Below are positions 1 to 64,000 of a stretch of 64,000 nucleotides of DNA, piece by piece. The DNA comes from Melastoma dodecandrum (lineage: Eukaryota > Streptophyta > Magnoliopsida > Myrtales > Melastomataceae), in the NCBI GenBank assembly GCA_029817715.1, contig JARUPY010000393.1, forward strand, positions 62,001 to 126,000. The letters are read 5' to 3'. Each line of letters begins with the position of its first letter. Within the stretch, counting starts at the first letter, position 1. The notes beneath the pieces are model-generated. The model was not told where the DNA came from and did not search any database. It saw only the letters and a program-made list of their open reading frames with translations. The translations under genes were made by a program, and so were the position numbers.

Positions 1-983
1 GTGACCGCGCGTTTGACGATATCGAGCATGTGCGTGACGGCATGGTCCTGGCCTTTGACGCGCGCTTGAAGCGTCGCCGTGCCGTTTCGAACCTTCGTGC
101 GATCGATCCGCCGCCAGGGATCATCGCTCACACCTACCTTGTAACGCCGAACAGCGTCGCCGATCGCTGCAAGACCAATGCCCTCGCTTCGGGCGAGTTG
201 CGCGATGGCTGACATGTCGACCAGCAGCATTCCGTCCGTGCCATCGACGAAGGCACCTACGGCGGACTCCCTCTCGTCCGTGCGCGCCTCGGCATGGCCA
301 GCGAGGCTTCTCAGCAGGACCCGCGCAAGAACACTGCGTGCGAGATTGTCGGGTTTACCGACCGGGATGTGCCTGATCCGGGGATTGTCGATCAAAAACC
401 AATCCGGCAGATCGCCTTCCTTTTCGACGACCCAGACAATGGAGTTAAAAAATGGGCGCGGCGGCGTTCCAATCGGCCGGGAGCGCGTGACGTGGGAGAC
501 GACGAGCGCCTGCATGAAGGCTTGATGCTCTGCGGCACTCAGGGCGTCGTTGCGAATGATCAGTCTCGACGCGAAGTCGATCAGCAGAGCGATCGGCTCA
601 CCGGATCTCGCCGCGATCCGCGCAAGTGTCGTCGCGAGCAGTTCGATCCCGGCGGGCGCATGTCCCTGCGCATCCGGCTGCAGGCCCAGCGCCGCCATCG
701 CGCTCAAGGCAGTTTGGAGCTCCTCTCCCGGCGCCAGCAGAGGGCGAAAGCCGTTTACGGGGTCGAAGTAGAGCACAACGGCGAAGCCCGCTTCCCGCAG
801 TTCGCTCTGTAGCGCCGCCGCGAGCGAGACAGGGACAGGCGCCCCCGGCGTCACTTCCAACAGCTGATGATCCCGTACATTGCCGGATACGACGAACTGT
901 GGCTTCAGTGGTAGAAAGCGCCGTAAGTCACGCAACCAGCGTGGCTTTTCTGCTACTTGCACAATTAAGACCGGATTCGTCAC
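1..983 (-). CDS. Clp/Hsp100-like AAA+ ATPase, N-terminal part (runs off the left edge)
   Basis: An open frame of 327 codons on the minus strand starts at a GTG at 983; an in-frame TGA lies about 50 bases upstream, so the start cannot be much earlier. Residues 1-300 resemble a degenerate AAA+ module: a beta strand followed by FVVSGNVRD, a hydrophobic strand ending LLIDF where Walker B would sit, and a sensor-like strand SIVWVVEKEGDLPDWF. The visible part ends VKGQDHAVTHMLDIVKRAV, the linker that precedes the second, active AAA_2 module in ClpA/ClpB-type proteins; the Walker A would lie outside the window. A two-module ATPase is therefore inferred. Substrate and partners are unknown. Other readings are a MoxR-like or defence-associated ATPase. 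Confidence 0.6.
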   Translation of the reverse strand, partial: MTNPVLIVQVAEKPRWLRDLRRFLPLKPQFVVSGNVRDHQLLEVTPGAPVPVSLAAALQSELREAGFAVVLYFDPVNGFRPLLAPGEELQTALSAMAALGLQPDAQGHAPAGIELLATTLARIAARSGEPIALLIDFASRLIIRNDALSAAEHQAFMQALVVSHVTRSRPIGTPPRPFFNSIVWVVEKEGDLPDWFLIDNPRIRHIPVGKPDNLARSVLARVLLRSLAGHAEARTDERESAVGAFVDGTDGMLLVDMSAIAQLARSEGIGLAAIGDAVRRYKVGVSDDPWRRIDRTKVRNGTATLQARVKGQDHAVTHMLDIVKRAV

Positions 984-1181
984 GCTCTTCGGCTCTGCTA
1001 CGCCAAGGTACCGATAATATATTCACAGGTATCTGAATGCATCAACAACCGTCAAATCCAGCGTTGTAACAGATCAGGCAATTCTCAAGCTTCGGGTAAA
1101 ACGCATCGCGTCTCCAGCGTTGCCTTCGGGAACATGAGCAGTCTGCGCCGCACATCCTAGAAGTCCTACATAACCCAGGGT

Positions 1182-1658
1182 TTATACCGACCGTTGGTCC
1201 ACACCCACCGGCGGGATGTCCGACGCCTCCCGCAATCGTGCTTCACGTCGACGTTGCCGCTCTGCGGGTGTGATCGCGGTTGGTCCATTGCTCTGCGCCT
1301 CGGCCGCTTCGTCGTGCCAGAGCAGCAGCCCCAGGCCGAGCATCAGCGGGCTCACGCCCGTCTCCTCGTCGATGTCAGCAGCCAGCGCCACAAGGCGCTC
1401 CATGCGCCTCCCCGCCTCGTCGGCCCCCAGAGGCACCGGCTCCGCGCTCGACCAGTCGTCGCGCAGCGCCAGGACAGCCTCGCTGAAGGCGACCCTCCCG
1501 CCCCGGGACAAGGCGTCCCGAACCGCGAGGGCCGGAGCGGCGAAGCTGAGATACCCGCTTCGCCGATCCGACGGCAGGTTGAGAAGCCGGTTCCACCGGC
1601 TCACATCCCGCAGCGGCGCAGCCAGCTCCTCAAGGGAGCGCGCCACGATCACTCCCAC
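1182..1658 (-). CDS. Hypothetical protein, coupled to the 569-residue gene upstream
   Basis: This 158-residue protein is not recognised. It is mostly helical in appearance, with no signal peptide, membrane segment or cysteine, a Leu/Ala-rich centre (LMLGLGLLLWHDE near 105-117) and a basic Gln/Arg-rich segment near 132-145. Its ATG overlaps the last 10 bases of the preceding gene, which implies translational coupling and a shared function. High GC3 matches its neighbours and supports real coding. Confidence 0.6.
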   Translation of the reverse strand: MGVIVARSLEELAAPLRDVSRWNRLLNLPSDRRSGYLSFAAPALAVRDALSRGGRVAFSEAVLALRDDWSSAEPVPLGADEAGRRMERLVALAADIDEETGVSPLMLGLGLLLWHDEAAEAQSNGPTAITPAERQRRREARLREASDIPPVGVDQRSV

Positions 1659-3358
1659 GCGTTCGGATCGATGTCCGGATCACGGGTGATCACGGCCATG
1701 TCGTCCGTGGTGCCGAAGTCGTCACCCATCTCGATCCCGATCTCGGGGAGCGGCAGAACCGTGCCGTCCTTCAAGGTCGGCTCCGGCGACTGCACATTCT
1801 CCCACTGTGCGTCGGAGAGCAGCCACTCCGGTGGACGACCCTGAGAAGACAGGTTCACAGGCCCCGTCAGGTCCCCACCCTTCCCGAACCGCTCCAGCAG
1901 ATCCAGCCGCGACAGTCCCGCCGGCCAGGGCAGCTTGTCTAGGATCCGGGTCCGGTAGAACTCCAGATCGGCGTTGACCATCCCCAGCAGCCAGTTGTGG
2001 TCCGCGTAGCAGAACACGATCCACCGGACGCTGCGATCGAGGTCGGACTGCACCATTGAGGCCGGCTCGAAGGTCATTTCGCCCACCGCGAGCCTATCCA
2101 TCAGGCCCTTGATCAGATTCCGACGCGCCACCGCATACGGCCACATCCGCCGCCGCACGCGCTCGGGATCGCGGACCAAGAGGTCGATGTACATCCGGTT
2201 CTTCGCGACGAGCTGCTGCATCGAGCCGCCCGCCCGACGCACCTCGCCCCGCCAGCTGTCCTCCGGCATATCCCGCTCCCGCGTGAAGAACCGCGGCGGC
2301 GGACGATCCCGGTACTGCGACGGGTCGAAACCCTCCGGCTTCGGGAACATCGCCGGACCCGCGAGCAGACGCGCCTCCTCGTCGGTCAGGTCCTCCGGAC
2401 GCTTGTCGATCTCCGTCCCGAAGGTGATGAACTCCGCCAGCATCTCCGGCACCGGCACGTTCGGATCCTTGACCCAGCCATCCGCCCAGGTCGGATCGTA
2501 GCCCGCCGGAAGCCGCCGGGGATCGCGCCGCTTCGCCCGCGCGGCCAGAACCTCCGGGGAGAAGATGTCGAGCACCTTGTCGGTGACCATGCCGACCTCC
2601 GTCAGGCCGACCTCATCCTCCTCCGGCCGATCGACGTCGCCCAGGATGTCGGCCACCTCCCGCGTCAGCGCTGGCAGGATGACCGGCGCGGCGAGCGGCG
2701 GCTCCACCACCGCCTCCGCAGGCACCTCCACCTCCGGCACCACGATCTCGCTCGCCGGCGCGAGCGCCACGGGGTCGCTCGCGGTGACGACCGACAGGCC
2801 AGTCTCCACCGCCTCTGAAGCCGCTCCCGCGATCGCCCCCGTCGCCTCGGGTGCGACAGACGCCGGCACGCGCTGCCGGGACGCTGCGCTGCGGCCGCGC
2901 TTATTGGCAGCCCGCTTGCCCGAAGACCGGCGCTCGCCGGACGCCGCACGCTCCGCATCCGAGCGCGGCTGCGCCGGAGAGCCGTCCTTGCGCGGACGGC
3001 CCCGACCCCGCTTGCCCGGGACGTTGGCGAGATCCTCCACCGGCATCGGGTAGCGCTTCAGCATCTCGGGAAGGCGATCCCCGACGTAGTGACCCCGGTC
3101 ATCGAGCATGAACTCCAGGCGCGCCTTGCTGACGGTCGCCTCGCGCGTCCGCGCTTCCAGACGCGCCAAAGCCTCCTGGGCCAGGCGCTGCGCCTCCTCA
3201 AGCTCCGCTGCGATCCGCTTGCGCTCGTCCGCCTCGGACAGGATCACGCGATCGATCCGGGCCAGCGCCGTCTTCGGGCGCTCGCATCCGTGATGATAGC
3301 GGTACCGCTCCCGGTGCCCCCGCGCTCTCGCCGCCGGCATCGCCAACTCCGAACCCAC
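1649..3358 (-). CDS. Hypothetical DNA-binding-like protein with AT-hook-type motif
   Basis: The 569-residue protein has three visible parts. Residues about 30-110 form a charged coiled-coil-like segment (ADERKRIAAELEEAQRLAQE). A basic linker follows with GKRGRGRPRKDG near 114-125, a classic AT-hook-like core, then an Ala/Pro/Val-rich low-complexity stretch to about 240. The C-terminal half (about 260-569) is ordered and rich in Trp, Pro and Asp, with no recognised fold. It heads a two-gene unit transcribed away from the repeat-rich non-coding stretch at 3365-5000, so a role in plasmid maintenance or binding of that DNA is possible, but this is inference from position only. No replication-initiator motif was found. 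Confidence 0.65.
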   Translation of the reverse strand: MGSELAMPAARARGHRERYRYHHGCERPKTALARIDRVILSEADERKRIAAELEEAQRLAQEALARLEARTREATVSKARLEFMLDDRGHYVGDRLPEMLKRYPMPVEDLANVPGKRGRGRPRKDGSPAQPRSDAERAASGERRSSGKRAANKRGRSAASRQRVPASVAPEATGAIAGAASEAVETGLSVVTASDPVALAPASEIVVPEVEVPAEAVVEPPLAAPVILPALTREVADILGDVDRPEEDEVGLTEVGMVTDKVLDIFSPEVLAARAKRRDPRRLPAGYDPTWADGWVKDPNVPVPEMLAEFITFGTEIDKRPEDLTDEEARLLAGPAMFPKPEGFDPSQYRDRPPPRFFTRERDMPEDSWRGEVRRAGGSMQQLVAKNRMYIDLLVRDPERVRRRMWPYAVARRNLIKGLMDRLAVGEMTFEPASMVQSDLDRSVRWIVFCYADHNWLLGMVNADLEFYRTRILDKLPWPAGLSRLDLLERFGKGGDLTGPVNLSSQGRPPEWLLSDAQWENVQSPEPTLKDGTVLPLPEIGIEMGDDFGTTDDMAVITRDPDIDPNAWE

Positions 3359-3419
3359 TTCGACCTACGGCCAAGATTCTACGGGTCCGGGTGAAAGCCT
3401 GTCAATTTTAGCAAACCGC

Positions 3420-4000
3420 GAAATGGCAGCCAGCCGCCACACTCCGGAGAGGCCCTGGCAGGCCCCGGACCGCGCATATTCGCGGCGGGATTTGGCAGCC
3501 CAACCCCCGGATGAGGGACCGCCCGCAGCCCCTCCAGGTCCGGCGCATCGCCTCCCTTGGCGAGGGGCCGGATCACCGCAACACCCTATCGTCTGTGGCC
3601 TATTCCATCCTGACGATATTGGTAGCCCCACCCCGCCGGTGGGCCACCAAGGGCTGCCAATTCCATAACATCCCGCCTTGCAGCCCACGGTCTGCGCCAA
3701 AAGCCATAGCCCCTATTTGGCAGCCCACCCATCACCCATCAGGCCTAAATCGGCTGTGGGTAATTGGCACCATCGCTGTGCGCCCGTGTGCGCCATATAC
3801 GTCCTGCATATTTGGCAGCACCGAGTCTGGCGCGCTGCGAAGGTTTTCGCTGACGGTAATTGGCATCCAGCCTATACCGCTCATATCGTTCGCTAAAACG
3901 ACAATCCCGCCTCAGTGTATAGGGCCCCCGTGTGAGCACGGATCCAAACCCCTGGAGTAGGTAAATCCGTCGTCGTGCCGCGCCGGAAATTGGCCTCATC
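3420..4000. repeat. Dispersed TTGGCAGCC-type repeats
   Basis: At least eight related sites share a core close to ATTTGGCAGCCC: 3424-3430 (TGGCAGC), 3491-3500 (TTTGGCAGCC), 3618-3628 (ATTGGTAGCCC), 3651-3662 (reverse orientation), 3714-3730 (TATTTGGCAGCCCACCC), 3761-3771 (TAATTGGCACC), 3808-3820 (ATATTTGGCAGCA), 3857-3868 (TAATTGGCATCC), with a weaker one at 3988-3998. Spacing is irregular (about 25-130 bases), so this is not a classic iteron ladder. The sites fill the start of a 1.6 kb stretch with no convincing gene, between divergent gene sets. Binding sites for a regulator, replication or partition protein are plausible. Confidence 0.6.
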
Positions 4001-5002
4001 GCGGTACCCCAATGGCCACGCTCCCATGTCGCGATAGAGGCGGCTCACCTGTGATCCGAAGCCGTCATGCCCGAGAGCCGGCAAGGCAGATTGAGGTCCC
4101 GAATATTCGTGTTCACCCCTGGGCGAACCTCCTCGGCGGGACCGATCTCGACCTCCACACACCACCAAGGCCAGCGGTTGAGGCCCTCGATGTCGGAATC
4201 GGTGCCTCAGGCCCCCAATCCGACCCTTCGGACTGCCCGATCGAGGCGACCCGACGGGCATTTCCGGCCCCCAAACCAGGGTCTGGATGGGCCGGGAGCT
4301 ACCCAGAAGGACGATCCCAGAAGAGACCCAGAAGGACCCTGGATCCGACGATCCAGGTCTCGCATGCTCGATGGCTCAATTCCTCAGTTTTTGTGCACCC
4401 TGCGGGCGCAGCAAAAACTGACGGCCCCTCCGGGCCGATTTCGGTATCCATCCCAGCCTCCCTGTTCGATCAAACGGGCGTCCCCGTTTCCGATCTTCCC
4501 GCCCCTCGCCATGCCTACGCATGGGAGTTCGTGAGACCCCGCTTGGGTCCACTGGCAACGGGATCGGTCGCGCAAGCCTTCGCTCGCTCTTCCTTGCAGG
4601 GTCGCCGGATCAAGCTGCCGCTTCGGATCCTGCTTAGGGACGGCGGGACAGCCCCGAACCTGATGCCACCCGACCGCTGCCGGTCATCCGTGGTGGGACC
4701 TGCCATTCGTGCCAACAGCCCAGGACCTGTAGCGCTGGATCGTGCCGACTTGATCACTGGCGGCCTGTAGATGGTGACGCGCGATTATCTTAGGTTGGAC
4801 GATGGGCGGGTGGCACTCGCTAGGAGATTGGAACGAGCAAGGACAAAAACGGCAATGGGAAAGTCTGGCGAAGGCACCTTCGCTCAAAACCCCGAAATGA
4901 CCTGACGACGGGATGACGGAGGGCGGCGCTCGCACAGCGTCCGCCCGAGGTCGGCGAGGCTCCTTCGATCCTCTGACCCCGCATCACGAAAGTCCCCAAA
5001 CC
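4001..5002. other. Non-coding stretch between divergent gene sets
   Basis: No convincing gene is seen. A 252-codon frame at 4012-4770 exists, but it has poor codon bias and a Pro/Arg/Ser-rich composition typical of chance frames in GC-rich DNA. Apart from the hairpin cluster at 4302-4437, this stretch holds only the leader of the ExoVII-like genes. Confidence 0.5.
4302..4437. repeat. Clustered short direct repeats and three hairpins
   Basis: Three copies of CCCAGAAG lie at 4302-4309, 4316-4323 and 4328-4335. They are followed by a hairpin with 7 bp arms (CCTGGAT at 4338-4344, ATCCAGG at 4351-4357), a 10 bp perfect inverted repeat (TCAGTTTTTG at 4384-4393, CAAAAACTGA at 4412-4421) and a GC hairpin (CGGCCC at 4422-4427, GGGCCG at 4432-4437). 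The stacking of structures within 140 bases resembles an origin, a transfer or partition site, or back-to-back terminators; the sequence alone does not decide. Confidence 0.5.
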
Positions 5003-5956
5003 ATGACAGATCACGACGCGCCCTTCGGCGCGAACGAGCCCGCCTGCGCGCTTGTCCCGACCGGCCTGTGGGTCCGCGCCCAGGTCCGGCAATCGCGCCG
5101 ACACCGGGACGGGCTGCTACTCGCGCTCGAGCCGCTCGATCCGCATCGCCCAGGCCGGCTCAGCGCCGTCCTCTCCGGCCCCTTCCTGCGCCAGATCGAG
5201 GCGGCCTCGGGCGTCCTGCTCGACCCAGACCACCTCGTGGGCGAGCACACCCTGCTGCTCACCCTCGTGGTCGATCCGCTGCTCGGCCTGACCGGGCAGG
5301 TGCTCGGGCTCGAGCGCGGCGCCTTCCTCCAGGCTTGGCGCGAGCAGGATCGGACAGCGCGGGCGGCACTGGAAGCGGATGGACTGTGGGACCGCCAACG
5401 CGGCTTTCCAGTCCCGCAGAAGCTCAGGCGGGTCGTGCTGATCGAGCCGGATGACGGCGCGCCCCACCCGCTAAGGGCGACGCTCGCTCGCTGGTACGAC
5501 CAGGGCCTGCTCGAGCTGATCCGCCTGCCCGTCGCCTACGAGGAGCCGGGCTCGCTCAGTGCGCTGCACGAGGCCTTCGGGGCGGCCTACGATCAGTGGG
5601 ACTGGGGCACCCTCGACGCGGTCGTGGTCGAGCCGGGCCTCGGCTTCGCCCACCGCGTGCTCTCGGACGAGGGCCTGATGCGCCGCATTGCGGTGCTCCC
5701 GGTGCCAGTGCTGTTCCGTCGGGCCGGCGCGCCGACGCTGCTCGACGGCGTGGCCTTCCGCGCCTGCGAGACCGCCGAGGCGCTGCTCGCCGACCTTACC
5801 GAGATCCTGCGCGGCGAACTCCGCACCGGAGGCTACGCCCGCCTCGCGGCGATCGTCCGCACGATCGGCCCTGATCCGGCCGCCTCCGCGCCTGCATCAG
5901 CGTCCGACGCTCCCGCCGATCCGAGACACGCCCGTCAGGGACCTTTGTTCGACTGA
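5003..5956 (+). CDS. Exonuclease VII large-subunit-like protein, N-terminal half only
   Basis: The 317-residue protein (from the ATG at 5003; an ATG at 4913 would add 30 residues of unlikely composition) matches the first half of XseA. An OB-fold begins near GLWVRAQVRQS, and a strand-helix segment LEADGLWDRQRGFPVPQKLRRVVLIEPDDG corresponds to the 'EGLFD..RK.PLP' and following strand of XseA. It then diverges and lacks the canonical RGGGS and GHETD catalytic segments, so it is unlikely to be a complete nuclease. It is followed after 148 bases by a second XseA-like gene that carries those segments. A split or heteromeric ExoVII-like complex acting on single-stranded DNA is inferred. Confidence 0.6.
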   Translation: MTDHDAPFGANEPACALVPTGLWVRAQVRQSRRHRDGLLLALEPLDPHRPGRLSAVLSGPFLRQIEAASGVLLDPDHLVGEHTLLLTLVVDPLLGLTGQVLGLERGAFLQAWREQDRTARAALEADGLWDRQRGFPVPQKLRRVVLIEPDDGAPHPLRATLARWYDQGLLELIRLPVAYEEPGSLSALHEAFGAAYDQWDWGTLDAVVVEPGLGFAHRVLSDEGLMRRIAVLPVPVLFRRAGAPTLLDGVAFRACETAEALLADLTEILRGELRTGGYARLAAIVRTIGPDPAASAPASASDAPADPRHARQGPLFD

Positions 5957-6104
5957 CGCCGTCCCACTGCCGATCCGGCTGCCCGCACCAAGGCGGCCGG
6001 ATCCACTCCCTTCAGTCACCTCGTCTCACGCTGCTCCTCGACCCTCCGCATGCGAGCCCGCGCGCTCGCGACATCCTCACCCCAACACGGATCCCGACAC
6101 TCCC

Positions 6105-7787
6105 ATGCGTCATCACAGATTCCACCACGGGCCGGACACACCGCCCCGACCGCCGCGATCGGCCTCACTGCCGGACGGCGCCCGCCGAAGCCTGCCCGAT
6201 GCGGGCGATGCGGTTCACTCCGAGGCGCCGGTCGTCGACGAGTTGCGCGACCTGATCGGTTGGCTGCGCCAGCGCCTGCGCGGCGAGCACACGGTGCGCG
6301 CGAGCGTGCTTACCGTCGAGCCGAACGGGCAAGACGGCTATCTCATCCTGCTCGGCGAGGCCGAGGCCCGCCTCACCAACGATCCGCCCCGGCTGAAAGC
6401 CCGGGTCGATGCGGCCGAACTCGCTCAGATCCGGGCCGAGCACGGCCCGGACTTCGATCCCGCCGGGCTCGTCAACCGCACGGTCACGCTCAGCTTGCGC
6501 ACTAGCCTGCGCCAGCGCTTCGGCCGCGGGGCCGGCGTCCAGGCCAAGGTCATGGGCTTGCTCTCCATCGGTCAGGTCCCGCTCGAGGCCGATCTCGACC
6601 GTGAGCGCACACTGCAGCGTCTGCGTCTGGAAGGGCGGCGCTTCGGACCTAAGACTTGGAGCGAGCCGGAGGATCCCTGTCATATCGCCCTCGTCGTCTC
6701 CGAGCACGGCGAGGTCCGCCGCGACGTCGATCACGTGCTGCAGCCGCTGGAAGAGGCCCGGCTGATCCGGCTCCACCGGGTCTGGGCAATCTTCGAGGGT
6801 GCGGGGGCGGAGCGCTCGCTCAGCGAGGCCTTCGCCCGGGTGGCGGACCTGAACCGTGAGCACGGCGTCTCAGCGACGCTGGTCTGCCGGGGCGGCGGAC
6901 CGGTCGAGGCGTTTCGGCCTTTCAACGCTTTCGGGACAGCGAACGCCGCCGCGCACCCTGAGGTTCCGAACCTCATCACGGGCCTCGGCCACGCCGGCAC
7001 ACCGCGCACCGCGCTTGACGCGGTGGCGGCGCGATCGGAGCCGACCCCGACGGCGGCGGCGATGCGGGTGCGCCAGCTCGTCGAGCGCACCGGGACCCGG
7101 GCCGAGCGGGCGTTGGCGGCACTCGATGCCGCGATCGAGCAGGAGTTGGAGACGGCTGGCCGCATCGCCCTGGCCCGGGCCGGGAACGCCTTCGATCGGG
7201 CACTGCGCGATCTCGCCGACCGGGCCGACGATCGGCTGCGTCAGCTCGGCCAAGTGGTCGAGCAGAGCCTGCTCGCCAACCTCGCCGCAGCCACCGGTGT
7301 CAGCGCGAAGTCAGCATTAGCTGCCGTTACCGCCGGGGCCACCCCGCTCAATGAGGCTGCCCTGCTCGAAGAGACCGGGGAGGATCTCCTGAGCGAGGCC
7401 CTGACGCTAGTGATCGCGGCCGAGACGGGCCGGATCGTCATCACGGCCGAGCAGGCCCGCGCCGAGACAGACCTGCTGCTGCACTTCCCGGACGGCGTCG
7501 TACCCGCCCGGGTTCGAACCCCGAAACATGGCCATCCCCTCTGCAACCACCCACTGATCCACCACGAGGAGAACCCCAGCATGACCACGACCCGTACCGA
7601 CATGACCGCAGCGCCCGAGACGCCGAGCTTCCTCTCGGCGGTGAGGCGCATCGAGGCGCTGACGCAGGAGATCCGCCGCGAGGGTCTCTGCGCCTTCGAG
7701 AAGGCGGAGGCCGCCTACGTGGAAGTGCAGGAGCTGCGCACCGTGCTGACCGCGCGCATCGCCGACCTGCGTCGTCGCAGCGCGTAG
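6105..7787 (+). CDS. Divergent XseA-like nuclease subunit with C-terminal XseB-like segment
   Basis: The start at 6105 (561 residues) was chosen because the frame upstream overlaps the preceding gene. An OB-like region spans about 50-160. The nuclease core shows CRGGGPVEAFRPFN (261-274), matching the XseA RGGGS/FN motif, then GLGHAGTPRTALDAVA (293-308) where XseA has GHETD, then PTPTAAA, followed by a long helical region. The Glu and Asp of GHETD are replaced, so ordinary ExoVII activity is doubtful. Residues 493-561 (RIEALTQEIRREGLCAFEKAEAAY...) look like a small-subunit helix pair, in frame with no stop between. Family knowledge: ExoVII is a large/small subunit complex degrading single-stranded DNA. 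Confidence 0.65.
   Translation: MRHHRFHHGPDTPPRPPRSASLPDGARRSLPDAGDAVHSEAPVVDELRDLIGWLRQRLRGEHTVRASVLTVEPNGQDGYLILLGEAEARLTNDPPRLKARVDAAELAQIRAEHGPDFDPAGLVNRTVTLSLRTSLRQRFGRGAGVQAKVMGLLSIGQVPLEADLDRERTLQRLRLEGRRFGPKTWSEPEDPCHIALVVSEHGEVRRDVDHVLQPLEEARLIRLHRVWAIFEGAGAERSLSEAFARVADLNREHGVSATLVCRGGGPVEAFRPFNAFGTANAAAHPEVPNLITGLGHAGTPRTALDAVAARSEPTPTAAAMRVRQLVERTGTRAERALAALDAAIEQELETAGRIALARAGNAFDRALRDLADRADDRLRQLGQVVEQSLLANLAAATGVSAKSALAAVTAGATPLNEAALLEETGEDLLSEALTLVIAAETGRIVITAEQARAETDLLLHFPDGVVPARVRTPKHGHPLCNHPLIHHEENPSMTTTRTDMTAAPETPSFLSAVRRIEALTQEIRREGLCAFEKAEAAYVEVQELRTVLTARIADLRRRSA
7566..7583 (+). promoter_or_regulatory. Internal ribosome binding site before the XseB-like segment
   Basis: GAGGAG followed nine bases later by an in-frame ATG at 7581 sits inside the XseA-like frame. 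It could give a separate 68-residue small subunit as well as, or instead of, the fusion. The preceding residues (HPLCNHPLIHHEENPS) look like translated leader rather than protein, which favours an independent start after loss of the large-subunit stop codon. Confidence 0.5.
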
Positions 7788-8140
7788 TCGGGAGCGGCGC
7801 CACCGACGAGCCTAATAGCGCACGCGGTGACGCTTCCGTGATCAAAATCGAAGAAGCCGTTCCCTTAGGATGCGATGCCACACAGGCATGGGTACGGTAC
7901 CAAACCCCGTGCGGATACATCGGACGGCAGCCCTATGAACCGAAACCTCGATTCGCGGCGGGAAGGCCCGCTAGGGTAAATCCTGCTCAGCGAGGGTTCG
8001 GACTGAGCCAAGCCGAGAACCACCTGTCCACTCTTGGACAGGCCTCTGAGAATGCGAACATTCGGCACGTTCCAAATGAATGCCTCAGTTTGACCCGTTG
8101 CGGACCTTTGGAAGGTCCGCTTGCAGGAGGTCTGATCTAC

Positions 8141-8185
8141 CCCGAATGACCGAAAGTGGCCGAAAGCAGCTGGTCCGCTTCCAAG
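8141..8185. repeat. Intergenic repeat copy, reverse orientation
   Basis: The stretch holds GAATGACCG followed by GGCCGAAAGCAGCTGGTCCGC, related to the copies at 25941-26025 and 46018-46095 (CGGTCATTC and GGCCGATAGCGGCTGGTCTGC). The rest of 7788-8257 shows no convincing gene. Confidence 0.45.
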
Positions 8186-8257
8186 CAGAGCCGTCAAAAG
8201 AGCGGACGGCCTCCTATCGACCCAACACAGTCGCCTATGCAATTAGGGGCGCATCCC

Positions 8258-8280
8258 GTAAGCAGCCATTCGCTGCTTAC
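8258..8280. terminator. Hairpin, 9 bp perfect stem
   Basis: GTAAGCAGC (8258-8266), a 5-base loop, then GCTGCTTAC (8272-8280). There is no T-tract. It could end transcription from the ExoVII-like genes or be part of the local repeat. Confidence 0.35.
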
Positions 8281-8307
8281 AACGAGTTTCCTGCCGAAGA
8301 TTGGCTA

Positions 8308-9214
8308 AGAGCCCGTCCGATAAGGGCCTGAGGCGGGGTTGAGTGGCCGGGATGGCGATGATTCCAGGAGGGTGCTGAAGCCTGACCTGGAAGCGCCATG
8401 TGGACCCCGACCACCCGGCGGCAGCATAGCCGCGCGGGCCTTCGCTATGAAACCGATCTGACGGACGGCGAGTGGGCGGTGATCGAGCCACTGATGCCGA
8501 GGCCAGCGCCCTGTGGCCGGCCTCGGCTTTGGACGACACGGGAGGTCCTGAACGCCATCTTCTACGTTCTGAGAGGTGGGATCTCCTGGCGGATGATCCC
8601 CAAGGATCTGCCGCCGCGCTCGACCACGTTCGGCTACTTCAGCCGCTGGCGCGACACAGGGCTGTTCGGCCGGATCAACCATCACCTCGTCATGGCCGAT
8701 CGCGAGCGTGTCGGGCGGGAAGCCTCGCCGTCTGCAGCGGTGCTCGACAGTCAGAGCGTCAAGACCACGGAGAGTGGCGGGCCGCGCGGCTACGATGCCG
8801 GCAAAAAGGTCAAGGACCGCAAGCGCCAAGCGCTGGTTGACACGGAGGGGCGTGCACTCGTCCTCGATCCGCCACCTGCCGACGTGCAGGACCGGGACGG
8901 AGCCGTTCCGGTACTACGTCTGCCGTGCCGGACCTGCCTATTCATCGCCAAAGCCTTCCGACACCGGCTATGACGGCGAGCGCGACGATCATCGTTGTCT
9001 AGATCGTGCACACGCCGGCGGATCAAGTTGGCCTTGCTGTTCATCGGCGCCAGTGGATCGTTGAACGGCTCCTCGCCTGGATCAGCCGCAACCGACGCCT
9101 CTGGAAGGATCCGGAAGCGACTCTCGCCTCCGCACGAGCCTTCCTCTACGCCGCAGCCGTCATGATCCTCGTCAGACGCCTCGCCCGATCAGCCTGACTT
9201 CTCGGACGGACTCT
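8308..9214 (+). mobile_element. IS5-family insertion sequence, degenerate, with ends and target duplication
   Basis: The left end AGAGCCCGTCCGATAAG (8308-8324) and right end (9198-9214, reverse complement AGAGTCCGTCCGAGAAG) match at 15 of 17 bases. TA flanks both sides (8306-8307 and 9215-9216), the usual duplication for the IS427-type branch of IS5. The 907 bp length is normal for the family. Ends and duplication are intact although the transposase is broken, so it could still be moved in trans. A second, truncated copy starts at 19147. Confidence 0.8.
8398..9197 (+). pseudogene. IS5-family transposase, frameshifted
   Basis: The N-terminal frame (8398-8973) has the family start LTDGEWAVIEPLMP, WRMIPKDLPP and the DDE region AVLDSQSVKTTE..GYDAGKKVKGRKR-like segment. 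The frame is lost near 8930. The C-terminal catalytic part resumes in another frame from about 9006 (VERLLAWISRNRRLWKD..), with an in-frame stop near 9001. Intact proteins are about 270 residues. The residues around the second Asp are damaged, so the gene is non-functional as read. Confidence 0.8.
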
Positions 9215-9216
9215 TA

Positions 9217-9620
9217 GCGTTTCGCACGTCGGTGAAGACGGCATCGATATCAGGCCTCTTGGCCATGATCCTCAGGGCTTGGGTGTACGTCCACCGGAGC
9301 CGGTCGCAACTGAAGCGGCTCGCCTTATGGAGGACTTCGAGAGCCACCCCATCGTCTGGCGGGTCAGCGGCAGGGCCGGGGCCGTGGCGCGGGGCGGACG
9401 GTGGTGAGGCCGTGGCTCAGGCTCACGGTCTTTGGGTAGCCGTGCCCTTGGAACGAGGGCTTGCGGCTCCTAGAGCTGTCTTCCGCATCCGCGTGAGTTC
9501 GTGCACGCACTGTGCCAAATCAGGGAAACGCGGTGCGATCCCAGCGACCGTTCACTCCGGGGTGGCGACGTCGAGAGAGAAGAGTCCGACCTGCACCTCC
9601 TCGGCGAGCTTGATGCCGAC
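9217..9620. other. Gap with possible minus-strand gene remnant next to the IS
   Basis: No complete gene. On the minus strand, 9217 to about 9366 reads as roughly 50 high-GC3 codons (ALEVLHKASRFSCDRLRW...DIDAVFTDVRN). If the IS is removed, that frame continues on the far side for about ten codons and ends at a TAA near 8281. This may be the 3' end of a gene hit by the IS; no family was recognised. A second short frame near 9560-9620 (minus) ends GLFSLDVATPE. Confidence 0.25.
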
Positions 9621-10322
9621 CTAGCGCGTTTTGAAGGTCGAGGGGGAATGGACCGCCTTTCGGACATCCCGCACTCCCTCCGCGAGGAGGCCATCGACGG
9701 CCTGCGCGACGTCCTCCCTGGCCCGCAGCCTTAGGCTCGGGAGGTCCACGCCGTAGAGGGCGTGCATCTGCAGCGGCATAAAAACCCGCTCGACGAACCG
9801 GGTCGCGGCCGGCGTCGCCGCGACGAGCATCTCCGGGGTATGCCCCTGGCCCGCGATAATTTCCGCCAAGGCCGATACGCATCCGCCATAGCCGATCCGA
9901 TAGGTGGCCAGCGCCATCTCGGGAAACCGCGTAACTTCGGCGATGGTCAGTCGCATGAGCGCGATCACGTCCGGTACGAAGATCTCGTCGGCGAGCAGCA
10001 TGGCGACGCCAAGCAGGTTCTCCCTGGAGACGCCTCCGTCCGATGCGGCCGAGATTCGGGCGACGGACTGGGCGACACGGCGGCGGACCACCGCCTCGTA
10101 CAGGGCCTCCTTGTTCCGGTAGCGCGCGTAGAGGGTTGCCTTCCCGGCTTGCGCCTCCTCGGCCAAGCCCTCGAAGGTCGTTCGGTCGAAGCCGTGGGAC
10201 AGAAACAGGCGCGTCGCTACGTTGAGCACCCGCTCTTCGACTTCGCCGGCTTGGTCGGCGCGCGGCCGACCGCGGCGCCCAGAGACGACGGCGCCGACCG
10301 CCTGTGTGGCCACCTTGCGCAA
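9621..10322 (-). CDS. TetR/AcrR-family transcriptional regulator
   Basis: The 233-residue protein has an N-terminal tail with an RRGRPR patch, then a TetR helix-turn-helix at about 30-75 (VLNVATRLFLSHGFDRTTFEGLAEEAQAGKATLYARYRNKEALYEAVV) and a helical ligand/dimer domain with no enzyme features. The start is a TTG at 10322, chosen because AGGAGG lies eight bases upstream. It is divergent from the DUF892 gene at 10418, about 95 bases away, which makes that gene or itself a likely target. The signal is unknown. Confidence 0.8.
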   Translation of the reverse strand: MRKVATQAVGAVVSGRRGRPRADQAGEVEERVLNVATRLFLSHGFDRTTFEGLAEEAQAGKATLYARYRNKEALYEAVVRRRVAQSVARISAASDGGVSRENLLGVAMLLADEIFVPDVIALMRLTIAEVTRFPEMALATYRIGYGGCVSALAEIIAGQGHTPEMLVAATPAATRFVERVFMPLQMHALYGVDLPSLRLRAREDVAQAVDGLLAEGVRDVRKAVHSPSTFKTR

Positions 10323-10417
10323 ATTAAGCTCCTCCTAGCTGGAACAATACGGCGGCACTCCGCTTTCACAAAATGAACGCGTGCGTTCTTTTTCCTCTTC
10401 AATGCAGGAGTTGGCCG

Positions 10418-10909
10418 ATGGCCGAGCAGGATTACGAGCAGTGGTACATCCAGGGTCTCCAGGCGTTGAAGAGCGCCGACGAGCAGGGGAAGGAAGCCGC
10501 GAAGGCGGCCACGAAGGACCTGAGCGATCCTGAGCTCCGCAAGATCGCCGAGGAGGGTTCCGCGACGGCCGCGCGCCATGCCGAGACCATCACGCGCCTC
10601 CTGCATGAGGCGGGCGGGCAGCCGAGCAACAAGCCCAACAAGATCATGGAGGGCATCCGGGCCGGCACCATCGACGTCATGGCCGCCGCCAACGACCCAG
10701 CCGTGAAGGACGCCAGCGGCGTCGCATCCGCCCAGATCTCGCTGCACTACTACATCGCCGCCTACGGCACGCTCGCCGCGACCGCCAAGCACCTAGGCCG
10801 CGAGAAGGAGGCCGCCGAGCTCAAGCGCATGACCGACGAGATGAAGGCGTTCGACGAACGCTACACCAAGGCGGGCGAGGCGCGCGCGAATAAGCAGGCC
10901 AGCCAGTAG
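10418..10909 (+). CDS. DUF892 (YciE/YciF-type) ferritin-like protein
   Basis: From the ATG at 10418 (GCAGGAG seven bases upstream) this is a 163-residue all-helical protein. It opens with YIQGLQALKSADEQGKEAAKAA and carries EEGSATAARHAETITRLLHEAGGQP and QISLHYYIAAYGTLAATAKHLGREKEAAEL, the typical helices of the DUF892 ferritin-like family. Such proteins are linked to general stress responses. The metal-ligand pattern is only partly visible. The DUF892 assignment is from overall pattern. Confidence 0.75.
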   Translation: MAEQDYEQWYIQGLQALKSADEQGKEAAKAATKDLSDPELRKIAEEGSATAARHAETITRLLHEAGGQPSNKPNKIMEGIRAGTIDVMAAANDPAVKDASGVASAQISLHYYIAAYGTLAATAKHLGREKEAAELKRMTDEMKAFDERYTKAGEARANKQASQ

Positions 10910-10991
10910 GCCTTACGCAGCCGGCGTCGTCCGGAGGGGCCAGTAAGACGGTCTCAGGCCACCGGCGTCGGCAATTAGGACATAGGGATCG

Positions 10992-11009
10992 CAGGGGGAC
11001 TTCCCCCTG
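10992..11009. terminator. GC hairpin downstream of the DUF892 gene
   Basis: CAGGGGGA and TCCCCCTG form an 8 bp stem with a minimal loop about 80 bases after the DUF892 stop. No T-run follows. The rest of 10910-11165 shows nothing recognisable. Confidence 0.4.
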
Positions 11010-11165
11010 TGGTGCGACGGCCGGTCGTCTTTCCGCCCCCTCAGGTCGCCCGGCCGTCAACACTGCTCGCACCGGCTTGCCAGGTCGACCCCGGGGTCCC
11101 TGCAGGGGCGGTCAGCTGCTCTTAGTAGCCGCGAATGACATCAAGCGCCGAACGCATCTTGTTCG

Positions 11166-11291
11166 GTGTCCACTAACCCCTACAGCGAGAACGCCAAGGG
11201 CCGCCATTTCCTGGACGCCCTAACCGCCTCGCTCAAGGACAAGGCCAAAGTTGCCCACGGCACCGCCGAGTGGTTGGTCAAGCTCGCCTGA
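11166..11291 (+). CDS. Possible 41-residue small protein
   Basis: A GTG-started frame encodes a hydrophilic peptide with good GC3 (NPYSENAKGRHFLDALTASL, then KDKAKVAHGTAEWLVKLA). No strong ribosome site is visible and no family is recognised, so it may equally be the tail of a decayed gene. Confidence 0.35.
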   Translation: MSTNPYSENAKGRHFLDALTASLKDKAKVAHGTAEWLVKLA

Positions 11292-11395
11292 GAAGCGCAA
11301 CCGCGAGGTCCCGTCCGTCGACGCCGGCGGGCGGCAGCCGTTCACGGATGACTAGGACATGCTCGCGACCGGTGGGTCGCCTGATTGGAGTACAC

Positions 11396-11641
11396 ATGCC
11401 GAACCCGTTCTGCGCCGCGATCCTACTCGCCTTCGAGGCGCAACGGGTCATCGAGTTACGATTGGTGCGCATCGCGTGGGGCGGGGCGCAGGCGCAGGCC
11501 GAGATATTCTCGATGGTTGGCGAGAAGGTGGTGGCCGCGATGGAGGCCGCCAACACGCTGCTGGCCGGGGGCTCGCAAGGCCAGGTTATCTCCCGATACC
11601 GCGAAATCGTGGCCGACAACACGCGACGCCTGACAGACTAA
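11396..11641 (+). CDS. Small hypothetical protein, 81 residues, with a broken paralogue at 28160
   Basis: The ATG at 11396 has GGAG five bases upstream. The protein is amphipathic and helical (LLAFEAQRVIELRLVRIAW, then EIFSMVGEKVVAAMEAANTLL), resembling small phasin-like or stress-associated proteins in overall character, but no family is claimed. A same-length paralogue at 28160-28405 shares most residues, so this is a lineage-specific family. It follows a DUF892 gene, which hints at a stress setting. Confidence 0.65.
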   Translation: MPNPFCAAILLAFEAQRVIELRLVRIAWGGAQAQAEIFSMVGEKVVAAMEAANTLLAGGSQGQVISRYREIVADNTRRLTD

Positions 11642-11682
11642 CTCGAACGGGCTGAACAGCTTGAATTCTCAATCTCTTAGCG

Positions 11683-12512
11683 TCAGACGCTCGCCGGGGC
11701 CGGCCGAATCTTTGGCCGACGTGCTGTGACTGCCCGCAGGACCTTGCCCGCCTTCTCGGCCGAGTAGGGCTTGCGCAAGAACTCGAAGCCTTGGGCGCCC
11801 TCCCGGGCCAGCACATGGCTGTAGCCGGAGGTGAGAACCACCGGCATCTCGGTGTATAAATCCCGCAGCCGCCGGGCCAATTCGATGCCACCCATGCCCG
11901 GCATCACCACATCCGACAGCACCGCATCGAACCGGAACGGCACCGCCTCGATCTCCGCCAGCGCCGCCTCGGCCGTCTGGTTCAGCACACTGCCGTAGCC
12001 CAGGTCGTGCAGGATCGGCGTGCAGAACCGGCCAATCTCGACGTGGTCCTCGACCACCAGGATGGACTTGTCTCCATCCTCCAGCGCCTGCCCGTTGAGC
12101 TGGGCGGCAATTAACTCCTCGCCGGGGCCGCCTCGTCTTGGGGCAGGTACAGGGTGAAGGTGCTGCCCCGCCCGACGACGCTGCACACGTCCACGTGGCC
12201 ACCGGATTGGTTGGCGAAGCCGATGACCTGGGACAGCCCCTGACCGGTTCCGCGGCTGACCTCCTTCGTGGTGAAAAACGGCTCGAAGATCCGGGCGAGC
12301 TGCTCCTTCGCGATGCCCAAGCCGGTGTCGGTGTCGGTGACGGCGACCGCCACGAACGAGCTCGGCGAGTCGGCTTGGCCCCGGTTGCCCGGCTTCGGCG
12401 CGCCGTAGGTCATGGCGATGTAGTCAGCGTGCCTTCCCCCTTCATGGCATTGAGTGCGTTCACCGCGAGGTTCACCAGCACGGTCTCAAACTGGATGGGG
12501 TTCGCGCGCACC
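11683..12512 (-). pseudogene. Hybrid sensor histidine kinase remnant (HATPase plus receiver)
   Basis: The minus strand reads, in three frames, through the C-terminal half of a hybrid kinase: the N-box helix ([16 protein letters not shown]) near 12440-12510; the G1/F/G2 region ([29 protein letters not shown]) at 12111-12413; then a receiver domain (ILVVEDH, phospho-acceptor in LSDVVMPGMGG, LTSGYS, FLRKPYS) at 11683-12060. One frameshift lies near 12120 and another near 12420. The 5' part (PAS/HisKA) is missing; the remnant abuts an IS3 fragment. It cannot make a kinase. Confidence 0.8.
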
Positions 12513-12720
12513 AAGCGAGCGCTCCACGACAACGCCATAGCCGAGAGCTTCTTCTCGATCCTCGCATGCGAGCTGCTCTATTGCCGCCGCCTCCGCTCTC
12601 AGCCCGAGGTTCGGATGGCGGTGTTCAACTACTTTGAGGGCTTCTACAATCCGCTGCGTCTTCCCTCGGTGCTCGGCTATTGCTCACCCATTGCCTTCGA
12701 GCAAAAAATCGAATTGGACA
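12513..12720 (+). pseudogene. IS3-family transposase C-terminal fragment
   Basis: The plus strand encodes about 68 residues of the integrase-core end of an IS3-type OrfB: HDNAIAESFFSILACELLY, then FNYFEGFYNPLRLPSVLGY and SPIAFEQ. The catalytic Glu region is present but the upstream Asp residues and OrfA are absent. It separates a kinase remnant from a patatin remnant, so this IS probably drove the rearrangement. Confidence 0.8.
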
Positions 12721-12764
12721 GGTCCAGCTCGACCTTGATCGAGCAAGCCCCCCTAACCGTCCAT

Positions 12765-12930
12765 CTAACCGGGGCAATCCCAGTTCAACGCGTCGGCACT
12801 GGTTCCGCTGACTGCGTCCCCCGAGAAGCGGCCGTCGGCCAGCAGGGTGTCCAGCACACCCCCATGTGTACGCGCCGTAGGATCCGCCGCCTTGAAGCGC
12901 GAGGCAGAGCGGTCGCTGGTGGGACGCCAT
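12765..12930 (-). pseudogene. Patatin-like phospholipase N-terminal remnant
   Basis: From the ATG at 12930 the frame gives LCLALQGGGSYGAYTWG, the patatin oxyanion-hole glycines. A one-base shift near 12855 moves the reading to VLDTLLADGRF..AVSGTSADALN, which holds the GxSxG-like nucleophile elbow (GTSAG expected, GTSAD here). The gene stops at the junction with the IS3 fragment, so only about 55 of more than 300 residues remain. Confidence 0.75.
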
Positions 12931-13149
12931 GGGGGGTCTTCGTGGTCATATCCAAGTCTTGGCGTCGACGCCGTGATCGGGCCGTCGGTGCCCCTCCGGT
13001 CGCCACGCACCGCCGGCCCAGTCCGGGCTGCGGCGTGGCGTCGAGGAATGGCGCTCGACCGGCCTGCGGGAGGGGGCGAAGCGCGAGTCAGTCAATGCAT
13101 CGCACCTTCGAGGAACGAAGGCGGGACTTCGTGGTATTGGCGTGGCCGG

Positions 13150-13536
13150 TCAGTCCTCCACTCCCCCCGTCACGGTACGACGGGTGCTCCGCCCTGGCGC
13201 GGCCGAGGGCATGATCGCGGCGCCGGAGGCGACGACACCCGCGACCATCCGAAGTTCTGGCGACTGACGGGGGTCGTCCGCTATCCGTTCCGCCTCGACC
13301 TGCAGGCGAAGGTTGCAGGCCTTGGACGGGAGACCATCGTTCGGGGTGCAGGCGTCGTGCCGGGCACACGCGGCGTCCAGGGCGTCGACCGGAGCCAGGG
13401 GGGCGTTGTTGCCCGGGCCACAATAGTTGCCGTGGATCAAGAGGGTTGGACGAGCGGGTGCGGTTCCAGACTGGGCTACGCACGGGATCACGAAGCCAGC
13501 GGCTAGGAAGATTGAGGTAGCGATCCGAGTGAACAT
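13150..13536 (-). CDS. Small secreted phospholipase A2-like protein
   Basis: The 128-residue protein starts with a signal peptide (MFTRIATSIFLAAGFVIPCVAQ; cleavage expected near residue 22). The mature part shows HGNYCGPGN (calcium-loop-like) and, a short way on, DALDAACARHDAC, which is the D-x-C-C-x-x-HD active-site helix pattern of the secreted PLA2 superfamily, with His-Asp as the catalytic pair. Further Cys pairs would make disulfides. Predicted reaction: calcium-dependent hydrolysis of the sn-2 ester of phospholipids outside the cytoplasm. It lies beside a patatin remnant, another lipolytic family. Activity and target are unknown. Confidence 0.7.
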   Translation of the reverse strand: MFTRIATSIFLAAGFVIPCVAQSGTAPARPTLLIHGNYCGPGNNAPLAPVDALDAACARHDACTPNDGLPSKACNLRLQVEAERIADDPRQSPELRMVAGVVASGAAIMPSAAPGRSTRRTVTGGVED

Positions 13537-13648
13537 GATGGGTCTGCTCTGTATGGTCGCGCCCCCTCAGGCGTGACGCCGACTGCCTTCACGGGTGACG
13601 CAGGGCCGTCCCGCGCATGCAGCCAGCTCGTCGATGTTCCCCGGTCCC

Positions 13649-15265
13649 TCATCGGCCGAGGGCCCCGTCGTGCACGACGTCCGTGAGCGGGATGCCCACC
13701 TTGGCCAGGGACAGGGGCGGCGTTGGGCCAGCCGGGAAGGTCGCTTCCCAGCCGCCCCCCAGGGCCTTCGATAGCGCCACGAAGTCGGTCGACATCGCGG
13801 CCGTCGCCTGGACGAGATTGGTCTCGGCCTGCAGCACGGTCTGCGAGGCCTGGAGGACGGTGGTGAAGATCTCGACGCCCTGCGTGTAGCGCGCCCGGGA
13901 CAGCGCCAGCGCCTGACGCGCATCCGCCACCTGCCGCGCGAGCCGCGCCCGGCGGCCCTCGTCCCCCCGGAGCGCCGCCAGCGCGTTGACCACGTCGTGC
14001 CAGCCCTGGAGCACGGCCTTCTGGTAAGCGATCGCCGCTTCCTGCTGGCGGGCCCGCTGCAGCACGAGGTTCGACTTCAGCCGCCCGCCCTCGAACAGCG
14101 GGATGGAGATCGACGGGCCGATGTTCATGTACTGCAGCGACGAGCCCCGGAAGATCTTGCCCGGATCGACCGCGTTGACGACAGGGCTCGCAGTCAGCGT
14201 CACGCTGGGGAAGAACTGCGCCTCGGCGACCCCGATCTCGGCCACAGCGGCGTGCAGGTTGGCGTCGGCCCGCCGGATGTCGGGGCGGCGCAGCACCAGG
14301 GTCGACGGCACACCGATGGGTATGCGCGGGGGCACGGGCGGGATCGAGGGGCCGGCGACGAGTTCCTGCGAGAGCGCCAGCGGCGGCTCGCCCAGCAGCA
14401 GCGCGATGGCGTTGATTTGCTGGATCTCCTGCTGCTGGAGCTGCGGCAGCTGCGCTTTGATCGCCTCGACCTGCTGTGCCGCACTGGACGTATCGAGGCC
14501 GGTGACCAATCCCTTCTGCTGACGCACCCGGACGACGTCGAGGATCTGCTCGTTGACCTTGATGTTGGCGAGGTCGATCCGGATCTGCTCCTGGGTCCCC
14601 CGCAACTGCACGTAGTCGCGCGCCAGCTCCGCCTGGCTCGACACCAGCGCGTCGCGCCGCTGCTCGGCGGCGGCGTCGGCCTGGGCCTGCGCAGATTCGA
14701 CGGAGCGGCGAACCTTGCCCCAGAGGTCGAGTTCCCAGGAGGCGTCGAAGCCCAGCGTGTAGCTCTCGAATCCGTTGGTCAGCGGCGCCGTCAGGTTGCT
14801 GCTGGAGGCGGACGAGCCGCTTCCCCCCGTCAGGCCGCCGAGCGAATTCGACAGGAGCCCGATCGTGCCGTTCTTGCTGAACTGCTCCCGATAGGCGCTG
14901 CCCTGGCCGTTGAGGGTCGGCAGCCCGGCGGCGGCGGCGGTGCCGAGCTGGGCCCGGCTCTGGAACAGGCGCGCCGTGGCGGTCTGCACGTCGAGATTCT
15001 GCGCGGCCACGCGCTCCTCAAGTTGCGCCAGGATCGGATCGCGGAAGGCGAGCCACCACGCAACGTCCGGTTCGGCGTCGATGGTGCGTGCCAGGAGTCG
15101 CCGTGGCGTCGGCGCGACGAGGCCGGTGTCGAGATAGTCGCCCGCGTCTGCGAGCGGCGTCGCAAGCGGGGCGAAGTCGGGCCCGACCGTGCATCCGGCA
15201 AGGCCGAGCAGGCCGGCCGTGATCATCGCTCGGCCGCGTCGGCCGAGGTATCGGGAGAGCGTCAT
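13649..15265 (-). CDS. RND/MFS efflux outer-membrane lipoprotein, NodT family
   Basis: The 538-residue protein has a lipoprotein signal with lipobox LAGC (Cys near residue 25), then two outer-membrane-efflux repeats of long helices and beta segments: DPILAQLEERVAAQNLDVQTATARLFQSRAQL and, in the second half, PDIRRADANLHAAVAEIGVAEAQFFPSVTL. This is the TolC-like channel for the tripartite pump. Its ATG begins one base after the emrB stop, so the three genes form one operon. It lies in the outer membrane and periplasm. Confidence 0.9.
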   Translation of the reverse strand: MTLSRYLGRRGRAMITAGLLGLAGCTVGPDFAPLATPLADAGDYLDTGLVAPTPRRLLARTIDAEPDVAWWLAFRDPILAQLEERVAAQNLDVQTATARLFQSRAQLGTAAAAGLPTLNGQGSAYREQFSKNGTIGLLSNSLGGLTGGSGSSASSSNLTAPLTNGFESYTLGFDASWELDLWGKVRRSVESAQAQADAAAEQRRDALVSSQAELARDYVQLRGTQEQIRIDLANIKVNEQILDVVRVRQQKGLVTGLDTSSAAQQVEAIKAQLPQLQQQEIQQINAIALLLGEPPLALSQELVAGPSIPPVPPRIPIGVPSTLVLRRPDIRRADANLHAAVAEIGVAEAQFFPSVTLTASPVVNAVDPGKIFRGSSLQYMNIGPSISIPLFEGGRLKSNLVLQRARQQEAAIAYQKAVLQGWHDVVNALAALRGDEGRRARLARQVADARQALALSRARYTQGVEIFTTVLQASQTVLQAETNLVQATAAMSTDFVALSKALGGGWEATFPAGPTPPLSLAKVGIPLTDVVHDGALGR

Positions 15266-15266
15266 G

Positions 15267-16835
15267 TCAGTGTCCCCCGCCGCCTTCGCCTTGCGCGGTC
15301 TTGGCCGAGATCAACAGGCATAGGGGTACGACGAGGAACGCCAGGACCGCCGCGTACTGGTACACGTTGCCGTAGGCGAGCACTTGGGCCTGCTTCGTGA
15401 AGGTCTGGTAGGTATGCGCGACAGCCTGCTGGTGCACCAACGACGCCGCCCGCCCAAGGGACCGGAGCGTGTGCTCGCTCTCGTGGATCAGCGCGTTGTA
15501 GCCGTAGCGCAGGGGCGTCATGAACGACGAGAGATGGGCTTGGTCGGCCTGCGTTCGTTCCGTCACCGCGGCGGTCGAGAGGGAGATCCCGACGGAGCCG
15601 AACACGTTGCGGAACATGGAGAACAAGGCGGATCCGTCGCTGCGGTAGCGGTCCGGCAGGGTCAGGTAGGCGATCGTGGAGATCGGCACGAACAGGAAGG
15701 CGAGTGGCGCCGTCTGCAGCGTGCGCATCCAGACCAGTGTCCGAAAGTCGACGTCGGGAGCAAGAAAGCTTGAATAGAACATCGCGGCGCCCGTGAAGGC
15801 GAACCCGAACATGATGATGTAGCGGGTCTGGACGAACTTCATCGCTACGGCGACGACGGGGATCAGGAAGATGACCGCGATGCCTCCCGGCGACAAGATG
15901 AAGCCGGAATCAAGCGCCGTGTAGCCCAGCACCTGCTGGGCGAAGTTAGGAGTAAGGACGGATCCGCCATAAAGCAGTGCCCCGACCGCACCGATGAGCA
16001 GGCAGCCGACGGAGAAGTTCCGGTCCTTGAAAACGTTGAGGTCTACGACCGGCTCGTCGGCGATCAGCAGCCAGCAGATCGCGCCGAAAATTCCCAGGAA
16101 TGCGATGACGGCCATTATCCGGATGAAGGACCAGCTGAACCAGCCGTTGACCTCGCCACGGTCGATCATGACCTGCATGCAGCCGATGCCGATGACGATG
16201 AGCGACAGGCCGACGTAGTCGAGGCCGCGGGCGCGCTTCTTCTTCTCGTCTGGTGGGTCCTGAACGAGGTATGCGTTGACGAAGAAGGTGAAGATCCCGA
16301 CCGGCACGTTGATGAAGAAGATCCAGCGCCAGGTCGAATGCTCGACAAGGTAGCCGCCGAGCGTCGGGCCGAGCACCGGCGCGACTACGGTGGCTACCGC
16401 CGTGACGCCGAACGCGGCGCCGCGCTTGGCGGGCGGGAAGGTGTCGAGGATGATCGCCTGCTGGCTCGGCTGCAGGCCGCCGCCGAAGAAGCCCTGCATC
16501 AGGCGGAACACGATGATCTGCCCGAGGCTCTGCGAGATGCCGCACAGGAACGACGACACCGTGAACATCCCGATGCAGACCAGGAAGTAGCGCTTGCGCC
16601 CGATGGTGTCGGACAGCCAGCCGGAGATGGTCAGCACGATGCCGTTGGCGACGAGGTAGGCGGTGAGCGTGTAGGTCGCCTCGTCGTTCGAGGCCGCGAG
16701 CGAGCCGGCGATGTAGGGCAGTGCCACGTTGACGATGGTGGTGTCGAGCACCTCCATGAACGCGGCCAGCGTTACCGCGACTGCGATCAGCCACGGGTTG
16801 TGGGCGGATTTTCGACCGTTCGAGGCGTCGCTCAT
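15267..16835 (-). CDS. emrB: DHA2-family drug:H+ antiporter, EmrB/QacA type
   Basis: The 522-residue inner-membrane protein has about 14 hydrophobic segments. Visible MFS signatures are VLDTTIVNVALPYIAGSL (motif D1 of the DHA2 family), SDTIGRKRYFL (motif A loop) and LGPTLGGYLVEHSTWRWIFFINVPVG (motif C and its sequel). The start at 16835 overlaps the emrA stop by four bases (ATGA), showing coupling; a longer upstream frame is the shadow of emrA. It exports hydrophobic drugs or fatty-acid-like compounds with EmrA and the NodT channel. The actual substrate is not known. Confidence 0.92.
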   Translation of the reverse strand: MSDASNGRKSAHNPWLIAVAVTLAAFMEVLDTTIVNVALPYIAGSLAASNDEATYTLTAYLVANGIVLTISGWLSDTIGRKRYFLVCIGMFTVSSFLCGISQSLGQIIVFRLMQGFFGGGLQPSQQAIILDTFPPAKRGAAFGVTAVATVVAPVLGPTLGGYLVEHSTWRWIFFINVPVGIFTFFVNAYLVQDPPDEKKKRARGLDYVGLSLIVIGIGCMQVMIDRGEVNGWFSWSFIRIMAVIAFLGIFGAICWLLIADEPVVDLNVFKDRNFSVGCLLIGAVGALLYGGSVLTPNFAQQVLGYTALDSGFILSPGGIAVIFLIPVVAVAMKFVQTRYIIMFGFAFTGAAMFYSSFLAPDVDFRTLVWMRTLQTAPLAFLFVPISTIAYLTLPDRYRSDGSALFSMFRNVFGSVGISLSTAAVTERTQADQAHLSSFMTPLRYGYNALIHESEHTLRSLGRAASLVHQQAVAHTYQTFTKQAQVLAYGNVYQYAAVLAFLVVPLCLLISAKTAQGEGGGGH

Positions 16836-18286
16836 TTCAGCATCACCGTCGGCTCCACGCTGATGCCGAGCGGCAGGGGTTCGTCCTGCTTCAGGCCGCT
16901 GTCGATGACGATCTTGACCGGAACGCGCTGCACGATCTTGACGAAGTTGCCGGTGGCGTTCTCGGCGGGGAAGGCGCTGAACTTCGAGCCGGAGCCGAGC
17001 TGGATCGAGTCGACGTGTCCCTTCAGCTTGAGGTCCGGATAGGCGTCGATGGCAATCTTGACCCGTTGCCCGGGGTGCATGCCGTCGAGCTCGGTCTCCT
17101 TGAAGTTCGCCGTGACCCAGACATCGGTGGTGACGAGGGACATCACCTGCTGGCCGGCCGTCAGGTAGTCGCCGGCATTGACGTTGCGCTTCGTCACCCA
17201 GCCGTCCTGGGGTGCGCGCACCACGCTCCACTCGACATTGAGGACTGCTTGGTCGAGCTGGCCCTTGGCCTGCTCGGCCTGCCCCTGGAGCTGGTCGACC
17301 TGCTGCTCGGACTGGCCGATATTCTGCTGGACCGGCATCGCCTGAATGACACGGGCCTCGGCCTGCTCGACCTGCGCCTTCGCCTGCTGGTAGTTCGCCG
17401 CCGTGGTGTCCACGTCCTGCTGGGTGGTGGCGAGCTTCGGCAGGCTCTTCTGGCGGTCGTAATTCGCCTGCTGCAGGGCGAGGTTGGCCTTGGCCGAGGC
17501 GAGGTTCGCCTGCGCGAGTGAGAGAGCGGCCGGGAAGTTCTTCTTGGCGATCTCGACGCCGAGCTTCTGGTTGGCGATCTGCGCGTTGCTGGCGTCGAGT
17601 TGGCCCTGGGCCTGCTCGCGGCTGAACCTGAACTGCCGCGGGTCAATGCGGAAGAGCGGATCACCCTTGTGGACGAACTGGTTGTCGGTGACGTCGAGGG
17701 TGATCACCTGCCCGGCCACCTGGGGCGCGATGCTGACGATGTTGCCGTCCGTGTAGGCGTCGTCGGTGCTAATCTTCCCGCGCGTCGAGAGCCAGTAGTA
17801 CAGGCCGCCGCCGGCGAGCAGCAGTAGGACCACCGCCGCGATGCCGATGACCAGCGGCCGTCGTTTCCTCCGAGCTCGCTTGTCGCCTTCGGCTTCGTCT
17901 TTGCCCGCCCCGGAGCCTTTGCGGTCGTCTTCATCGTCTTCCCTGTCCGATCCGGAGCCTTTCCGGTCGTCCTGCCCCTCCGCCTCGTCGCGGTCGCGTC
18001 CGTTATTGGAACGAATGTCGCGTCGGTCCTCGTCGCCGCGGCCCCGGCGACGAGGCTCGTCGTCCCGGTATTCCTGCCCGGATCGTTCGTCACGGCGTCG
18101 GCGGGATCGGTCCCCATCCGAGTGTGAGCGGCTCTCTACACGGCCGCGCCACGCATCGGCATCCTCAAGGCGGCGGTCTTCGTACCGGGACCGGGTGCGC
18201 TCCAAAGAGCCGATGTCGAGCACGTCACGTCGATCCGAGGGCCCTCTCGACGGTGCGTACGGGCCGTCCAGGTCGTCTGCGCGCAT
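16832..18286 (-). CDS. emrA: HlyD/EmrA-family membrane fusion protein with long charged N-terminus
   Basis: The 484-residue periplasmic adaptor has one transmembrane helix at about 148-168 (LVIGIAAVVLLLLAGGGLYYW), the lipoyl-like start STDDAYTDGNIVSIAPQVAGQV, a long coiled-coil hairpin (about 220-340) and the closing barrel WVTANFKETELDGMHPGQRV. The first 145 residues are exceptional: an almost continuous Arg/Asp/Glu/Gly stretch with repeated DDRKGSG, predicted disordered and cytoplasmic, where EmrA normally has about 20 residues. The shift to normal composition is abrupt at residue 145. A downstream start was not preferred because the frame stays open with good codon use, but none can be excluded. 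Confidence 0.85.
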   Translation of the reverse strand: MRADDLDGPYAPSRGPSDRRDVLDIGSLERTRSRYEDRRLEDADAWRGRVESRSHSDGDRSRRRRDERSGQEYRDDEPRRRGRGDEDRRDIRSNNGRDRDEAEGQDDRKGSGSDREDDEDDRKGSGAGKDEAEGDKRARRKRRPLVIGIAAVVLLLLAGGGLYYWLSTRGKISTDDAYTDGNIVSIAPQVAGQVITLDVTDNQFVHKGDPLFRIDPRQFRFSREQAQGQLDASNAQIANQKLGVEIAKKNFPAALSLAQANLASAKANLALQQANYDRQKSLPKLATTQQDVDTTAANYQQAKAQVEQAEARVIQAMPVQQNIGQSEQQVDQLQGQAEQAKGQLDQAVLNVEWSVVRAPQDGWVTKRNVNAGDYLTAGQQVMSLVTTDVWVTANFKETELDGMHPGQRVKIAIDAYPDLKLKGHVDSIQLGSGSKFSAFPAENATGNFVKIVQRVPVKIVIDSGLKQDEPLPLGISVEPTVMLK

Positions 18287-18363
18287 GTGGGGAGATCACC
18301 CTTAACCTTCGCACGGCAACCGGCGAGACGACCTGTACGTTTGCTGCCATGACGGCGTGATGC

Positions 18364-18385
18364 ATACGAACCGAGCGTTTCGTTT
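18364..18385. promoter_or_regulatory. Candidate TetR operator between efflux operon and regulator
   Basis: An imperfect inverted repeat, ACGAAC then GTTTCGT with a 5-base centre, sits in the 120-base divergent promoter region, about 20-40 bases before the regulator's start. Position is the main support. Confidence 0.4.
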
Positions 18386-18406
18386 CTTTTCTGGAAGATG
18401 GTGCCG

Positions 18407-19081
18407 ATGTCAAGCGAAACGCCCGGTTCGGGCAAGCGATCACGGGTTCGTGTTTCGCGTGGTGAGGAGCGGCGCGGCGAGATCGCGGAGGTCGCGGAGC
18501 GCGTGTTTCTCAAGCACGGCTTCGCAGAGACGACGATGCGGTTAGTGGCGGTCGAGGCCGGCGCTTCGACTGAGACGGTGTACCGTCACTTCGGCTCCAA
18601 GGACGAGATGTTCATCGAGGTGGTGGGCAATCGCACCCAGGAACTTCGCCAGCGGATCGAGACCGACCTCGAAAGTACGGGGCCACTCCCGACCGTCCTG
18701 GAATCTGTCGGTATGAACCTCTTTGGGGCAATGGTCATGCCGGAAGTGTCGGCGCTAGGGTGCATCATCGTCGGCGAAGTGCCCCGCAATCCCGCGCTCG
18801 GCGAGGCGTTCTACGCGATGGCGCCTGGCCGGACGCTCGCCAAGCTGACCTCGTACCTTACGGATGCTCGGGCCCGCGGCGATTTCATCGGGGACGACCC
18901 GCAGCTCGCTGCGAACATGTTCATCGGACTGATCATGGGGAAAATCCTGCCGGTTCGCCTCTTCATTCCGCACCTGGACGACTCCAGCCCTGAGCAGATC
19001 GAACGCCACGTCGGCGAGGCCGTGCGGATCTTCCTCAGCGTCTATCATCGAGGTGGGGCCGGAGGCGGCGGGGCGAAATGA
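18407..19081 (+). CDS. TetR/AcrR-family repressor, probable regulator of the efflux operon
   Basis: The start at 18407 is chosen over 18398 because GGAAG lies ten bases upstream. The 224-residue protein has a TetR helix-turn-helix (IAEVAERVFLKHGFAETTMRLVAVEAGASTETVYRHFGSKDEMFIEVV, about 28-76) and a C-terminal helical domain with the AefR-like feature GCIIVGEVPRNPALGEAFY and FIGLIMGKILPVRLF. Divergence from emrA-emrB-nodT with a shared promoter region is the classic layout for a local drug-responsive repressor. Confidence 0.88.
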   Translation: MSSETPGSGKRSRVRVSRGEERRGEIAEVAERVFLKHGFAETTMRLVAVEAGASTETVYRHFGSKDEMFIEVVGNRTQELRQRIETDLESTGPLPTVLESVGMNLFGAMVMPEVSALGCIIVGEVPRNPALGEAFYAMAPGRTLAKLTSYLTDARARGDFIGDDPQLAANMFIGLIMGKILPVRLFIPHLDDSSPEQIERHVGEAVRIFLSVYHRGGAGGGGAK

Positions 19082-19146
19082 CCGTTCACTCGGGCTTTGC
19101 GGCTGCCATGGCTTCACCTTGCTCATCGGGGAGCCTCGCCATCTTG

Positions 19147-19826
19147 GGGCCCGTCCGGTGAGGATCTGAGGCGGGGTTGAGTGGCCGGGATGGCGATGAT
19201 TCCAGGAGGGCGCCGAAGCCTGACCTGGAAGCGTCATGTGGACCCCGACCACCCGGCGGCAGCATAGCCGCGTTGGTCGTCGCCATGAAACCGAGCTCAC
19301 CGACGCCGAGTAGGCGGTAATCGAGCCACTGATCCCAAGGCCAACGCCTGTGGCCGGCCTCGCCTCTGGACGACACAAGAGGTCTTGAACGCCATCTTCT
19401 TCGTTCTGGGAGGTGAAAGCTCATGGCGGTTGATACCTAAGGATCTGCCGCCGCGCTCGACCACCTTCGGCTACTTCAGCCGCTGGCGTGACACAGCGCT
19501 GTTCGGCCGGATCAACCACCACCTGGTCATGCTGGATCGCGAGGGGATCGGACGGGAAGCCTCACCGTCCGCCGCGGTCCTCGACAGCCATAGCATCAAG
19601 ACGACGGAAAGCGGCGGTCCGCGCGGCTACGATGCCGGTAAGAGGGTCAAAGGGTGCAAGCGCCAAGCGCTGCTCGACATGGACGGGCGCACGCTCGTCC
19701 TAGATCTTCAGCGTGCCGACGTACATGACCGCGACGGGGCCGCGCCGGTGCTGTGCCTGTCGCGCTGGACCTTCCCGTTCATCACCAAGGCGTTCGCCAA
19801 TGCAGGTTATGCCGGCGACAAGCCAC
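19147..19826 (+). mobile_element. IS5-family element, 3'-truncated second copy
   Basis: GCCCGTCCGGTGAGGATCTG at the left, followed by the same 60-base leader as the copy at 8308, marks the left end. The transposase reading frame starts at 19236, has a TAG within 90 bases and several small frame losses, and keeps LPPRSTTFGYFSRW and SIKTTESGGPRGYDAGKRVKG. The element ends abruptly near 19815-19826, where it joins an ABC transporter gene. No right inverted repeat is present. Confidence 0.75.
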
Positions 19827-20189
19827 ATGGTCACGCGCCGGGCCAGCAAGGCGCCCCCCGACCAGGGCGGCTGGAACATCTTCAACACGACCTGGACCGG
19901 CCTCGACATGGCCAATCCGGTGGTGGAGCAGGTGCTGCGCTGCGGCGGCGAGAAGGGCTTCTTCGGCTGGCCCGACCTCCCGCAGATCGAGGCCATGCGT
20001 GGGGCCTGGATCGAGGCGCCGGACGAGGACGGCCGCCGGAAGATCGCCCACGATATCCAGGCGCTGGCGATGCAGGAGGTGCCCTACCTGCCCCTCGGCC
20101 AGTATCTCAGCCGGACTGCCTATCGGGACGATCTCCGGGACGTGGTCAAGAACCTGTCCGTGTTCTGGAACGTGCGGCGAGCGTCCTAG
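19827..20189 (+). pseudogene. Peptide/dipeptide ABC transporter substrate-binding protein, C-terminal fragment
   Basis: About 120 residues match the end of family-5 solute-binding proteins: VTRRASKAPPDQGGWNIFNTTWTGLD, then EKGFFGWPDLPQIEAMRGAW and LPLGQYLSRTAYRDDLRDV. More than 400 N-terminal residues, including the signal peptide, are missing; the fragment starts at the IS5 junction. A GTG with a short open frame just downstream (20202) could be the remnant start of the next transporter gene. Confidence 0.75.
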
Positions 20190-20696
20190 AGGTCTACTGA
20201 GCGTGACGAAGGCGACGGTTCTCGCCGGATAGATGCTGGGCGTTCGTGCTCGTCAGAAGAGCGGGCGATACGGCTAAGGCCGGCGGCTTTCTGGCCTTTC
20301 CGGCCCAAAAGCAGAAGGTCGCGTTTCCACTCCGAGCGGTCGTACCGATCAGAGCCGAAGCCATCAGGAACTGGTATCAACGAGCAGCCAGCGTAGCTCC
20401 TGAACGCCGCGATCCACTGCCTTCCAGGGCTAACCGGCTTAGCCGAGCCGCACCGGATTGCCGTGATATCACTCGCTGATCACACCACCTTTGTTCTCTC
20501 CAATCTCTTCGATGGTATCGTTCAGAGGAAGACGAAACGGCTCAGAACGGCCGGTCTGATATCGACCCATGTCTGCCACGCCGCCAATTGCTGACGATAC
20601 CTGAAAGCGGTCATTCCACGGTTCCCCGAACGAACGCTTAGGGGATGGTCGGCATACATCCTCCGGCCTGCACACCTCGGACCCTAGGGTATCGCA
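20190..20696. other. Gap with no clear gene
   Basis: Only short frames are seen. A 33-codon minus frame ending near 20469 has acceptable codon use (PFRLPLNDTIEEIGENKGG), but nothing supports it further. AAAGCGGTCATTCC near 20606-20619 is a piece of the interspersed intergenic repeat. Confidence 0.4.
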
Positions 20697-21683
20697 ATGC
20701 GGATGTGGACGAGGTTCTATCTCCTGATTGGAATACCGTTCCTCGCTGTTTTGAAATTGGAAGCCGCGCCGATGAGCAGCCCTGCGGTGATCGAAGCGGC
20801 TGGTCCCGATGGGCCACTTTCCGGAATATTGCTCGGCCCCTCTGACCCGACCGCACCCGTCGTTCTCATCGTCCCGGGTTCGGGCCCGACTGACCGCGAC
20901 GGCAACAATCCGCTTGGCGTCCGAGCCTCCTCCTACCGGCTGATCGCAGAGGGGCTCGCAGCGCGTGGGGTCAGAAGCGTGCGGATCGACAAGCGCGGCA
21001 TGTTCGGGAGCGCCCATGCCGTCCCGGACGCCAATACCGTGACCATGGAGGATTATGCCGCCGACGTCCGTCTGTGGGCTGCTACGATCCGCGAGAAGAC
21101 GGGGGCCGCCTGTGTTTGGGTGCTCGGTCACAGCGAAGGTGGCTTGGTGACCCTGCTCGCGGCCCAGCGGCCCGAGAACATCTGCGGGCTTCTCCTCGTG
21201 TCCGCGCCCGGCCGCAAAGCCGGCGACGTCCTACGCGAACAGCTCGCTGCGAACCCTGCCAACGCGCCGATCCGCGAGCAGGCTGGTTCGATCATCGGCC
21301 GGCTGGAGCGCGGGGAGAAAGTCACAGCCGACGGCATCCATCCCGCGTTGCGCCCGCTGTTCCAACCCGAGGTGCAGGGTTTCCTGATCAGCCTGTTCGC
21401 GCTCGATCCCACCAAGCTCATCGCCGCCTATGACGGTCCGGTGCTCATCCTTCAGGGCCTTCGCGACATTCAGGTCAGTCGCACAGACGCGGAGCGGTTA
21501 CATCAGGCTCGGCCAGATACCGAGATCGTCCTGCTGCCAGATACCAATCATGTCCTCAAAGCGGTGACGTCGGATGACAGAGCCGCGAACGTTACGACTT
21601 ATCAGGACGCAAACCTTCCGCTCGCCCCCGGTGTTGTCGACGCTCTCGCCACCTTCGTGAACCAGACGAGAAAGCCTCGCTGA
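20697..21683 (+). CDS. Alpha/beta-hydrolase, probably exported
   Basis: The 328-residue protein begins with a hydrophobic leader (FYLLIGIPFLAVLKLEA) suggesting export or anchoring. The fold signatures are clear: VVLIVPGSGPTDRDGNNP (oxyanion strand and loop), VLGHSEGGLVTLLAA (nucleophile Ser in GHSEG, about residue 148), LILQGLRDIQV (acid Asp) and PDTNHVLK (catalytic His). The GPTDRDGN loop and GHSEG elbow resemble esterase/acyl-transfer members such as EstA-like hydrolases. The substrate is not known. It stands alone between intergenic repeats. Confidence 0.85.
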   Translation: MRMWTRFYLLIGIPFLAVLKLEAAPMSSPAVIEAAGPDGPLSGILLGPSDPTAPVVLIVPGSGPTDRDGNNPLGVRASSYRLIAEGLAARGVRSVRIDKRGMFGSAHAVPDANTVTMEDYAADVRLWAATIREKTGAACVWVLGHSEGGLVTLLAAQRPENICGLLLVSAPGRKAGDVLREQLAANPANAPIREQAGSIIGRLERGEKVTADGIHPALRPLFQPEVQGFLISLFALDPTKLIAAYDGPVLILQGLRDIQVSRTDAERLHQARPDTEIVLLPDTNHVLKAVTSDDRAANVTTYQDANLPLAPGVVDALATFVNQTRKPR

Positions 21684-21726
21684 CGGTCCCCGTTCGTAGT
21701 GGTGACGTCCGCTTCGATGTGGCTGT

Positions 21727-21790
21727 CAATCGATAGCAGATGGGCAGCAACCCACCCAACCCGGTCATACTGCCTGCGAACCGGAGCAAT
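21727..21790. repeat. Diverged copy of the intergenic repeat
   Basis: GATAGCAGATGGGCAGC then ACCCACCCAACCCGGTCAT shares the CCACCCAACCCGGTCATT core of the copies at 25941 and 46018. The remainder of 21684-21973 holds nothing else. Confidence 0.4.
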
Positions 21791-21973
21791 CGAGATGGCT
21801 CACATTGCGTCAATGGCCGGACCAGACACTGACACAGGGGCAAACACCATCAAACTGAGGTTGCCCCCGGATGCGCCTTTTCGGCCCGGCGTGCAGCGAT
21901 CCCTTTCTCGGATGATGTCGAAGCGTTGATCACTCGATCGTAGGGACGAATGATCTCATCGCATTGTGTCAAG

Positions 21974-22252
21974 CTAGTATTGAAAGCCAGTAAATCGGCA
22001 AATTGTTTTGCACCGTGGGCCACCGGTGCCTTGCCAGGTCCTTGATCCAGTCATGTCTTGTCCCGGATTTCCACCTGGCCGCTTCACGACGATGTTGCAA
22101 GGATCACGAGGGGTCCGCTGGTAACGCGGGCAGGTCGGCGTATCACGGCCCGCCAAAAAATCCACGAGGGTGTCGGATCGAGCGTATGCCTGATCTGGAA
22201 GGGCGCAGAAAAATGTGGCGACCGCGATTGCGGTCAGAGAGAATTTTCTCAT
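21974..22252 (-). CDS. Small secreted cysteine-containing protein
   Basis: The 92-residue protein starts with a classic signal peptide (MRKFSLTAIAVATFFCALPD, cleavage after AYA near residue 24). GGAG lies seven bases before the ATG. The mature part of about 68 residues is Pro/Arg/Thr-rich with four Cys residues, suggesting two disulfides in the periplasm. No family is recognised. Confidence 0.6.
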   Translation of the reverse strand: MRKFSLTAIAVATFFCALPDQAYARSDTLVDFLAGRDTPTCPRYQRTPRDPCNIVVKRPGGNPGQDMTGSRTWQGTGGPRCKTICRFTGFQY

Positions 22253-23057
22253 TCAATGCACTCCATTTTGGCGCAATCTGCCTGCGCATTTGGCAAATGC
22301 ATTTCTATTAGTCAAAATAGATGCTGGACGTGCGGAATTGCACCAAACAATCACCGAATTTTAATCCCAAAATAATTGGAAAATATCGATGGATTACATT
22401 GCGAGCGCGAACGTATTCACCCGGTCATCCATCGAAATCCGTGCTGATCGGCGGAGCTTGCGGGGTTGCTCATTCATTGCGTGCTTCAAACAACGATCGA
22501 AGCATGGGCCGCCTCTTCGACCGAAAAACACGCGGATGTGCGGGAGATGCAGTCGTGACGACCTCTCGCCGACCGAGGGCTACGTGCTGCGGGGTCAGCA
22601 TCGCCACGGCGATCGGCTGGATGCCTGGACAAGGACGACGGGTCCCCGATGACTCGCTTTACGAGTCAATTCGGCGCTGCAGACTGCGCTGTTGGTAGAT
22701 GGGTGTCCCTGTTTAGTCTGCGAAGTTGAGAGGGCGAATGGAACCAGCGACGTCGGCTCTATTGATCCTGCGGCGCCAAAGCCAAAAGCCGAAAATCCAC
22801 GCTGAACCGCCATTCCGATAGCAGCCCAAGCAAGTTGCACACGGATGGTTGCACTACGCTCGCAAGCGGGCATATTCCCGCCTGGACCTACGCAGTTGCG
22901 TGATGCTTTCGCGCGTTACATGTTTCTCGCAGGCATCCCTTCGGCGGATATCGCCTCGCGTTAGAAGATGGTCCTCATTTAAGCCGGGGAGCCAACCGGG
23001 CGCGACGTTCGCGGAAGATTTGGCGGAGGAGATCTGGGGCGATCTACGACTGCTGAC
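22253..23057. other. Long gap without a supported gene
   Basis: This 800-base stretch is less GC-rich than its surroundings, particularly 22260-22400. Frames present (up to 125 codons) lack good codon bias and ribosome sites. It looks like decayed or foreign sequence. Confidence 0.4.
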
Positions 23058-24878
23058 TCACGAACTCGAGGCAGCTTTTACGTCCGTCACACGTTGCGAT
23101 CTGGGCCACATCGTCCGGCCGCCGAAGTAAGCTTGGCGCTCGGTCTCGGTCCTGCTGAAGGCCGCCTGGACTTGGAGGATGTCCCTGCGCGTCACGAGAC
23201 CGACCAAAACGCCGGTCTTTGGATCAACGACCGGCAGACGTCCCGAGTCCGAGGACAGCATCAAATCGATGGCGTGGGCGGTCACGTCGTCGGGATGCAC
23301 AACGGGTAGCGCCCCGTCCGACACCCGTTCGTCCAGAAGCTCACCCGCATGGCCGCCCTCAGTCGTCCATAGCAGGGCGTCGGCTCGCGTAACGAAGCCG
23401 AGTGGGCGGCTTCGCTCGTCTACAACCGGGTAGGCCCGATGTGAACCAGTCTCTAGAGCGGCGACGGCCTCCCGCACAGTGAGGTTGCCCGGCAGGGTCT
23501 CGACGCGTCGTGTCATCACGTCGGACACCCGAGTGAACTGATGCGGATCGATGCCGTATTCGCGTGTGATGTGCTGTCCACGTCGGGCGATCTTCTCGGT
23601 CAGGATTGAGCGCTTCAGGAGCAGAACAGTGACGGCATAAGCCGCCGCCGATGCCGCCAGAAGGGCCGGCAGCGCGTGCGTGTCGCCGGTCAACTCGACC
23701 GCAAAAAGGGCGCCGGTCAGGGGTGCGCGCATCGTACCGCCGAGCATCGCCGCCATGCCGAGGAGCGCCCAGTAGCCCGGTTCGCCTGGCAGTGCCGATC
23801 CCGCCAGCCAACCCATCGCCCCTCCCAGGATAAGAAGGGGCGCAAGCACGCCGCCGGAGGTTCCGGAGGAGAGGGCGACAAGCCAGATCGCGGCCTTCAC
23901 AATGAGGATCAACAGGACGGCGGACACCACGATATGGCCGCCCAGCAGGTCGGCGATGACGTCGTAGCCAACGCCTAGCGCCCTTGGCTCGATCAACCCA
24001 CCAAGGCCGACCGCGAGGCCCCCGAGCGCCGGCCACCACATCCAGAGGACGGGAAGATGCTCGAAGAGGTCCTCGCAGGCGTAGAGCAATGTCGTCAGCG
24101 CGCAGGACAACAGACCCGTCAAAGCGCCGAGGCCGACGCAGACCAGGAGGCCCCACCAGGGAAGCGCTGGATCGGCTGCGAAAGGGAAAAGCGGGCCGGC
24201 CCCGAACAGGGCCGGGCGGATGATCGTGGCCGTGATGGCCGCTGCTGTGACCGGGATGAAGCTGCGCGGCCGCCATTCGAACAGCAGCAGCTCCACCGCC
24301 AGCAGCACCGCCGCCACCGGCGTGCCGCAGCTCCCCGTCATCCCCGCAGCGGCGCCGGCGACCAGCAGGGTCTTCCGCTCCGCCGCGCTGAGGTGGAAGC
24401 ACTGGGCGAACAGCGAGCCGATGGCCCCGCCGGTCATGATGATCGGGCCCTCGGCGCCGAACGGGCCGCCGGTGCCGATGGAGATGGCCGAAGACAGCGG
24501 CTTGAGCACCGCGACTTTCGGCGACATGCGGCTGCCGCCGATCAGGATCGCCTCGATCGCCTCCGGGATGCCGTGCCCGCGGATCTTCTCGGAGCCGAAC
24601 CGTGCCATCAGGCCGATGACCAGCCCTCCGAGGACGGGAACGCAAACCATCCAGAGAGAAGGCGTCGCCTGCGCCAGGGAGACAGCCGCCGCATCGAGCC
24701 TTCCGAACCAAACGAGGTTTGTCACGAGGGCGATGAGGGCCAGCAGCATCCAGGCCGCCAGGGTGCCCGCGACGCCAATCACGACGGCCTTGGCCACCAG
24801 CATCAGCAGCCGCCGGTCGGCGCGGAAGTCCGCGAGGGCGCGGCGCTGTCCCGGCGCGGTCGCCTTCTCGATGGCCAT
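23058..24878 (-). CDS. ClC-family chloride channel/antiporter with C-terminal CBS pair
   Basis: The start at 24878 has a strong GGGAGG site upstream and gives 606 residues. Membrane part (about 25-430): GHGIPEAIE (the GSGIP anion-site motif, with His for Ser), GTGGPFGAEGPI (GREGP region; gating Glu kept, preceding Arg replaced by Ala) and SSGTSGGVLAPLLILGG (GxFxP region). CBS domains follow: VSDVMTRRVETLPGNLTVREAV..HRAYPVVD and DVTAHAIDLMLSSDSGRLPVVD..GLVTRRDI (about 470-590). Family role: chloride transport or chloride/proton exchange, with CBS domains sensing nucleotides. It is divergently transcribed from a MarR gene over a palindromic operator. Confidence 0.88.
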   Translation of the reverse strand: MAIEKATAPGQRRALADFRADRRLLMLVAKAVVIGVAGTLAAWMLLALIALVTNLVWFGRLDAAAVSLAQATPSLWMVCVPVLGGLVIGLMARFGSEKIRGHGIPEAIEAILIGGSRMSPKVAVLKPLSSAISIGTGGPFGAEGPIIMTGGAIGSLFAQCFHLSAAERKTLLVAGAAAGMTGSCGTPVAAVLLAVELLLFEWRPRSFIPVTAAAITATIIRPALFGAGPLFPFAADPALPWWGLLVCVGLGALTGLLSCALTTLLYACEDLFEHLPVLWMWWPALGGLAVGLGGLIEPRALGVGYDVIADLLGGHIVVSAVLLILIVKAAIWLVALSSGTSGGVLAPLLILGGAMGWLAGSALPGEPGYWALLGMAAMLGGTMRAPLTGALFAVELTGDTHALPALLAASAAAYAVTVLLLKRSILTEKIARRGQHITREYGIDPHQFTRVSDVMTRRVETLPGNLTVREAVAALETGSHRAYPVVDERSRPLGFVTRADALLWTTEGGHAGELLDERVSDGALPVVHPDDVTAHAIDLMLSSDSGRLPVVDPKTGVLVGLVTRRDILQVQAAFSRTETERQAYFGGRTMWPRSQRVTDVKAASSS

Positions 24879-24916
24879 GCAGGATCCTCCCTCAGCCGAA
24901 TTGGCAGATGGAATAT

Positions 24917-24933
24917 ATATCGTGATACGATAT
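24917..24933. promoter_or_regulatory. Palindromic operator between the ClC and MarR genes
   Basis: ATATCGT-GAT-ACGATAT is a perfect 7+7 palindrome placed 27 bases before the MarR ATG and 39 bases before the ClC ATG. Both length and symmetry fit a MarR dimer site that would control both genes. Confidence 0.7.
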
Positions 24934-24959
24934 TTCAAGACCGGGCGGGAATGTGTGCG

Positions 24960-25391
24960 ATGAGTGAGGAAACGGCGTCGGGCTTGACCAGGGAAGCCTA
25001 CGCGGCGATCGCAGCGTTTCGCCTCGAACTGCGTCGCTTTCTCGCCTTCAGCGAAGCAGCGGCGGGCAAGGTCGGGCTTCGCGCACAGCAGCATCAGGCC
25101 CTTTTGGCAATCGCCGGCTGCGATAGGCCGCCGACGATCGGATTCGTCGCGGAGCAGCTGCTCATCGCGCCCCACACCGCAGCCGAACTCGTCTCGCGCA
25201 TGGTCGATGCGGGACTTCTGGAGAAGACCACATCCTCGGAAGACCGCCGCCGCTCAGCTCTCACGCTGACGACTCGCGCCGCAGATCTCCTGCAGCAGCT
25301 GACGGCGGTGCATCTTGAAGAATTGCGGACGCTGGAGCCTGCCCTCGCCAGGGCTCTGATGCGCCTGCATCGCCAGGGCGCTGACGCGTGA
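24960..25391 (+). CDS. MarR-family transcriptional regulator
   Basis: The 143-residue protein from the ATG at 24960 has the MarR layout: dimer helices, GLRAQQHQALLAIAG, the winged helix (TIGFVAEQLLIAPHTAAELVSRMVDAGLLEKTTSSEDRRRSALTLT, about 62-107) with the usual D-R-R wing, then a C-terminal dimer helix. A longer upstream frame over the ClC gene is an antisense shadow. Divergent layout and the palindrome make it the likely regulator of the ClC gene. Confidence 0.85.
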   Translation: MSEETASGLTREAYAAIAAFRLELRRFLAFSEAAAGKVGLRAQQHQALLAIAGCDRPPTIGFVAEQLLIAPHTAAELVSRMVDAGLLEKTTSSEDRRRSALTLTTRAADLLQQLTAVHLEELRTLEPALARALMRLHRQGADA

Positions 25392-25454
25392 GATCTGCTA
25401 TAAACTTTGGCATAATGCACATTCAGTGCGCAGTTAATTGAATGGCGCGCGGGT

Positions 25455-25805
25455 ATGGCGAGTGCTCTCGATACCTCTTCCCTTCCTGGCTCCCTTGCGG
25501 CAGCTCTATGGCCTTGGATTGATCTCGTTGAGATGGGCGGCGCCGGGACGGGCGCCCGGCTGCGCCTGACGGCCGAGAACACCGCGGCATTCCTTTGGCG
25601 CGTGTTGCAAATATCGCCTCCCATCGAAACCGCGATATGGGATGCGCTTCACGCTTCGGACGCACTAGCTCAAGACCTGGACCGAGCAGGCTTCTTCCAA
25701 ACCGAGACCAGAACCGATGCTCTGCTGGCTCTCAACGCCTTAATAATTTGGTTACGGGCTGCAAAACTTTTGGATCCCAGCAACGAAAGCAGTTCAATCT
25801 CTTAG
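25455..25805 (+). CDS. Hypothetical protein, 116 residues
   Basis: A plausible cytosolic, helical protein with good codon bias (AENTAAFLWRVLQISPP, ALLALNALIIWLRAAKLL). No motif or family was recognised. It follows the MarR gene by 63 bases in the same direction and may share its transcript. Confidence 0.5.
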   Translation: MASALDTSSLPGSLAAALWPWIDLVEMGGAGTGARLRLTAENTAAFLWRVLQISPPIETAIWDALHASDALAQDLDRAGFFQTETRTDALLALNALIIWLRAAKLLDPSNESSSIS

Positions 25806-25940
25806 GTTCGGAGGGTATGCTCGCCGGCTCTGATGGCCGAGCCTCTGCGGTAGGGTCGATCTTAAGTTAGGTGAACCGGGCGCCATCGGGTTGACGACGC
25901 CAGGGCGATGGCGATGTCCGCTTCACCCAGTTCTCGCCCG

Positions 25941-26025
25941 AAAGCGGACCGACGGGAATCCACCCAACCCGGTCATTCAAAAACGCATTCCCGCGAGGCG
26001 GGACTTGGCCGGAAGCGGAATGACG
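25941..26025. repeat. Interspersed intergenic repeat, copy A
   Basis: AAAGCGGACCGAC, then GAATCCACCCAACCCGGTC and ATTCAAAA lead into GGCCGGAAGCGGAATGAC. The copy at 46018-46095 shares the first 45 bases almost exactly. No gene lies in 25806-26207. Confidence 0.65.
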
Positions 26026-26207
26026 GCTTCCAGCATTAGAAACGAGGAAGCAGACCTTTGTTGCGGCCCAGGGCCTCGTCTGAATGTGCCTCGTATGGGA
26101 CCATCCATCCTGCGGATTCCAATGTTCGCTTGGATGGCGAAATCCGCGTGGAAGGCGAGTGGCCCTGAACGCGGTGGCCATGACATCAGCATGTCATGGC
26201 CCATTCC

Positions 26208-27032
26208 TTACGCATGACTGTGAACTGAGATCGGCGCAGCCGGACGATTTATCGGGGCGGCAAAGGCACGCAGAATGGCGTCGAGCCCATCGGTGAGTGC
26301 AGCTGGCCCAGGCTGGAGGATGAGCGGCGATTTTATCTCGACGATCCGTCCCTCCGCGACCGCCGGCATGGACGACCAGCCGGGCCGCGACGCGATGCGG
26401 GATGCCACCACCTTCTTCCCGCACCACGATGCCAGGATGACTTCCGGCTGGGCGGCCAACACAGCCTCCAGCGTGACGATGCGGTCCTTGGCGGTTGCCT
26501 GCCGGGCGAGTTCGGGGAATACGTCGTCGCCGCCCGCGATGCGCACAAGCTCGGATACCCACCCGATGCCTGAGATCAGCGGCTCGTCCCACTCCTCGAA
26601 ATACACCCGGGGCCGTGGGCGCCCCTGTGCCCGTTCGGCGACCGTCGACAGCCGTTTCTCGTAGCCGCGGGCCAGCGCCTCCGCGCGGTCCCTTGCGTCC
26701 ACGAGGGCGCCCACCGTCCGGATCATGGCGAGAATGCCGGCCACGTCCCGCTGATTGAAGAGGTGGACCGCGACCCCGACCCGGGCGAGGTCGGCGACGA
26801 TGCCAGCCTGCATGTCCGAGAAGGCCAGGACCAAGTCCGGCGCGAGTGCCAGGATCTTGGGGATGTCGGCGCTAGTGAAGGCCGACACTCGGGGCTTCTC
26901 GCGACGGACCTGGGGCGGGCGGACGGCGTAGCCGGACACCCCGACGATGCGGTCCTGCTCCCCAAGCAGATAAAGCGTCTCGACCGTCTCCTCGGTCAGG
27001 CAGACGATTCGTTCGGGCGGGAAGCGACGCAT
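26208..27032 (-). CDS. BtuF-like periplasmic-binding-fold protein without signal peptide
   Basis: The 274-residue protein from the ATG at 27032 has the helical-backbone metal/cobalamin-binding fold: RIVCLTEETVETLYLLGEQDRIVGVSGYA, PRVSAFTSADIPKILALAPDLVLAFSDMQAGI and EVILASWCGKKV. This is the PF01497 layout used by BtuF, FhuD and similar proteins. There is no signal peptide and no adjacent permease or ATPase, so it is an orphan; in this group such proteins are usually annotated cobalamin-binding. Longer upstream starts only add unlikely sequence. Ligand unproven. Confidence 0.7.
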   Translation of the reverse strand: MRRFPPERIVCLTEETVETLYLLGEQDRIVGVSGYAVRPPQVRREKPRVSAFTSADIPKILALAPDLVLAFSDMQAGIVADLARVGVAVHLFNQRDVAGILAMIRTVGALVDARDRAEALARGYEKRLSTVAERAQGRPRPRVYFEEWDEPLISGIGWVSELVRIAGGDDVFPELARQATAKDRIVTLEAVLAAQPEVILASWCGKKVVASRIASRPGWSSMPAVAEGRIVEIKSPLILQPGPAALTDGLDAILRAFAAPINRPAAPISVHSHA

Positions 27033-27411
27033 ACAATACCCTATAGCGCAAGCGACCGCCCGATGTCCGCGGGAGGCCCAGGCATGGCAGACGTACGAAT
27101 ACGACGCTGGCCAACTATCCAGCCGCTGGTTCTCAACGCCAAGCCATAACGCGTAGCGCATGGCGTGACCCGTTACGCGTTTCCCTCGGAGTCGCGCGAC
27201 GCAACGTTCCAGGGCGCCTGCTGTCGGCGGGGCGCTCCCAGGCGGGCCGGGGCGCGAATGACGCGGGGCCAACGAGTGTCGCCAACGACCGATGACGCAT
27301 AGGGTCGTCCCCGAAACGCCCTCGTGCGCCACCACCGACACGCGACCTGGTCGAGCCGAGCGAAACCAATCCCGTCCGCAAGGGCGATCCTTGAATAAGA
27401 GGTCTGGAACG
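27033..27411. other. Gap without gene
   Basis: No supported frame and no cobalamin riboswitch-like B12 box was seen upstream of the BtuF-like gene. Confidence 0.4.
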
Positions 27412-27807
27412 ATGCTCTCCCAAGCGGCCGTCCTCCTGACAGCCCTCCTGTTCGGGGGAATGCTCCTGTACTCGTTCGGCTTCGCCTCGTTCCTCTTCAG
27501 CGCCCTGCCTGCCGAAGCCGCAGGCCCGCTCCTGCGGCGCGCCTTCCCGCACTTCTACGCCTTCGTCATAGGGTGCGCCCTCGCCGGCGCGGCGCTGACG
27601 GCCAATCTCGATGGGACTTCCGCCCTCATCCTAGGGCTCATCGCCTTCACGGCCCTCCTGGCGCGGCAGGTTCTCATGCCGGCCATCAACACGGCGAGCG
27701 ACGTAGGCAATCGCAGGCGCTTCGGCGTGCTTCATACCGGGTCGGTCCTGGTCACCCTGGCCCACATCGTCGGATCGTCCGTGGTGATCCTCAGGCTTTC
27801 CGCATAG
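27412..27807 (+). CDS. DUF4149-type four-helix membrane protein
   Basis: The 131-residue protein from the ATG at 27412 (AAGAGG ten bases upstream) has four hydrophobic helices: AAVLLTALLFGGMLLYSFGF, HFYAFVIGCALAGAALTA, LILGLIAFTALLARQVLMPA and GSVLVTLAHIVGSSVVIL. The pattern FGFASFLFSALPAEAAGPLLRRAFPHFY and MPAINTASD matches DUF4149/TMEM205-like proteins. It sits in the inner membrane; function unknown. Confidence 0.75.
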   Translation: MLSQAAVLLTALLFGGMLLYSFGFASFLFSALPAEAAGPLLRRAFPHFYAFVIGCALAGAALTANLDGTSALILGLIAFTALLARQVLMPAINTASDVGNRRRFGVLHTGSVLVTLAHIVGSSVVILRLSA

Positions 27808-28159
27808 GCGTGAAAGCCGATGCGCTGTCGGGAGGCGCGTCGCGGGATCGGCAGGGCCCAGCGTCCCGCAGGCATTTTACGCGTCCGCATTTCTGGTCGG
27901 GAGCAGCGCATCTACCAAGCCCGTACGGTCTGACCCCCGAAGATGCGCGACAAGGGCAGGTCAAGGAAGACGTAGGGGTTGGGGCTTGGCGGCTTGCCGG
28001 CCGCGTCCCGACAAACCGGTCGGGTATCTCCGAGGACACCGCCACGTCGCCGGGCTCGGGTGTTGCTGCCCTCGAATGGTAGGCGTCCTGCGTCATCGTC
28101 CGCAGGGACAGGGACAACGGCCAAGCGTTGCCCACGGGTATCGTCAGACCGGAGCCCCC
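27808..28159. other. Gap without gene
   Basis: No supported frame; only antisense or chance frames are present. Confidence 0.4.
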
Positions 28160-28405
28160 ATGCTGAACTCCCTCTATGCCGCCTTCCTGCTTGCCGTGGA
28201 GGCGCGGAAGGTGATCGAGTTGCGGCTGATGCGGATCGCCTGGGGCGGCGCCGAAGGCTAGGCCGAGATGGTCTCGATGGTCGGCGAGAAGGTGGTCGCC
28301 GCGATGGAGGCCGCCACCACACTGATGGCGTGGGGAAGCCAGGGCGATATCATCGCCCGCTACAGGGAACTGGTCGCCGACAACACCCATCGCCTGATGG
28401 CCTGA
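28160..28405 (+). pseudogene. Paralogue of the 81-residue protein at 11396, with one amber codon
   Basis: From the ATG at 28160 (GGAG upstream) the frame is the same length, 82 codons, as the gene at 11396. It matches through VEARKVIELRLMRIAWGGA and SMVGEKVVAAMEAATTL to the end. Codon 34 is TAG (28259-28261) where the paralogue has CAG (Gln). No other lesion is seen, so this is either a very recent loss, a sequencing error, or a suppressed stop. Confidence 0.75.
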
Positions 28406-28470
28406 GACGGCCGTTCCGAGGGAAGCGGGATCACGTGGGGAAGGCCACACCCCTCAAGCGCACGCCGACC

Positions 28471-28632
28471 TCACGGCCAGCCGTCTGTCGGCGGTTCCGC
28501 GGGCGGGGCGTCGTCCTTTGGAGGGGGCGGCAAGTAGGGAGGCGGGACGCGTCCCGGGCTCGGCGGCGTCGGCAGCCCAAGGTCCTCGGTCGGTTTGGGT
28601 GCCTCGTCGGTACGGTCCTTCTTGTCGGACAT
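28471..28632 (-). CDS. Proline-rich microprotein, 53 residues
   Basis: The frame starts at 28632 with MSDKKDRTDEAPKPTEDLGL and continues as almost pure Pro with acidic and Gly residues (PPYLPPPPKDD) to a terminal DGWP. GC3 is very high and the bias is clear. It is predicted to be disordered and cytosolic. It lies divergently next to the gene at 28684. Function unknown. Confidence 0.55.
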   Translation of the reverse strand: MSDKKDRTDEAPKPTEDLGLPTPPSPGRVPPPYLPPPPKDDAPPAEPPTDGWP

Positions 28633-28683
28633 GTCTGATCCTCAGCCCTAGTTGACCTTGTGAACGAGGAGGCCGTCGAGGTT

Positions 28684-28995
28684 ATGACCATCGCACGCAA
28701 ACTGATCTACGCCGCATCGAACGGCGACAACGGGTTCCTGTGCGTCGGCAAGAACCCGTCGGACGTGATCGTCCTCCATGAGCCGAACGGTCCCTCGGGC
28801 GGGAGGCCGTCCCGCGTCGAACTCTCGACTTTCCTCTCCTTCGGGGCGGACTGCCCGGAGCGGCTCCCGCTGCTCGGCGTAATTGACTCACTCGTCGCCG
28901 CCTCCAGCGCCACCGTGCCGGCGTCCCCGTCCGTGCCAGAACCCGGTACCGCCGGGGCCGAACCGACACCAGGGGAAATGGTCTCGTCGACCTGA
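28684..28995 (+). CDS. Hypothetical protein, 103 residues
   Basis: The preferred ATG is 28684, with GAGGAGG about 13 bases upstream; a GTG at 28660 would add eight residues. The N-terminal two-thirds is compact (KLIYAASNGDNGFLCVGKN..DVIVLHEPNG..RVELSTFLSFGA), reminiscent of small regulatory proteins of plant-associated alphaproteobacteria. The end is a Pro/Ala linker. No family is claimed. Confidence 0.55.
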   Translation: MTIARKLIYAASNGDNGFLCVGKNPSDVIVLHEPNGPSGGRPSRVELSTFLSFGADCPERLPLLGVIDSLVAASSATVPASPSVPEPGTAGAEPTPGEMVSST

Positions 28996-29060
28996 AGGCG
29001 GCGCACCTGATGAACGCATCGGGCTCTGGTCGACACTCGCGGGATGCTCCCATACGCAAA

Positions 29061-29089
29061 GAGGCGCCCGACAGTCCGTCGGGCGCCTC
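29061..29089. terminator. Strong terminator hairpin, 12 bp perfect stem
   Basis: GAGGCGCCCGAC (29061-29072), a 5-base loop, GTCGGGCGCCTC (29078-29089). On the minus strand it is followed by CTCTTTGCG and lies about 50 bases beyond the stop of the Gly/Tyr-rich gene, so it most likely ends that transcript. Confidence 0.7.
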
Positions 29090-29140
29090 TGTCGTTAGAC
29101 GTTATGGCGAAGCCTGCGACCCGCCATTAGAAGTGATGTT

Positions 29141-29542
29141 TCAGTATCCGTAGCCGTAAGCCGGGTATCCGTAGCCATAAGCCGGAGCGTATCCATAAGC
29201 CGGAGCATAGCCGTAGCCGCCGTAATATCCGACCGGGCGGCCATAGCCGTAACCGTAGCCACCGTATGAGTTCGCGACGATGGCACCTGCGGCGAGGCCG
29301 GCGATCCCGAGGCCGATGGCTGCACCGGGGCCGATGCCGCGGCGATAGCCATAACCGCGATAGCCGTAACCGCGTCCGTAGCCGCCGCGGAAGCCCACGC
29401 CGCGATATCCGCCGCCATAACCGTATCCGCCATGGCCGTAACCGTAGCCACCGCCGTAGCCCCAGCCGCGGGCCTCTGCGGGTGCCGATGCCAAGAGCCC
29501 GAGGCCGAGCAGAGCCGTGGAAGCGAGTGCGATCTTACGCAT
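29141..29542 (-). CDS. Secreted Gly/Tyr-rich repeat protein
   Basis: The start at 29542 is supported by GAGG seven bases upstream and gives 133 residues. A signal peptide (MRKIALASTALLGLGLLASA, cleavage after AEA near 26) is followed by GYGGGYGYGHGG-type repeats. A short glycine-zipper segment sits in the middle (GPGAAIGLGIAGLAAGAIVA, about 74-93), then more APAYGYAPAYGYG-type repeats. The zipper suggests membrane insertion or packing, and the flanks look disordered. Such proteins are common envelope proteins in Methylobacteriaceae; function unknown. Confidence 0.75.
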   Translation of the reverse strand: MRKIALASTALLGLGLLASAPAEARGWGYGGGYGYGHGGYGYGGGYRGVGFRGGYGRGYGYRGYGYRRGIGPGAAIGLGIAGLAAGAIVANSYGGYGYGYGRPVGYYGGYGYAPAYGYAPAYGYGYPAYGYGY

Positions 29543-29766
29543 TCGAAACCTCATGTCGCATGGGAATGACACCTCAACAGCTCGGGGCGTGCGCCGTTCC
29601 AAGGCTATGTGCGCCATGGCACGGTGGGGTGCCCGTCCGACGGGAGATGGCCGCAACATCGCCGACCAAAATCTCCAGCAAGCAACCATGATGCCTGGGC
29701 GGGAGCATCACCCCTCTTCGGCGGCGACTGCGCCGTCCCGGAGAAACGAGGTCACCAGCTGGCCGG

Positions 29767-31041
29767 TCAGGCTGCGAACGGGGGATCCCGCCTATCCAGG
29801 ACATGGCTGTCCCGAAGAGCAGCCATGGCCTCGTCGGCGGCCCGCTGGCCGCTGTCGTGCGCCCCGTGGGCGGTCGTGAAGTCGAAGGGGTGCGTCGCTT
29901 CTCCTGCGAAGAACAGTCGGTCCTCGAAAGGCTGCGCCAAGCGCGAACGCGCCTGCGAGCGACTAGGAAGCGCGCAGCTATACGCGCCGCCTATGGACGC
30001 GATCCGGCTCCATGACGTGGCCGCGAGCGGCCGGATGGCCGAGGCCACGTCACTTCCGAACAAGGCGGCCAACTGAGCGGACACGTACGCGAAGCCGGCG
30101 GCCGGGCCCTCCTCCTCCAGCATCCGTGCGCCGTCGCCCCCGAGGAACGCCTCGATGACAGGCCAGCCGTTGGGCCGGATGGAATAGGCCGCCGACCTCG
30201 GGTCCTCCAAGTTGCCGTAGGCATGCGAGTTTGGCCCGAACGCGGTCTCGCGCTCGATCTCTAGAAAAATCTTCTCGTTGCGTCCGAGGGGAAGGGCCGC
30301 GGCCGCTTCTCGCCAAGGGTCGATGCCGCGGGGAAGGCGGATCGCGTCGCCGGCCAGGACCGCGGTCGAGACAGTGAGAACGGCGGCCTTGGCGCGGATG
30401 GTACCCGCGCGGGTGGTCACCTCGACGCCGTCCCCGGTCAGGTCGATGCGTTCGGCCGGCGTGGCCAGCCGGACCGTCGCCGAGGACGGCAAGCTGGCGG
30501 CGACCAGAGTGTCGTAACCGAGTGGCAGGTTTCAGTTCTTGCCCGTCGAAGCATCGTCGTAGGCCAGGTAGTCGGTGGCGGAGATCAGCTCGGGCGGGAC
30601 CCCGCTCATGAAGCCGGCGATTGCCTGCACATAGGCGTTCCAGGCACCGCCCTGTTCCAGGGCATCGCTGGCACGGTCGCTGCCCGAGGCGACCGTACGG
30701 AGTCGCTCCTCCCAATCGCCATAGGCCCTCCACGCCGCCTCCTGGTCGTCCTTGTCGACATCCAGGGAAGGGTGCGCCTTCGTCCAGGGCGGATCGCCCC
30801 GGTTGACCGGGAAGCCGGATGCCTCGGCGATGCCGACCCATGCGTTGCGGTCGCCTGAATGGAGCCACTCGCAGCCGAAGTCGAGAGGATAGCCTCCGAG
30901 GTCCTGGGTATAGGCACGCCCTCCTAGCCGCTGGGAGGCTTCCAAAAGCAGGCACGAGGCGCTGCTGTCCGCGAGCCTGCGCGCGGCACCGATGCCGGCG
31001 GCGCCTCCCCCTACGATGATGACGTCGAATTCGCTGGTCAT
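29767..31041 (-). pseudogene. Flavin-containing amine oxidase with one in-frame TGA
   Basis: From the ATG at 31041 the frame runs 425 codons with one interruption: TGA at about codon 170, where the family has Trp in the TGKNW..PLGY motif (TGG to TGA). The N-terminal part has the FAD dinucleotide fold DVIIVGGGAAGIGAARRL and RLGGRAYT. The C-terminal part ends RLFFAGEATHPFDFTTAHGAHDSGQRAADE, the FAD-binding end of the family. Intact, it would oxidise an amine with O2 to give aldehyde, ammonia and H2O2. All other features are undamaged, so the lesion is recent or artefactual. Confidence 0.85.
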
Positions 31042-31175
31042 CCGTCCAAGGTGAGGTCGGCCGACACGGCTTCCAAGGTCACCGCGGCCCCGCGGCCTGG
31101 CTTCAGGCCCAAAGCCTCCCACCGAGGCCGCCAATCATCGACGGGGAGTGCCGGGCACGACCGACGGGGGCCATC

Positions 31176-32024
31176 CTAGGTCATCGGACCTCCGGGCGCG
31201 GGCACCATCCCGTGACCGTCCGCAAACCTCCGAACCTTGAAGTCCCGCATACCCGGTCCCGAACCGGTAACCTCCAGCGCTCCGGATTGCCCCAGCGCGA
31301 GGATGCGCGCGAATAGGAGCTCGTAGCTGCATCCCTGTCCCGGCTGGTCGGAGCCTTCGTCGAGATGACCGAGTACGCGGGCGACCAGTTTGATCAGCAA
31401 CTCCCATTCCCCGGTGGCGAACCCCGTCAGGACGTCGTCGAAATGGGTCAGGGGCGCCGAGACCAAGGTCCCGTCCCGAACGATGCGCAGCGGCGCGTTT
31501 TCCCGCCGCAGTTTCGCCCAGCGGGCCGTGGCCGCTTCGTTCTCGGCTTCGGTGAAGGGCCTTCTCCCGCTCACGAGATCGGCCGCGACCATCTCCTCGG
31601 GACGCAATTGACCCAACGACCATACCGTTGAGGCGGCACTTAATCGGGGGAAGTCCGAGCCTATCACCTCGACGATGTCGAAGGGGCGGCCGGCCATGCG
31701 GGTGACGAACCGGAGGAAGCACGCGTGCTCCGCCGCGTCGGTCAAGCAGACCCAATAGACCGGATGGACGCCGGGGTCCGTCGCCTCCGCCCAAGGTGCC
31801 TCCGGATCGGTGGGCTCCTCGTCCGGTTCATCGTCCGGCCGCGTGTTCGCGGCGTACCAGATCCGGCGCGCATCGGGGTCGAGCGAGTCGATGGGCCCGA
31901 CGTCGAGGACGTGGGTCAGCGCGATCACCCGTTCCGCGCGGCCCTGCAGCCGTAAGGCCTGCCTGACGGAGTCCGCCCTGGCCGCGCCCCAGGTCACATG
32001 GACGACCTTCGACGCGCCGGTCAC
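31176..32024 (-). CDS. DUF1835/DUF3658-type protein
   Basis: The GTG at 32024 (overlapping the preceding stop as GTGA) gives about 282 residues starting VTGASKVVHVTWGAARADSVRQAL, then VIALTHVLDVGPIDSLD. This is the DUF1835 signature with its VHV(T)xGDxxA strand and D-x-G-P motif. Next comes WLGxxLxPEE-like SLGQLRPEEM, then a helical C-terminal region typical of the DUF3658 partner domain. No catalytic function is established for the family. It is coupled to the small secreted protein gene upstream. Confidence 0.75.
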   Translation of the reverse strand: MTGASKVVHVTWGAARADSVRQALRLQGRAERVIALTHVLDVGPIDSLDPDARRIWYAANTRPDDEPDEEPTDPEAPWAEATDPGVHPVYWVCLTDAAEHACFLRFVTRMAGRPFDIVEVIGSDFPRLSAASTVWSLGQLRPEEMVAADLVSGRRPFTEAENEAATARWAKLRRENAPLRIVRDGTLVSAPLTHFDDVLTGFATGEWELLIKLVARVLGHLDEGSDQPGQGCSYELLFARILALGQSGALEVTGSGPGMRDFKVRRFADGHGMVPAPGGPMT

Positions 32025-32318
32025 GGCGCGCGGCCTGCGGCACACAGGTCCGCGGGCAGCGGGATTGACGCCTCAAACAGCTTGCAACTGCGCGCGATCT
32101 CCTCGCGGATCATCGCGCAGGGGTTCACGGCGTTGCACGGCGGGTGGGTGGCGGGCGAGGCATCGAAACACTGCGCGACAAGATGCTTGGCGGCGGCCGG
32201 CCCGATCTCGTCGCGGCACGCCCACGGTCCCCTGGCCGGCCTGGGCTTGTGCGAAAGGCGGGACGATGGAAGCGACGGCTACAGCGAGCCATGCCCCTGT
32301 CACTCGCAATGCCTTCAT
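32021..32318 (-). pseudogene. Small secreted Cys-rich protein, frameshifted
   Basis: The ATG at 32318 opens a signal peptide (MKALRVTGAWLAVAVASIVP, cleavage near AQA). Just after it, near 32225-32234 in a run of G, the coding frame shifts by one base. The new frame gives a coherent Cys-rich mature protein (WACRDEIGPAAAKHLVAQCF, THPPCNAVNPCAMI, SCKLF) with six or seven Cys residues and ends in a GTGA overlap with the DUF1835 gene. Quality on both sides of the shift suggests a single-base error or a recent loss. Confidence 0.65.
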
Positions 32319-32568
32319 CCGAACCTCCCCGCTCGATGCCTCGCCCGGCACTAGGCGCGGCCGGCCCGAAACCGGTGGGCTCATTTGCGATGATCGGTCC
32401 GACATTGATCCCGGATGTGACCGCAGGGGACGCGGGCTTTTCGAATTGTAACCGTCGTCCTCCGCAGCCGAAATGCCGGTCGCCAAAAGGGGGGCGACGC
32501 GGCCGAGATCGTCGTTCGAGGTTTTGCCCCGCCGAGTGGGCTTTCGCCCCTCCCTGTATGGTCGCGCC

Positions 32569-32892
32569 CTATTCCACCTTCAGCCTTTTGGCTGCGGCGG
32601 GGCACAGCATCTTGAACTGCTCGATCATCGGCGGGTTACCCGATGCACAAAAGGTGTCGCCGTCCGGGCCAAGCGGGAAGCGGGCCATCGTGGCTTGGCG
32701 GTCGCCGTACCGGTAGCTCACCGTACCTGCCTTGCAGTTCGCCTGCGCGGCCATGGTGGCCCGCCCCTCGCTGCGCAGATAGTCCGCGACGCACTGGGCC
32801 GTCGTCAGCTTGCCGCCGAACTGCTTGGTTTCCCCGCCGGGGTCGCGCTCGCAGTATTCCTGCAAGTCCGCCTTATTGACGATCCCGCACAT
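32569..32892 (-). CDS. Hypothetical Cys-containing protein, probably N-terminally incomplete
   Basis: The 107-residue frame (CGIVNKADLQEYCERDPGG..TTAQCVADYLRSEGRATMAAQANCKAG..FCASGNPPMIEQFKMLCP) has evenly spread Cys residues as in secreted proteins but no signal peptide. Upstream in frame there is only a short stretch before a stop. A lost 5' end or frameshift is likely. It lies about 100 bases from the divergent sulfite-oxidase-like gene. Confidence 0.5.
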   Translation of the reverse strand: MCGIVNKADLQEYCERDPGGETKQFGGKLTTAQCVADYLRSEGRATMAAQANCKAGTVSYRYGDRQATMARFPLGPDGDTFCASGNPPMIEQFKMLCPAAAKRLKVE

Positions 32893-32989
32893 GCAAGGAT
32901 CGCGTCCAGGGCGGTTCTCTGTGCCGCTGAATGACCCTTACGGGCCCCAGCGCGTTCACTGCCGTAACCCAACCCGCGCAGGAGCGCCA

Positions 32990-34069
32990 ATGTCGAGCCT
33001 GACCGAGCGCAAAGCACGCCTGATCGTCCACGGCGACCGGCCCTACAACGCCGAGCCGCCCCTCGACCGATTGCGGGCCTCCTACAGGACTCCGGCGAAG
33101 GATTTCTATGTCCGCTCGCACGGCGATCTTCCGAACCTCGACGAGGCGACCTGGCGCCTCACCGTCGATGGCGGAACCGGCCCCGCGCTTGAGGTGTCGC
33201 TATCCGATCTGCGGACCCGCTTTCCGGTAGCCATGGTGACCGCCACGATGCAGTGCGCCGGCAACCGCCGTGCCGACATGCGGGCAGTCGCCTCGGTCTC
33301 TGGTGACCCGTGGGACGCCGGAGCGATCGGCACCGCCGAATGGACCGGGGTGCGACTCGTCCACGTCCTGCGCGAGGCGGGGGTCGCCGAGCGCGTGGGC
33401 CTCCATGTCGCCTTCGAGAGCCACGATACGGTCGAGGGGCATCCCTACGGGGCCTCGATCCCACTCGCCAAGGCGCTCGCACCCGAGACCCTGCTCGCCT
33501 ACGCGATGAACGGCGAGCCGCTCCTGCCCGAGCACGGCTTCCCGCTGCGCGCCGTCGTGCCGGGGTTTGCCGGGGTGCGCAGCCCGAAATGGTTGAAGCG
33601 CATCACTGTGCAGGACCGGCCGTCCGACAACCCGATCCAGGCCGGCGACTACAAGCTGTTCCCACCCGATGTGACCGCGGAGACGGCCGACCCGGCCAAA
33701 GGGCATACAATCGAAACGATGCCGTTGAACGCGGCGATCTGCGAGCCGGCACGCGGGGCCATTCTCAAGCCGGGGAGCAACAGGATCCGAGGCTACGCGG
33801 TAAGCGGCGACCGAACCGTCGTACGCGTCGACGTCTCGGGTAACGGCGGCCGGTCCTGGGTGCAGGCCGAGCTCGAACGCGACGTGGCGGCTCCCTTCGC
33901 CTGGACGTTCTGGACGATCGACCTCGACCTGCCGCCCGGTGAGCATGAGCTCACGGTGCGCGCCTGGGATGCGGCGGGCCAGACCCAGCCGGCATTGCCT
34001 GACGATACCTGGAACCACAAGGGTTACCTCTGCACCTGCTGGCACCGGGTGCGGGTGAACATCGCCTAA
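32990..34069 (+). CDS. Sulfite oxidase-family molybdenum enzyme, cytosolic form
   Basis: The ATG at 32990 with GCAGGAG upstream gives 359 residues with no signal peptide. The molybdopterin domain shows the ligand Cys in TATMQCAGNRR (Cys89), EWTGVRLVHVL, the substrate-site region HVAFESHDTVEGHPYGASIPL and the motif GFPLRAVVPGFAGVRSPKWLKRI. The C-terminal Mo-co dimer domain (about 250-359) has ISG-like RVDVSGNGGRSWVQAEL and WNHKGYLCTCWHRVRV. The family oxidises sulfite or related sulfur compounds using Mo-cofactor. No cytochrome partner lies nearby, so the electron acceptor is unknown. Confidence 0.88.
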   Translation: MSSLTERKARLIVHGDRPYNAEPPLDRLRASYRTPAKDFYVRSHGDLPNLDEATWRLTVDGGTGPALEVSLSDLRTRFPVAMVTATMQCAGNRRADMRAVASVSGDPWDAGAIGTAEWTGVRLVHVLREAGVAERVGLHVAFESHDTVEGHPYGASIPLAKALAPETLLAYAMNGEPLLPEHGFPLRAVVPGFAGVRSPKWLKRITVQDRPSDNPIQAGDYKLFPPDVTAETADPAKGHTIETMPLNAAICEPARGAILKPGSNRIRGYAVSGDRTVVRVDVSGNGGRSWVQAELERDVAAPFAWTFWTIDLDLPPGEHELTVRAWDAAGQTQPALPDDTWNHKGYLCTCWHRVRVNIA

Positions 34070-34491
34070 TGGTCAAAATCTGACGCTTAGTACCCGCCGT
34101 GAGGGTCTGCTTCCGACCTAACCCGGTTTTCCAAACCGCTTTCAGAGCAACCGCTAAGCGGCAATTCATCGGCCGCTCGGAGTGCTTGCGCGCGATGCAC
34201 GGCCTGCGCTCCCAACGGCTTCGGCGCAGACGCGCGGGGGGCGTCCAGGAGGCCCTGTCTTCATGTCAGCTCAGCTCTGCTGCAGATGAGGAGAGGGTGC
34301 ATATCGACGTCTCGATTTGCGGTCGCTGAATTGCCGATCTCGAAATTCGTTCGGGTCGATATTCCACCACTGTCTCACCAGCACGGGCGTGATGTGCGCG
34401 TCACGCCGCTGCGCCGAAGGAAGCAGCACGCTATGAGACGGTCTGGGACGGCGGCGCGGCGCCGTCCGTCGCGACATCCTGGGAGACACCC
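34070..34491. other. Gap with repeat fragments
   Basis: GGGTCTGCTTCCGACC near 34106-34121 matches GGGGCTGCTTCCGACCC near 37190, part of the interspersed repeat family. No gene is supported. Confidence 0.4.
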
Positions 34492-35514
34492 ATGCGTGGC
34501 GTTACCTACACCGAAGGCGCCCAGATCGATGCGCCGGACGCCCTCCTCGACACCACCTTTCCCGATCCCGTGCCGGCCGGGCGCGACCTGCTCGTACGCG
34601 TGCAGGCCGTTTCCGTGAACCCAATCGACACCAAAGTGCGCCAAGGCGCCTACAAGCAGGGATGCGAGCCGAAGGTTCTCGGCTGGGATGCGGCCGGAAC
34701 CGTGGTCTCGGTCGGACCGGAGGCGCGCCTGTTCAAGCCCGGCGACGCGGTGTTCTATGCCGGTGCGCTCGACCGGCCAGGTAGCAACGCCGCGTTCCAG
34801 TGCGTGGACGAGCGCCTCGTCGGGGCCAAGCCAGCCAGCCTCGATTTCGCCGCCGCCGCGGCGCTACCGCTTACCGCGCTGACCGCTTGGGAGATGTTGT
34901 TCGACCGGCTCGACGTCGCCACGCCCGTTCCGGGTGCCGCCCCCGCGATCCTGATCGTCGGTGGCGCCGGCGGCGTCGGCTCGATCCTGATCCAGCTCGC
35001 CCGGCAGCTCACGGATCTCATCGTGATCGCTACGGCCTCGCGCCCCGAGACGGCGCAATGGTGCCGGGACCTCGGCGCCCACCACGTGATCGACCATGCG
35101 AAGCCCCTCGCCACCGAGGTGGCGGCGCTCGGTCTTCCTGGGGCGCCCGGGTTCGTGTTCGCGACGACGCAGACCGGTGCGCATCTCCCGCAGATCATCG
35201 AGCTCCTCGCGCCACAGGGTCGCCTCGGCCCGATCGACGATCCCGAGACCCTGGACGTGATGCCGCTCAAGCCCAAGAGCCTGTCGCTGCACTGGGAGCT
35301 GATGTTCACGCGCTCGATGTTTCAGACCGCCGACATGGAACGGCAGCACGCGATCCTGACCGAGATCGCCCGCCTCATCGATGCGGGACGGCTGCGCACG
35401 ACGTTGAGCGAGACCTTCGGTCCGATCAACGCGGCCAACCTGCTGCGCGCCCACGCCTTCATCGAGAGCGGCAAGGCGCAGGGCAAGGTCGTCCTCGCTG
35501 GGTTCAGCGACTAA
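34492..35514 (+). CDS. Zinc-type alcohol dehydrogenase/quinone oxidoreductase-like protein
   Basis: The 340-residue MDR-superfamily protein has a GroES-like N-terminal domain (VQAVSVNPIDTKVRQG, KVLGWDAAGTVVSVG, FKPGDAVFYAG), ALPLTALTAWEMLFDRL, the nucleotide fold ILIVGGAGGVGSILIQLARQL and a closing AHAFIESGKAQGKVVL. The absence of catalytic zinc Cys/His residues fits the zinc-independent quinone-reductase branch (the family often named adh_fam_1/YogA). It probably reduces quinones or enones with NADPH. It opens a run of detoxification enzymes. Confidence 0.85.
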   Translation: MRGVTYTEGAQIDAPDALLDTTFPDPVPAGRDLLVRVQAVSVNPIDTKVRQGAYKQGCEPKVLGWDAAGTVVSVGPEARLFKPGDAVFYAGALDRPGSNAAFQCVDERLVGAKPASLDFAAAAALPLTALTAWEMLFDRLDVATPVPGAAPAILIVGGAGGVGSILIQLARQLTDLIVIATASRPETAQWCRDLGAHHVIDHAKPLATEVAALGLPGAPGFVFATTQTGAHLPQIIELLAPQGRLGPIDDPETLDVMPLKPKSLSLHWELMFTRSMFQTADMERQHAILTEIARLIDAGRLRTTLSETFGPINAANLLRAHAFIESGKAQGKVVLAGFSD

Positions 35515-35683
35515 GCCGGCACGCGAAGCGTCCCGGCTCGGAGCTGGGACGCCGGTCGAGCTTGCCCCGGTCCCGGCCGTTCAGGACAATGGAAGCGCCC
35601 TCCGACGCAAACCGTTTCGCGGTGGCGGCGCCGATGCCGCTTCCGGCACCAGTGATGACGCGCCTCTTCTCGAAGCGAGACAT
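35504..35683 (-). pseudogene. Short-chain dehydrogenase, N-terminal fragment
   Basis: From the ATG at 35683 (GGGAGG upstream) the frame has the Rossmann start VITGAGSGIGAATAKRFASEGASIVLNGRD, then runs into unrelated sequence and stops, at about 60 of the usual 250 residues. The YxxxK active site is absent. Its end overlaps the stop of the preceding convergent gene. Confidence 0.75.
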
Positions 35684-35717
35684 GTTCGGCTTCCCTCCCA
35701 ACGGGCGATGCCGGATT

Positions 35718-36776
35718 TCAGGCGACGGGCGGGATGACCTTCAGGTCGCTCAGGTGTCGGAACTGGTTACGGAACATGTCTTCGGTGTCGATGCAGGCAT
35801 GGAATCCAGCCTGGCGGGCCTTGATTGTGCTGCTGATGTTGTCGAAGCCGCTGGCGAAGATGAAATCGCCGAAGGGCCACGAAGCCACCTTGTCATAGGG
35901 GATCAGCTGTAGCCCGTGGCGTTCGGCCATTCTATCCCAGAGCGGCCCCTTGTCGGCCATGTAGGTCGCGAGCGGCATCGGGATCGGATCGGCCCAGTCC
36001 ATGTTGAACATGCGCGCGATCCGCGGCCACATGTGCTGCCAGCGAAAGTAGTCGCCGTTGGTGATGTTGAAGATCTCGTTTCGCGCAGCCGGCGTCGTAC
36101 CGGCCCAGTCGGCGGCCTCGGCCAGGATGTCGGCGGAGCTGACCTGGTAGAGCGCCCGGTAGGCGGCCTCGGTCCCCGGGAAGCGAAGCGGGATGCCGAG
36201 TTCCTTCGAGATGGCCGCATAGACGGCGATCACCGTCAGCAGGTTCATCGGGTTGCCGACCGCGAAGCCGCAGACCGCCTCTGGCCGAAGGGCCGTGAAC
36301 GACCAATCCTTACCCTTCTGGCGCTCACGCAGGAGATCCTCCTGGTCGTAGTAGAAGTTCGGCGGCATCAGGCGCGGGTCGTCTTCGCGGGCGGGCGTCT
36401 TGAACGGGCCGAGATCGGCGCCGTAGGCCTTGCCGCCCTGGTAGAACGTGACGTGGCGCAGGCCCGGTGAGGTCTCCTCGACAACGTCGAGCAGGTTGCG
36501 CAGGATCGCGACGTTGACCGTGCTCTTCTCGGCGGCGGTCTGCTTTTCGATGTAGGCGCCGAACACGATGTGGGTGACGTCGCGGATGCCGCCGAGGCGG
36601 TCCCGGACCTGTCCGGGGTCGAGCAGGTCGACCGAGACCGCCTCGACGTTCGGGATGGACGGCTCGGTCCGTCGCGACAGCCCCAGCACTTGGGTATCGG
36701 GTCGAGCAGCGAGGCGAGCGGCTGCGGCGCGGCCGATGACGCCCTGGGCGCCGGCGACGAGGACTTTTCTTTGCAT
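35718..36776 (-). CDS. PRISE-type NAD(P)-dependent reductase (progesterone 5-beta-reductase-like)
   Basis: The 352-residue extended SDR starts KVLVAGAQGVIGRAAAARLA (Rossmann glycines) and VLGLSRR. It carries NFYYDQEDLL near 140-149, where PRISE enzymes have the catalytic Tyr in a F-Y-Y-x-x-E-D block, and ALRPEAVCGFAVGNPMNLLTVIAVYA. The family reduces activated C=C bonds of enones such as 8-oxogeranial or progesterone. Bacterial members are poorly known. It fits the enone-reducing theme of the neighbouring quinone-reductase and old yellow enzyme genes. Confidence 0.85.
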   Translation of the reverse strand: MQRKVLVAGAQGVIGRAAAARLAARPDTQVLGLSRRTEPSIPNVEAVSVDLLDPGQVRDRLGGIRDVTHIVFGAYIEKQTAAEKSTVNVAILRNLLDVVEETSPGLRHVTFYQGGKAYGADLGPFKTPAREDDPRLMPPNFYYDQEDLLRERQKGKDWSFTALRPEAVCGFAVGNPMNLLTVIAVYAAISKELGIPLRFPGTEAAYRALYQVSSADILAEAADWAGTTPAARNEIFNITNGDYFRWQHMWPRIARMFNMDWADPIPMPLATYMADKGPLWDRMAERHGLQLIPYDKVASWPFGDFIFASGFDNISSTIKARQAGFHACIDTEDMFRNQFRHLSDLKVIPPVA

Positions 36777-37524
36777 GGTTGGCTCGCTCCCGTTTCCCGT
36801 AAGCTGGGGGTTGGCGGGACGCGTGGGAGGCGACCGCTTCCTGAACCAGTCTTACCCAAAGGAAAGCTGCCGTCCTCGGCCTAGGTTCGCACGCTCGATG
36901 ATCCGGTCCGCGCCTCGCCCATCGCACGCCTGCAACGATCCTCGACCTCGGAGAGGTCGCGAGCGATGACCTTCTACACGCCGAAGGCCCGTATGAGCGC
37001 TATTCCAGCATGGCCTGCAGCTCGGCCCGTCGCGTATCGCCGGGCACGACCGTTTCAATCAGGCGACAGGACCACGCGAGGCGGTCGGGGTCGCGCTCCC
37101 CCCAGAGCCCGCGTGCCTTGTTGTCCCTCGGATCCTCGCAGACGCTGAGCGGTGGGAACAACAGGGTCTAAGCTCAATCTACCAAGCGAGGGGCTGCTTC
37201 CGACCCAACTCAGCCGCTCACCGCTTCATATCCGGCGCTTGAAAGCGGCTAAACGCTCGATCAAGGCAGTCGTTTAGCGATCGTGATCGCTGGCTTGGTG
37301 GGTCGGAGACACCGGTTCGTCTGGCGCTGCGGGCTGAACGAACACGTCAGGTGCGGACGAGCCGTTGCCGCTAGATGATCCGGCGCGTTTCCTCGGCGGT
37401 CCACCGGCGCTTTCCGCAGCGCACTGAATGCGGTGTGCGCCATCCGCGCAGGTTTCACCCCGGGGAACCAAGGCGGCCCGGAACCGGTCGTGTGAGAGAC
37501 GATCGTCCGACCGGAGAGACCATC
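36777..37524. other. Long gap with a gene fragment and repeat pieces
   Basis: A minus frame from about 37165 to the stop at 37000-37002 has good bias (EDPRDNKARGLWGERDPDRL, then SCRLIETVVPGDTRRAELQA) but no proper start, so it is probably the end of a lost gene. Intergenic-repeat pieces occur near 37190-37270 (CTGCTTCCGACCC, GCTTGAAAGCGGC). Confidence 0.4.
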
Positions 37525-38345
37525 ATGCCCTTCATCGCGGCCCACGACGGCGCGCAGCTTTTTTTCAAGGACTGGGGGAGCGGTCGGCCGGTCGTGCTGA
37601 TCCACGGCTGGCCGCTGGATGCGGACATGTGGGAGTTCCAGCAGCCGGCGCTAACCGAGGCGGGCTTGCGCACCATCGCCTACGACCGCCGCGGCTTCGG
37701 CCGTTCGGATCAGACCTGGGAGGGCTACGACTACGACACCCTCGCCGACGACCTGAAGGCGGTGCTTGACGCCCTCGACCTGCAGGACGTGGCGCTGGTT
37801 GGGTTCTCAATGGGCGGCGGCGAGATCGCCCGGTACATGAGCCGGCATGGCGGCGCCCGGGTCACTCGGGCCGCGCTCGTCTCGTCGGTGACGCCCTATA
37901 TGCTCAAGACGGCGACAACCCGGAGGGCGTCGACGCATCGGTGTTCGACGGGATGATCGCCGGGCTGAAGAAGGACCGCCCGAACTTCATGGCGACTTTC
38001 GCCAAGACGTTCTTCGGGGTCGGAATGCTCTCGTCGCCGGTCTCGTCCGACCTGATCCAGTGGACCGGCAATCTCGCGATGCTCGCCTCGCCGAAAGCGA
38101 CGACCGCCTGCGTGACGGCCTTCGCCGAGACCGACTTCCGCGCCGACATGAGCGCGTTCCGTGTGCCGACCCTCGTCATCCATGGCGACGACGACCAGAC
38201 TGTGCCGATCAACGTGTCGGGCAAGGCTACCGCAGCCGCGATCCCCAACGCCAAGCTCGTGGTCTACGAAGGCGCGCCGCACGCAGTGCCGTTCACCCAT
38301 GCCGAACGGTTGAACGCGGATCTGATCACCTTCCTGAAGGGCTGA
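37525..38345 (+). pseudogene. Alpha/beta-hydrolase (non-haem haloperoxidase type), frameshifted
   Basis: The first 130 residues read normally: VVLIHGWPLDADMWEFQ, AYDRRGFGRSDQ and VGFSMGGGEIARYM (nucleophile Ser). Near 37908-37916 one G seems missing (ACGGCGAC where ACGGGCGAC is expected). The frame then shifts, and the rest continues from about 37913 (NPEGVDASVFDGM, VIHGDDDQTVPI with the acid Asp, EGAPHAVPFTHAERL with the His). Total length, about 273 residues, is normal. With the base restored the triad would be complete, so a sequencing error is a serious alternative to true loss. Confidence 0.85.
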
Positions 38346-38391
38346 CCCGCGCTCCGCTCACCATTACCCCGCACACACAATCCGAGGTACC

Positions 38392-39504
38392 ATGACGACG
38401 AGCCCGATCCTCCAGCCGGTCACGATCGGTGGCCTGAGCCTCAAGAACCGCGTCGTGATGGCGCCGCTCACCCGAAGCCGCTCCGACAATGACGGCGTGC
38501 CACCGGACTTCGCCGCCGATTATTACGGCCAGCGCGCCAGCTCCGGCCTGATCATCGCGGAGGCGACCAACATCTCGCCCCAGGCCGTCGGCTATGCGTA
38601 CACGCCGGGTATCTGGACCGACGAGCAGATCGAGGCTTGGAAGCGCATCGTCTCGACGGTCCACGCCAATGACGGACTGATCTTCCTTCAGCTCTGGCAT
38701 ACGGGCCGGATCTCGCATCCGGACCTGCAGCCGGACGGGGCGCTCCCGGTCTCGGCCTCGGCGATCAAGCCGGAGGGAACGGCCTTCACCCGCGAGGGCA
38801 TGAAGCCCCACGTCACGCCCCGCGCGCTCGAGACCGACGAAATCCCCGGTCTGGTCGCCGATTATCGGCGGGCGGCGGAGAACGCGAAGCGCGCCGGGTT
38901 CGACGGAGTCGAGATCCACTCGGCCAACAATTACCTGCTGGAGCAGTTCGTCCGCGATTCGACCAACCGGCGAACCGATCGCTACGGCGGCTCGATCGAG
39001 AACCGGCTGCGCTTCCCGCTGGAGGTTGTTCAGGCGGTGACGGAGGTCTGGGGCGGCGGTCGCCGGGTCGGTATCCGGATCTCACCCGCTACCACGCAAC
39101 CGGGTGAGACGCCCCTCGATTCCGATCCGAACGCCACCTATGGCGCCTATCTCGACGCGCTCAACGGCTTTGGGCTGCTCTATGTCCACGCGATCGAGGG
39201 CGTGACGCAGCAGACCCGCGATGCGCCCGAGGGCGTCGATCTCCTCGCGTTGCGCCGGCGGTTCAAGGGCGCCTATATCGGCAATAACGGCCTGACCCTC
39301 GACCTGGCCGAACAGGAACTGGCCGAGGGCCGGGCCGATCTGTTCAGCTTCGGGCGGCCCTACCTCGCCAATCCCGACCTCGTCGGGCGGCTGGCGAGCG
39401 GGGCACCGCTGGCCGAGGCACCCAAGCAATATTGGTACGGCGGCGGTTCGGTCGGCTACTCGGATTGGCCGGGCATGAACGGGCCGGTACCGGTACGGCG
39501 CTGA
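38392..39504 (+). CDS. Old yellow enzyme family ene-reductase (NemA-like)
   Basis: The 370-residue FMN-dependent TIM barrel shows KNRVVMAPLTRSRSD, EATNISPQAVGY, LQLWHTGRISHP, the substrate His/Asn pair in GVEIHSANNYLLEQF (His and Asn four apart), DRYGGSIENRLRF and SFGRPYLANPDL. These define the classical OYE group (NemA, OPR). It reduces activated C=C bonds, nitro compounds or N-ethylmaleimide with NADPH. It begins 46 bases after the hydrolase frame and probably shares its transcript. Confidence 0.92.
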   Translation: MTTSPILQPVTIGGLSLKNRVVMAPLTRSRSDNDGVPPDFAADYYGQRASSGLIIAEATNISPQAVGYAYTPGIWTDEQIEAWKRIVSTVHANDGLIFLQLWHTGRISHPDLQPDGALPVSASAIKPEGTAFTREGMKPHVTPRALETDEIPGLVADYRRAAENAKRAGFDGVEIHSANNYLLEQFVRDSTNRRTDRYGGSIENRLRFPLEVVQAVTEVWGGGRRVGIRISPATTQPGETPLDSDPNATYGAYLDALNGFGLLYVHAIEGVTQQTRDAPEGVDLLALRRRFKGAYIGNNGLTLDLAEQELAEGRADLFSFGRPYLANPDLVGRLASGAPLAEAPKQYWYGGGSVGYSDWPGMNGPVPVRR

Positions 39505-39929
39505 ACCGATCACGGAGATCGGCACGTCGCCGATTGTGACCGAGGCGACGGCCTGTATCGTGTGAGTGTCTTGCTGCGCGCGGGAGAGCGCTCGGCCAAC
39601 CTCGGCCTTGCCGGCAGGATCGAACCGAGCGGCCGGTGTGTACCCCGGCCGGCATCGGGCGTGGGTCACCACCACCAGGGGCAAGTTGCTCGAAACCGCG
39701 CTCCGAGCCTCCGAGGGCGCCAAGTCGGTGAGTATGCGACGTGGCGCCGAGGATGCGTCCTCGGTCGCCTACAACCCGTGCCGACATGCGGGCCGGCGCG
39801 CCGCGTCGCTCCGGCACCGGGTCCCAGCGCGGCCTCACGAGGGCGGCGTGCAACGACCGGGCATGGCGCGGGTTTCCTAGCCTTCGACTGAGACGCCCCG
39901 ATCCTACCGATCCGAACCCAAGGAACTCC
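39505..39929. other. Gap without supported gene
   Basis: Only Arg/Pro/Ser-rich chance frames are seen. Confidence 0.4.
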
Positions 39930-40344
39930 ATGTCCCGCGAGACCAGCATCCAGGCCACCGAGAAGTTCGGAGAAACTCGTCAACGGTGGCCAGTTCGACG
40001 CCTTCCCCGAGGTCGTCGCCCCGGACTGCCATGATCACGACCCGGCGCCGGGCCAGCACATGGGTCCTGAGGGATACCAGGCTTTCTTCACGCAGCTCCG
40101 CTCGGCGTTTCCCGACATGCAGGTCGAGGTGAAGAAGCTCGTCGCCGACGGGGACAGCGTCGCCTTCGCCTACACGCTCACCGGCACGCCCCAGGGTGAC
40201 TTCAACGGCCACAAGCCGACCGGGAAGGCCATCAAGGTCCGCGGCATGCAGATCGGCCGCTTCGTCGACGGCAAGATGGTCGAGCGGTGGGGCTCGTCCG
40301 ACGAGCTCGGCATCCTGAAGCAGATAGGCGCCATCGAGGGTTGA
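39930..40344 (+). pseudogene. SnoaL-like ester cyclase/NTF2-fold protein, frameshifted
   Basis: The ATG at 39930 gives about 15 residues. A one-base shift near 39968-39975 then moves the coding to a second frame (KLVNGGQFDAFPEVVAPDC, then GPEGYQAFFTQLRSAFPDM, VADGDSVAFAYTLTGTPQGDF, GRFVDGKMVERWG) to 40344. The restored length, about 137 residues, is typical of SnoaL-like proteins. The fold is clear; the substrate is not. Confidence 0.75.
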
Positions 40345-40454
40345 CGGAGGCTTCCGCGAAGGCGTCCCGGCCGCGGGACGTCCTCAAGACATGACCCAGG
40401 GCGGCCCATGGGCCGCCCCGGGTCTCAAGAGCCAATTTTCGGCTTCCCGACGCC

Positions 40455-41024
40455 TCAGGCGCTGCGGGCCTGATCCGGATGGCGGCCCTCGGCGAACTCC
40501 TCGACGATCTTGGCGCAGAAGGCCGGCAGATCCTTCGGGTTGCGGCTCGTGACGAGGCCCTTGTCGCAGACGCCCTCCTCGTCGACCCAGGTGCCGCCGG
40601 CGTTCTCGATGTCGCGGCGAACCGTGGGGTATGAAGTCAGCGTTCGGCCCTTCACGACGTCGGCCTCGATCAGGGTCCAGGGGCCGTGGCAGATGACGCC
40701 GACCGGCTTGGCCTGCTGGAAGAAGTCCCGGACGAAGCCGACAACGGCCTCGCTGCCCCGCAACTTGTCGGCGCCGACGCTGCCCCCGGGGATGATGAGA
40801 CCGTCGAAGTCCGCGGCCGACGCCCCCTCGATGGTCCTGTCCACCTTGTAGCGGTTGGCGGGATCGAGGTCGTTGTTGACTGTCTCGGCCTCGCCCGCCT
40901 CAAGCCCGACCACCGTGACCGTCGCGCCGGCCTGCTTCACCGCCTCATGCGGCTTGGCGAATTCCGGATCTTCGGTGCCGCGGGGTGCGATCAGAATCGC
41001 GACCTTCTTGCCCTGCAAGCTCAT
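40455..41024 (-). CDS. DJ-1/PfpI-family protein
   Basis: The ATG at 41024 (AAGGA upstream) gives 189 residues. Features are KKVAILIAPRGTEDPEFAKPHEAVKQAG, DFDGLIIPGG and the nucleophile elbow PVGVICHGPWTLIEADVVKGRTLTSYP, with Cys and adjacent His. The family includes protease-like and deglycase/glyoxalase-type stress proteins. Cytosolic; single gene. Confidence 0.9.
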   Translation of the reverse strand: MSLQGKKVAILIAPRGTEDPEFAKPHEAVKQAGATVTVVGLEAGEAETVNNDLDPANRYKVDRTIEGASAADFDGLIIPGGSVGADKLRGSEAVVGFVRDFFQQAKPVGVICHGPWTLIEADVVKGRTLTSYPTVRRDIENAGGTWVDEEGVCDKGLVTSRNPKDLPAFCAKIVEEFAEGRHPDQARSA

Positions 41025-41454
41025 GTCATCGTCCTTCTGGGTGTCGGAACCTAACGGAGGCACCGTCGCGCCGTTCCTCACGACGGGATGCGGTCGATGC
41101 CGGAGGTATCCCGGCCGCGACGCCGAATTCGCGGTGGCGGACGGCGCTCAGCGCCCGATAGACTCGGAGACGCGCCGGCATCACCGAACCGAGCGGCCGG
41201 TGCGCCGCCAGACTGTGCGCTGGGCGGACAGTCATCTCCCGGGATACGAAAGAGTTCCTTTGCGGCCCGAGGGGGCGCCCATCCGCCGAACGGTCGCCAC
41301 GACGCATGTTCTAGGCGCCTTCACCTCTGGGCAGGCAGCTTGGGTCGTTCGGACGATCCGCGAATCCCCGCCTAGCGGCGGGATCGTCCGTTGCCGGGCG
41401 GGATTGCGAGACGGGGGGACGACCATCTGCCCTGACCAAGTCGGTATCACGGGC
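41025..41454. other. Gap without supported gene
   Basis: No frame with convincing codon bias was found. Confidence 0.4.
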
Positions 41455-42293
41455 CTACAACATAGGGAGGCGGCGTGGTCGGGGACCCCGCGGAAACGCT
41501 GCGTCGATCCGCATGAACTCGTCTTCCGTCAGCCGCAGCGGGCCAGCGCTGGCGTTGTCGGCGGTATGCTCGGGACTGGACGCCTTGGGGATCGTGAAGG
41601 TGGACGGCCTCCGCGTGAGGAACCGGAGCGCGACATGACGGGCGGTGGCGCCGTGGTTCGCCGCGATCTCATCCAGGACGCGGCCGCCCGGTGTTCGTGG
41701 GCCAGGGAAGCTGCCGTGGCCGAAGGGGCTGTAGGCGACGACGGCGATGCCGTGATCCTCGCACCAGGGCTGGACGGCGTGCTCGATTGCACACTCCTCC
41801 AAGTGGTAGAGAACCTGGTTGCAGGCGATGCGCCCCTCGCCCCCGGCCTTCCAGGCGGCTTCGAGGTTGGACACATCGAAGTTGCTTACCCCCCAGGACA
41901 GGATCTTGCCCTGTTCGCGGAGCCGCTCGAAGCCGGCGAAAGTATCCTCAAGGGATGCGAGCCAAGCCAATGCAATAGGTAACAATCCAGCCTGTCGGTG
42001 CGCAGGCGCGCCAGCGAGCGCTCGCAGGCTGCCACTGTCCCGGCAAGCGAGGCGTTGCTGGGGAGGACCTTGGAAACGAGGAACACGTCGTCGCGCCGTC
42101 CGGCGATCGCCTCGCCGACCACGATCTCGGCGTCGCCGTACATCTCGGCGGTGTCGACATGCGTCATGCCGAGGTCGAGGCCGCGGCGCAGGGCCGCGAC
42201 CGCGGTGGGCCGGTGCGCGTCGTCGATGTACCACGTTCCCTGGCCGATCACCGCAACCGCGCGCGGCACGGGACCAAACGGGCGCTGTTCCAT
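41455..42293 (-). pseudogene. Aldo/keto reductase, frameshifted
   Basis: The frame from 42293 has [11 protein letters not shown], the catalytic Asp/Tyr in [30 protein letters not shown] (catalytic Lys) and [13 protein letters not shown] (His). Near 41948-41953 one G appears missing (CCTTGAGG for CCTTGGAGG). The second frame continues [56 protein letters not shown] to 41455. All four catalytic residues would be intact if the base were restored; length is normal at about 280 residues. Confidence 0.85.
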
Positions 42294-42344
42294 GTTCTCC
42301 CCTCCTCGCGAAGACGGCGCGTGCCCCGCAGCGCCGGGCGGCGC

Positions 42345-42533
42345 CTACGGTGCGAACACCGCGCGCACGCAGCCGTCCGTCTTGTGCTTGAACATGTCGT
42401 AGCCGCGCGGCCCGTCCTCGAGCGGAAAGCGGTGGGTGGCGAGGTAGGCCGGGTTGAGTTCGCCCTTCTGGGCATGGGCGAGCAGCCGGTCCATGTAGGC
42501 CTGCCCATGCTGCTGGGCGGTGCGCACCATCAT
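42345..42533 (-). pseudogene. Zinc-dependent alcohol dehydrogenase, C-terminal fragment
   Basis: Sixty residues (AYMDRLLAHAQKGELNPAYL, then HRFPLEDGPRGYDMFKHKTDGCVRAV) match the end of class III/threonine-type MDR dehydrogenases. Everything upstream, including both zinc sites, is gone. It lies 50 bases upstream of the aldo/keto reductase start and in the same direction. Confidence 0.7.
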
Positions 42534-42748
42534 ATCGCACCGTTTGGTCGCGCATTCCGTCGTCGCTGTACCCCGCCTAAAGAACTGGATGCTGCGATCT
42601 TGCGCTTAGGCGTGCCTTCCAAAGCCCGCTGATGTGTCACAACATGAGGATGTCGTGGCCGCCGGCTCGATCGATGTCTGCTTCGGAGACGCACACGAGG
42701 ACCATCACGTGACTGGAATGGGCGCTTTGCTGCCGGGCCGGTTCCGAA

Positions 42749-42774
42749 GCCCCTCGACCCTGAAGCCGAGGGGC
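42749..42774. terminator. Hairpin beyond the minus-strand recombinase
   Basis: GCCCCTCG (42749-42756) and CGAGGGGC (42767-42774) form an 8 bp stem eight bases beyond the recombinase stop. Apart from this, 42534-42748 shows no gene. Confidence 0.5.
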
Positions 42775-42781
42775 CAACCGC

Positions 42782-43417
42782 TCAAATCTCAGTTCCTTCG
42801 GCCAGGCTCAGAGCGTCCTCGACATCCACACCGAGGTACCTAACCGTGCTCTCAATCTTGGTATGGCCAAGCAGAATCTGGACGGCACGCAAGTTGCTAG
42901 TTCGCTTGTGTGTCAACGACGCCTTCGTTCGGCGCAAGGAATGGGTCCCGTAGTCCTCACTTCTTAGCCCGATGCCCGCAACCGACTCATCGACCAAGCG
43001 CGCATACTGCCTCGTGCTAATGTGCGTGACGCCGTCGAGCCGGCTCGGGAAGGCATAGTCGTCGAGCGTTCCGCCCCTGGCCTCCAGCCATGCCAGGATG
43101 CTGGTACGGGCGGGTTCGAGCAACTCGAACTGCACTGGTCGGCCGGTCTTGCGCTGGATGACGATGGCGCGGCTCCGGACGCGACCACCGCTGGCGAGGT
43201 CGCCAATCTTGAGCTTGACGATGTCGCAGCCTCTCAGTTTGCTGTCGATCGCAAGCTCGAACTTAGCCCGGTCGCGTGTGCGCCGTTCACGGTCGAGCCA
43301 GAACCGGATGGCCCAGACCTGCTGAGGTTTGAGGGCTCGTTTCGCCCCGAGCTTGCGGCCAGCGTTCCAGGCCGGCCGCCCTTTCGTGGCCGGATCGTGT
43401 GCTGAGTGTCCCATCAT
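42782..43417 (-). CDS. Short tyrosine recombinase/integrase
   Basis: The 211-residue protein from 43417 (GAGGAG upstream) has the catalytic-domain motifs: Arg in DSKLRGCDIVKLK, a Lys beta-hairpin region (VIQRKTGRPVQFEL), HSLRRTK, GHTKIESTVRYLG with the nucleophile Tyr. There is little N-terminal core-binding domain, so it belongs to a minimal integrase group. A paralogue of near-identical layout is at 57698 on the opposite strand. It could recombine element ends or be a resolvase-like enzyme. Confidence 0.85.
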   Translation of the reverse strand: MMGHSAHDPATKGRPAWNAGRKLGAKRALKPQQVWAIRFWLDRERRTRDRAKFELAIDSKLRGCDIVKLKIGDLASGGRVRSRAIVIQRKTGRPVQFELLEPARTSILAWLEARGGTLDDYAFPSRLDGVTHISTRQYARLVDESVAGIGLRSEDYGTHSLRRTKASLTHKRTSNLRAVQILLGHTKIESTVRYLGVDVEDALSLAEGTEI

Positions 43418-43751
43418 CTGTCTCCTCGCCGGCCCATGCCAGCGAGGCGAGGAGACACCCGAACCGAAGCTCTGGAGAGCGGGCATATGCGGACGTTCCG
43501 CACGCGACCCGTTGCGGCCGTATCAGCAGCCACGCAAGCTTACTGAAAGCGGTCATTCGCATGATCCATCGCTGTGGCCAGAGAGCATCACCCGAGCACT
43601 GAGAACCTCTGGATTAGAACGCTTCTATAAAATCGCACCAACACATTCGAATGCCTACAAACTAATCGTGTAGGAACGGATCCTCATCCGCTTGACCGTG
43701 CATGTTTCTCGATTGTAACGGCCGACCACTGTTCCAAGTTGGTTTGCGTCC
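43418..43751. repeat. Gap with an intergenic repeat piece
   Basis: CTGAAAGCGGTCATTCGC at 43543-43560 matches the core of the interspersed repeat. The sequence becomes AT-richer towards the receptor gene (43600-43750), presumably its promoter region; no clear Fur box was picked out by eye. Confidence 0.4.
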
Positions 43752-45932
43752 GTGGTTATTCCTGTCATCAATCTCAAAAATAGCTCTAGACTCGCGACTT
43801 CAGCCGCCTTTGTGCTCATAGCGCAGTCCGGTTCATTGGTTGGTTTTGGACCAAGTTCCGCGTTAGCCCAGCTCGCTACCGACGCATCGCAGGAAGTGCA
43901 GCTCGACGAGCTGTCGGTGGTCGGCAACGGCGGACCCGCCGACGCGCCGGTAAGCAAGATAGATGGCTATCTTGCCAAGGGTAGCGTCAGCGCGACCCGC
44001 ACCGACACGCCGCTGCGCGAAGTTCCTCAGACAGTCGTCGTGGTGCCGGATCAGGTTCTTCTGGACGCCGCCGCAACGCGGGTCGACACTGCCCTCGACC
44101 TCGCCGGCGTCGGCCGAGCCAACAACTTCGCGGGCCTCGGCCTGACTGAATTCACGATCCGCGGCTTCAACACGGGCGCGTACTTTCGCAACGGCTTTCC
44201 GATCAACCGTGGCTACCCGAACTCGCCCGACGTCGTCTCGATCGAGCGGATCGAGGTCCTCAAGGGCCCCTCAGCTTTCCTCTACGGCCGCGGCGACCCG
44301 GGCGGCACCTTCAACATCATCACCAAGCAGCCGCTCGCCGAGAGATCCTTCGCCATCGGCACGCAGTACGGCAGCTATAACCAGAAGCGCAGCACCTTCG
44401 ATGCCACTGGGGCCCTCGATGAGGAGGGGCGGGTGCTCGCCCGCGTCACCGGCGCCATCGAGGACAACGGCAGCTTCCGCGACTTCGTACACGGTGACCG
44501 CTACTACCTCGCGCCCGTGATCGCCTGGAAGCCGTCAGCAGACACCACGATCACGCTGGAGGGCGAGGTGCTGAGCACCGCAACGACCTTCGACCGGGGT
44601 ATCGTGCCGATCAACGGCAACCTACGTGCCCTGCCGCGCAACCGCTTCATCGGCGAGCCCGGCATCGCGCCAGTCCGCAACGACAATGCGCTCGGCCAAC
44701 TCCGGATCGAGCACAAGCTCGATCAGGACTGGGTAGTGACGGCCGGCGTCCAGGCGCTGGGTGGAAGTCTCTTCGGCGACGGCGTCGGCGCGATGAATGT
44801 CCTCAGCGATGGGCGCACTCTCCGCCGGACCTTCGAACATCGCGACCTGAGCTGGTCCGATCTCGATCTTCAGCTCAACCTCGCGGGCAAGTTCGAGACC
44901 GGCTCCTTCCGACACACTCTGCTGATGGGGCTTGAGTACGACAGCTACCGCTACCGGGAGCTCTTCAACCGTTCGAATGCAAACCTCTTCCCATTCGCCC
45001 TCGACCTGTTCGCGCCCCGCTACGGACAATCCGCTCGGCCGCCGCTCGCCTCAATCACCAACTTCTTGCAGAACACCGAGAGCTTCGGCGGCTACGTGCA
45101 GGACCAGATTGATCTCACACCGCGCCTTCATGCCCTTCTGGGCGTGAGAGTGGAGAACCTTAGCCTTGTCTCAACCGACTACCGCACCGGCCGCACCACG
45201 AACTTACAGGACACGGTGACGACGCCGCGCTTCGGACTCACTTACGATCTCACCGATGAAGTCTCGGTCTATGGCAGCTACGGCCGGTCCTTCTTCCCAA
45301 ATACGGGTACAGACCGCTCGGGACGTCCCTTCGCCTTCCAGCAGGGCGAGGGCTATGAGGCCGGCGCGAAGCTCAGCCTGCTTGACGGGACCTTGAGCGC
45401 CATGGCGGCGGTGTTCGACCTCCGGCGCACCAACGTCCTCACGGTCGATCCGGTCGATCCGAACTTCAGCGTCGCGGCCGGCTCCGTGCGCAGCCGGGGC
45501 TTCGATCTGACCGTAGCGGGCTATCTCGCACCCGGCTGGCGGGTGTTCGGTACTTACACCCATGCCGATGCTGCCGTGAGCCGCGACAATACCTTGCCCG
45601 TGGGCACGCGGATCGCCAATATTCCCGCAGATACCCTCGCCGTGCAGAGCGTCTACGAGTTCCAGGCCGGCGCGCTGCGCGGTCTCGGCCTCGGCGGTGG
45701 CGTGACGTATGTCGGTCAGCGTGTCGCCGGCACCGCGCTCTCGACCTTCCGATTGCCGGAGTACACGGCCATCAACCTGATCTCGTACTACTGGATCACA
45801 CCGGGGGTGCGGATCTATCTCAACGTCGACAATGTGCTCGACGCGACCTACTACGACCGCGCGTTCCAGAACCGCTATGCCACAACGGGCATACCGCGCA
45901 CGATCATGGGCGGTGTCGCAGCACGCTTTTGA
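43752..45932 (+). CDS. TonB-dependent siderophore receptor (FhuA/FpvA type)
   Basis: The 726-residue outer-membrane protein has an N-terminal export region, a TonB-box-like DELSVVG near 52-58, and a plug domain with TDTPLREVPQTVVVVPDQVLLD, FTIRGFNTGAYFRNGFP and ERIEVLKGPSAFLYGRGDPGGTFNIITKQP, the classic siderophore-receptor plug. A 22-strand barrel follows, ending GIPRTIMGGVAARF with the terminal Phe that fits outer-membrane insertion. It imports ferric siderophores using TonB energy. No siderophore synthesis or ABC uptake genes are adjacent. The first residues, before about 20, may include a non-native start. Confidence 0.92.
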   Translation: MVIPVINLKNSSRLATSAAFVLIAQSGSLVGFGPSSALAQLATDASQEVQLDELSVVGNGGPADAPVSKIDGYLAKGSVSATRTDTPLREVPQTVVVVPDQVLLDAAATRVDTALDLAGVGRANNFAGLGLTEFTIRGFNTGAYFRNGFPINRGYPNSPDVVSIERIEVLKGPSAFLYGRGDPGGTFNIITKQPLAERSFAIGTQYGSYNQKRSTFDATGALDEEGRVLARVTGAIEDNGSFRDFVHGDRYYLAPVIAWKPSADTTITLEGEVLSTATTFDRGIVPINGNLRALPRNRFIGEPGIAPVRNDNALGQLRIEHKLDQDWVVTAGVQALGGSLFGDGVGAMNVLSDGRTLRRTFEHRDLSWSDLDLQLNLAGKFETGSFRHTLLMGLEYDSYRYRELFNRSNANLFPFALDLFAPRYGQSARPPLASITNFLQNTESFGGYVQDQIDLTPRLHALLGVRVENLSLVSTDYRTGRTTNLQDTVTTPRFGLTYDLTDEVSVYGSYGRSFFPNTGTDRSGRPFAFQQGEGYEAGAKLSLLDGTLSAMAAVFDLRRTNVLTVDPVDPNFSVAAGSVRSRGFDLTVAGYLAPGWRVFGTYTHADAAVSRDNTLPVGTRIANIPADTLAVQSVYEFQAGALRGLGLGGGVTYVGQRVAGTALSTFRLPEYTAINLISYYWITPGVRIYLNVDNVLDATYYDRAFQNRYATTGIPRTIMGGVAARF

Positions 45933-46017
45933 CCTCCATCGCTTCCGAAAGGGGGGCTGGGCGGCGGATCGCCTACAGGTTCGGTACCCACGTCTGCTCT
46001 AAAGTCTGAGCTGCTCG

Positions 46018-46095
46018 AAAGCGGACCGACCGAAATCCACCCACCCCGGTCATTCAAAAGGCAATCATAAGGGACTGGAGCTGGCCGATAGCGGC
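46018..46095. repeat. Interspersed intergenic repeat, copy B
   Basis: AAAGCGGACCGACCG, AATCCACCCACCCCGGTC, ATTCAAAA and further on GGCCGATAGCGGCTGG. It aligns with copy A at 25941 over its first 45 bases with three or four changes. Confidence 0.65.
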
Positions 46096-46176
46096 TGGTC
46101 TGCTTCGGGATAGGTCTGTCGGAAAAGCGGATATACGGCCGACTGCCACCTCGGTGAGGCGGATCAAGCGTCGGGC

Positions 46177-46850
46177 TCACCGCTTCTCTCGTTGCTCGAC
46201 CGGCGGGTAGAACTGCGGGCTCTCGCGGCGGTCGAACATGCCGTAGTCGCGGATCACCCGCACGGTCCGGATGCGCATGGATTCGGTCTGGACTGGCGCA
46301 CTTGGCTTGAAGGCCGAGGCCGCGCCGGGGTCGACCCACGACAACAGAAGCATGACTTTGCCGGATTGTAGATCGAGTCGAACACGTCCGACGCCACGAG
46401 GCCGCTGGTTGTAGGAGCGAGCCCGATGGCACCCGTAAGGTCGTCTGGCAGGGACCGGCCGACGCAAGGTACCGCCTCAAACAACTGGCACACCTTGGCG
46501 CTTCCGACCTCGGTCTCGTCGAGCCGCTGCTCGCGCACCGCATGGCCCTGGGGCGGGTGGCTGTCCGCCGTCACCTCACCGACCCGAAGGTGGTAATCGG
46601 AGAACACCTCGAACCGTCCCTGCTCTTGGACGAGGTGGTGGCCCGCATGCGTCCGCCAGCGGATCACCGATTTCTCGTCCCGCCAGGTCGAGTGCGACAG
46701 CACCCAGCCGGGCCGGCGGCGGCTCTCGTAGCGCTCGTTGTCGATGAAGCCGTCGATGTTCTCCAACTCGGGCTTCAGCACCTTTCCGTGCTCAAGGTAC
46801 GCATCCTTCCGGCCCTCGCCGAGATGGACATCAAAGATGACCGAGAACAT
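46177..46850 (-). pseudogene. Antibiotic-biosynthesis-monooxygenase-fold protein, frameshifted
   Basis: The frame from 46850 shows an ABM domain: FSVIFDVHLGEGRKDAYLEH, then DGFIDNERYESRRRPGWVLSHSTW and RWRTHAGHH. It continues into a second, more divergent domain, then near 46358-46366 loses one G (AATCCGGCAAAG for AATCCGGGCAAAG). The coding resumes in another frame (KVMLLLSWVDPGAASAF, RTVRVIRDYGMFDRRESPQFYPP) to 46177. Restored length is about 224 residues. Members are cofactor-free monooxygenases or stress-related dimers; this one is unassigned. Confidence 0.75.
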
Positions 46851-46877
46851 GGCATCTCCTCCATGGGCGAGGCCTTT

Positions 46878-47096
46878 TTAGGCCGGTGTGGCCTCCCGCA
46901 GGAAGGTTGCAGAAGCCTGCCAAAGCGGACCACGCTGGGCTTCAAGGTGCATCAGGTGGGTGCCGCGGCCGATCTTGACGTCGCGCCAGTTGGGCGAGGC
47001 GAAGGCATCGAACAGCCAGCACGAGTCGGCATCAATGGCGAGACCATCCCACTCCCCTCGGATGACGCACGCGGGCGCGGATGAGCGCCTGGTCAT
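46878..47096 (-). pseudogene. Alpha/beta-hydrolase, C-terminal fragment
   Basis: Seventy residues (ACVIRGEWDGLAIDADSCWLF, then WRDVKIGRGTHLMHLEAQR) match the acid and catalytic-His end of an alpha/beta hydrolase (HLMHLE). About 200 upstream residues are missing. The shape suggests deletion when neighbouring DNA was inserted. Confidence 0.65.
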
Positions 47097-47183
47097 AGTG
47101 CAACTCGCCGTGTCACGTTTGCAGGATCTCGTCTAACGAGCCGGCGCGCGACTTCATGCACTGCGGCCGCGCTTGTCGAGGGC

Positions 47184-48083
47184 TCAAACGTGCTTTCGCC
47201 TCTCAATCAGTGTCTGGAACTTCTCGTACTCTGCTGGATCGACACGGTATGAGTGGTCGTCGTCGGGGAAGGTCATGGTCTTGACCTCTTCGACGTACTT
47301 GCGGATGCCGGTCACCGCGACCTCGGTGAGGTTCGCGTAGCGTTTCGTGAACTTCGGCTTGAAATCCGTGAAGACGCCCAGCAAATCGTAGGCGAGCAGG
47401 ATCTGGCCGTCGCAACCGGCGCCGGCGCCTATGCCGATGGTTGGGATCGTGAGCTGCTCGGAGATCAGTTTGGCAATCGGGGCCGGAACGGCCTCGAATT
47501 CCAGCATGAAGCAGCCGGCATCCTCGATGGCCAGCGCGTCCTCCAGGATCTTCATCGCGGCCTCTGCTGTTCGGCCCTGGATCTTGAAGCCGCCGAAGTT
47601 GGCGATGGTGTGCGGTGTCAGCCCGATATGCGACGCCGTCGGGATGCCGGCGTCGACGAGCGCCCTGAGAACATGGGCCTGGCTCTTGCCGCCCTGCGGC
47701 TTCACGGCATCGCACAGGCCTTCCTGCATGAAGCGCGTGGCATTCGTCAGAGCCCGGTCGGCGGTGTTGTAGCTCTGGTAGGGCATGCAGCCGAGCACGA
47801 AGGTGTCCGGCGCGCCGCGCCGAACCGCCGCCGCGTGCAGGATCATCATGTCCATCGTCGCCGGTATAGTGCTGGCATGGCCGTGGGCGACCATAGCGAG
47901 GCTGTCGCCGACTACGGCGACGTCGACGCCCGCCATCTCCGCCCACCGGGCCGAGGTGTAGTCGGGCACGGACATGTAGACGAACTTCTCGCCGGTCCGC
48001 TTGGCGGCGCGGATGTCGAGGATTGTCCGCTTACCCGCCTTCCTGGCCGGCTCGTTCGAGGAGGTCGCCGCGGTGGCACTCAT
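47184..48083 (-). CDS. PanB-like ketopantoate hydroxymethyltransferase homologue with altered metal site
   Basis: The 299-residue protein from the ATG at 48083 has the PanB fold: VAVVGDSLAMVAHGHAST (first metal Asp, Asp60), HIGLTPHTIANFGGFKIQGR, MLEFEAVPAPIAKLIS (catalytic Glu195) and IGIGAGAGCDGQILLAYDLLG. By alignment with E. coli PanB (Mg ligands Asp45, Asp84, Glu114), Asp84 is replaced by Cys99 (LGCMPYQSY for ADLPFMAY) and Glu114 by Gln130 (VKPQGG for VKIEGG); Lys128 is kept. Canonical PanB moves a hydroxymethyl group from methylene-THF to 2-oxoisovalerate. Here no panC is adjacent and the gene ends a GntR-linked cluster, so a different keto-acid substrate is inferred. Confidence 0.8.
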   Translation of the reverse strand: MSATAATSSNEPARKAGKRTILDIRAAKRTGEKFVYMSVPDYTSARWAEMAGVDVAVVGDSLAMVAHGHASTIPATMDMMILHAAAVRRGAPDTFVLGCMPYQSYNTADRALTNATRFMQEGLCDAVKPQGGKSQAHVLRALVDAGIPTASHIGLTPHTIANFGGFKIQGRTAEAAMKILEDALAIEDAGCFMLEFEAVPAPIAKLISEQLTIPTIGIGAGAGCDGQILLAYDLLGVFTDFKPKFTKRYANLTEVAVTGIRKYVEEVKTMTFPDDDHSYRVDPAEYEKFQTLIERRKHV

Positions 48084-48154
48084 GTCCGCCCTTCCGGAAT
48101 CTTCGGTAGGTCCAAGCGGCCGTGCCCCGGCCGCCGATCTCGCTCTGTGCGCGT

Positions 48155-48451
48155 CTAGCGCAGGCCCTGCAGGACTCGGTCGATGTCGGCCGTCGTCATC
48201 TCCCACTCGTTCTGGAAGTTGGCGACGACGCTGCGCATGAATTGCGGCTGGAGGCGTTCCGCCTGGGCCGTGTCGCCGAGGTGGTCAACCAGCATCGCGT
48301 AGGCGAGCTGCGAGGGCTCGGGACCCTCGTAGCTCCACTCGAAGCCGTTGCCGGAGTAGCGCTTAACGTCCGTCCTGTCCGGGAGAGGCTCGCCGTCGAC
48401 CGTGACCACAATCCCGTCGATGGTCCGGTCCCCCACGTAGACCTTGTTCAC
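48155..48451 (-). CDS. DUF6166-type small protein
   Basis: The GTG at 48451 (GGGAGG upstream) gives 98 residues: NKVYVGDRTIDGIVVTVDG, then YSGNGFEWSYEGPEPSQLAYAMLVDHLGD and FMRSVVANFQNEWEMTTADID. The YSGxGFEWSYxGxGPxQLA block is the DUF6166 hallmark. The start overlaps the preceding stop as GTGA. It is cytosolic; no biochemical role is known. It lies between a membrane protein and the PanB-like gene. Confidence 0.75.
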   Translation of the reverse strand: MNKVYVGDRTIDGIVVTVDGEPLPDRTDVKRYSGNGFEWSYEGPEPSQLAYAMLVDHLGDTAQAERLQPQFMRSVVANFQNEWEMTTADIDRVLQGLR

Positions 48452-48666
48452 GACCGCACCTCCCTCATCTGGTGGCGAGGGGTGCGGCCGTCGGAGCGGC
48501 TGCGCATCACCTCGGGGAAGATCCAGAGGCTGACGACCATGAAGGGGCCGAGGAAGGCCACGGCCCAGCGCGGGCCGACCTGGCCGAGGTAGCCCATGTA
48601 GAACCACCCCGCGAGCGCAGCCAAGGCGACAGCGACGGACAAGCCGAACTTGATTGGAAACGGCAT
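48448..48666 (-). CDS. Small two-helix membrane protein
   Basis: The 72-residue protein from the ATG at 48666 (GGGAGGA upstream) has two hydrophobic helices (FGLSVAVALAALAGWFYMGYL and WAVAFLGPFMVVSLWIFPEVM) and a basic tail. It overlaps the DUF6166 start by four bases, showing coupled translation. No family was recognised. Confidence 0.7.
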   Translation of the reverse strand: MPFPIKFGLSVAVALAALAGWFYMGYLGQVGPRWAVAFLGPFMVVSLWIFPEVMRSRSDGRTPRHQMREVRS

Positions 48667-48694
48667 CGGATTCCTCCCAAAACGGTGATTGTCG

Positions 48695-49084
48695 TTAAAG
48701 CGAAAAGACGGAGCCGACCTGCTGCAGCAGGCTGACCGAGCCGCCGAGCCCGGCCAGCACGATGGCGAGCCCGAACAGACCGTCACGCCAACGCTGGGGC
48801 CAGACGTTGAACAGGCCCGGGGCGAACAGGACGGCCAGGCCGCCCACGATGACGAGGCTCGTCCAGCGCAGGTTGGCGACGCCGTAGGCGAGGCCGCCGC
48901 CGACCAGCGCCAGCAGCAGCACGACGTTGGCGGCAAGCATCAAAAGGCCCAGGGGCCGCGCCCGCAGGTCGGGACGGGTTTCGAGCGGGAACATGCCCGT
49001 GAGGACGTAGAAGCCGACGCTGGCAACGCCGGCGAAGAGGGCGAACCACGCGAGGGCGAGGACGTTCGGTTCGATTATGCTCAT
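48695..49084 (-). CDS. Four-helix inner-membrane protein
   Basis: The 129-residue protein has four hydrophobic segments (LALAWFALFAGVASVGFYVL, LGLLMLAANVVLLLALVGGGLAYG, LVIVGGLAVLFAPGLFNVW and LFGLAIVLAGLGGSVSLL). It starts 28 bases before the next gene and is part of the minus-strand cluster. No family is claimed; a subunit or anchor for the adjacent hydroxylase is one possibility. Confidence 0.7.
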   Translation of the reverse strand: MSIIEPNVLALAWFALFAGVASVGFYVLTGMFPLETRPDLRARPLGLLMLAANVVLLLALVGGGLAYGVANLRWTSLVIVGGLAVLFAPGLFNVWPQRWRDGLFGLAIVLAGLGGSVSLLQQVGSVFSL

Positions 49085-49147
49085 GGAAGATCTCTCAGGT
49101 GTCGGGGCGGCGCTCCGTCGGCGCCGCACATAGCGTGTGGCATGGGG

Positions 49148-49940
49148 CTACTCGGCCGGCTGCATCGCGCCGGGCTCGGCGGCGCCTGGTGTACGCGAGG
49201 TCTTGCGCATGTCGGTCTTCACGTGGCGCGTGTCGTAACCGTTAAAGAGCGTTCCGAGCAGGCCGCGGTTGAGATCCGACGTGCCGAACAGCCAATCCAT
49301 GATCGGGAAGGTCAGGTTCATGTTGCGCTCCATCATGATCGACTGGTCGTGATGCGCGGTGTGGTGGCGCCGATTCGTATTGATGAACGGCATGTTACGG
49401 ACGAACCAGTTGTCCTCGACGTGGCAGCAGAAGTGCATGAACTCGTAGATCATGTAGATGCTGGTCGTCGTGGTGATGAACAGCCAGCCGACGTTCGGCG
49501 TGAACACGTTGCCGAGCACGATGGCGCCCGGGATCGACATCAGCGTGAAGGTCGCCAGAGCATAGGGCGGGAAGAAACGTCACCCGATAATCGCGATGGT
49601 CGGCGAAGCGCATCTCGTGGTCGGTGAAGAACTGGTGGTGCTGAAGGGTATGCCGATTGTAGACGGCGCGCCCGATTGGGTTGCTCTGCGGGCGATGCAT
49701 CACGTAGCGGTGCAGCCACCACTCGAAGAAGTTGCAGAACAGGAACACGACCGGCACGGTCGCAAGTTCCGCCAAGGTCGGCGCCTTGATGTTCGAGATG
49801 TAGATATACAGTGCCGTCAGGCCGATGGTGTAGATGATGGCGATGTGCAGAAAACCGTTGTACCAGCCCGCGACGCGCTGCCGGTAATTGGCCCGGTAGT
49901 TTCTCTGCCGCTCGCTCATTTTGGTGACCGCGAGTTCCAT
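49148..49940 (-). pseudogene. Sterol desaturase/fatty-acid-hydroxylase-type di-iron protein, frameshifted
   Basis: The ATG at 49940 (GAGAGG upstream) opens a membrane protein with WWLHRYVMHR and HTLQHHQFF, two of the family's His clusters. Near 49570-49577 the frame shifts by one base. The second frame carries MIYEFMHFCCHVEDN and NRRHHTAHHD, completing the eight-His di-iron site, and runs to 49148. Total length of about 264 residues is normal. All parts are otherwise healthy in an operon of intact genes, so an error or a very recent mutation is likely. The substrate could be a membrane lipid, carotenoid or small acid. Confidence 0.8.
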
Positions 49941-50001
49941 TGCACCTCTCCTTTTCTGTCGGTTCTGGGAGCGGCCGCCGCGGCCGCTTAGGCGTCTTCG
50001 C

Positions 50002-50193
50002 TCAGTGGGTCGCCATCGGGGCGCCGGTGTTCGATTGGATGGGGGCCTCGACGGCGGCAGTCGGCTGGGTACGCGACCGCCCCAGGGCTGCACGACGAGT
50101 CGGGACCGTGGGCCTGATGGCAGGGCATCCGCCGCATCCCCGGCAGACGGAACGGCCCCGACCGTCATCCGCGTTGCGAGCTGTCCAGCTCAT
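50002..50193 (-). CDS. 63-residue CxxCxxC microprotein with its own promoter
   Basis: The frame from the ATG at 50193 (GGTGAGAG upstream) encodes a basic peptide with SVCRGCGGCPAIRP at 15-28, a CxxCxxC cluster, then a Pro/Thr/Arg-rich tail ending APIQSNTGAPMATH. No signal peptide or membrane helix. It stands between the MFS gene and the hydroxylase gene in the same direction, behind a good promoter with a palindromic operator. It might be a metal-binding accessory protein, a modified-peptide precursor, or a regulator. No family was recognised. Confidence 0.55.
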   Translation of the reverse strand: MSWTARNADDGRGRSVCRGCGGCPAIRPTVPTRRAALGRSRTQPTAAVEAPIQSNTGAPMATH

Positions 50194-50219
50194 GGCGCTC
50201 TCACCGCTATGTAATCTGC

Positions 50220-50247
50220 AAAATATCACTGATATATCAACTGTCAA
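50220..50247 (-). promoter_or_regulatory. Promoter with overlapping palindromic operator
   Basis: On the minus strand TTGACA (50247-50242) and TATTTT (50225-50220) are 16 bases apart. Between them lies the perfect palindrome ATATCA-C-TGATAT (50223-50235) and the 9-mer GATATATCA (50231-50239), which recurs before the MFS gene. Placement across the -10/-35 spacer suggests repression. Confidence 0.6.
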
Positions 50248-50268
50248 CATAGTAATGCCATTGGGCTT

Positions 50269-50302
50269 ACCGGCGGGGACAATTCCTAATGTCCCCGCCG
50301 GT
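50269..50302. terminator. Terminator hairpin of the MFS gene, 12 bp perfect stem
   Basis: ACCGGCGGGGAC (50269-50280) and GTCCCCGCCGGT (50291-50302), loop of 10, starts five bases beyond the MFS stop. It separates the transporter transcript from the downstream promoter at 50220-50247. Confidence 0.65.
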
Positions 50303-50306
50303 ACGG

Positions 50307-51731
50307 TTAGTGCGATATCGCTTCGAGGGACTTGCCCTTGGTCTCGATGCCAAGGACGGCGACGCTCGCCGCGGCGATAACGAACGAGCCGGCGCCCAGG
50401 GCGAAGACGCCGCCATGTCCCAGCGTCGGCAGGATGATGCCGATCGCGTAGGGGCCGATCAGCGAGCCGATCCGGCCTACCGCCGAGGCGCAGCCGGCCC
50501 CCGTCGCCCGGGCGCGGGTCGGGTAGAGCTCGGGAGTGTAGGCGTAGAGCACAGACCACATACCGAACAGGAAGAACTGCATCATCAGCCCGAAGGCGAT
50601 GAGCCAGCCGAAGCTCGGCGAGTTGCCGTACAAGTAAGCCGCCACCGCGCTGCCGAGCAGCATCAGCACGGCGGTCGGCTTGCGGCCCCAGCGCTCGACG
50701 AGGATGGCAGAGGCGATGAAGCCGGGCACGCCCGCGAGCGAGATCAGGATCGTATAGGTCACCGACTTGGCGACGCTGTAGCCCGCGTCCTGCAGCAGGG
50801 CCCCTAGCCAAGTGGTGAGGCCGTAGAAGCCGAGCAGTGCGAAGAACCAGGTCAGCCAGATCATGACCGTGCGGCTCGCGTAGCCTGGGCTCCAGAGTTC
50901 GAGGAAGGAGAAGCGACGCTCGCCCTGGGCCTGTTCTGGCAGAACCTTCGGCTCGGACAGCGGCCGGCCGTCGAGGCGCGCGGCCACTTTCGTCTCGATG
51001 GACGTCATCACGCGGTCTGCTTCTTCGTGCCGCCCGCGGTCGGCCAGCCAGCGTGGGGACTCCGGCACTAGGAAGCGGATCACGAACAGGAACAGGGCCG
51101 GGAATGCCTGTGCCAGGAAGACGGCTCGCCAGTCGAAATAGGCCAGCAGCACGTAGCTGAGGCAGCCCGCGGCGATGAAGCCGAGCGGCCAGAAGCCTTC
51201 CATGATCGCGAGATAGCGCCCGCGCTTGGCGGTCGGCAGGAATTCCGAGACGATGGCCAGCGCCACCGGGAACTCCATACCCATGCCGAAGCCCAGGAGC
51301 AGGCGGGCATAGCCGAGCGTGGTGGCGTCAGGCGCGTAGGCGCACCAGAGGCTGCCGAGCCCCCAGAAGACCATGCTGACCTGGAAGACGATCTTCCGGC
51401 CGAAGCGGTCCGCCAGCATCCCGGAGATCGCGGCGCCTGCGAACATGCCGATGAAGCTCATGCTCGACAGCAGCCCCGCCTGGGCGGTGGAGAGGCCGAA
51501 CTCGGTCTTGATCGAGCCGAGCAGGAAGGTGAGCGAGCCGAGGTCGATCGAATCGAAGAACCACGCACTCGCGATGATGAGGAAGATGGTGCGCTGGAAC
51601 GCGGTCATCGGCAGCCTCTCCAGCCGCGCCGCGATCACCGCGCTCGTCCCGGCCGCGACGCGGCTTGGAACCTCGGTTGTGACCTTTTCCGGCAGCAGAT
51701 CGCCGGCGGGTATCGCAATTTGCCCTGCCAT
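50307..51731 (-). CDS. MFS transporter, acid/sugar symporter type
   Basis: The 474-residue protein from 51731 has twelve predicted helices after a 45-residue cytosolic N-terminus. Signatures: FFDSIDLGSLTFLLGSI, SMSFIGMFAGAAISGMLADRFGRKIVF (motif A), RLLLGFGMGMEFPVALAIVSEFLP (the family's R-x-x-x-G-x-G-x-G block), VPESPRWLADRGR (PESPRWL), VERWGRKPTAVL and YTPELYPTRARATGAGCASAVGRIGSL. This is the metabolite:H+ symporter style used for aromatic or organic acids, niacin and inositol. It is divergent from the GntR regulator, so its substrate is probably that regulator's effector or precursor. Confidence 0.88.
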   Translation of the reverse strand: MAGQIAIPAGDLLPEKVTTEVPSRVAAGTSAVIAARLERLPMTAFQRTIFLIIASAWFFDSIDLGSLTFLLGSIKTEFGLSTAQAGLLSSMSFIGMFAGAAISGMLADRFGRKIVFQVSMVFWGLGSLWCAYAPDATTLGYARLLLGFGMGMEFPVALAIVSEFLPTAKRGRYLAIMEGFWPLGFIAAGCLSYVLLAYFDWRAVFLAQAFPALFLFVIRFLVPESPRWLADRGRHEEADRVMTSIETKVAARLDGRPLSEPKVLPEQAQGERRFSFLELWSPGYASRTVMIWLTWFFALLGFYGLTTWLGALLQDAGYSVAKSVTYTILISLAGVPGFIASAILVERWGRKPTAVLMLLGSAVAAYLYGNSPSFGWLIAFGLMMQFFLFGMWSVLYAYTPELYPTRARATGAGCASAVGRIGSLIGPYAIGIILPTLGHGGVFALGAGSFVIAAASVAVLGIETKGKSLEAISH

Positions 51732-51796
51732 CTCTTGCCTCCCTGTATTCTTGGTATGCGCGTTGCGCTTCTGCAGGATATTTCTAATCGACGCAA

Positions 51797-51805
51797 GATA
51801 TATCA
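51797..51805. promoter_or_regulatory. Second copy of the GATATATCA operator-like 9-mer
   Basis: GATATATCA followed by GCGGTAT lies in the 166-base divergent region between the MFS and GntR genes, in the same orientation as the copy at 50231-50239. Shared sequence at two promoters of one cluster supports a GntR target. Confidence 0.5.
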
Positions 51806-51897
51806 GCGGTATTCCCCTTGCGCAGGGAAGAGCTCCGCCCCATGCACTGGGGTGGGGCAGCGTCGAGCGAGCTGGGCGGGGAGAGGGGGCGTCGTCG

Positions 51898-52650
51898 ATG
51901 AACTTCGGGACCGGTAAGACGACGTCGGTCCGTGCCGCGGAGCGTGGTGAGAAGAGGGCGAGGAAGGCCTTGAAGGGGTCGCCCGACGGGCCGGCCAACC
52001 AAGAGGATTTGCCCGACCTGACGCTGACGGACAGAGCCTATCAGCAGCTGGAGGAGATGATCACGACCCTCGTGCTCCCGCCCGGCATGGTGCTGGGTGA
52101 GCAGGACCTGGTCCAGCGTCTCGGGATCGGCCGCACCCCCATTCGAGAGGCTCTGCAGCGTCTGGCTCGCGACGGTCTCGTGATAGTCATGCCGCGGCGC
52201 GGCATCCTCGTCTCCGACATAAACGTACGCACGCAGCTACGTCTGTTGGAAACCCGGCGCGTCTTGGAGCGCTTGATCGCGCGCCTTGCCGCGGAGCGAT
52301 CCACAAAGGAGGAGCGGGAGGTCTTCGCGAGCATCGCGCAGGACATGCGCGAGGCGGCCTCGGCGTCGGACGACCTCGCATTCATGCGCCTAGATCGTCA
52401 GTTCAACGACCTGATCGCGACGGCATCGCGCAACGAGTTCGCGGTTCGCTCCTTGGAGAGCATGGCAGCCCTGTCACGACGTTTCTGGTACCAGCACTAC
52501 AAGCAGGCGGCTGATCTGCCGTTGACCGCCAATCTCCACGCCGACGTCTGCGAAGCGGTTTCCCGACGCGACGTAAATGCCGCCGGCGCCGCCTCAGACA
52601 AGCTCGTCGATTACATCGAAAGCTTTGCGCGCAAGACCTTGGATCTTTGA
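51898..52650 (+). CDS. GntR-family regulator, FCD (FadR-like) subgroup
   Basis: The 250-residue protein starts at the ATG at 51898 (GAGAGGGGG upstream). A 40-residue basic tail precedes the winged helix (LTDRAYQQLEEMITTLVLPPGMVLGEQDLVQRLGIGRTPIREALQRLARDGLVIVMPRRGILV, about 42-104). The FCD effector domain follows (RLLETRRVLERLIARLAAERS, FMRLDRQFNDLIATASRN, LHADVCEAVSRRDVNAAGAA), with the Asp/His residues that usually bind a metal and a small carboxylate. The effector is probably an organic acid. It is divergent from the MFS/PanB-like cluster. Confidence 0.9.
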   Translation: MNFGTGKTTSVRAAERGEKRARKALKGSPDGPANQEDLPDLTLTDRAYQQLEEMITTLVLPPGMVLGEQDLVQRLGIGRTPIREALQRLARDGLVIVMPRRGILVSDINVRTQLRLLETRRVLERLIARLAAERSTKEEREVFASIAQDMREAASASDDLAFMRLDRQFNDLIATASRNEFAVRSLESMAALSRRFWYQHYKQAADLPLTANLHADVCEAVSRRDVNAAGAASDKLVDYIESFARKTLDL

Positions 52651-53151
52651 TCCGCGTCGTTTGGTCAGTGCTGACCACACCGGATATCGAGCGTGTCGTA
52701 TTCGTTGATGCATCAAAGCTCTGGACCATCCGCCCATTATATTGGCGCCACCCTCATGAACACTTGCGCCACAGCTGTGAAAAGCTTCGTGCTGGATGTC
52801 CGCTTCCGGGACGCGGCCGATCATACTCAGACGGCGGCAACGGGCGCATTGCAGAACGTCCGCTCATGGGAGGAAGTCGACCTCCGTAGTTGACCCGTAG
52901 CCGACATTCACCTCGTCCGCTTTAGGGCCTCCCGCTCACCATCATCGAAAGGATTTGTTGAAAAGCCATACGGCACGCACCGATCGGGCAGGCGCCGGTC
53001 AGACCGGACTCCCGCTGGTGCAGCGGATGCGCCGGTCGCTACCACCGCTCCGCGGGCTTTATTCTCATCACTGGAAAAGCCAAGTCAGTTCTTGTATTGT
53101 TCTAGCGAACGTCGTCACACTCCGCTATCCGCTCGGGACTCTGGAGGGCTG
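52651..53151. other. Gap before the Argonaute system
   Basis: No gene is supported. GATGTCCGCTTCCGGG near 52796-52811 and GTCCGCTCATGGG near 52859 are repeat-family pieces. The stretch probably contains the effector promoter near 53040-53130, which is less GC-rich. Confidence 0.4.
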
Positions 53152-55722
53152 ATGTCGCAGCAAGATGCCATCCGTACGTTGACGCGTATCTTTCGCGCGA
53201 CCAACAGCGCACGCCCCGTGCTGCTTCTGGGGGCAGGCGCAAGCTTCAGCTCCGGCGTGCCCACCGCTGCCGAGAGCGTGAAGCGGCTGGCGAAGAGGGT
53301 GTATGCCGAGCAGATTCTCGGCGGTTCCGTCCCACCGGAGCAGGTCCGGCTTACCGAATGGCAGACCTGGTTGCACGGACAGCCGTGGTTCCTCAAAGGC
53401 GATGACCGGCTGGCCGAGAATTTTCCCCTCGTTGTCCAAAATCTGCTGAAACCGGCCGAATATCGCAAACAGCTTCTGCTCGACCTGATCCAGCCTACAA
53501 ACGGCATCGGCAAGGGCTATCATCGCTTAGCGGAGCTCATCGTCAAAGGGCTTGTCTCGACCATCTTGACTACAAACTTCGACATCTGCTTGCCGACCGC
53601 ACTCGGAGCGGTTCGGCAGCATATCGGACACATCGCAGAAGTGAACCGGCGAGCCGGCGACCTCAACGAGTTCAGCCTCTACGCCAAAGCTCAAATTGTG
53701 TGGTTACACGGGCGCGCCGAGCAGTACTCCGATCAAAACCTTGTCGACGAGGTCCAGGAACTCGATGCTGAGCTGGTAAGCAAGCCCATTCCGCTAGTCG
53801 CGGATAGCCCATTGGTAGTGATCGGATACCGAGGTTCCGAACCATCAATTATGGAACACTTCCTCGGTAACGGTGGCGCGCAAACCAAAAACTTCAAGAA
53901 CGGCGTTTACTGGTGCATCCGTAAAGGCGAGACCCTTCATCCCAACGTCGAGGCGCTCAAGAGGCGGATCGGCAGCAACTTCGAGCTTTTAGAGATCGAG
54001 GGCTTCGACGAACTGATGGATCAACTCGCGCGAGGTCTCAAATCCGAGGATCGCTATCTTCACGCGACGGCAAAGGGCGACGGCGCGGCCACTACCGCGT
54101 TCGACGACCAGGTCGTCCCAGACGCCACCGTGGCGGACCTCGACCATGACTTGATGATCGCAACGCTGAAGGAATATTGCGAGAAGCTCGGACGGCCCCC
54201 GGTTATGCACGACACGCTACCCGGCCTACTGAGAGAACAGGGTCTCCTCGTTCAGTGCGATGGCCGCGAAGCGCCGACTGCGGGCTGCGTGCTTCTGTTC
54301 GGCCGCGAGCCCCAACGCTGGTTTCCGCATGCAGTGATTTCAACCTCCATTAGCGGAAAGAAACGTCGCGTCTTCGAGGGCAATCTTATCGCACAGCATC
54401 GCGACCTGATTGAATGGCTAGGCCAGAGGGACGCGAATCCAACACTCAAGGTCAAGAAGCGCACAACGCACGACGAACGGCCAGCCTACCCTGAACGGGC
54501 ACTCGTCGAATTGCTCGTCAACATGCTCGTGCACCGCGACTACAGCCGGAGCGATCCCGCCCTCATCGCGGTATCGTCCGGCGAGAGCGTGCGCTTCTCG
54601 AACCCCGGGGGGCTGCCGGACTCGGTCATCGCGCAGCTCGAGGTCGATGACGGCGGCCGCTTTAAGCCTCGCGTCGAGGTCAGCGGCCTGCGAAATCGCG
54701 CGCTCTGCGACATCTTCTTCGGCATCCGAGCGATGGAGCGTGCGGGCACAGGTCTCGTCGATGTCGAGCAAATGCTGACCGACCATGGCGGCGGCGCCGA
54801 GTTCACAAACGACGCGCCGGGCGGGCGCTTCACAGCGTTGGTCAAGCAGCCCATTGCGTCGGCCGGATCAAAGTCCGTGGCACGGGATGAACGCCCGACC
54901 GAAGTCTACGTTCTGAACTTCATCCCTTTCGTCAGCATCCCCGACACTGTCTCGGTCGTGAAGCTGACCGGACCCTGGCGAGCACGGCCGACGGAGCTGC
55001 CGATCGATGAGGCCGGCACGTTCATCGTGCAGGGCGACGAGTACATCTGGAGCTTCGCACCTCTCCCGATCCTTCACGCCGTATTCGGTTCATACGCTCA
55101 TCAGGGCGCCGGCCGAGCCTGGCGGCGAAGCGAGATCGAAGCGGATCCCGATCGTCGGCGGGTGCTGTCCTGGCTGTTGCGAAAGCACTTCGAGCGTCAC
55201 CTGCGCGGGTTCGGTTTGCGCGGGCTGGTCATCGAGGAAGGCAGCAAGCGAGGGCGTCGCGCCTACTTCGAGGGCAACGCTGGCGGCGCCCGCTGCTACG
55301 TCTACGACTCTCCCGCCCGCAAGAACATCCAACGATGGGTCGTGAAACAACGCGGACCGGACGGCTACAAGGCGTGGTTCGAGAACGAGGGGTTCGGCTT
55401 CGAGGTGACCCAGATGGATGGGGCCTGGGGCGTCAGGATCAAGCCCTTCTACATGTTCACAGGACGCGACGCGAAAAAGCCGCTGCCCTCCTTCGCCCGG
55501 ACAGCGAAGGCGACCCGGCGCATGAAGCTCGACCGAAATCAGAACGTCGACAACGATCTGACCTTCTGGGGCAGGTTCCTGAGTCAGGGCGCGCAGACGA
55601 TCAACCTTGGGCAGCAGCATGTCGAGGATCTGATTCTCGGCGGCTCGTTTGTTAGTGTAGAAGTTATCGAGGAGGAGGCCGGCGGTGCAGCCGATCAGCG
55701 TTCGCATACAAAGGCTGCCTGA
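53152..55722 (+). CDS. SIR2 - RecG/DHS-like ATPase - APAZ effector of a short Argonaute system
   Basis: From the ATG at 53152 (GGAGGG upstream) the protein has 856 residues in three blocks. SIR2 NADase-like (about 15-295): LLLGAGASFSSGVP (24-37), TILTTNFD (137-144, substrate-binding Asn), IVWLHGRAE (catalytic-type His 186) and VVIGYRGSEPSI. RecG/DHS-like ATP-binding region (about 330-570): TAGCVLLFGREPQRWFP, LVELLVNMLVHRDYS, RFSNPGGLPD and GLRNRALCDIFFGIRAMERAGTGL. APAZ-like C-terminus (about 585-840): VYVLNFIPFVSIPDTV, RIKPFYMFTGRDAKKP and RNQNVDNDLTFWGRF. In characterised SIR2-APAZ/short-Ago pairs, guide-directed target recognition switches on NAD depletion and cell death or dormancy. The same role is inferred here. 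Confidence 0.88.
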   Translation: MSQQDAIRTLTRIFRATNSARPVLLLGAGASFSSGVPTAAESVKRLAKRVYAEQILGGSVPPEQVRLTEWQTWLHGQPWFLKGDDRLAENFPLVVQNLLKPAEYRKQLLLDLIQPTNGIGKGYHRLAELIVKGLVSTILTTNFDICLPTALGAVRQHIGHIAEVNRRAGDLNEFSLYAKAQIVWLHGRAEQYSDQNLVDEVQELDAELVSKPIPLVADSPLVVIGYRGSEPSIMEHFLGNGGAQTKNFKNGVYWCIRKGETLHPNVEALKRRIGSNFELLEIEGFDELMDQLARGLKSEDRYLHATAKGDGAATTAFDDQVVPDATVADLDHDLMIATLKEYCEKLGRPPVMHDTLPGLLREQGLLVQCDGREAPTAGCVLLFGREPQRWFPHAVISTSISGKKRRVFEGNLIAQHRDLIEWLGQRDANPTLKVKKRTTHDERPAYPERALVELLVNMLVHRDYSRSDPALIAVSSGESVRFSNPGGLPDSVIAQLEVDDGGRFKPRVEVSGLRNRALCDIFFGIRAMERAGTGLVDVEQMLTDHGGGAEFTNDAPGGRFTALVKQPIASAGSKSVARDERPTEVYVLNFIPFVSIPDTVSVVKLTGPWRARPTELPIDEAGTFIVQGDEYIWSFAPLPILHAVFGSYAHQGAGRAWRRSEIEADPDRRRVLSWLLRKHFERHLRGFGLRGLVIEEGSKRGRRAYFEGNAGGARCYVYDSPARKNIQRWVVKQRGPDGYKAWFENEGFGFEVTQMDGAWGVRIKPFYMFTGRDAKKPLPSFARTAKATRRMKLDRNQNVDNDLTFWGRFLSQGAQTINLGQQHVEDLILGGSFVSVEVIEEEAGGAADQRSHTKAA

Positions 55723-57187
55723 GCCCAAGCTCGCCTTTGGCGACGGCAAGACCGGCATCGAGCCGCGTCGTTTGCTGTCGGATGCGGGGCCCGTCGATAA
55801 CAAGCGTGTCGCTGAAATCCGCCTCGGCATCGTCGGCGCTGAGGCCGATGTCACGGCTGCGAGCGCCTGGCTGGAGCGGCTGAACGGCTACCTCCCGGCG
55901 AAGGAAGGTAATTCGCGTCGCTACCGCGACTGGCTGGGCGCCGAACGAGTGCTGGGCTGCCGCTTCATCATCGAACCCAGGTTCCTGCGTCCAGTCGACC
56001 AAGCGCGGTACGAACTCGCCCGGCAACGCGCCGATAAGGAAGGCTTCGACGAGCTGCTCGACCTCTTCGACAGCAAGATCTCCGGCTTGTTCGGAGACGT
56101 GCAGCCCGACTGCATCATCGTCTGCCTCGCGCCTGACGTCGCCGATCTTCGGATCAGCAATCCTGGGCTAACCGCGAGGGAACGCCGCGCATTGGAAGTT
56201 CTGCGCCAGGAGGAAGAGGCCGATCAGCTGGCGCTGTTCGCGCCGACGCCCGAGGAGCTCGAAGCCGCCGAGGACCTGCGCTCGCGCGCCGACGACCTGC
56301 TGTTTCGGACCTTCTACCGAGCGCTCAAGGCGCGGCAGATGACGCATGTCGGTCCGGTGCCCCTGCAGGTCCTCCGGCGTGACAGCATCGATCGGCCCGA
56401 CGACAAGGGTCAGAGCTTCGCAACCAGGGCTTGGAACATCGCCACCACACTTTACTACAAGGCCGGTGGGTTGCCTTGGCGCCCGGCAGACCTGCCGCCG
56501 AACATCTGCTTCGTCGGTGTCTCGTTCCACCACATGAAGCGCGGCGCTGACAATCTCGTCTACGCGAGTGTCGCGCAGGCATTCTCGACAGAAGTCGAAC
56601 CCTTCGCGCTCAAGGGAGCAACGATCCCGAAAGATCAGCGGCGCAACAAGCAGCCTTACCTTACGCAAGAGCAGGCTGAGGGGCTTCTAGAGGACGTGCT
56701 CAGCGCCTACGAGGCGCGCGCCGGCGTGCTGCCGAGTCGGGTCGTCATCCACAAGAGCTCCGCCTACGCACCCGAGGAGGAAGAAGGCTTCCAGCGCGCG
56801 GCGTCGAAAAAGGTGCCTGCTTGCGACCTGATCTGGATCCGCAGCACGCCTTTTCGTCTCGTTAAGAAGGGGACGCAGGAGCCTGCTCGCGGCACGTTGT
56901 GCACGGTCGGCGATGACCACTTTCTATTCACCAGCGGCTATGTCGAGTGGTGGAACGAGTATCCCGGACCGCACATCCCAGCGCCCATTCAGATCGGCGC
57001 GGTCGGCGAAACCGACATGCGCCAGCGCGCGGTCGAAATCCTCGCCTTGACCAAGATGAACTGGAATTCGACCGACGGAATGTCCCGGGCACCTATCACC
57101 CTTTCGTTCGCCCGCAAGGTCGGAATGCTCATGACCGAACTATCTGACAACCAGCATCCAAATCCCTCTTACAAATTCTACACCTAA
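55685..57187 (+). CDS. Short prokaryotic Argonaute (MID-PIWI, catalytically inactive)
   Basis: The GTG at 55685 has GAGGAGG six bases upstream and overlaps the effector gene by 38 bases. The 500-residue protein starts with the short-Ago signature LPEPKLAFGDGKTGIEPRR. The MID domain (about 40-160) would hold the guide 5' end. The PIWI domain shows NICFVGVSFHH (274-283), where active Argonautes have a catalytic Asp but Ser280 stands here; SRVVIHKSSAYAPEEEEGF (351-369); and LTKMNWNSTDG (455-465) with APITLSFARKVGML near the end. N and PAZ domains are absent. It is therefore a guide-loaded sensor without slicing, working as a dimer with the SIR2-APAZ partner. Confidence 0.9.
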   Translation: MQPISVRIQRLPEPKLAFGDGKTGIEPRRLLSDAGPVDNKRVAEIRLGIVGAEADVTAASAWLERLNGYLPAKEGNSRRYRDWLGAERVLGCRFIIEPRFLRPVDQARYELARQRADKEGFDELLDLFDSKISGLFGDVQPDCIIVCLAPDVADLRISNPGLTARERRALEVLRQEEEADQLALFAPTPEELEAAEDLRSRADDLLFRTFYRALKARQMTHVGPVPLQVLRRDSIDRPDDKGQSFATRAWNIATTLYYKAGGLPWRPADLPPNICFVGVSFHHMKRGADNLVYASVAQAFSTEVEPFALKGATIPKDQRRNKQPYLTQEQAEGLLEDVLSAYEARAGVLPSRVVIHKSSAYAPEEEEGFQRAASKKVPACDLIWIRSTPFRLVKKGTQEPARGTLCTVGDDHFLFTSGYVEWWNEYPGPHIPAPIQIGAVGETDMRQRAVEILALTKMNWNSTDGMSRAPITLSFARKVGMLMTELSDNQHPNPSYKFYT

Positions 57188-57356
57188 TCGGCGGCATTGA
57201 GGCTATCTGTTGGATGCAGCGAGCCTTGCTCGGTTGAAGCCTAATGGGTGTGCTAGCGGCGGTGCGGGCGGAGGAGGTGGCTCGTCGTGCCAGGTGTCGG
57301 GGGGTCGCGGCGCCTTCGCCGCCACAAACGAGTGTATCGTCCGGGAGGGGCTGTAG
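57188..57356. other. Short spacer after the Argonaute gene
   Basis: No terminator of clear strength; a GGCG..CGCC inverted motif near 57309-57322 (GCGGCGCCTTCGCCGC) could serve as one. Confidence 0.3.
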
Positions 57357-57503
57357 ATGACAGCAGACGAGGGCGTTCACCGCCTCCTCGCGTTCGTGAT
57401 TTGGGACGGAAGACCGCGCCTCGGCGGTGACGTCACCGACGCTTTCCGCCGCCTCGCTCTGGCGAGCGGCTTCGAGACAAGGTTCGTCTCTACGGCGAAG
57501 TAG
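57357..57503 (+). CDS. Possible 48-residue small protein after the Argonaute gene
   Basis: The ATG at 57357 follows GGGAGGGG at good spacing. The peptide (EGVHRLLAFVIWDGRPRLGG, then TDAFRRLALASGFETRF) has strong codon bias and a compact alpha/beta look. It lies between the Argonaute operon and the recombinase in the same direction. No family was recognised. Confidence 0.5.
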   Translation: MTADEGVHRLLAFVIWDGRPRLGGDVTDAFRRLALASGFETRFVSTAK

Positions 57504-57697
57504 CGGCCGACCACTCGAAGCTCGACACACGTTCGCTTCGTAGCAGCGTGTCGATACGGCTAAATGATGGGGTCAGGCGCAAAGCCGAGCGTCCGATCCC
57601 GGGCGGAGAACCAATGTCGGCTGCTAGCGCGCAGCCGGGGCCCGGGCAGATTGTAGTGGAGGTGGGATGCTGATGGCTCCTCAAACAGAGCCCCATC

Positions 57698-58318
57698 ATG
57701 CCTTCCACCAGTGACACCAGCCGCCGGCCGTGGAACGTCGGACGTCTCATCGGTCCCAAACCGCCTTTCAAACCCAAGCACATCTGGGCGATTCGCACCC
57801 GCCTGCAGCACGAGGGCCGTACCCGCGACCTCGCCCTGTTCAACGTCGCGATCGACAGCAAGCTTCGTGGCTGCGCCCTCGTCAAGCTGCGCGTGTCCGA
57901 CGTCCACCTCGGCGAGGGCGTGCGCCTGCGGACCACCGTCGTTCAGCAGAAGACCGGTCGACCCGTGCCGTTCGAGATGACCGAGACTACCCGTGAGTCG
58001 CTGGCGGCATGGCTGAAGCTGCGGGGGCTTCGAGCCAGCGATTGGCTGTTCCCGAGCCGCAGCCGACCGGGCGAGCACCTGACGACGCGCCAGTATGGCC
58101 GGCTCGTCGACGAGTGGGTGACGCTGATTGGCCTCGACCCGGCGGGCTACGGCACGCACAGCTTGCGCCGGACGAAAGTCGCGCTGATCTACCGGCGAAC
58201 CGGCAACCTGCGAGCTTGTCAGCTGCTCCTCGGCCATACGAAACTGGAAAGCACGGTGCGCTATCTCGGCATCGAGGCGGACGAAGCGCTCATAATGTCG
58301 GAGCAGACCGACATCTGA
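57698..58318 (+). CDS. Short tyrosine recombinase/integrase, paralogue of the gene at 42782
   Basis: The 206-residue protein shares its layout and many residues with the recombinase at 42782-43417: PKPPFKPKHIWAIRTRL, AIDSKLRGCALVKL (catalytic Arg), VVQQKTGRPVPFEM, GTHSLRRTK (HxxR), GHTKLESTVRYLG (His and nucleophile Tyr). The minimal N-terminus suggests a special integrase group. It is transcribed away from the Argonaute operon, 500 bases downstream. The two recombinases lie in opposite orientation about 14 kb apart. Confidence 0.88.
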   Translation: MPSTSDTSRRPWNVGRLIGPKPPFKPKHIWAIRTRLQHEGRTRDLALFNVAIDSKLRGCALVKLRVSDVHLGEGVRLRTTVVQQKTGRPVPFEMTETTRESLAAWLKLRGLRASDWLFPSRSRPGEHLTTRQYGRLVDEWVTLIGLDPAGYGTHSLRRTKVALIYRRTGNLRACQLLLGHTKLESTVRYLGIEADEALIMSEQTDI

Positions 58319-58326
58319 TCATTACC

Positions 58327-58350
58327 GCGGCGGCCTGCGCGGGCCGCCGC
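58327..58350. terminator. GC hairpin after the recombinase
   Basis: GCGGCGGCC (58327-58335) and GGCCGCCGC (58342-58350) form a 9 bp stem just after the stop at 58318. Between here and 58500 only a repeat piece is seen (TTCCGCTTCTGATACCG and AGAAGCGGACGTCC, 58395-58430). Confidence 0.5.
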
Positions 58351-58501
58351 ACCCAGCCCCCCACCGTCCGAGAAGGGTGGATTTCGGCCGTTCCGCTTCT
58401 GATACCGTTAGGTTCAGAAGCGGACGTCCAAGGATCCGCTGCACCTTTCGGAGCGGCCGAGTTAAGTTGAGGCTGCGCGAACAGTTTGGTGCTTGGAAGA
58501 G

Positions 58502-59986
58502 TTAGGCCACCATGGCTCGGGAAGCCTCGCGTACCTGCCGCGTCGAGGCATCGACCTCCTGTGTCGCGGCGGCGATCAAGCTGACGTTCTGGCTGATCTC
58601 CGAGACCGCGCTGGTCATGGCCTGCATGTTGAGCGACATCTCCTGAGCGACAGCGGCCTGCTGCTCTACGGCGGTCGAGATGGCCGACGAGATCTCGTTG
58701 ACCTCGCCGATGGTCCTGCCGATCCCAGAAATGGCCGTGGCGGCTTCGCTCGCGGCGGCCTGCGTCTGCACAATCTGGCTGCCGATGCTCTCGGTCGCCT
58801 TGGCGGTCTGGGTCGCCAGCGCCTTCACCTCGGAGGCCACCACCGCGAAGCCCTTGCCCGCCTCGCCCGCCCGCGCCGCCTCGATGGTGGCGTTGAGCGC
58901 CAGAAGGTTGGTCTGGCCGGCGATCGAATTGATCATCTCGACCACCTCCCCGATCCGCTGGGCGGCGGAGGCGAGACCGGTGACCACTTCCGAGGTGGCG
59001 ACCGCCTGATCCACCGCCCGCCCGGTGATCTGCAGCGCGCGACCGACCTGTCGGCTGATCTCGCCTACCGAAGAGGCCAGTTCCTCTGCGCCAGCGGCGA
59101 CGTTCTGCGTGTTGCCGGACGCTTGCTCGGACGCGCTCGCGGCGCCTACGGCCTGGTGGGTCGCGCGCGAGACGGCCTCCGCAATGCCGTCGAGGTCGCG
59201 GTCGACATCCCGGTGTAGTTCGGCCCGGCGGTGGCGCTCGGCCATGGCCGCGGTGGTGTCGGTGGCGAACTTGACGACTTTCACCAGCCGGCCAGAGGCG
59301 TCGCGGACCGGATTGTAGGTTGCCTGGATCCAGACGTCGCGTCCGCCCTTGGCGATGCGCTTGTACTCGGCCTGCTGGAACTCGCCCTTGCGCAGCATCT
59401 CCCAGAAGATCCGGTAGGCTGGGCTCTCGCGTTCGGCCGGGTCGACGAACAGGGAGTGATGCTGGCCCTTCGCCTCATCGAGGGAGTAGCCGAGTATCGC
59501 GAGGAAATTGGCATTGGCCGTGATGACCTTGCCGTCGAGGTCGAACTCGATGATGCCCTGCGAGCGGTCGAGGGCGTTGAGCTTGCCCTCGAAATCGGCG
59601 TTCCGCAGCTTCTGAGCCGTGACGTCACTGGCGCATTTGAAGACGCCGTACGGCTTGCCGTTCCGGTCCTTGAGCGGGCAGTAGCTGCCCTGGATCCAGA
59701 CCTCGCGCCCACCTTTCGCAATGCGCTTGTACTCGGCGGTCTGATGCTCGCCCCGGCGCAGGCTCTCCCAGAACTCCCGGTAGGCTGCACTCTCGCGCTC
59801 GGCCGGATCGACGAACAGGGAGTGATGCTGCCCTTGAATTTCCTCAAGCGTATAACCGACGAGGGAGAGAAAATTAGAATTTGCCGTGACGATCTTTCCG
59901 GCAAGATCGAATTCAATCAATGCATGAGAGGCATCGAGCGCATCGAACTTTCTCTTAGAATGCGTTTGGATCATAAACATCAGCAT
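58502..59986 (-). CDS. Soluble methyl-accepting chemotaxis protein with duplicated PAS domains
   Basis: The 494-residue protein has no transmembrane helix and no HAMP. Two PAS-PAC units (about 14-130 and 136-252) are close duplicates: [20 protein letters not shown] / [20 protein letters not shown] and the shared block [15 protein letters not shown]. Next is a linker with [20 protein letters not shown], then the signalling hairpin with [41 protein letters not shown], the conserved tip for CheA/CheW. It probably senses redox, oxygen or a small ligand in the cytoplasm (PAS cofactor unknown). It is oriented towards the recombinase and has no chemotaxis genes beside it. Confidence 0.92.
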
Positions 59987-60481
59987 GTCCGTTCTTAGTC
60001 AGTGCAAAAAAGATTCTCTATCAGTGGATATTTTTGTTCTTCATTTTGGAAATATCGTCGTTCTCATATCTCGTTGAGTCCCTATAGCTCATTTTCCTAT
60101 ATAATGAGTAGCTATTTTGGTCACTATTTAGTAATTGATTGCTCAAAAGGAATGGTTAACAAGCAAAACAAGCTTTTGACTGGCAGCGCATGATTTTTGT
60201 TTGTAAGCGCATCCCTGTTGGGAAGGAGAGCGTTAGAGTGAATGGTTGCCATCGACCTGCTGGCCTCAAGCAAAGGCATAACGCCAGCAAGCCATTGTTT
60301 CTTAAGTTTTTTTCCGCAGTTTCGTGTGCGCCTATCCCCTTCAGGGAGCATGGGGAAAAGGATTGTGATAAATCTTCTGTGATTTCAAAATCCCCGACGC
60401 CCCATCGACACCATTTCCCATCACAGCTATTGATTTTAGTCCAACACCGAGCAGCGATATTCCATTTGGCCGGCACGATTG
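59987..60481. other. AT-rich gap before the AraC gene
   Basis: Unusually AT-rich for this window (long T/A runs around 60010-60130), without a supported gene. It likely holds the promoters of the chemoreceptor and the AraC regulator, and marks the edge of foreign DNA. Confidence 0.5.
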
Positions 60482-61435
60482 ATGCAGACGCTCTTTTCTA
60501 CTGATGGGGTTCCTCGAAAAGATAGCTTTCAACTTTGGCGCGATGTCTGTGAAGATCGTTTAGTCCCCATGGCACAACGTCGCTTAGACGATGGACCTTT
60601 CGATGCTCAGATAGATGGCGTAAATATCGGAAGCTTTAGCTTCACAAAATTCTCGCTACTTAATGTTCACGCATCCACTACACCTCAAACTATACGTCAT
60701 TGTAATAACAAGAGCGATCATCTGTTTCTGAGTATGTGCATTGCTGGGGCAGTCGGCTCCGAGCAAAATGACAGATCAATCATTGCGAACGCCGGTGATT
60801 TTTCGCTAAGAGATACGAATACTCCATGGAAAATCGAACATAGTACTTACAGTGAGGTCATCGCGATTGGAATTCCTCGAAATCGAATAGAAGGCTTGTT
60901 AGGCGATGCTCGCCGCTTTGCGGGTCTGAAGATTGACGGGCATCATCCCGTGACATCTTTAGCGAGAGATTTTCTCCTTAGATTGATGTCCTTAGGCGAA
61001 CAATTGCAACCACACGCAGCCGAACGTATGGTTGATATTGGAGTAGATCTGATTATTGCGAGTGTCGCCGAGCGTATGGCGCTCGAAGATTTTAAATCTT
61101 CTCGTAGTACGATTATTCTTCAGCGTGCAATCGCGTTTATATCCGCAAATCTAAGCAAACACGATCTCGATCCAGCTTTAGTTGCAGTATCAGTAGGCGT
61201 ATCTTTAAGATATTTGCAGCAAATATTTCGCGAGGATGGGCGAAACATAGCGGCTATGATCTGGCAAGAGAGGCTAGGGCTAGCTGCAAGACGCCTATCG
61301 GATCCAAACTACTCGAATTTATCTCTTGGCGAGATTGCTTATGGCTGCGGTTTTATCGATCAGGCGCATTTTTCACGGCGTTTTCGCGATCGTTTCGGAA
61401 TAAGCCCCCGTGATTATCGCCAAGAGAAATTATAG
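60482..61435 (+). CDS. AraC-family regulator on AT-rich DNA
   Basis: The 317-residue protein from the ATG at 60482 has an AraC-binding-like sensor domain (SFQLWRDVCEDRLVPMAQRR, DGPFDAQIDGVNIGSFSFTKFS, NAGDFSLRDTNTPWKIEH). Two helix-turn-helix units follow (ALVAVSVGVSLRYLQQIFREDGRNIAAMIWQERLGLAARRL and LGEIAYGCGFIDQAHFSRRFRDRFGISPRDYRQ, about 225-315). This is the oxidoreductase/cupin-type sensor seen in FeaR-like regulators. Codons are markedly AT-rich compared with every neighbour, a sign of recent transfer. It converges on the acetyltransferase gene. Confidence 0.9.
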   Translation: MQTLFSTDGVPRKDSFQLWRDVCEDRLVPMAQRRLDDGPFDAQIDGVNIGSFSFTKFSLLNVHASTTPQTIRHCNNKSDHLFLSMCIAGAVGSEQNDRSIIANAGDFSLRDTNTPWKIEHSTYSEVIAIGIPRNRIEGLLGDARRFAGLKIDGHHPVTSLARDFLLRLMSLGEQLQPHAAERMVDIGVDLIIASVAERMALEDFKSSRSTIILQRAIAFISANLSKHDLDPALVAVSVGVSLRYLQQIFREDGRNIAAMIWQERLGLAARRLSDPNYSNLSLGEIAYGCGFIDQAHFSRRFRDRFGISPRDYRQEKL

Positions 61436-61451
61436 CTCGTAAGATAACAGC

Positions 61452-62009
61452 TTAGGGGCCTCGCAGCCGAGCCGGGTTGCCGACAGCGATGCCGCCCGCG
61501 GGGACATCGCGCGTCACCACACTGCCGGCTCCGATGATTGCGTCGTCCCCGATAGTGACGCCCGGCATGATGAGTGCCCCGCCGCCGATCCAGACGTTCG
61601 CCCCGATGCGGATCGGACGCCCGAACTCTAGCATCTGCCGACGCTCGACCGGGTCACGCGGATGGTCGGCAGTCAGGATTTGCACGCCCGGACCGATCTG
61701 TGTCATGTCCCCGATGCTGACCGCGACCACGTCGAGGATGCAGCAGTTGAAGTTCAGGAATACGCCCCGGCCCAGGCTAATGTTGTAGCCGTAGTCGCAA
61801 TGGAAGGGCGGTCGAATGTTGCAGCCTTCGCCGACCTGCGCGAACGCTTCCGTAAGAAGCGCCTGCCGCTCGGGCTGCGTTTTCGTATTTGTAGAATTGT
61901 AGCGGTCGAGCCAGTCGGAGATGCGTCGGTTGTCCTCGGCAAGTTCGGGGTCGTCTGCGATGTAGAGGTCGCCTGCGAGCATCCGCTGCTTCTGAGAGCG
62001 CACGTCCAT
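61452..62009 (-). CDS. Maltose/sugar O-acetyltransferase (left-handed beta-helix)
   Basis: The 185-residue protein starts MDVRSQKQRMLAGDLYIADD, the Mac-domain (maltose acetyltransferase) start. It continues with hexapeptide coils: PPFHCDYGYNISLGRGVFLNFNCCILD, QIGPGVQILTADHPRD with the catalytic His, RIGANVWIGGGALIMPGVTIGDDAIIGAGSVVTRDVP and GNPARL. It moves acetyl from acetyl-CoA to the 6-OH of glucosyl units or related sugars (Maa/LacA/NodL group). It is divergent from a TetR gene with an operator between them. Confidence 0.92.
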   Translation of the reverse strand: MDVRSQKQRMLAGDLYIADDPELAEDNRRISDWLDRYNSTNTKTQPERQALLTEAFAQVGEGCNIRPPFHCDYGYNISLGRGVFLNFNCCILDVVAVSIGDMTQIGPGVQILTADHPRDPVERRQMLEFGRPIRIGANVWIGGGALIMPGVTIGDDAIIGAGSVVTRDVPAGGIAVGNPARLRGP

Positions 62010-62080
62010 GGATCAGTCCTTAGGCGGTAGGGTTCAATGCGGCGGTAGCTCGCGACGAAGCGCAACCTGATTGCGTCTGA

Positions 62081-62094
62081 GTTTGTATGTACAA
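62081..62094. promoter_or_regulatory. Palindromic operator between acetyltransferase and TetR genes
   Basis: TTTGTA-TG-TACAAA, with perfect 6 bp arms, followed by a further ATGTAC half, lies 72 bases before the acetyltransferase start and 59 bases before the TetR start. The symmetry and place fit a TetR site acting on both genes. Confidence 0.6.
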
Positions 62095-62152
62095 ATGTAC
62101 GCATGGCTTGTGAAGCCGTTTCCGCCGCCTCTGGCTATGACGTGAGCACAGC

Positions 62153-62698
62153 GTGACCGTAGTCAAACGACGCCTCGACCCGGACCGGCGCAGCCGCATC
62201 ATCGACGTGGCTTTGGACGTCATCGCCGAGTATGGGGTTGCCGGCACGACGCACCGCAAGGTGGCCGAAGCCGCGGACGTGCCGCTCGGCTCGATGTCCT
62301 ATCACTTCAGCGGCATGGAAGAGCTTCTCGTAGAAGCGTTCCGCCGCCTGGCGGCGACAGTCTCGGGCCGGTTCACGGAACTGCTCGTGGCGGCCCAGAC
62401 GCCGGAGGAGGCACGGCAGGCAGTGGTCGCTATTATCACCGACGCGTCTTGGACGAACACGCGCCACCTGCTGCTGAGTTATGAGCTCTATGCCTTCGGA
62501 GCCCGCAACCCGGCACTTCAGACGGTTATGCGAGATTGGATGGAAGCAAGCCGGCGGGCGCTCGAACGACACTTCGACCGCGATACAGCCCGCACGCTAG
62601 ATGCGTTGATCGAAGGTCTGACTATCCACCGCTCGGTAGACCCCGAACCAGTCGATGCCATGCGCATCCGGGCCATCGTCGACAAGCTGACTGCGTAA
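62153..62698 (+). CDS. TetR-family regulator
   Basis: The GTG at 62153 gives 181 residues with a TetR helix-turn-helix (RIIDVALDVIAEYGVAGTTHRKVAEAADVPLGSMSYHFSGMEELLVEAF, about 15-63), then a short helical effector domain (HLLLSYELYAFGARNPALQTVMRDWM). The DVPLGSMSYHF recognition helix resembles the YbjK/BetI-like group. Divergent from the sugar acetyltransferase, which is its probable target. Confidence 0.88.
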   Translation: MTVVKRRLDPDRRSRIIDVALDVIAEYGVAGTTHRKVAEAADVPLGSMSYHFSGMEELLVEAFRRLAATVSGRFTELLVAAQTPEEARQAVVAIITDASWTNTRHLLLSYELYAFGARNPALQTVMRDWMEASRRALERHFDRDTARTLDALIEGLTIHRSVDPEPVDAMRIRAIVDKLTA

Positions 62699-62962
62699 CC
62701 GCGGTTCAAGCATTCGCTGATAGGGCTGTAAGCCGTATGTCAGCTTGCAGATCGCATCTTAACCACCGCTCCTCACCCCGAACCGTTGGTGCCTTCTGCC
62801 CCACGAATGGCCGCTTTAGGGAAGCGTCGGCGCGGGCTTGTACGGCAGGAGTGGGTCGCAAGCGGGAGAACCGCTTGGGGTGGTTTTGCGACAGTTTGCT
62901 TTCGGCATCGACCTTTATGCCGCCGACCTTGCCATGGACGGCGACGGAGCTACGCTCGGCCT

Positions 62963-63424
62963 ATGAGTGCGAAGACATATTCTAGCGAAATTGAGAGGGC
63001 GCTTGCGCGACCCGATGCGGGCCAGATGCGTCAGCAACTTCTCGCTTATGCCAAACACCATGCGGAAGGAGCGGGCGATTGGCCTGAGGAGTTGCCGGAT
63101 GATTTCGACGAAATACTCACTTGCCGTTTTGAAGATCCTGAAAAGGCGTTGGCGTATATAATTATTGCCGCTTCACAGTCCGATGATGCTAAATTTCTTG
63201 CACTTTTGGCATGTGGCAATTTGGAGGATGTGCTTCGCGATCCTGCGCCCGAGCTACTTGAACGTGTCGTGGCCGAGGCGCGAAAATCGGCCCGATTTCG
63301 CTGGCTACTCAGTCATCCCTTTAAAGTCGCAGTTGCCGATCAGGCGTGGGATGCGATTGAGCAATTTCGCATCACGGGTCCCCACGAAGAGCCCCCGAGA
63401 GACAAGCTGCCACCCCGCGATTGA
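62963..63424 (+). CDS. DUF6869-type protein
   Basis: The 153-residue protein from the ATG at 62963 has a helical N-terminus, then DWPEELPDDFDEILTCRFEDPEKALAYIIIAASQSDDAKFLALLACGNLEDVL and RVVAEARKSARFRWLLSH. This is the DUF6869 pattern (xxACGxLEDxL, then ARxxxxFRWLLS). Cytosolic; such proteins are often found as stand-alone immunity-like or regulatory genes, but no role is proven. The 260 bases before it contain a repeat piece only. Confidence 0.7.
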   Translation: MSAKTYSSEIERALARPDAGQMRQQLLAYAKHHAEGAGDWPEELPDDFDEILTCRFEDPEKALAYIIIAASQSDDAKFLALLACGNLEDVLRDPAPELLERVVAEARKSARFRWLLSHPFKVAVADQAWDAIEQFRITGPHEEPPRDKLPPRD

Positions 63425-63563
63425 TCGTTCGCTTTCGGGCTGCTTACGCATGCTACAGAACAGCCGGGTTGGGTCGTTATCGGGCAGGCTGCCCGGGGTG
63501 CTTTTCTGTTGCTCCGCTAAATGAGATCGAAAGCGTCAAACTAGACATAGTTGCGGACACCGG

Positions 63564-63830
63564 TCACGACCCTGAGCGGATTTTTGGGCAGCGCACGGCA
63601 TAGACGTGCGTGCCTCCTTTCGCATCGAGATACTCGATGCAACCGGGCTGCTCTCGGCTTGGAACTTTCACCACGTCCAACGCAGTCAAAATTTCAGATA
63701 TCGACGTTGAACCATCGCCGTCGAAATCCATCTCGCTCATAGAGCGAAACCCCATCGAGTAAACACCAAAGGCGACGTAGGACATAAAGATTACTGCTAA
63801 GCCGACGGTGATTAGGAAAATCCAACGCAT
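63564..63830 (-). CDS. Membrane-anchored single EF-hand protein
   Basis: The 88-residue protein has an N-terminal membrane anchor or signal (MRWIFLITVGLAVIFMSYVA), then MDFDGDGSTSISEIL, a canonical EF-hand loop (D-x-D-x-D-G..E). Two Cys residues near the C-terminus (PGCIEYL, VRCPK) may form a disulfide. It is probably a periplasmic calcium-binding protein. Partners unknown. Confidence 0.7.
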   Translation of the reverse strand: MRWIFLITVGLAVIFMSYVAFGVYSMGFRSMSEMDFDGDGSTSISEILTALDVVKVPSREQPGCIEYLDAKGGTHVYAVRCPKIRSGS

Positions 63831-63895
63831 CTCTCTGCCTCACCGGACCATAACGCGTTACCTTTTCGCGCAGGTCCGCAAATTGTAGCGAAAGT

Positions 63896-64000
63896 TCACT
63901 TGATCGAAGGCGTCCTGGGAGTTTCTTGAATTAGAGCAATCGTATCGAACGCACGCCCAAGCGCGTGCCGTTCGTAGATGGACGCTGCATCGAGGATCAA
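63896..64000 (-). CDS. C-terminal end of a gene entering from the right edge
   Basis: An open minus frame from the window edge (LILDAASIYERHALGRAFDT, then IALIQETPRTPSIK) ends at TGA 63898-63896. Only 34 residues are visible; codon use is plausible and no family can be named. Confidence 0.4.
   Translation of the reverse strand: MILDAASIYERHALGRAFDTIALIQETPRTPSIK

What the first reader, a model, noticed from the sequence alone, without database searches (positions are those of the whole stretch)
53152..57187. Two-gene short Argonaute defence system (SIR2-APAZ effector plus dead PIWI protein)
Seen: a SIR2 motif set (GAGASFSSG, TTNFD, LHG), an APAZ-like C-terminus, and an overlapping 500-residue MID-PIWI protein whose first catalytic Asp is replaced (FVGVSF). 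Known: SIR2-APAZ/short-Ago pairs use RNA guides to sense invading plasmid DNA and deplete NAD. Inference: this locus is a complete abortive-infection system carried between two recombinases.
Basis: partly seen in the sequence, partly recalled or inferred. Interest (0 to 1): 0.85.

Follow-up and report, generated by a model that had tools for sequence, protein, structure and literature searches.

The report
SIR2 short-Argonaute pair with ATP-binding-like module
A bacterium carries a two-gene defence pair in which an Argonaute that cannot cut probably recognises invading DNA and switches on a partner enzyme that destroys the cell's NAD; the partner also holds a third, ATP-pocket-like module whose role seems untested.

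Summary
In detail: 53152-55722 encodes an 856-aa SIR2...APAZ protein and 55685-57187 an overlapping 500-aa catalytically dead short Argonaute. Between SIR2 (1-305) and APAZ (583-845) sits a 265-residue module that folds as a GHKL nucleotide-binding domain, with N-box Glu453/Asn457 invariant in 89 of 89 rows. This is therefore not a plain SPARSA: APAZ and pAgo look most like the nuclease (SPARDA/SPARHA) lineage, although a single SIR2 clade is not rejected (p-AU 0.07). The architecture is already catalogued: PADLOC, a 2018 survey and a 2023 'double-effector' class. I found no functional test in the papers searched. In 28 of 29 related genome loci the pAgo gene follows the effector. 'Between two recombinases' is only loosely true: one is adjacent, the other lies 9.7 kb away past metabolic genes. 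Most likely mechanism: RNA-guided recognition of invader DNA triggers assembly and SIR2 NAD+ depletion, with the GHKL module as a nucleotide-dependent switch (inferred). A good member of a known but apparently uncharacterised subtype.

The parts
53152..55722 (+). Effector gene, 856 aa: SIR2 - GHKL module - APAZ
53152..54066 (+). SIR2 NADase domain (residues 1-305); N142 at 53575-53577, H186 at 53707-53709
54097..54891 (+). Central GHKL / HATPase_c_4 (RecG-C-terminal-like) module, residues 316-580
54508..54522 (+). N-box E453-L-L-V-N457 of the GHKL module
   Evidence: E453 and N457 in 89 of 89 rows
54601..54615 (+). G1-like box N484-P-G-G-L488 (Asn where canonical GHKL proteins have Asp, recalled)
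   Evidence: N484 and G486 in 89 of 89 rows
54745..54756 (+). G2-like box G532-T-G-L535
   Evidence: G532 and G534 in 89 of 89 rows
54898..55686 (+). APAZ domain, residues 583-845
55685..57187 (+). Short Argonaute (MID-PIWI), 500 aa, GTG start, 38-nt overlap with the effector gene
   Evidence: PADLOC pAgo_I E 2e-136; PDB 9om4_B E 2e-56
56315..56317 (+). MID pocket position 1, Tyr211 (with K215, Q228, K259)
   Evidence: 53 of 53 rows; Arg or His in the 11 printed rows from outside this clade
56522..56524 (+). Ser280 in place of the first catalytic Asp of PIWI
57698..58318 (+). Short tyrosine recombinase (206 aa), partly co-inherited with the pair in L008; not part of the mechanism
   Evidence: Pfam Phage_integrase E 7e-17
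52892..58379 (.). Stretch shared with L008 (96.6% over 52892-57323, 93.5% over 57917-58379), apart from 593 bp at 57324-57916; flanks differ: possibly a mobile cassette

Best explanation
A short-Argonaute abortive-infection system of the 'SIR2-Schlafen/histidine-kinase-APAZ' subtype, probably S2B-like. The dead MID-PIWI protein and the APAZ domain form the guide-binding sensor, probably with 5'-phosphorylated RNA against invader DNA. Target pairing drives higher-order assembly that brings SIR2 domains together and switches on NAD+ hydrolysis, stopping or killing the infected cell. The central GHKL module binds a nucleotide and acts as an assembly or licensing switch between sensor and NADase. 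Shown here: gene pair, three domains, intact SIR2 dyad, dead PIWI, conserved MID pocket, predicted GHKL fold with invariant N-box, co-occurrence of the two genes. Inferred from studied relatives: guide type, target, NADase activity, assembly. Inferred only from fold: nucleotide binding and its gating role.
For: Profiles for both proteins and per piece; folds of all three modules. N142 and H186, whose alanine mutants lost NADase activity in GsSir2 (passages of PMC10781750), are kept in 88 and 89 of 89 rows, as are F143 and D144 (89 of 89) and Y226 (86 of 89) (matched to GsSir2 by motif and equal numbering, not by a printed alignment). PIWI dead and MID pocket kept in 53 of 53 rows. In 28 of 29 genome loci the pAgo gene is downstream; the 29th ends near a contig edge and its other half appears to be L035, a second contig of the same strain. 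The four modules have similar histories: pairwise distance correlations 0.855-0.950 over 24 systems, Mantel 0 of 2000 each (host relatedness not controlled). dN/dS against L009 is 0.03-0.07 in all four. Defence or conjugation genes lie beside some relatives.
Against: No activity, guide or phenotype is testable here. The canonical adenine-binding Asp of GHKL domains is Asn484 in 89 of 89 rows, so ATP need not be the ligand. The module is the part with the highest dN/dS in the complete comparisons (0.074 against 0.027-0.048 with L009; 0.353 against 0.196-0.229 with L012). The window protein scores below Pfam's cut-off for HATPase_c_4 (24.8 against 26). pTM of the full effector is 0.49, so domain arrangement is unknown. 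The lineage claim is not firmly resolved (p-AU 0.0725 for one SIR2 clade).
Confidence: 0.75

Rival explanations
1. The central module is only a structural spacer or scaffold; the pair works exactly like SPARSA and no nucleotide is involved.
For: The module's adenine-binding Asp is Asn; it has the highest dN/dS of the parts against L009 and L012; standard SPARSA has only a short linker there (PMC10781750 passages).
Against: 37 of 265 module residues are invariant, about the same share as SIR2 (44 of 305) and APAZ (36 of 258), and N-box Glu and Asn and the G-box glycines are among them; a passive spacer need not keep a pocket.
Confidence: 0.3
2. A true double effector: the GHKL module is a second toxin (ATPase or kinase) acting next to the NADase, as a 2023 paper suggests for SIR2 plus 'histidine kinase' APAZ proteins.
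For: Named so in PMC10810196 (passages) and in PADLOC PDLC02418 'SIR2-Kinase'; N-box Glu as in GHKL ATPases (recalled).
Confidence: 0.15
3. Ordinary SPARSA (S1B) that simply gained an insert; resemblance to the nuclease lineage is tree error.
For: Among solved structures the SIR2 part is closest in sequence to GsSir2; one SIR2 clade is not rejected, p-AU 0.0725; the tool warned of long branches.
Against: pAgo groups with the SMEK/DUF4365 side at 93/88 (82/77 with the archaeal row in); pAgo hits SPARHA/SPARDA at E 2e-56 to 2e-45 but SPARSA 8in8_C at 2e-18; the APAZ piece scores 47.5 bits on a REase and 13.2 on standard SIR2 profiles.
Confidence: 0.15
4. A decayed or silent locus without function in this host.
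For: One close relative (L008, a MAG contig) has the effector frame broken in two.
Against: Window genes are intact; dN/dS 0.03-0.07 against L009.
Confidence: 0.05

Closest known systems
PADLOC PDLC02402/PDLC02418 'SIR2-(Kinase-)PNTD1-PNTD2'; [quoted passage not shown] 2023 'double-effector' short pAgos; 'DHS-like-APAZ' of S2B
   Same: Same architecture as far as described: SIR2, Schlafen/RecG/histidine-kinase-type module, APAZ, with a separate short pAgo (S2B wording). That og_40, 'DHS-like' and this protein are one group is my inference.
   Different: Window protein scores 515 bits on PDLC02402 against 1394 for L057: a divergent branch. I found no functional test of this subtype.
SPARSA (GsSir2/Ago, 8in8, 8jkz, 8y80)
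   Same: SIR2 NADase dyad N142/H186, APAZ, dead short pAgo, two genes.
   Different: 265-residue GHKL insert; MID position 1 Tyr instead of His (two SPARSA-type rows compared); APAZ and pAgo nearer the nuclease lineage.
SPARDA / SPARHA (9jsb, 9qbp, 9om4)
   Different: Effector is SIR2 plus GHKL, not a nuclease.
DIP2311 (3lmm) and other HATPase_c_4 proteins
   Different: No AlbA_2 DNA-binding domain matched in Pfam here; such proteins often carry one (recalled).

Membership tests
Short prokaryotic Argonaute / APAZ system | MID-PIWI protein without PAZ, PIWI tetrad lost | tested here: met
   500 aa, pAgo_I profile, Ser280 for the first Asp in 53 of 53 rows
Short prokaryotic Argonaute / APAZ system | APAZ partner in the same operon | tested here: met
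   38-nt overlap
SPARSA (S1B) | SIR2 domain with catalytic N/H pair | tested here: met
   N142, H186
SPARSA (S1B) | SIR2 joined to APAZ by a short linker (309-331 in GsSir2) | tested here: not met
   265-residue GHKL module in between
SPARSA (S1B) | pAgo of the SIR2 lineage | tested here: inconclusive
   Best tree places it with the nuclease side, 93/88; one SIR2 clade p-AU 0.0725; two SPARSA rows only
SPARSA (S1B) | Guide-RNA/target-DNA triggered NAD+ hydrolysis | not testable with these tools
   needs biochemistry
'SIR2-Schlafen/kinase-APAZ' subtype | Full-length profile match to the catalogued architecture | tested here: met
   PDLC02402, residues 18-830 of the protein, E 9e-155
GHKL / HATPase_c_4 domain | GHKL fold | tested here: met
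GHKL / HATPase_c_4 domain | N-box ExxxN | tested here: met
   E453, N457 in 89 of 89 rows
GHKL / HATPase_c_4 domain | G1-box Asp (adenine contact; recalled) | tested here: not met
   Asn484 in 89 of 89 rows; Ser in L057 and in the two RecG-C-like relatives compared
GHKL / HATPase_c_4 domain | Pfam cut-off for HATPase_c_4 | tested here: not met
   24.8 bits against 26 for the window module; of 8 proteins scanned only L009 passes, 26.9
Histidine kinase (as in 'double effector') | Phospho-acceptor (DHp) domain | tested here: inconclusive
   no Pfam match for one in the effector, nor in the 6 isolated modules and 2 further full-length effectors; fold searches do not exclude it
RecG helicase | helicase motor domains | tested here: inconclusive
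   none matched in Pfam; 'RecG' is only part of the Pfam domain name

The most novel reading that the evidence does not exclude
A coincidence-gated immune enzyme: a short Argonaute whose NADase fires only when a guide-matched target is bound and a GHKL pocket is in the right nucleotide state, so the cell's own energy charge or an unusual nucleotide (Asn instead of the adenine-binding Asp) tunes the decision to die.
Probability: 0.3. Interest if true: 0.72.

Novelty: new member of a known kind. Interest (0 to 1): 0.45.

Why it matters
Short Argonautes are about 60% of prokaryotic Argonautes (PMC10810196 passages), and systems with TIR, SIR2, DREN and HNH effectors have solved structures. This catalogued but apparently untested subtype puts a NADase on what looks like a nuclease-type chassis and inserts a conserved nucleotide-binding fold between sensor and effector. 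It makes a direct question testable with point mutants: does a metabolite state license Argonaute-triggered cell death?

Tried and rejected
Rejected: plain SPARSA membership (GHKL insert, lineage); RecG helicase and histidine kinase readings of the middle module (only the GHKL part is seen); a phage-borne system (one viral-contig scan: 15 stretches matched a pattern, none confirmed; 4 phage records matched in part, 0 of 4 over most of the query); a composite element bounded by the two recombinases (metabolic genes in between; no shared direct word of 9 bases between 52751-53050 and 58251-58550; a few inverted words, the longest 12 bases). Plasmids: 1 of 11 matching records holds most of the query. 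Rfam at gathering threshold found nothing in the window and ARAGORN no tRNA, so no tRNA attachment site is apparent. Paper searches for APAZ with RecG and for GHKL/ATP-binding terms found nothing; APAZ with Schlafen gave two papers, neither testing this subtype in the passages seen; a search for APAZ alone since 2024 held 714 papers, of which 40 were listed. Library limits: no preprints, few subscription papers; a paper on SPARSA tetramerisation was not held.

Rows left out: A1 holds the window protein and 88 of the 120 listed homologues, picked by length and by hand (102 of 122 held proteins were 780-930 aa long); A2 the window pAgo and 52 of 120 listed. Tree references came from plasmid records only, with two SPARSA rows; an archaeal row (L048) was dropped in the second tree as a long branch; the L042 pAgo (two pieces) and the Pantoea L039 SIR2 protein were not used. 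One search left out L008, L015, L019, L031 and L034-L036; A3 left out L008, L015, L019, L034-L036 and L037. dN/dS was also computed with L037 (0.126-0.28; SIR2 not computable) and L012 (0.196-0.353).
Full report
WHAT IS THERE. Two overlapping plus-strand genes: 53152-55722 (856 aa) and 55685-57187 (500 aa, GTG). The second starts inside the first, overlapping it by 38 nt, behind an AGGAGG-like site. PADLOC profiles cover the first over residues 18-830 (Aga_SIR2-PNTD1-PNTD2, E 9e-155) and the second over 7-499 (pAgo_I, E 2e-136). NCBIfam matched neither. Pfam matches were all below their cut-offs: HATPase_c_4 22.4 bits and SIR2_2 16.1 bits in the first, and a chance-level DUF4158 in the second.

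CONSERVATION. In 89 rows (the window and 88 chosen homologues) N142 is kept in 88, H186, F143 and D144 in 89, Y226 in 86. In GsSir2, N142A, H186A, Y226A, D144A and F143A lost NADase activity (passages of PMC10781750); I matched these residues by motif and equal numbering. The GHKL module keeps E453, N457, H461, R462, N484, G486, R514, N515, G532 and G534 in 89 of 89; invariant positions are 44 of 305 (SIR2), 37 of 265 (module), 36 of 258 (APAZ). The adenine-contact Asp of canonical GHKL proteins (recalled) is Asn484 here, and Ser in L057 and two RecG-C-like relatives, so the ligand is open. In 53 pAgo rows Y211, K215, Q228, K259 and S280 are all invariant. A survey says the short clade is almost all HK/RK at the first two MID positions (PMC6299218 passages). 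Of the 14 rows printed, the 3 of this clade have Tyr, the two SPARSA rows His, and the other 9 Arg. Mapping of these positions onto the YKQTNK motif is by alignment and spacing, not by structure.

FAMILY. In genome contigs 29 loci were found, by their record titles mostly Alphaproteobacteria and Acidobacteriota; in 28 of 29 the pAgo gene follows the effector directly. The remaining one, L031, ends near its contig edge, and L035 from the same strain appears to hold the rest. Distances of SIR2, module, APAZ and pAgo over 24 systems correlate at 0.855-0.950, as expected if the modules travel together; host relatedness was not controlled. Against L009 dN/dS is 0.042 (SIR2), 0.074 (module), 0.048 (APAZ) and 0.027 (pAgo), with synonymous sites near saturation; against L012 it is 0.196-0.353, again highest for the module. 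Plasmids: 1 of 11 matching records holds most of the query. That plasmid has type I restriction genes and an AbiEi antitoxin next door. Of 10 hand-picked neighbour proteins of other loci, 3 matched PADLOC defence profiles; of another, overlapping 10, 2 are conjugation coupling proteins.

LINEAGE. pAgo matches SPARHA, SPARDA and SPARTA chains at E 2e-56 to 3e-34 but SPARSA at 2e-18. The APAZ piece scores 47.5 bits on a REase-APAZ profile and 13.2 on standard SIR2-APAZ profiles. In a tree of 32 pAgos the clade falls on the SMEK/DUF4365 side (93/88, not fully supported; 82/77 in the 33-row tree with an archaeal row); a single SIR2 clade is not rejected (p-AU 0.0725), nor is grouping with TIR (0.132), and the tool warned of long branches. 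[quoted passage not shown] So SIR2 may have been put on a nuclease-type chassis, but this is a lean, not a proof.

SETTING. The window is in a 571-kb contig of a 373-Mb, 607-contig assembly, so probably (inference) a bacterium in a eukaryote-sized assembly. The best rows for the region around the pair are Methylobacterium plasmids, each covering at most 8%. GC is 58% over 53000-54499 against 66-67% over 50000-51999 and 66-68% over 58000-59499, though 50% over 59500-60499. L008, a MAG contig labelled Mycobacterium (label doubtful), shares 52892-57323 at 96.6% and 57917-58379 at 93.5%, lacking the stretch between, with no match beyond: this suggests a moved cassette with a recombinase at its edge. 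The upstream recombinase is a 57% identical paralogue 9.7 kb away.

MECHANISM. By analogy with SPARSA and SPARDA, where target DNA drives filament formation and effector activation (PMC12205087 passages), I propose: guide RNA held by MID-PIWI and APAZ; target DNA pairing; assembly; SIR2 activation; NAD+ loss. The added step, a nucleotide-dependent GHKL switch, rests on fold and invariant pocket residues only. The 2023 paper calls such proteins double effectors that may perform two functions (passages of PMC10810196). I prefer a switch because the nearest fold is RecG-C-terminal-like, not a kinase, and no phospho-acceptor domain matched.

NOVELTY. The architecture is catalogued; no functional study was found in nine paper searches, in a library without preprints and most subscription journals and with capped listings. 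Papers were seen as listings or passages, and one section; none was read whole. The window system is a divergent branch of a known, apparently untested subtype.

Noticed in passing
L057 (G000:C126:35000-44900), 3138-5990 and 5986-7479: A second, divergent SIR2-GHKL-APAZ (950 aa) plus pAgo pair (about 30% and 33% identical) on another contig of the same assembly; it fits the PADLOC model far better than the window pair does.
   Followed up: partly
window 42785-43486 (-) and 57698-58318 (+): Two 57%-identical short tyrosine recombinases (234 and 206 aa) in which Pfam matched only the catalytic domain; DNA like the downstream one and its flanks is found in 196 plasmid records.
   Followed up: partly
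window 55685-57187: First MID-pocket residue is Tyr (as in long Argonautes) in 53 of 53 rows, unlike the Arg/His of the other short pAgos compared; may change 5'-base preference of the guide.
   Followed up: partly
L031 and L035: The Azorhizobium doebereinerae system appears split over two contigs of the assembly.
   Followed up: no
L008 7941-8531 and 8547-10568: Closely related effector gene with a broken frame around residues 176-183 in a MAG contig labelled Mycobacterium; biology or assembly error cannot be told.
   Followed up: no
window about 8302-9220 and 18900-19820: Stretches matching IS5-family transposases of Methylobacterium plasmids (extents approximate).
   Followed up: no
G000 contigs C126, C369, C488: Further SIR2-like matches in the same 373-Mb assembly; apart from C126 not examined beyond a tblastn on C488.
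   Followed up: no
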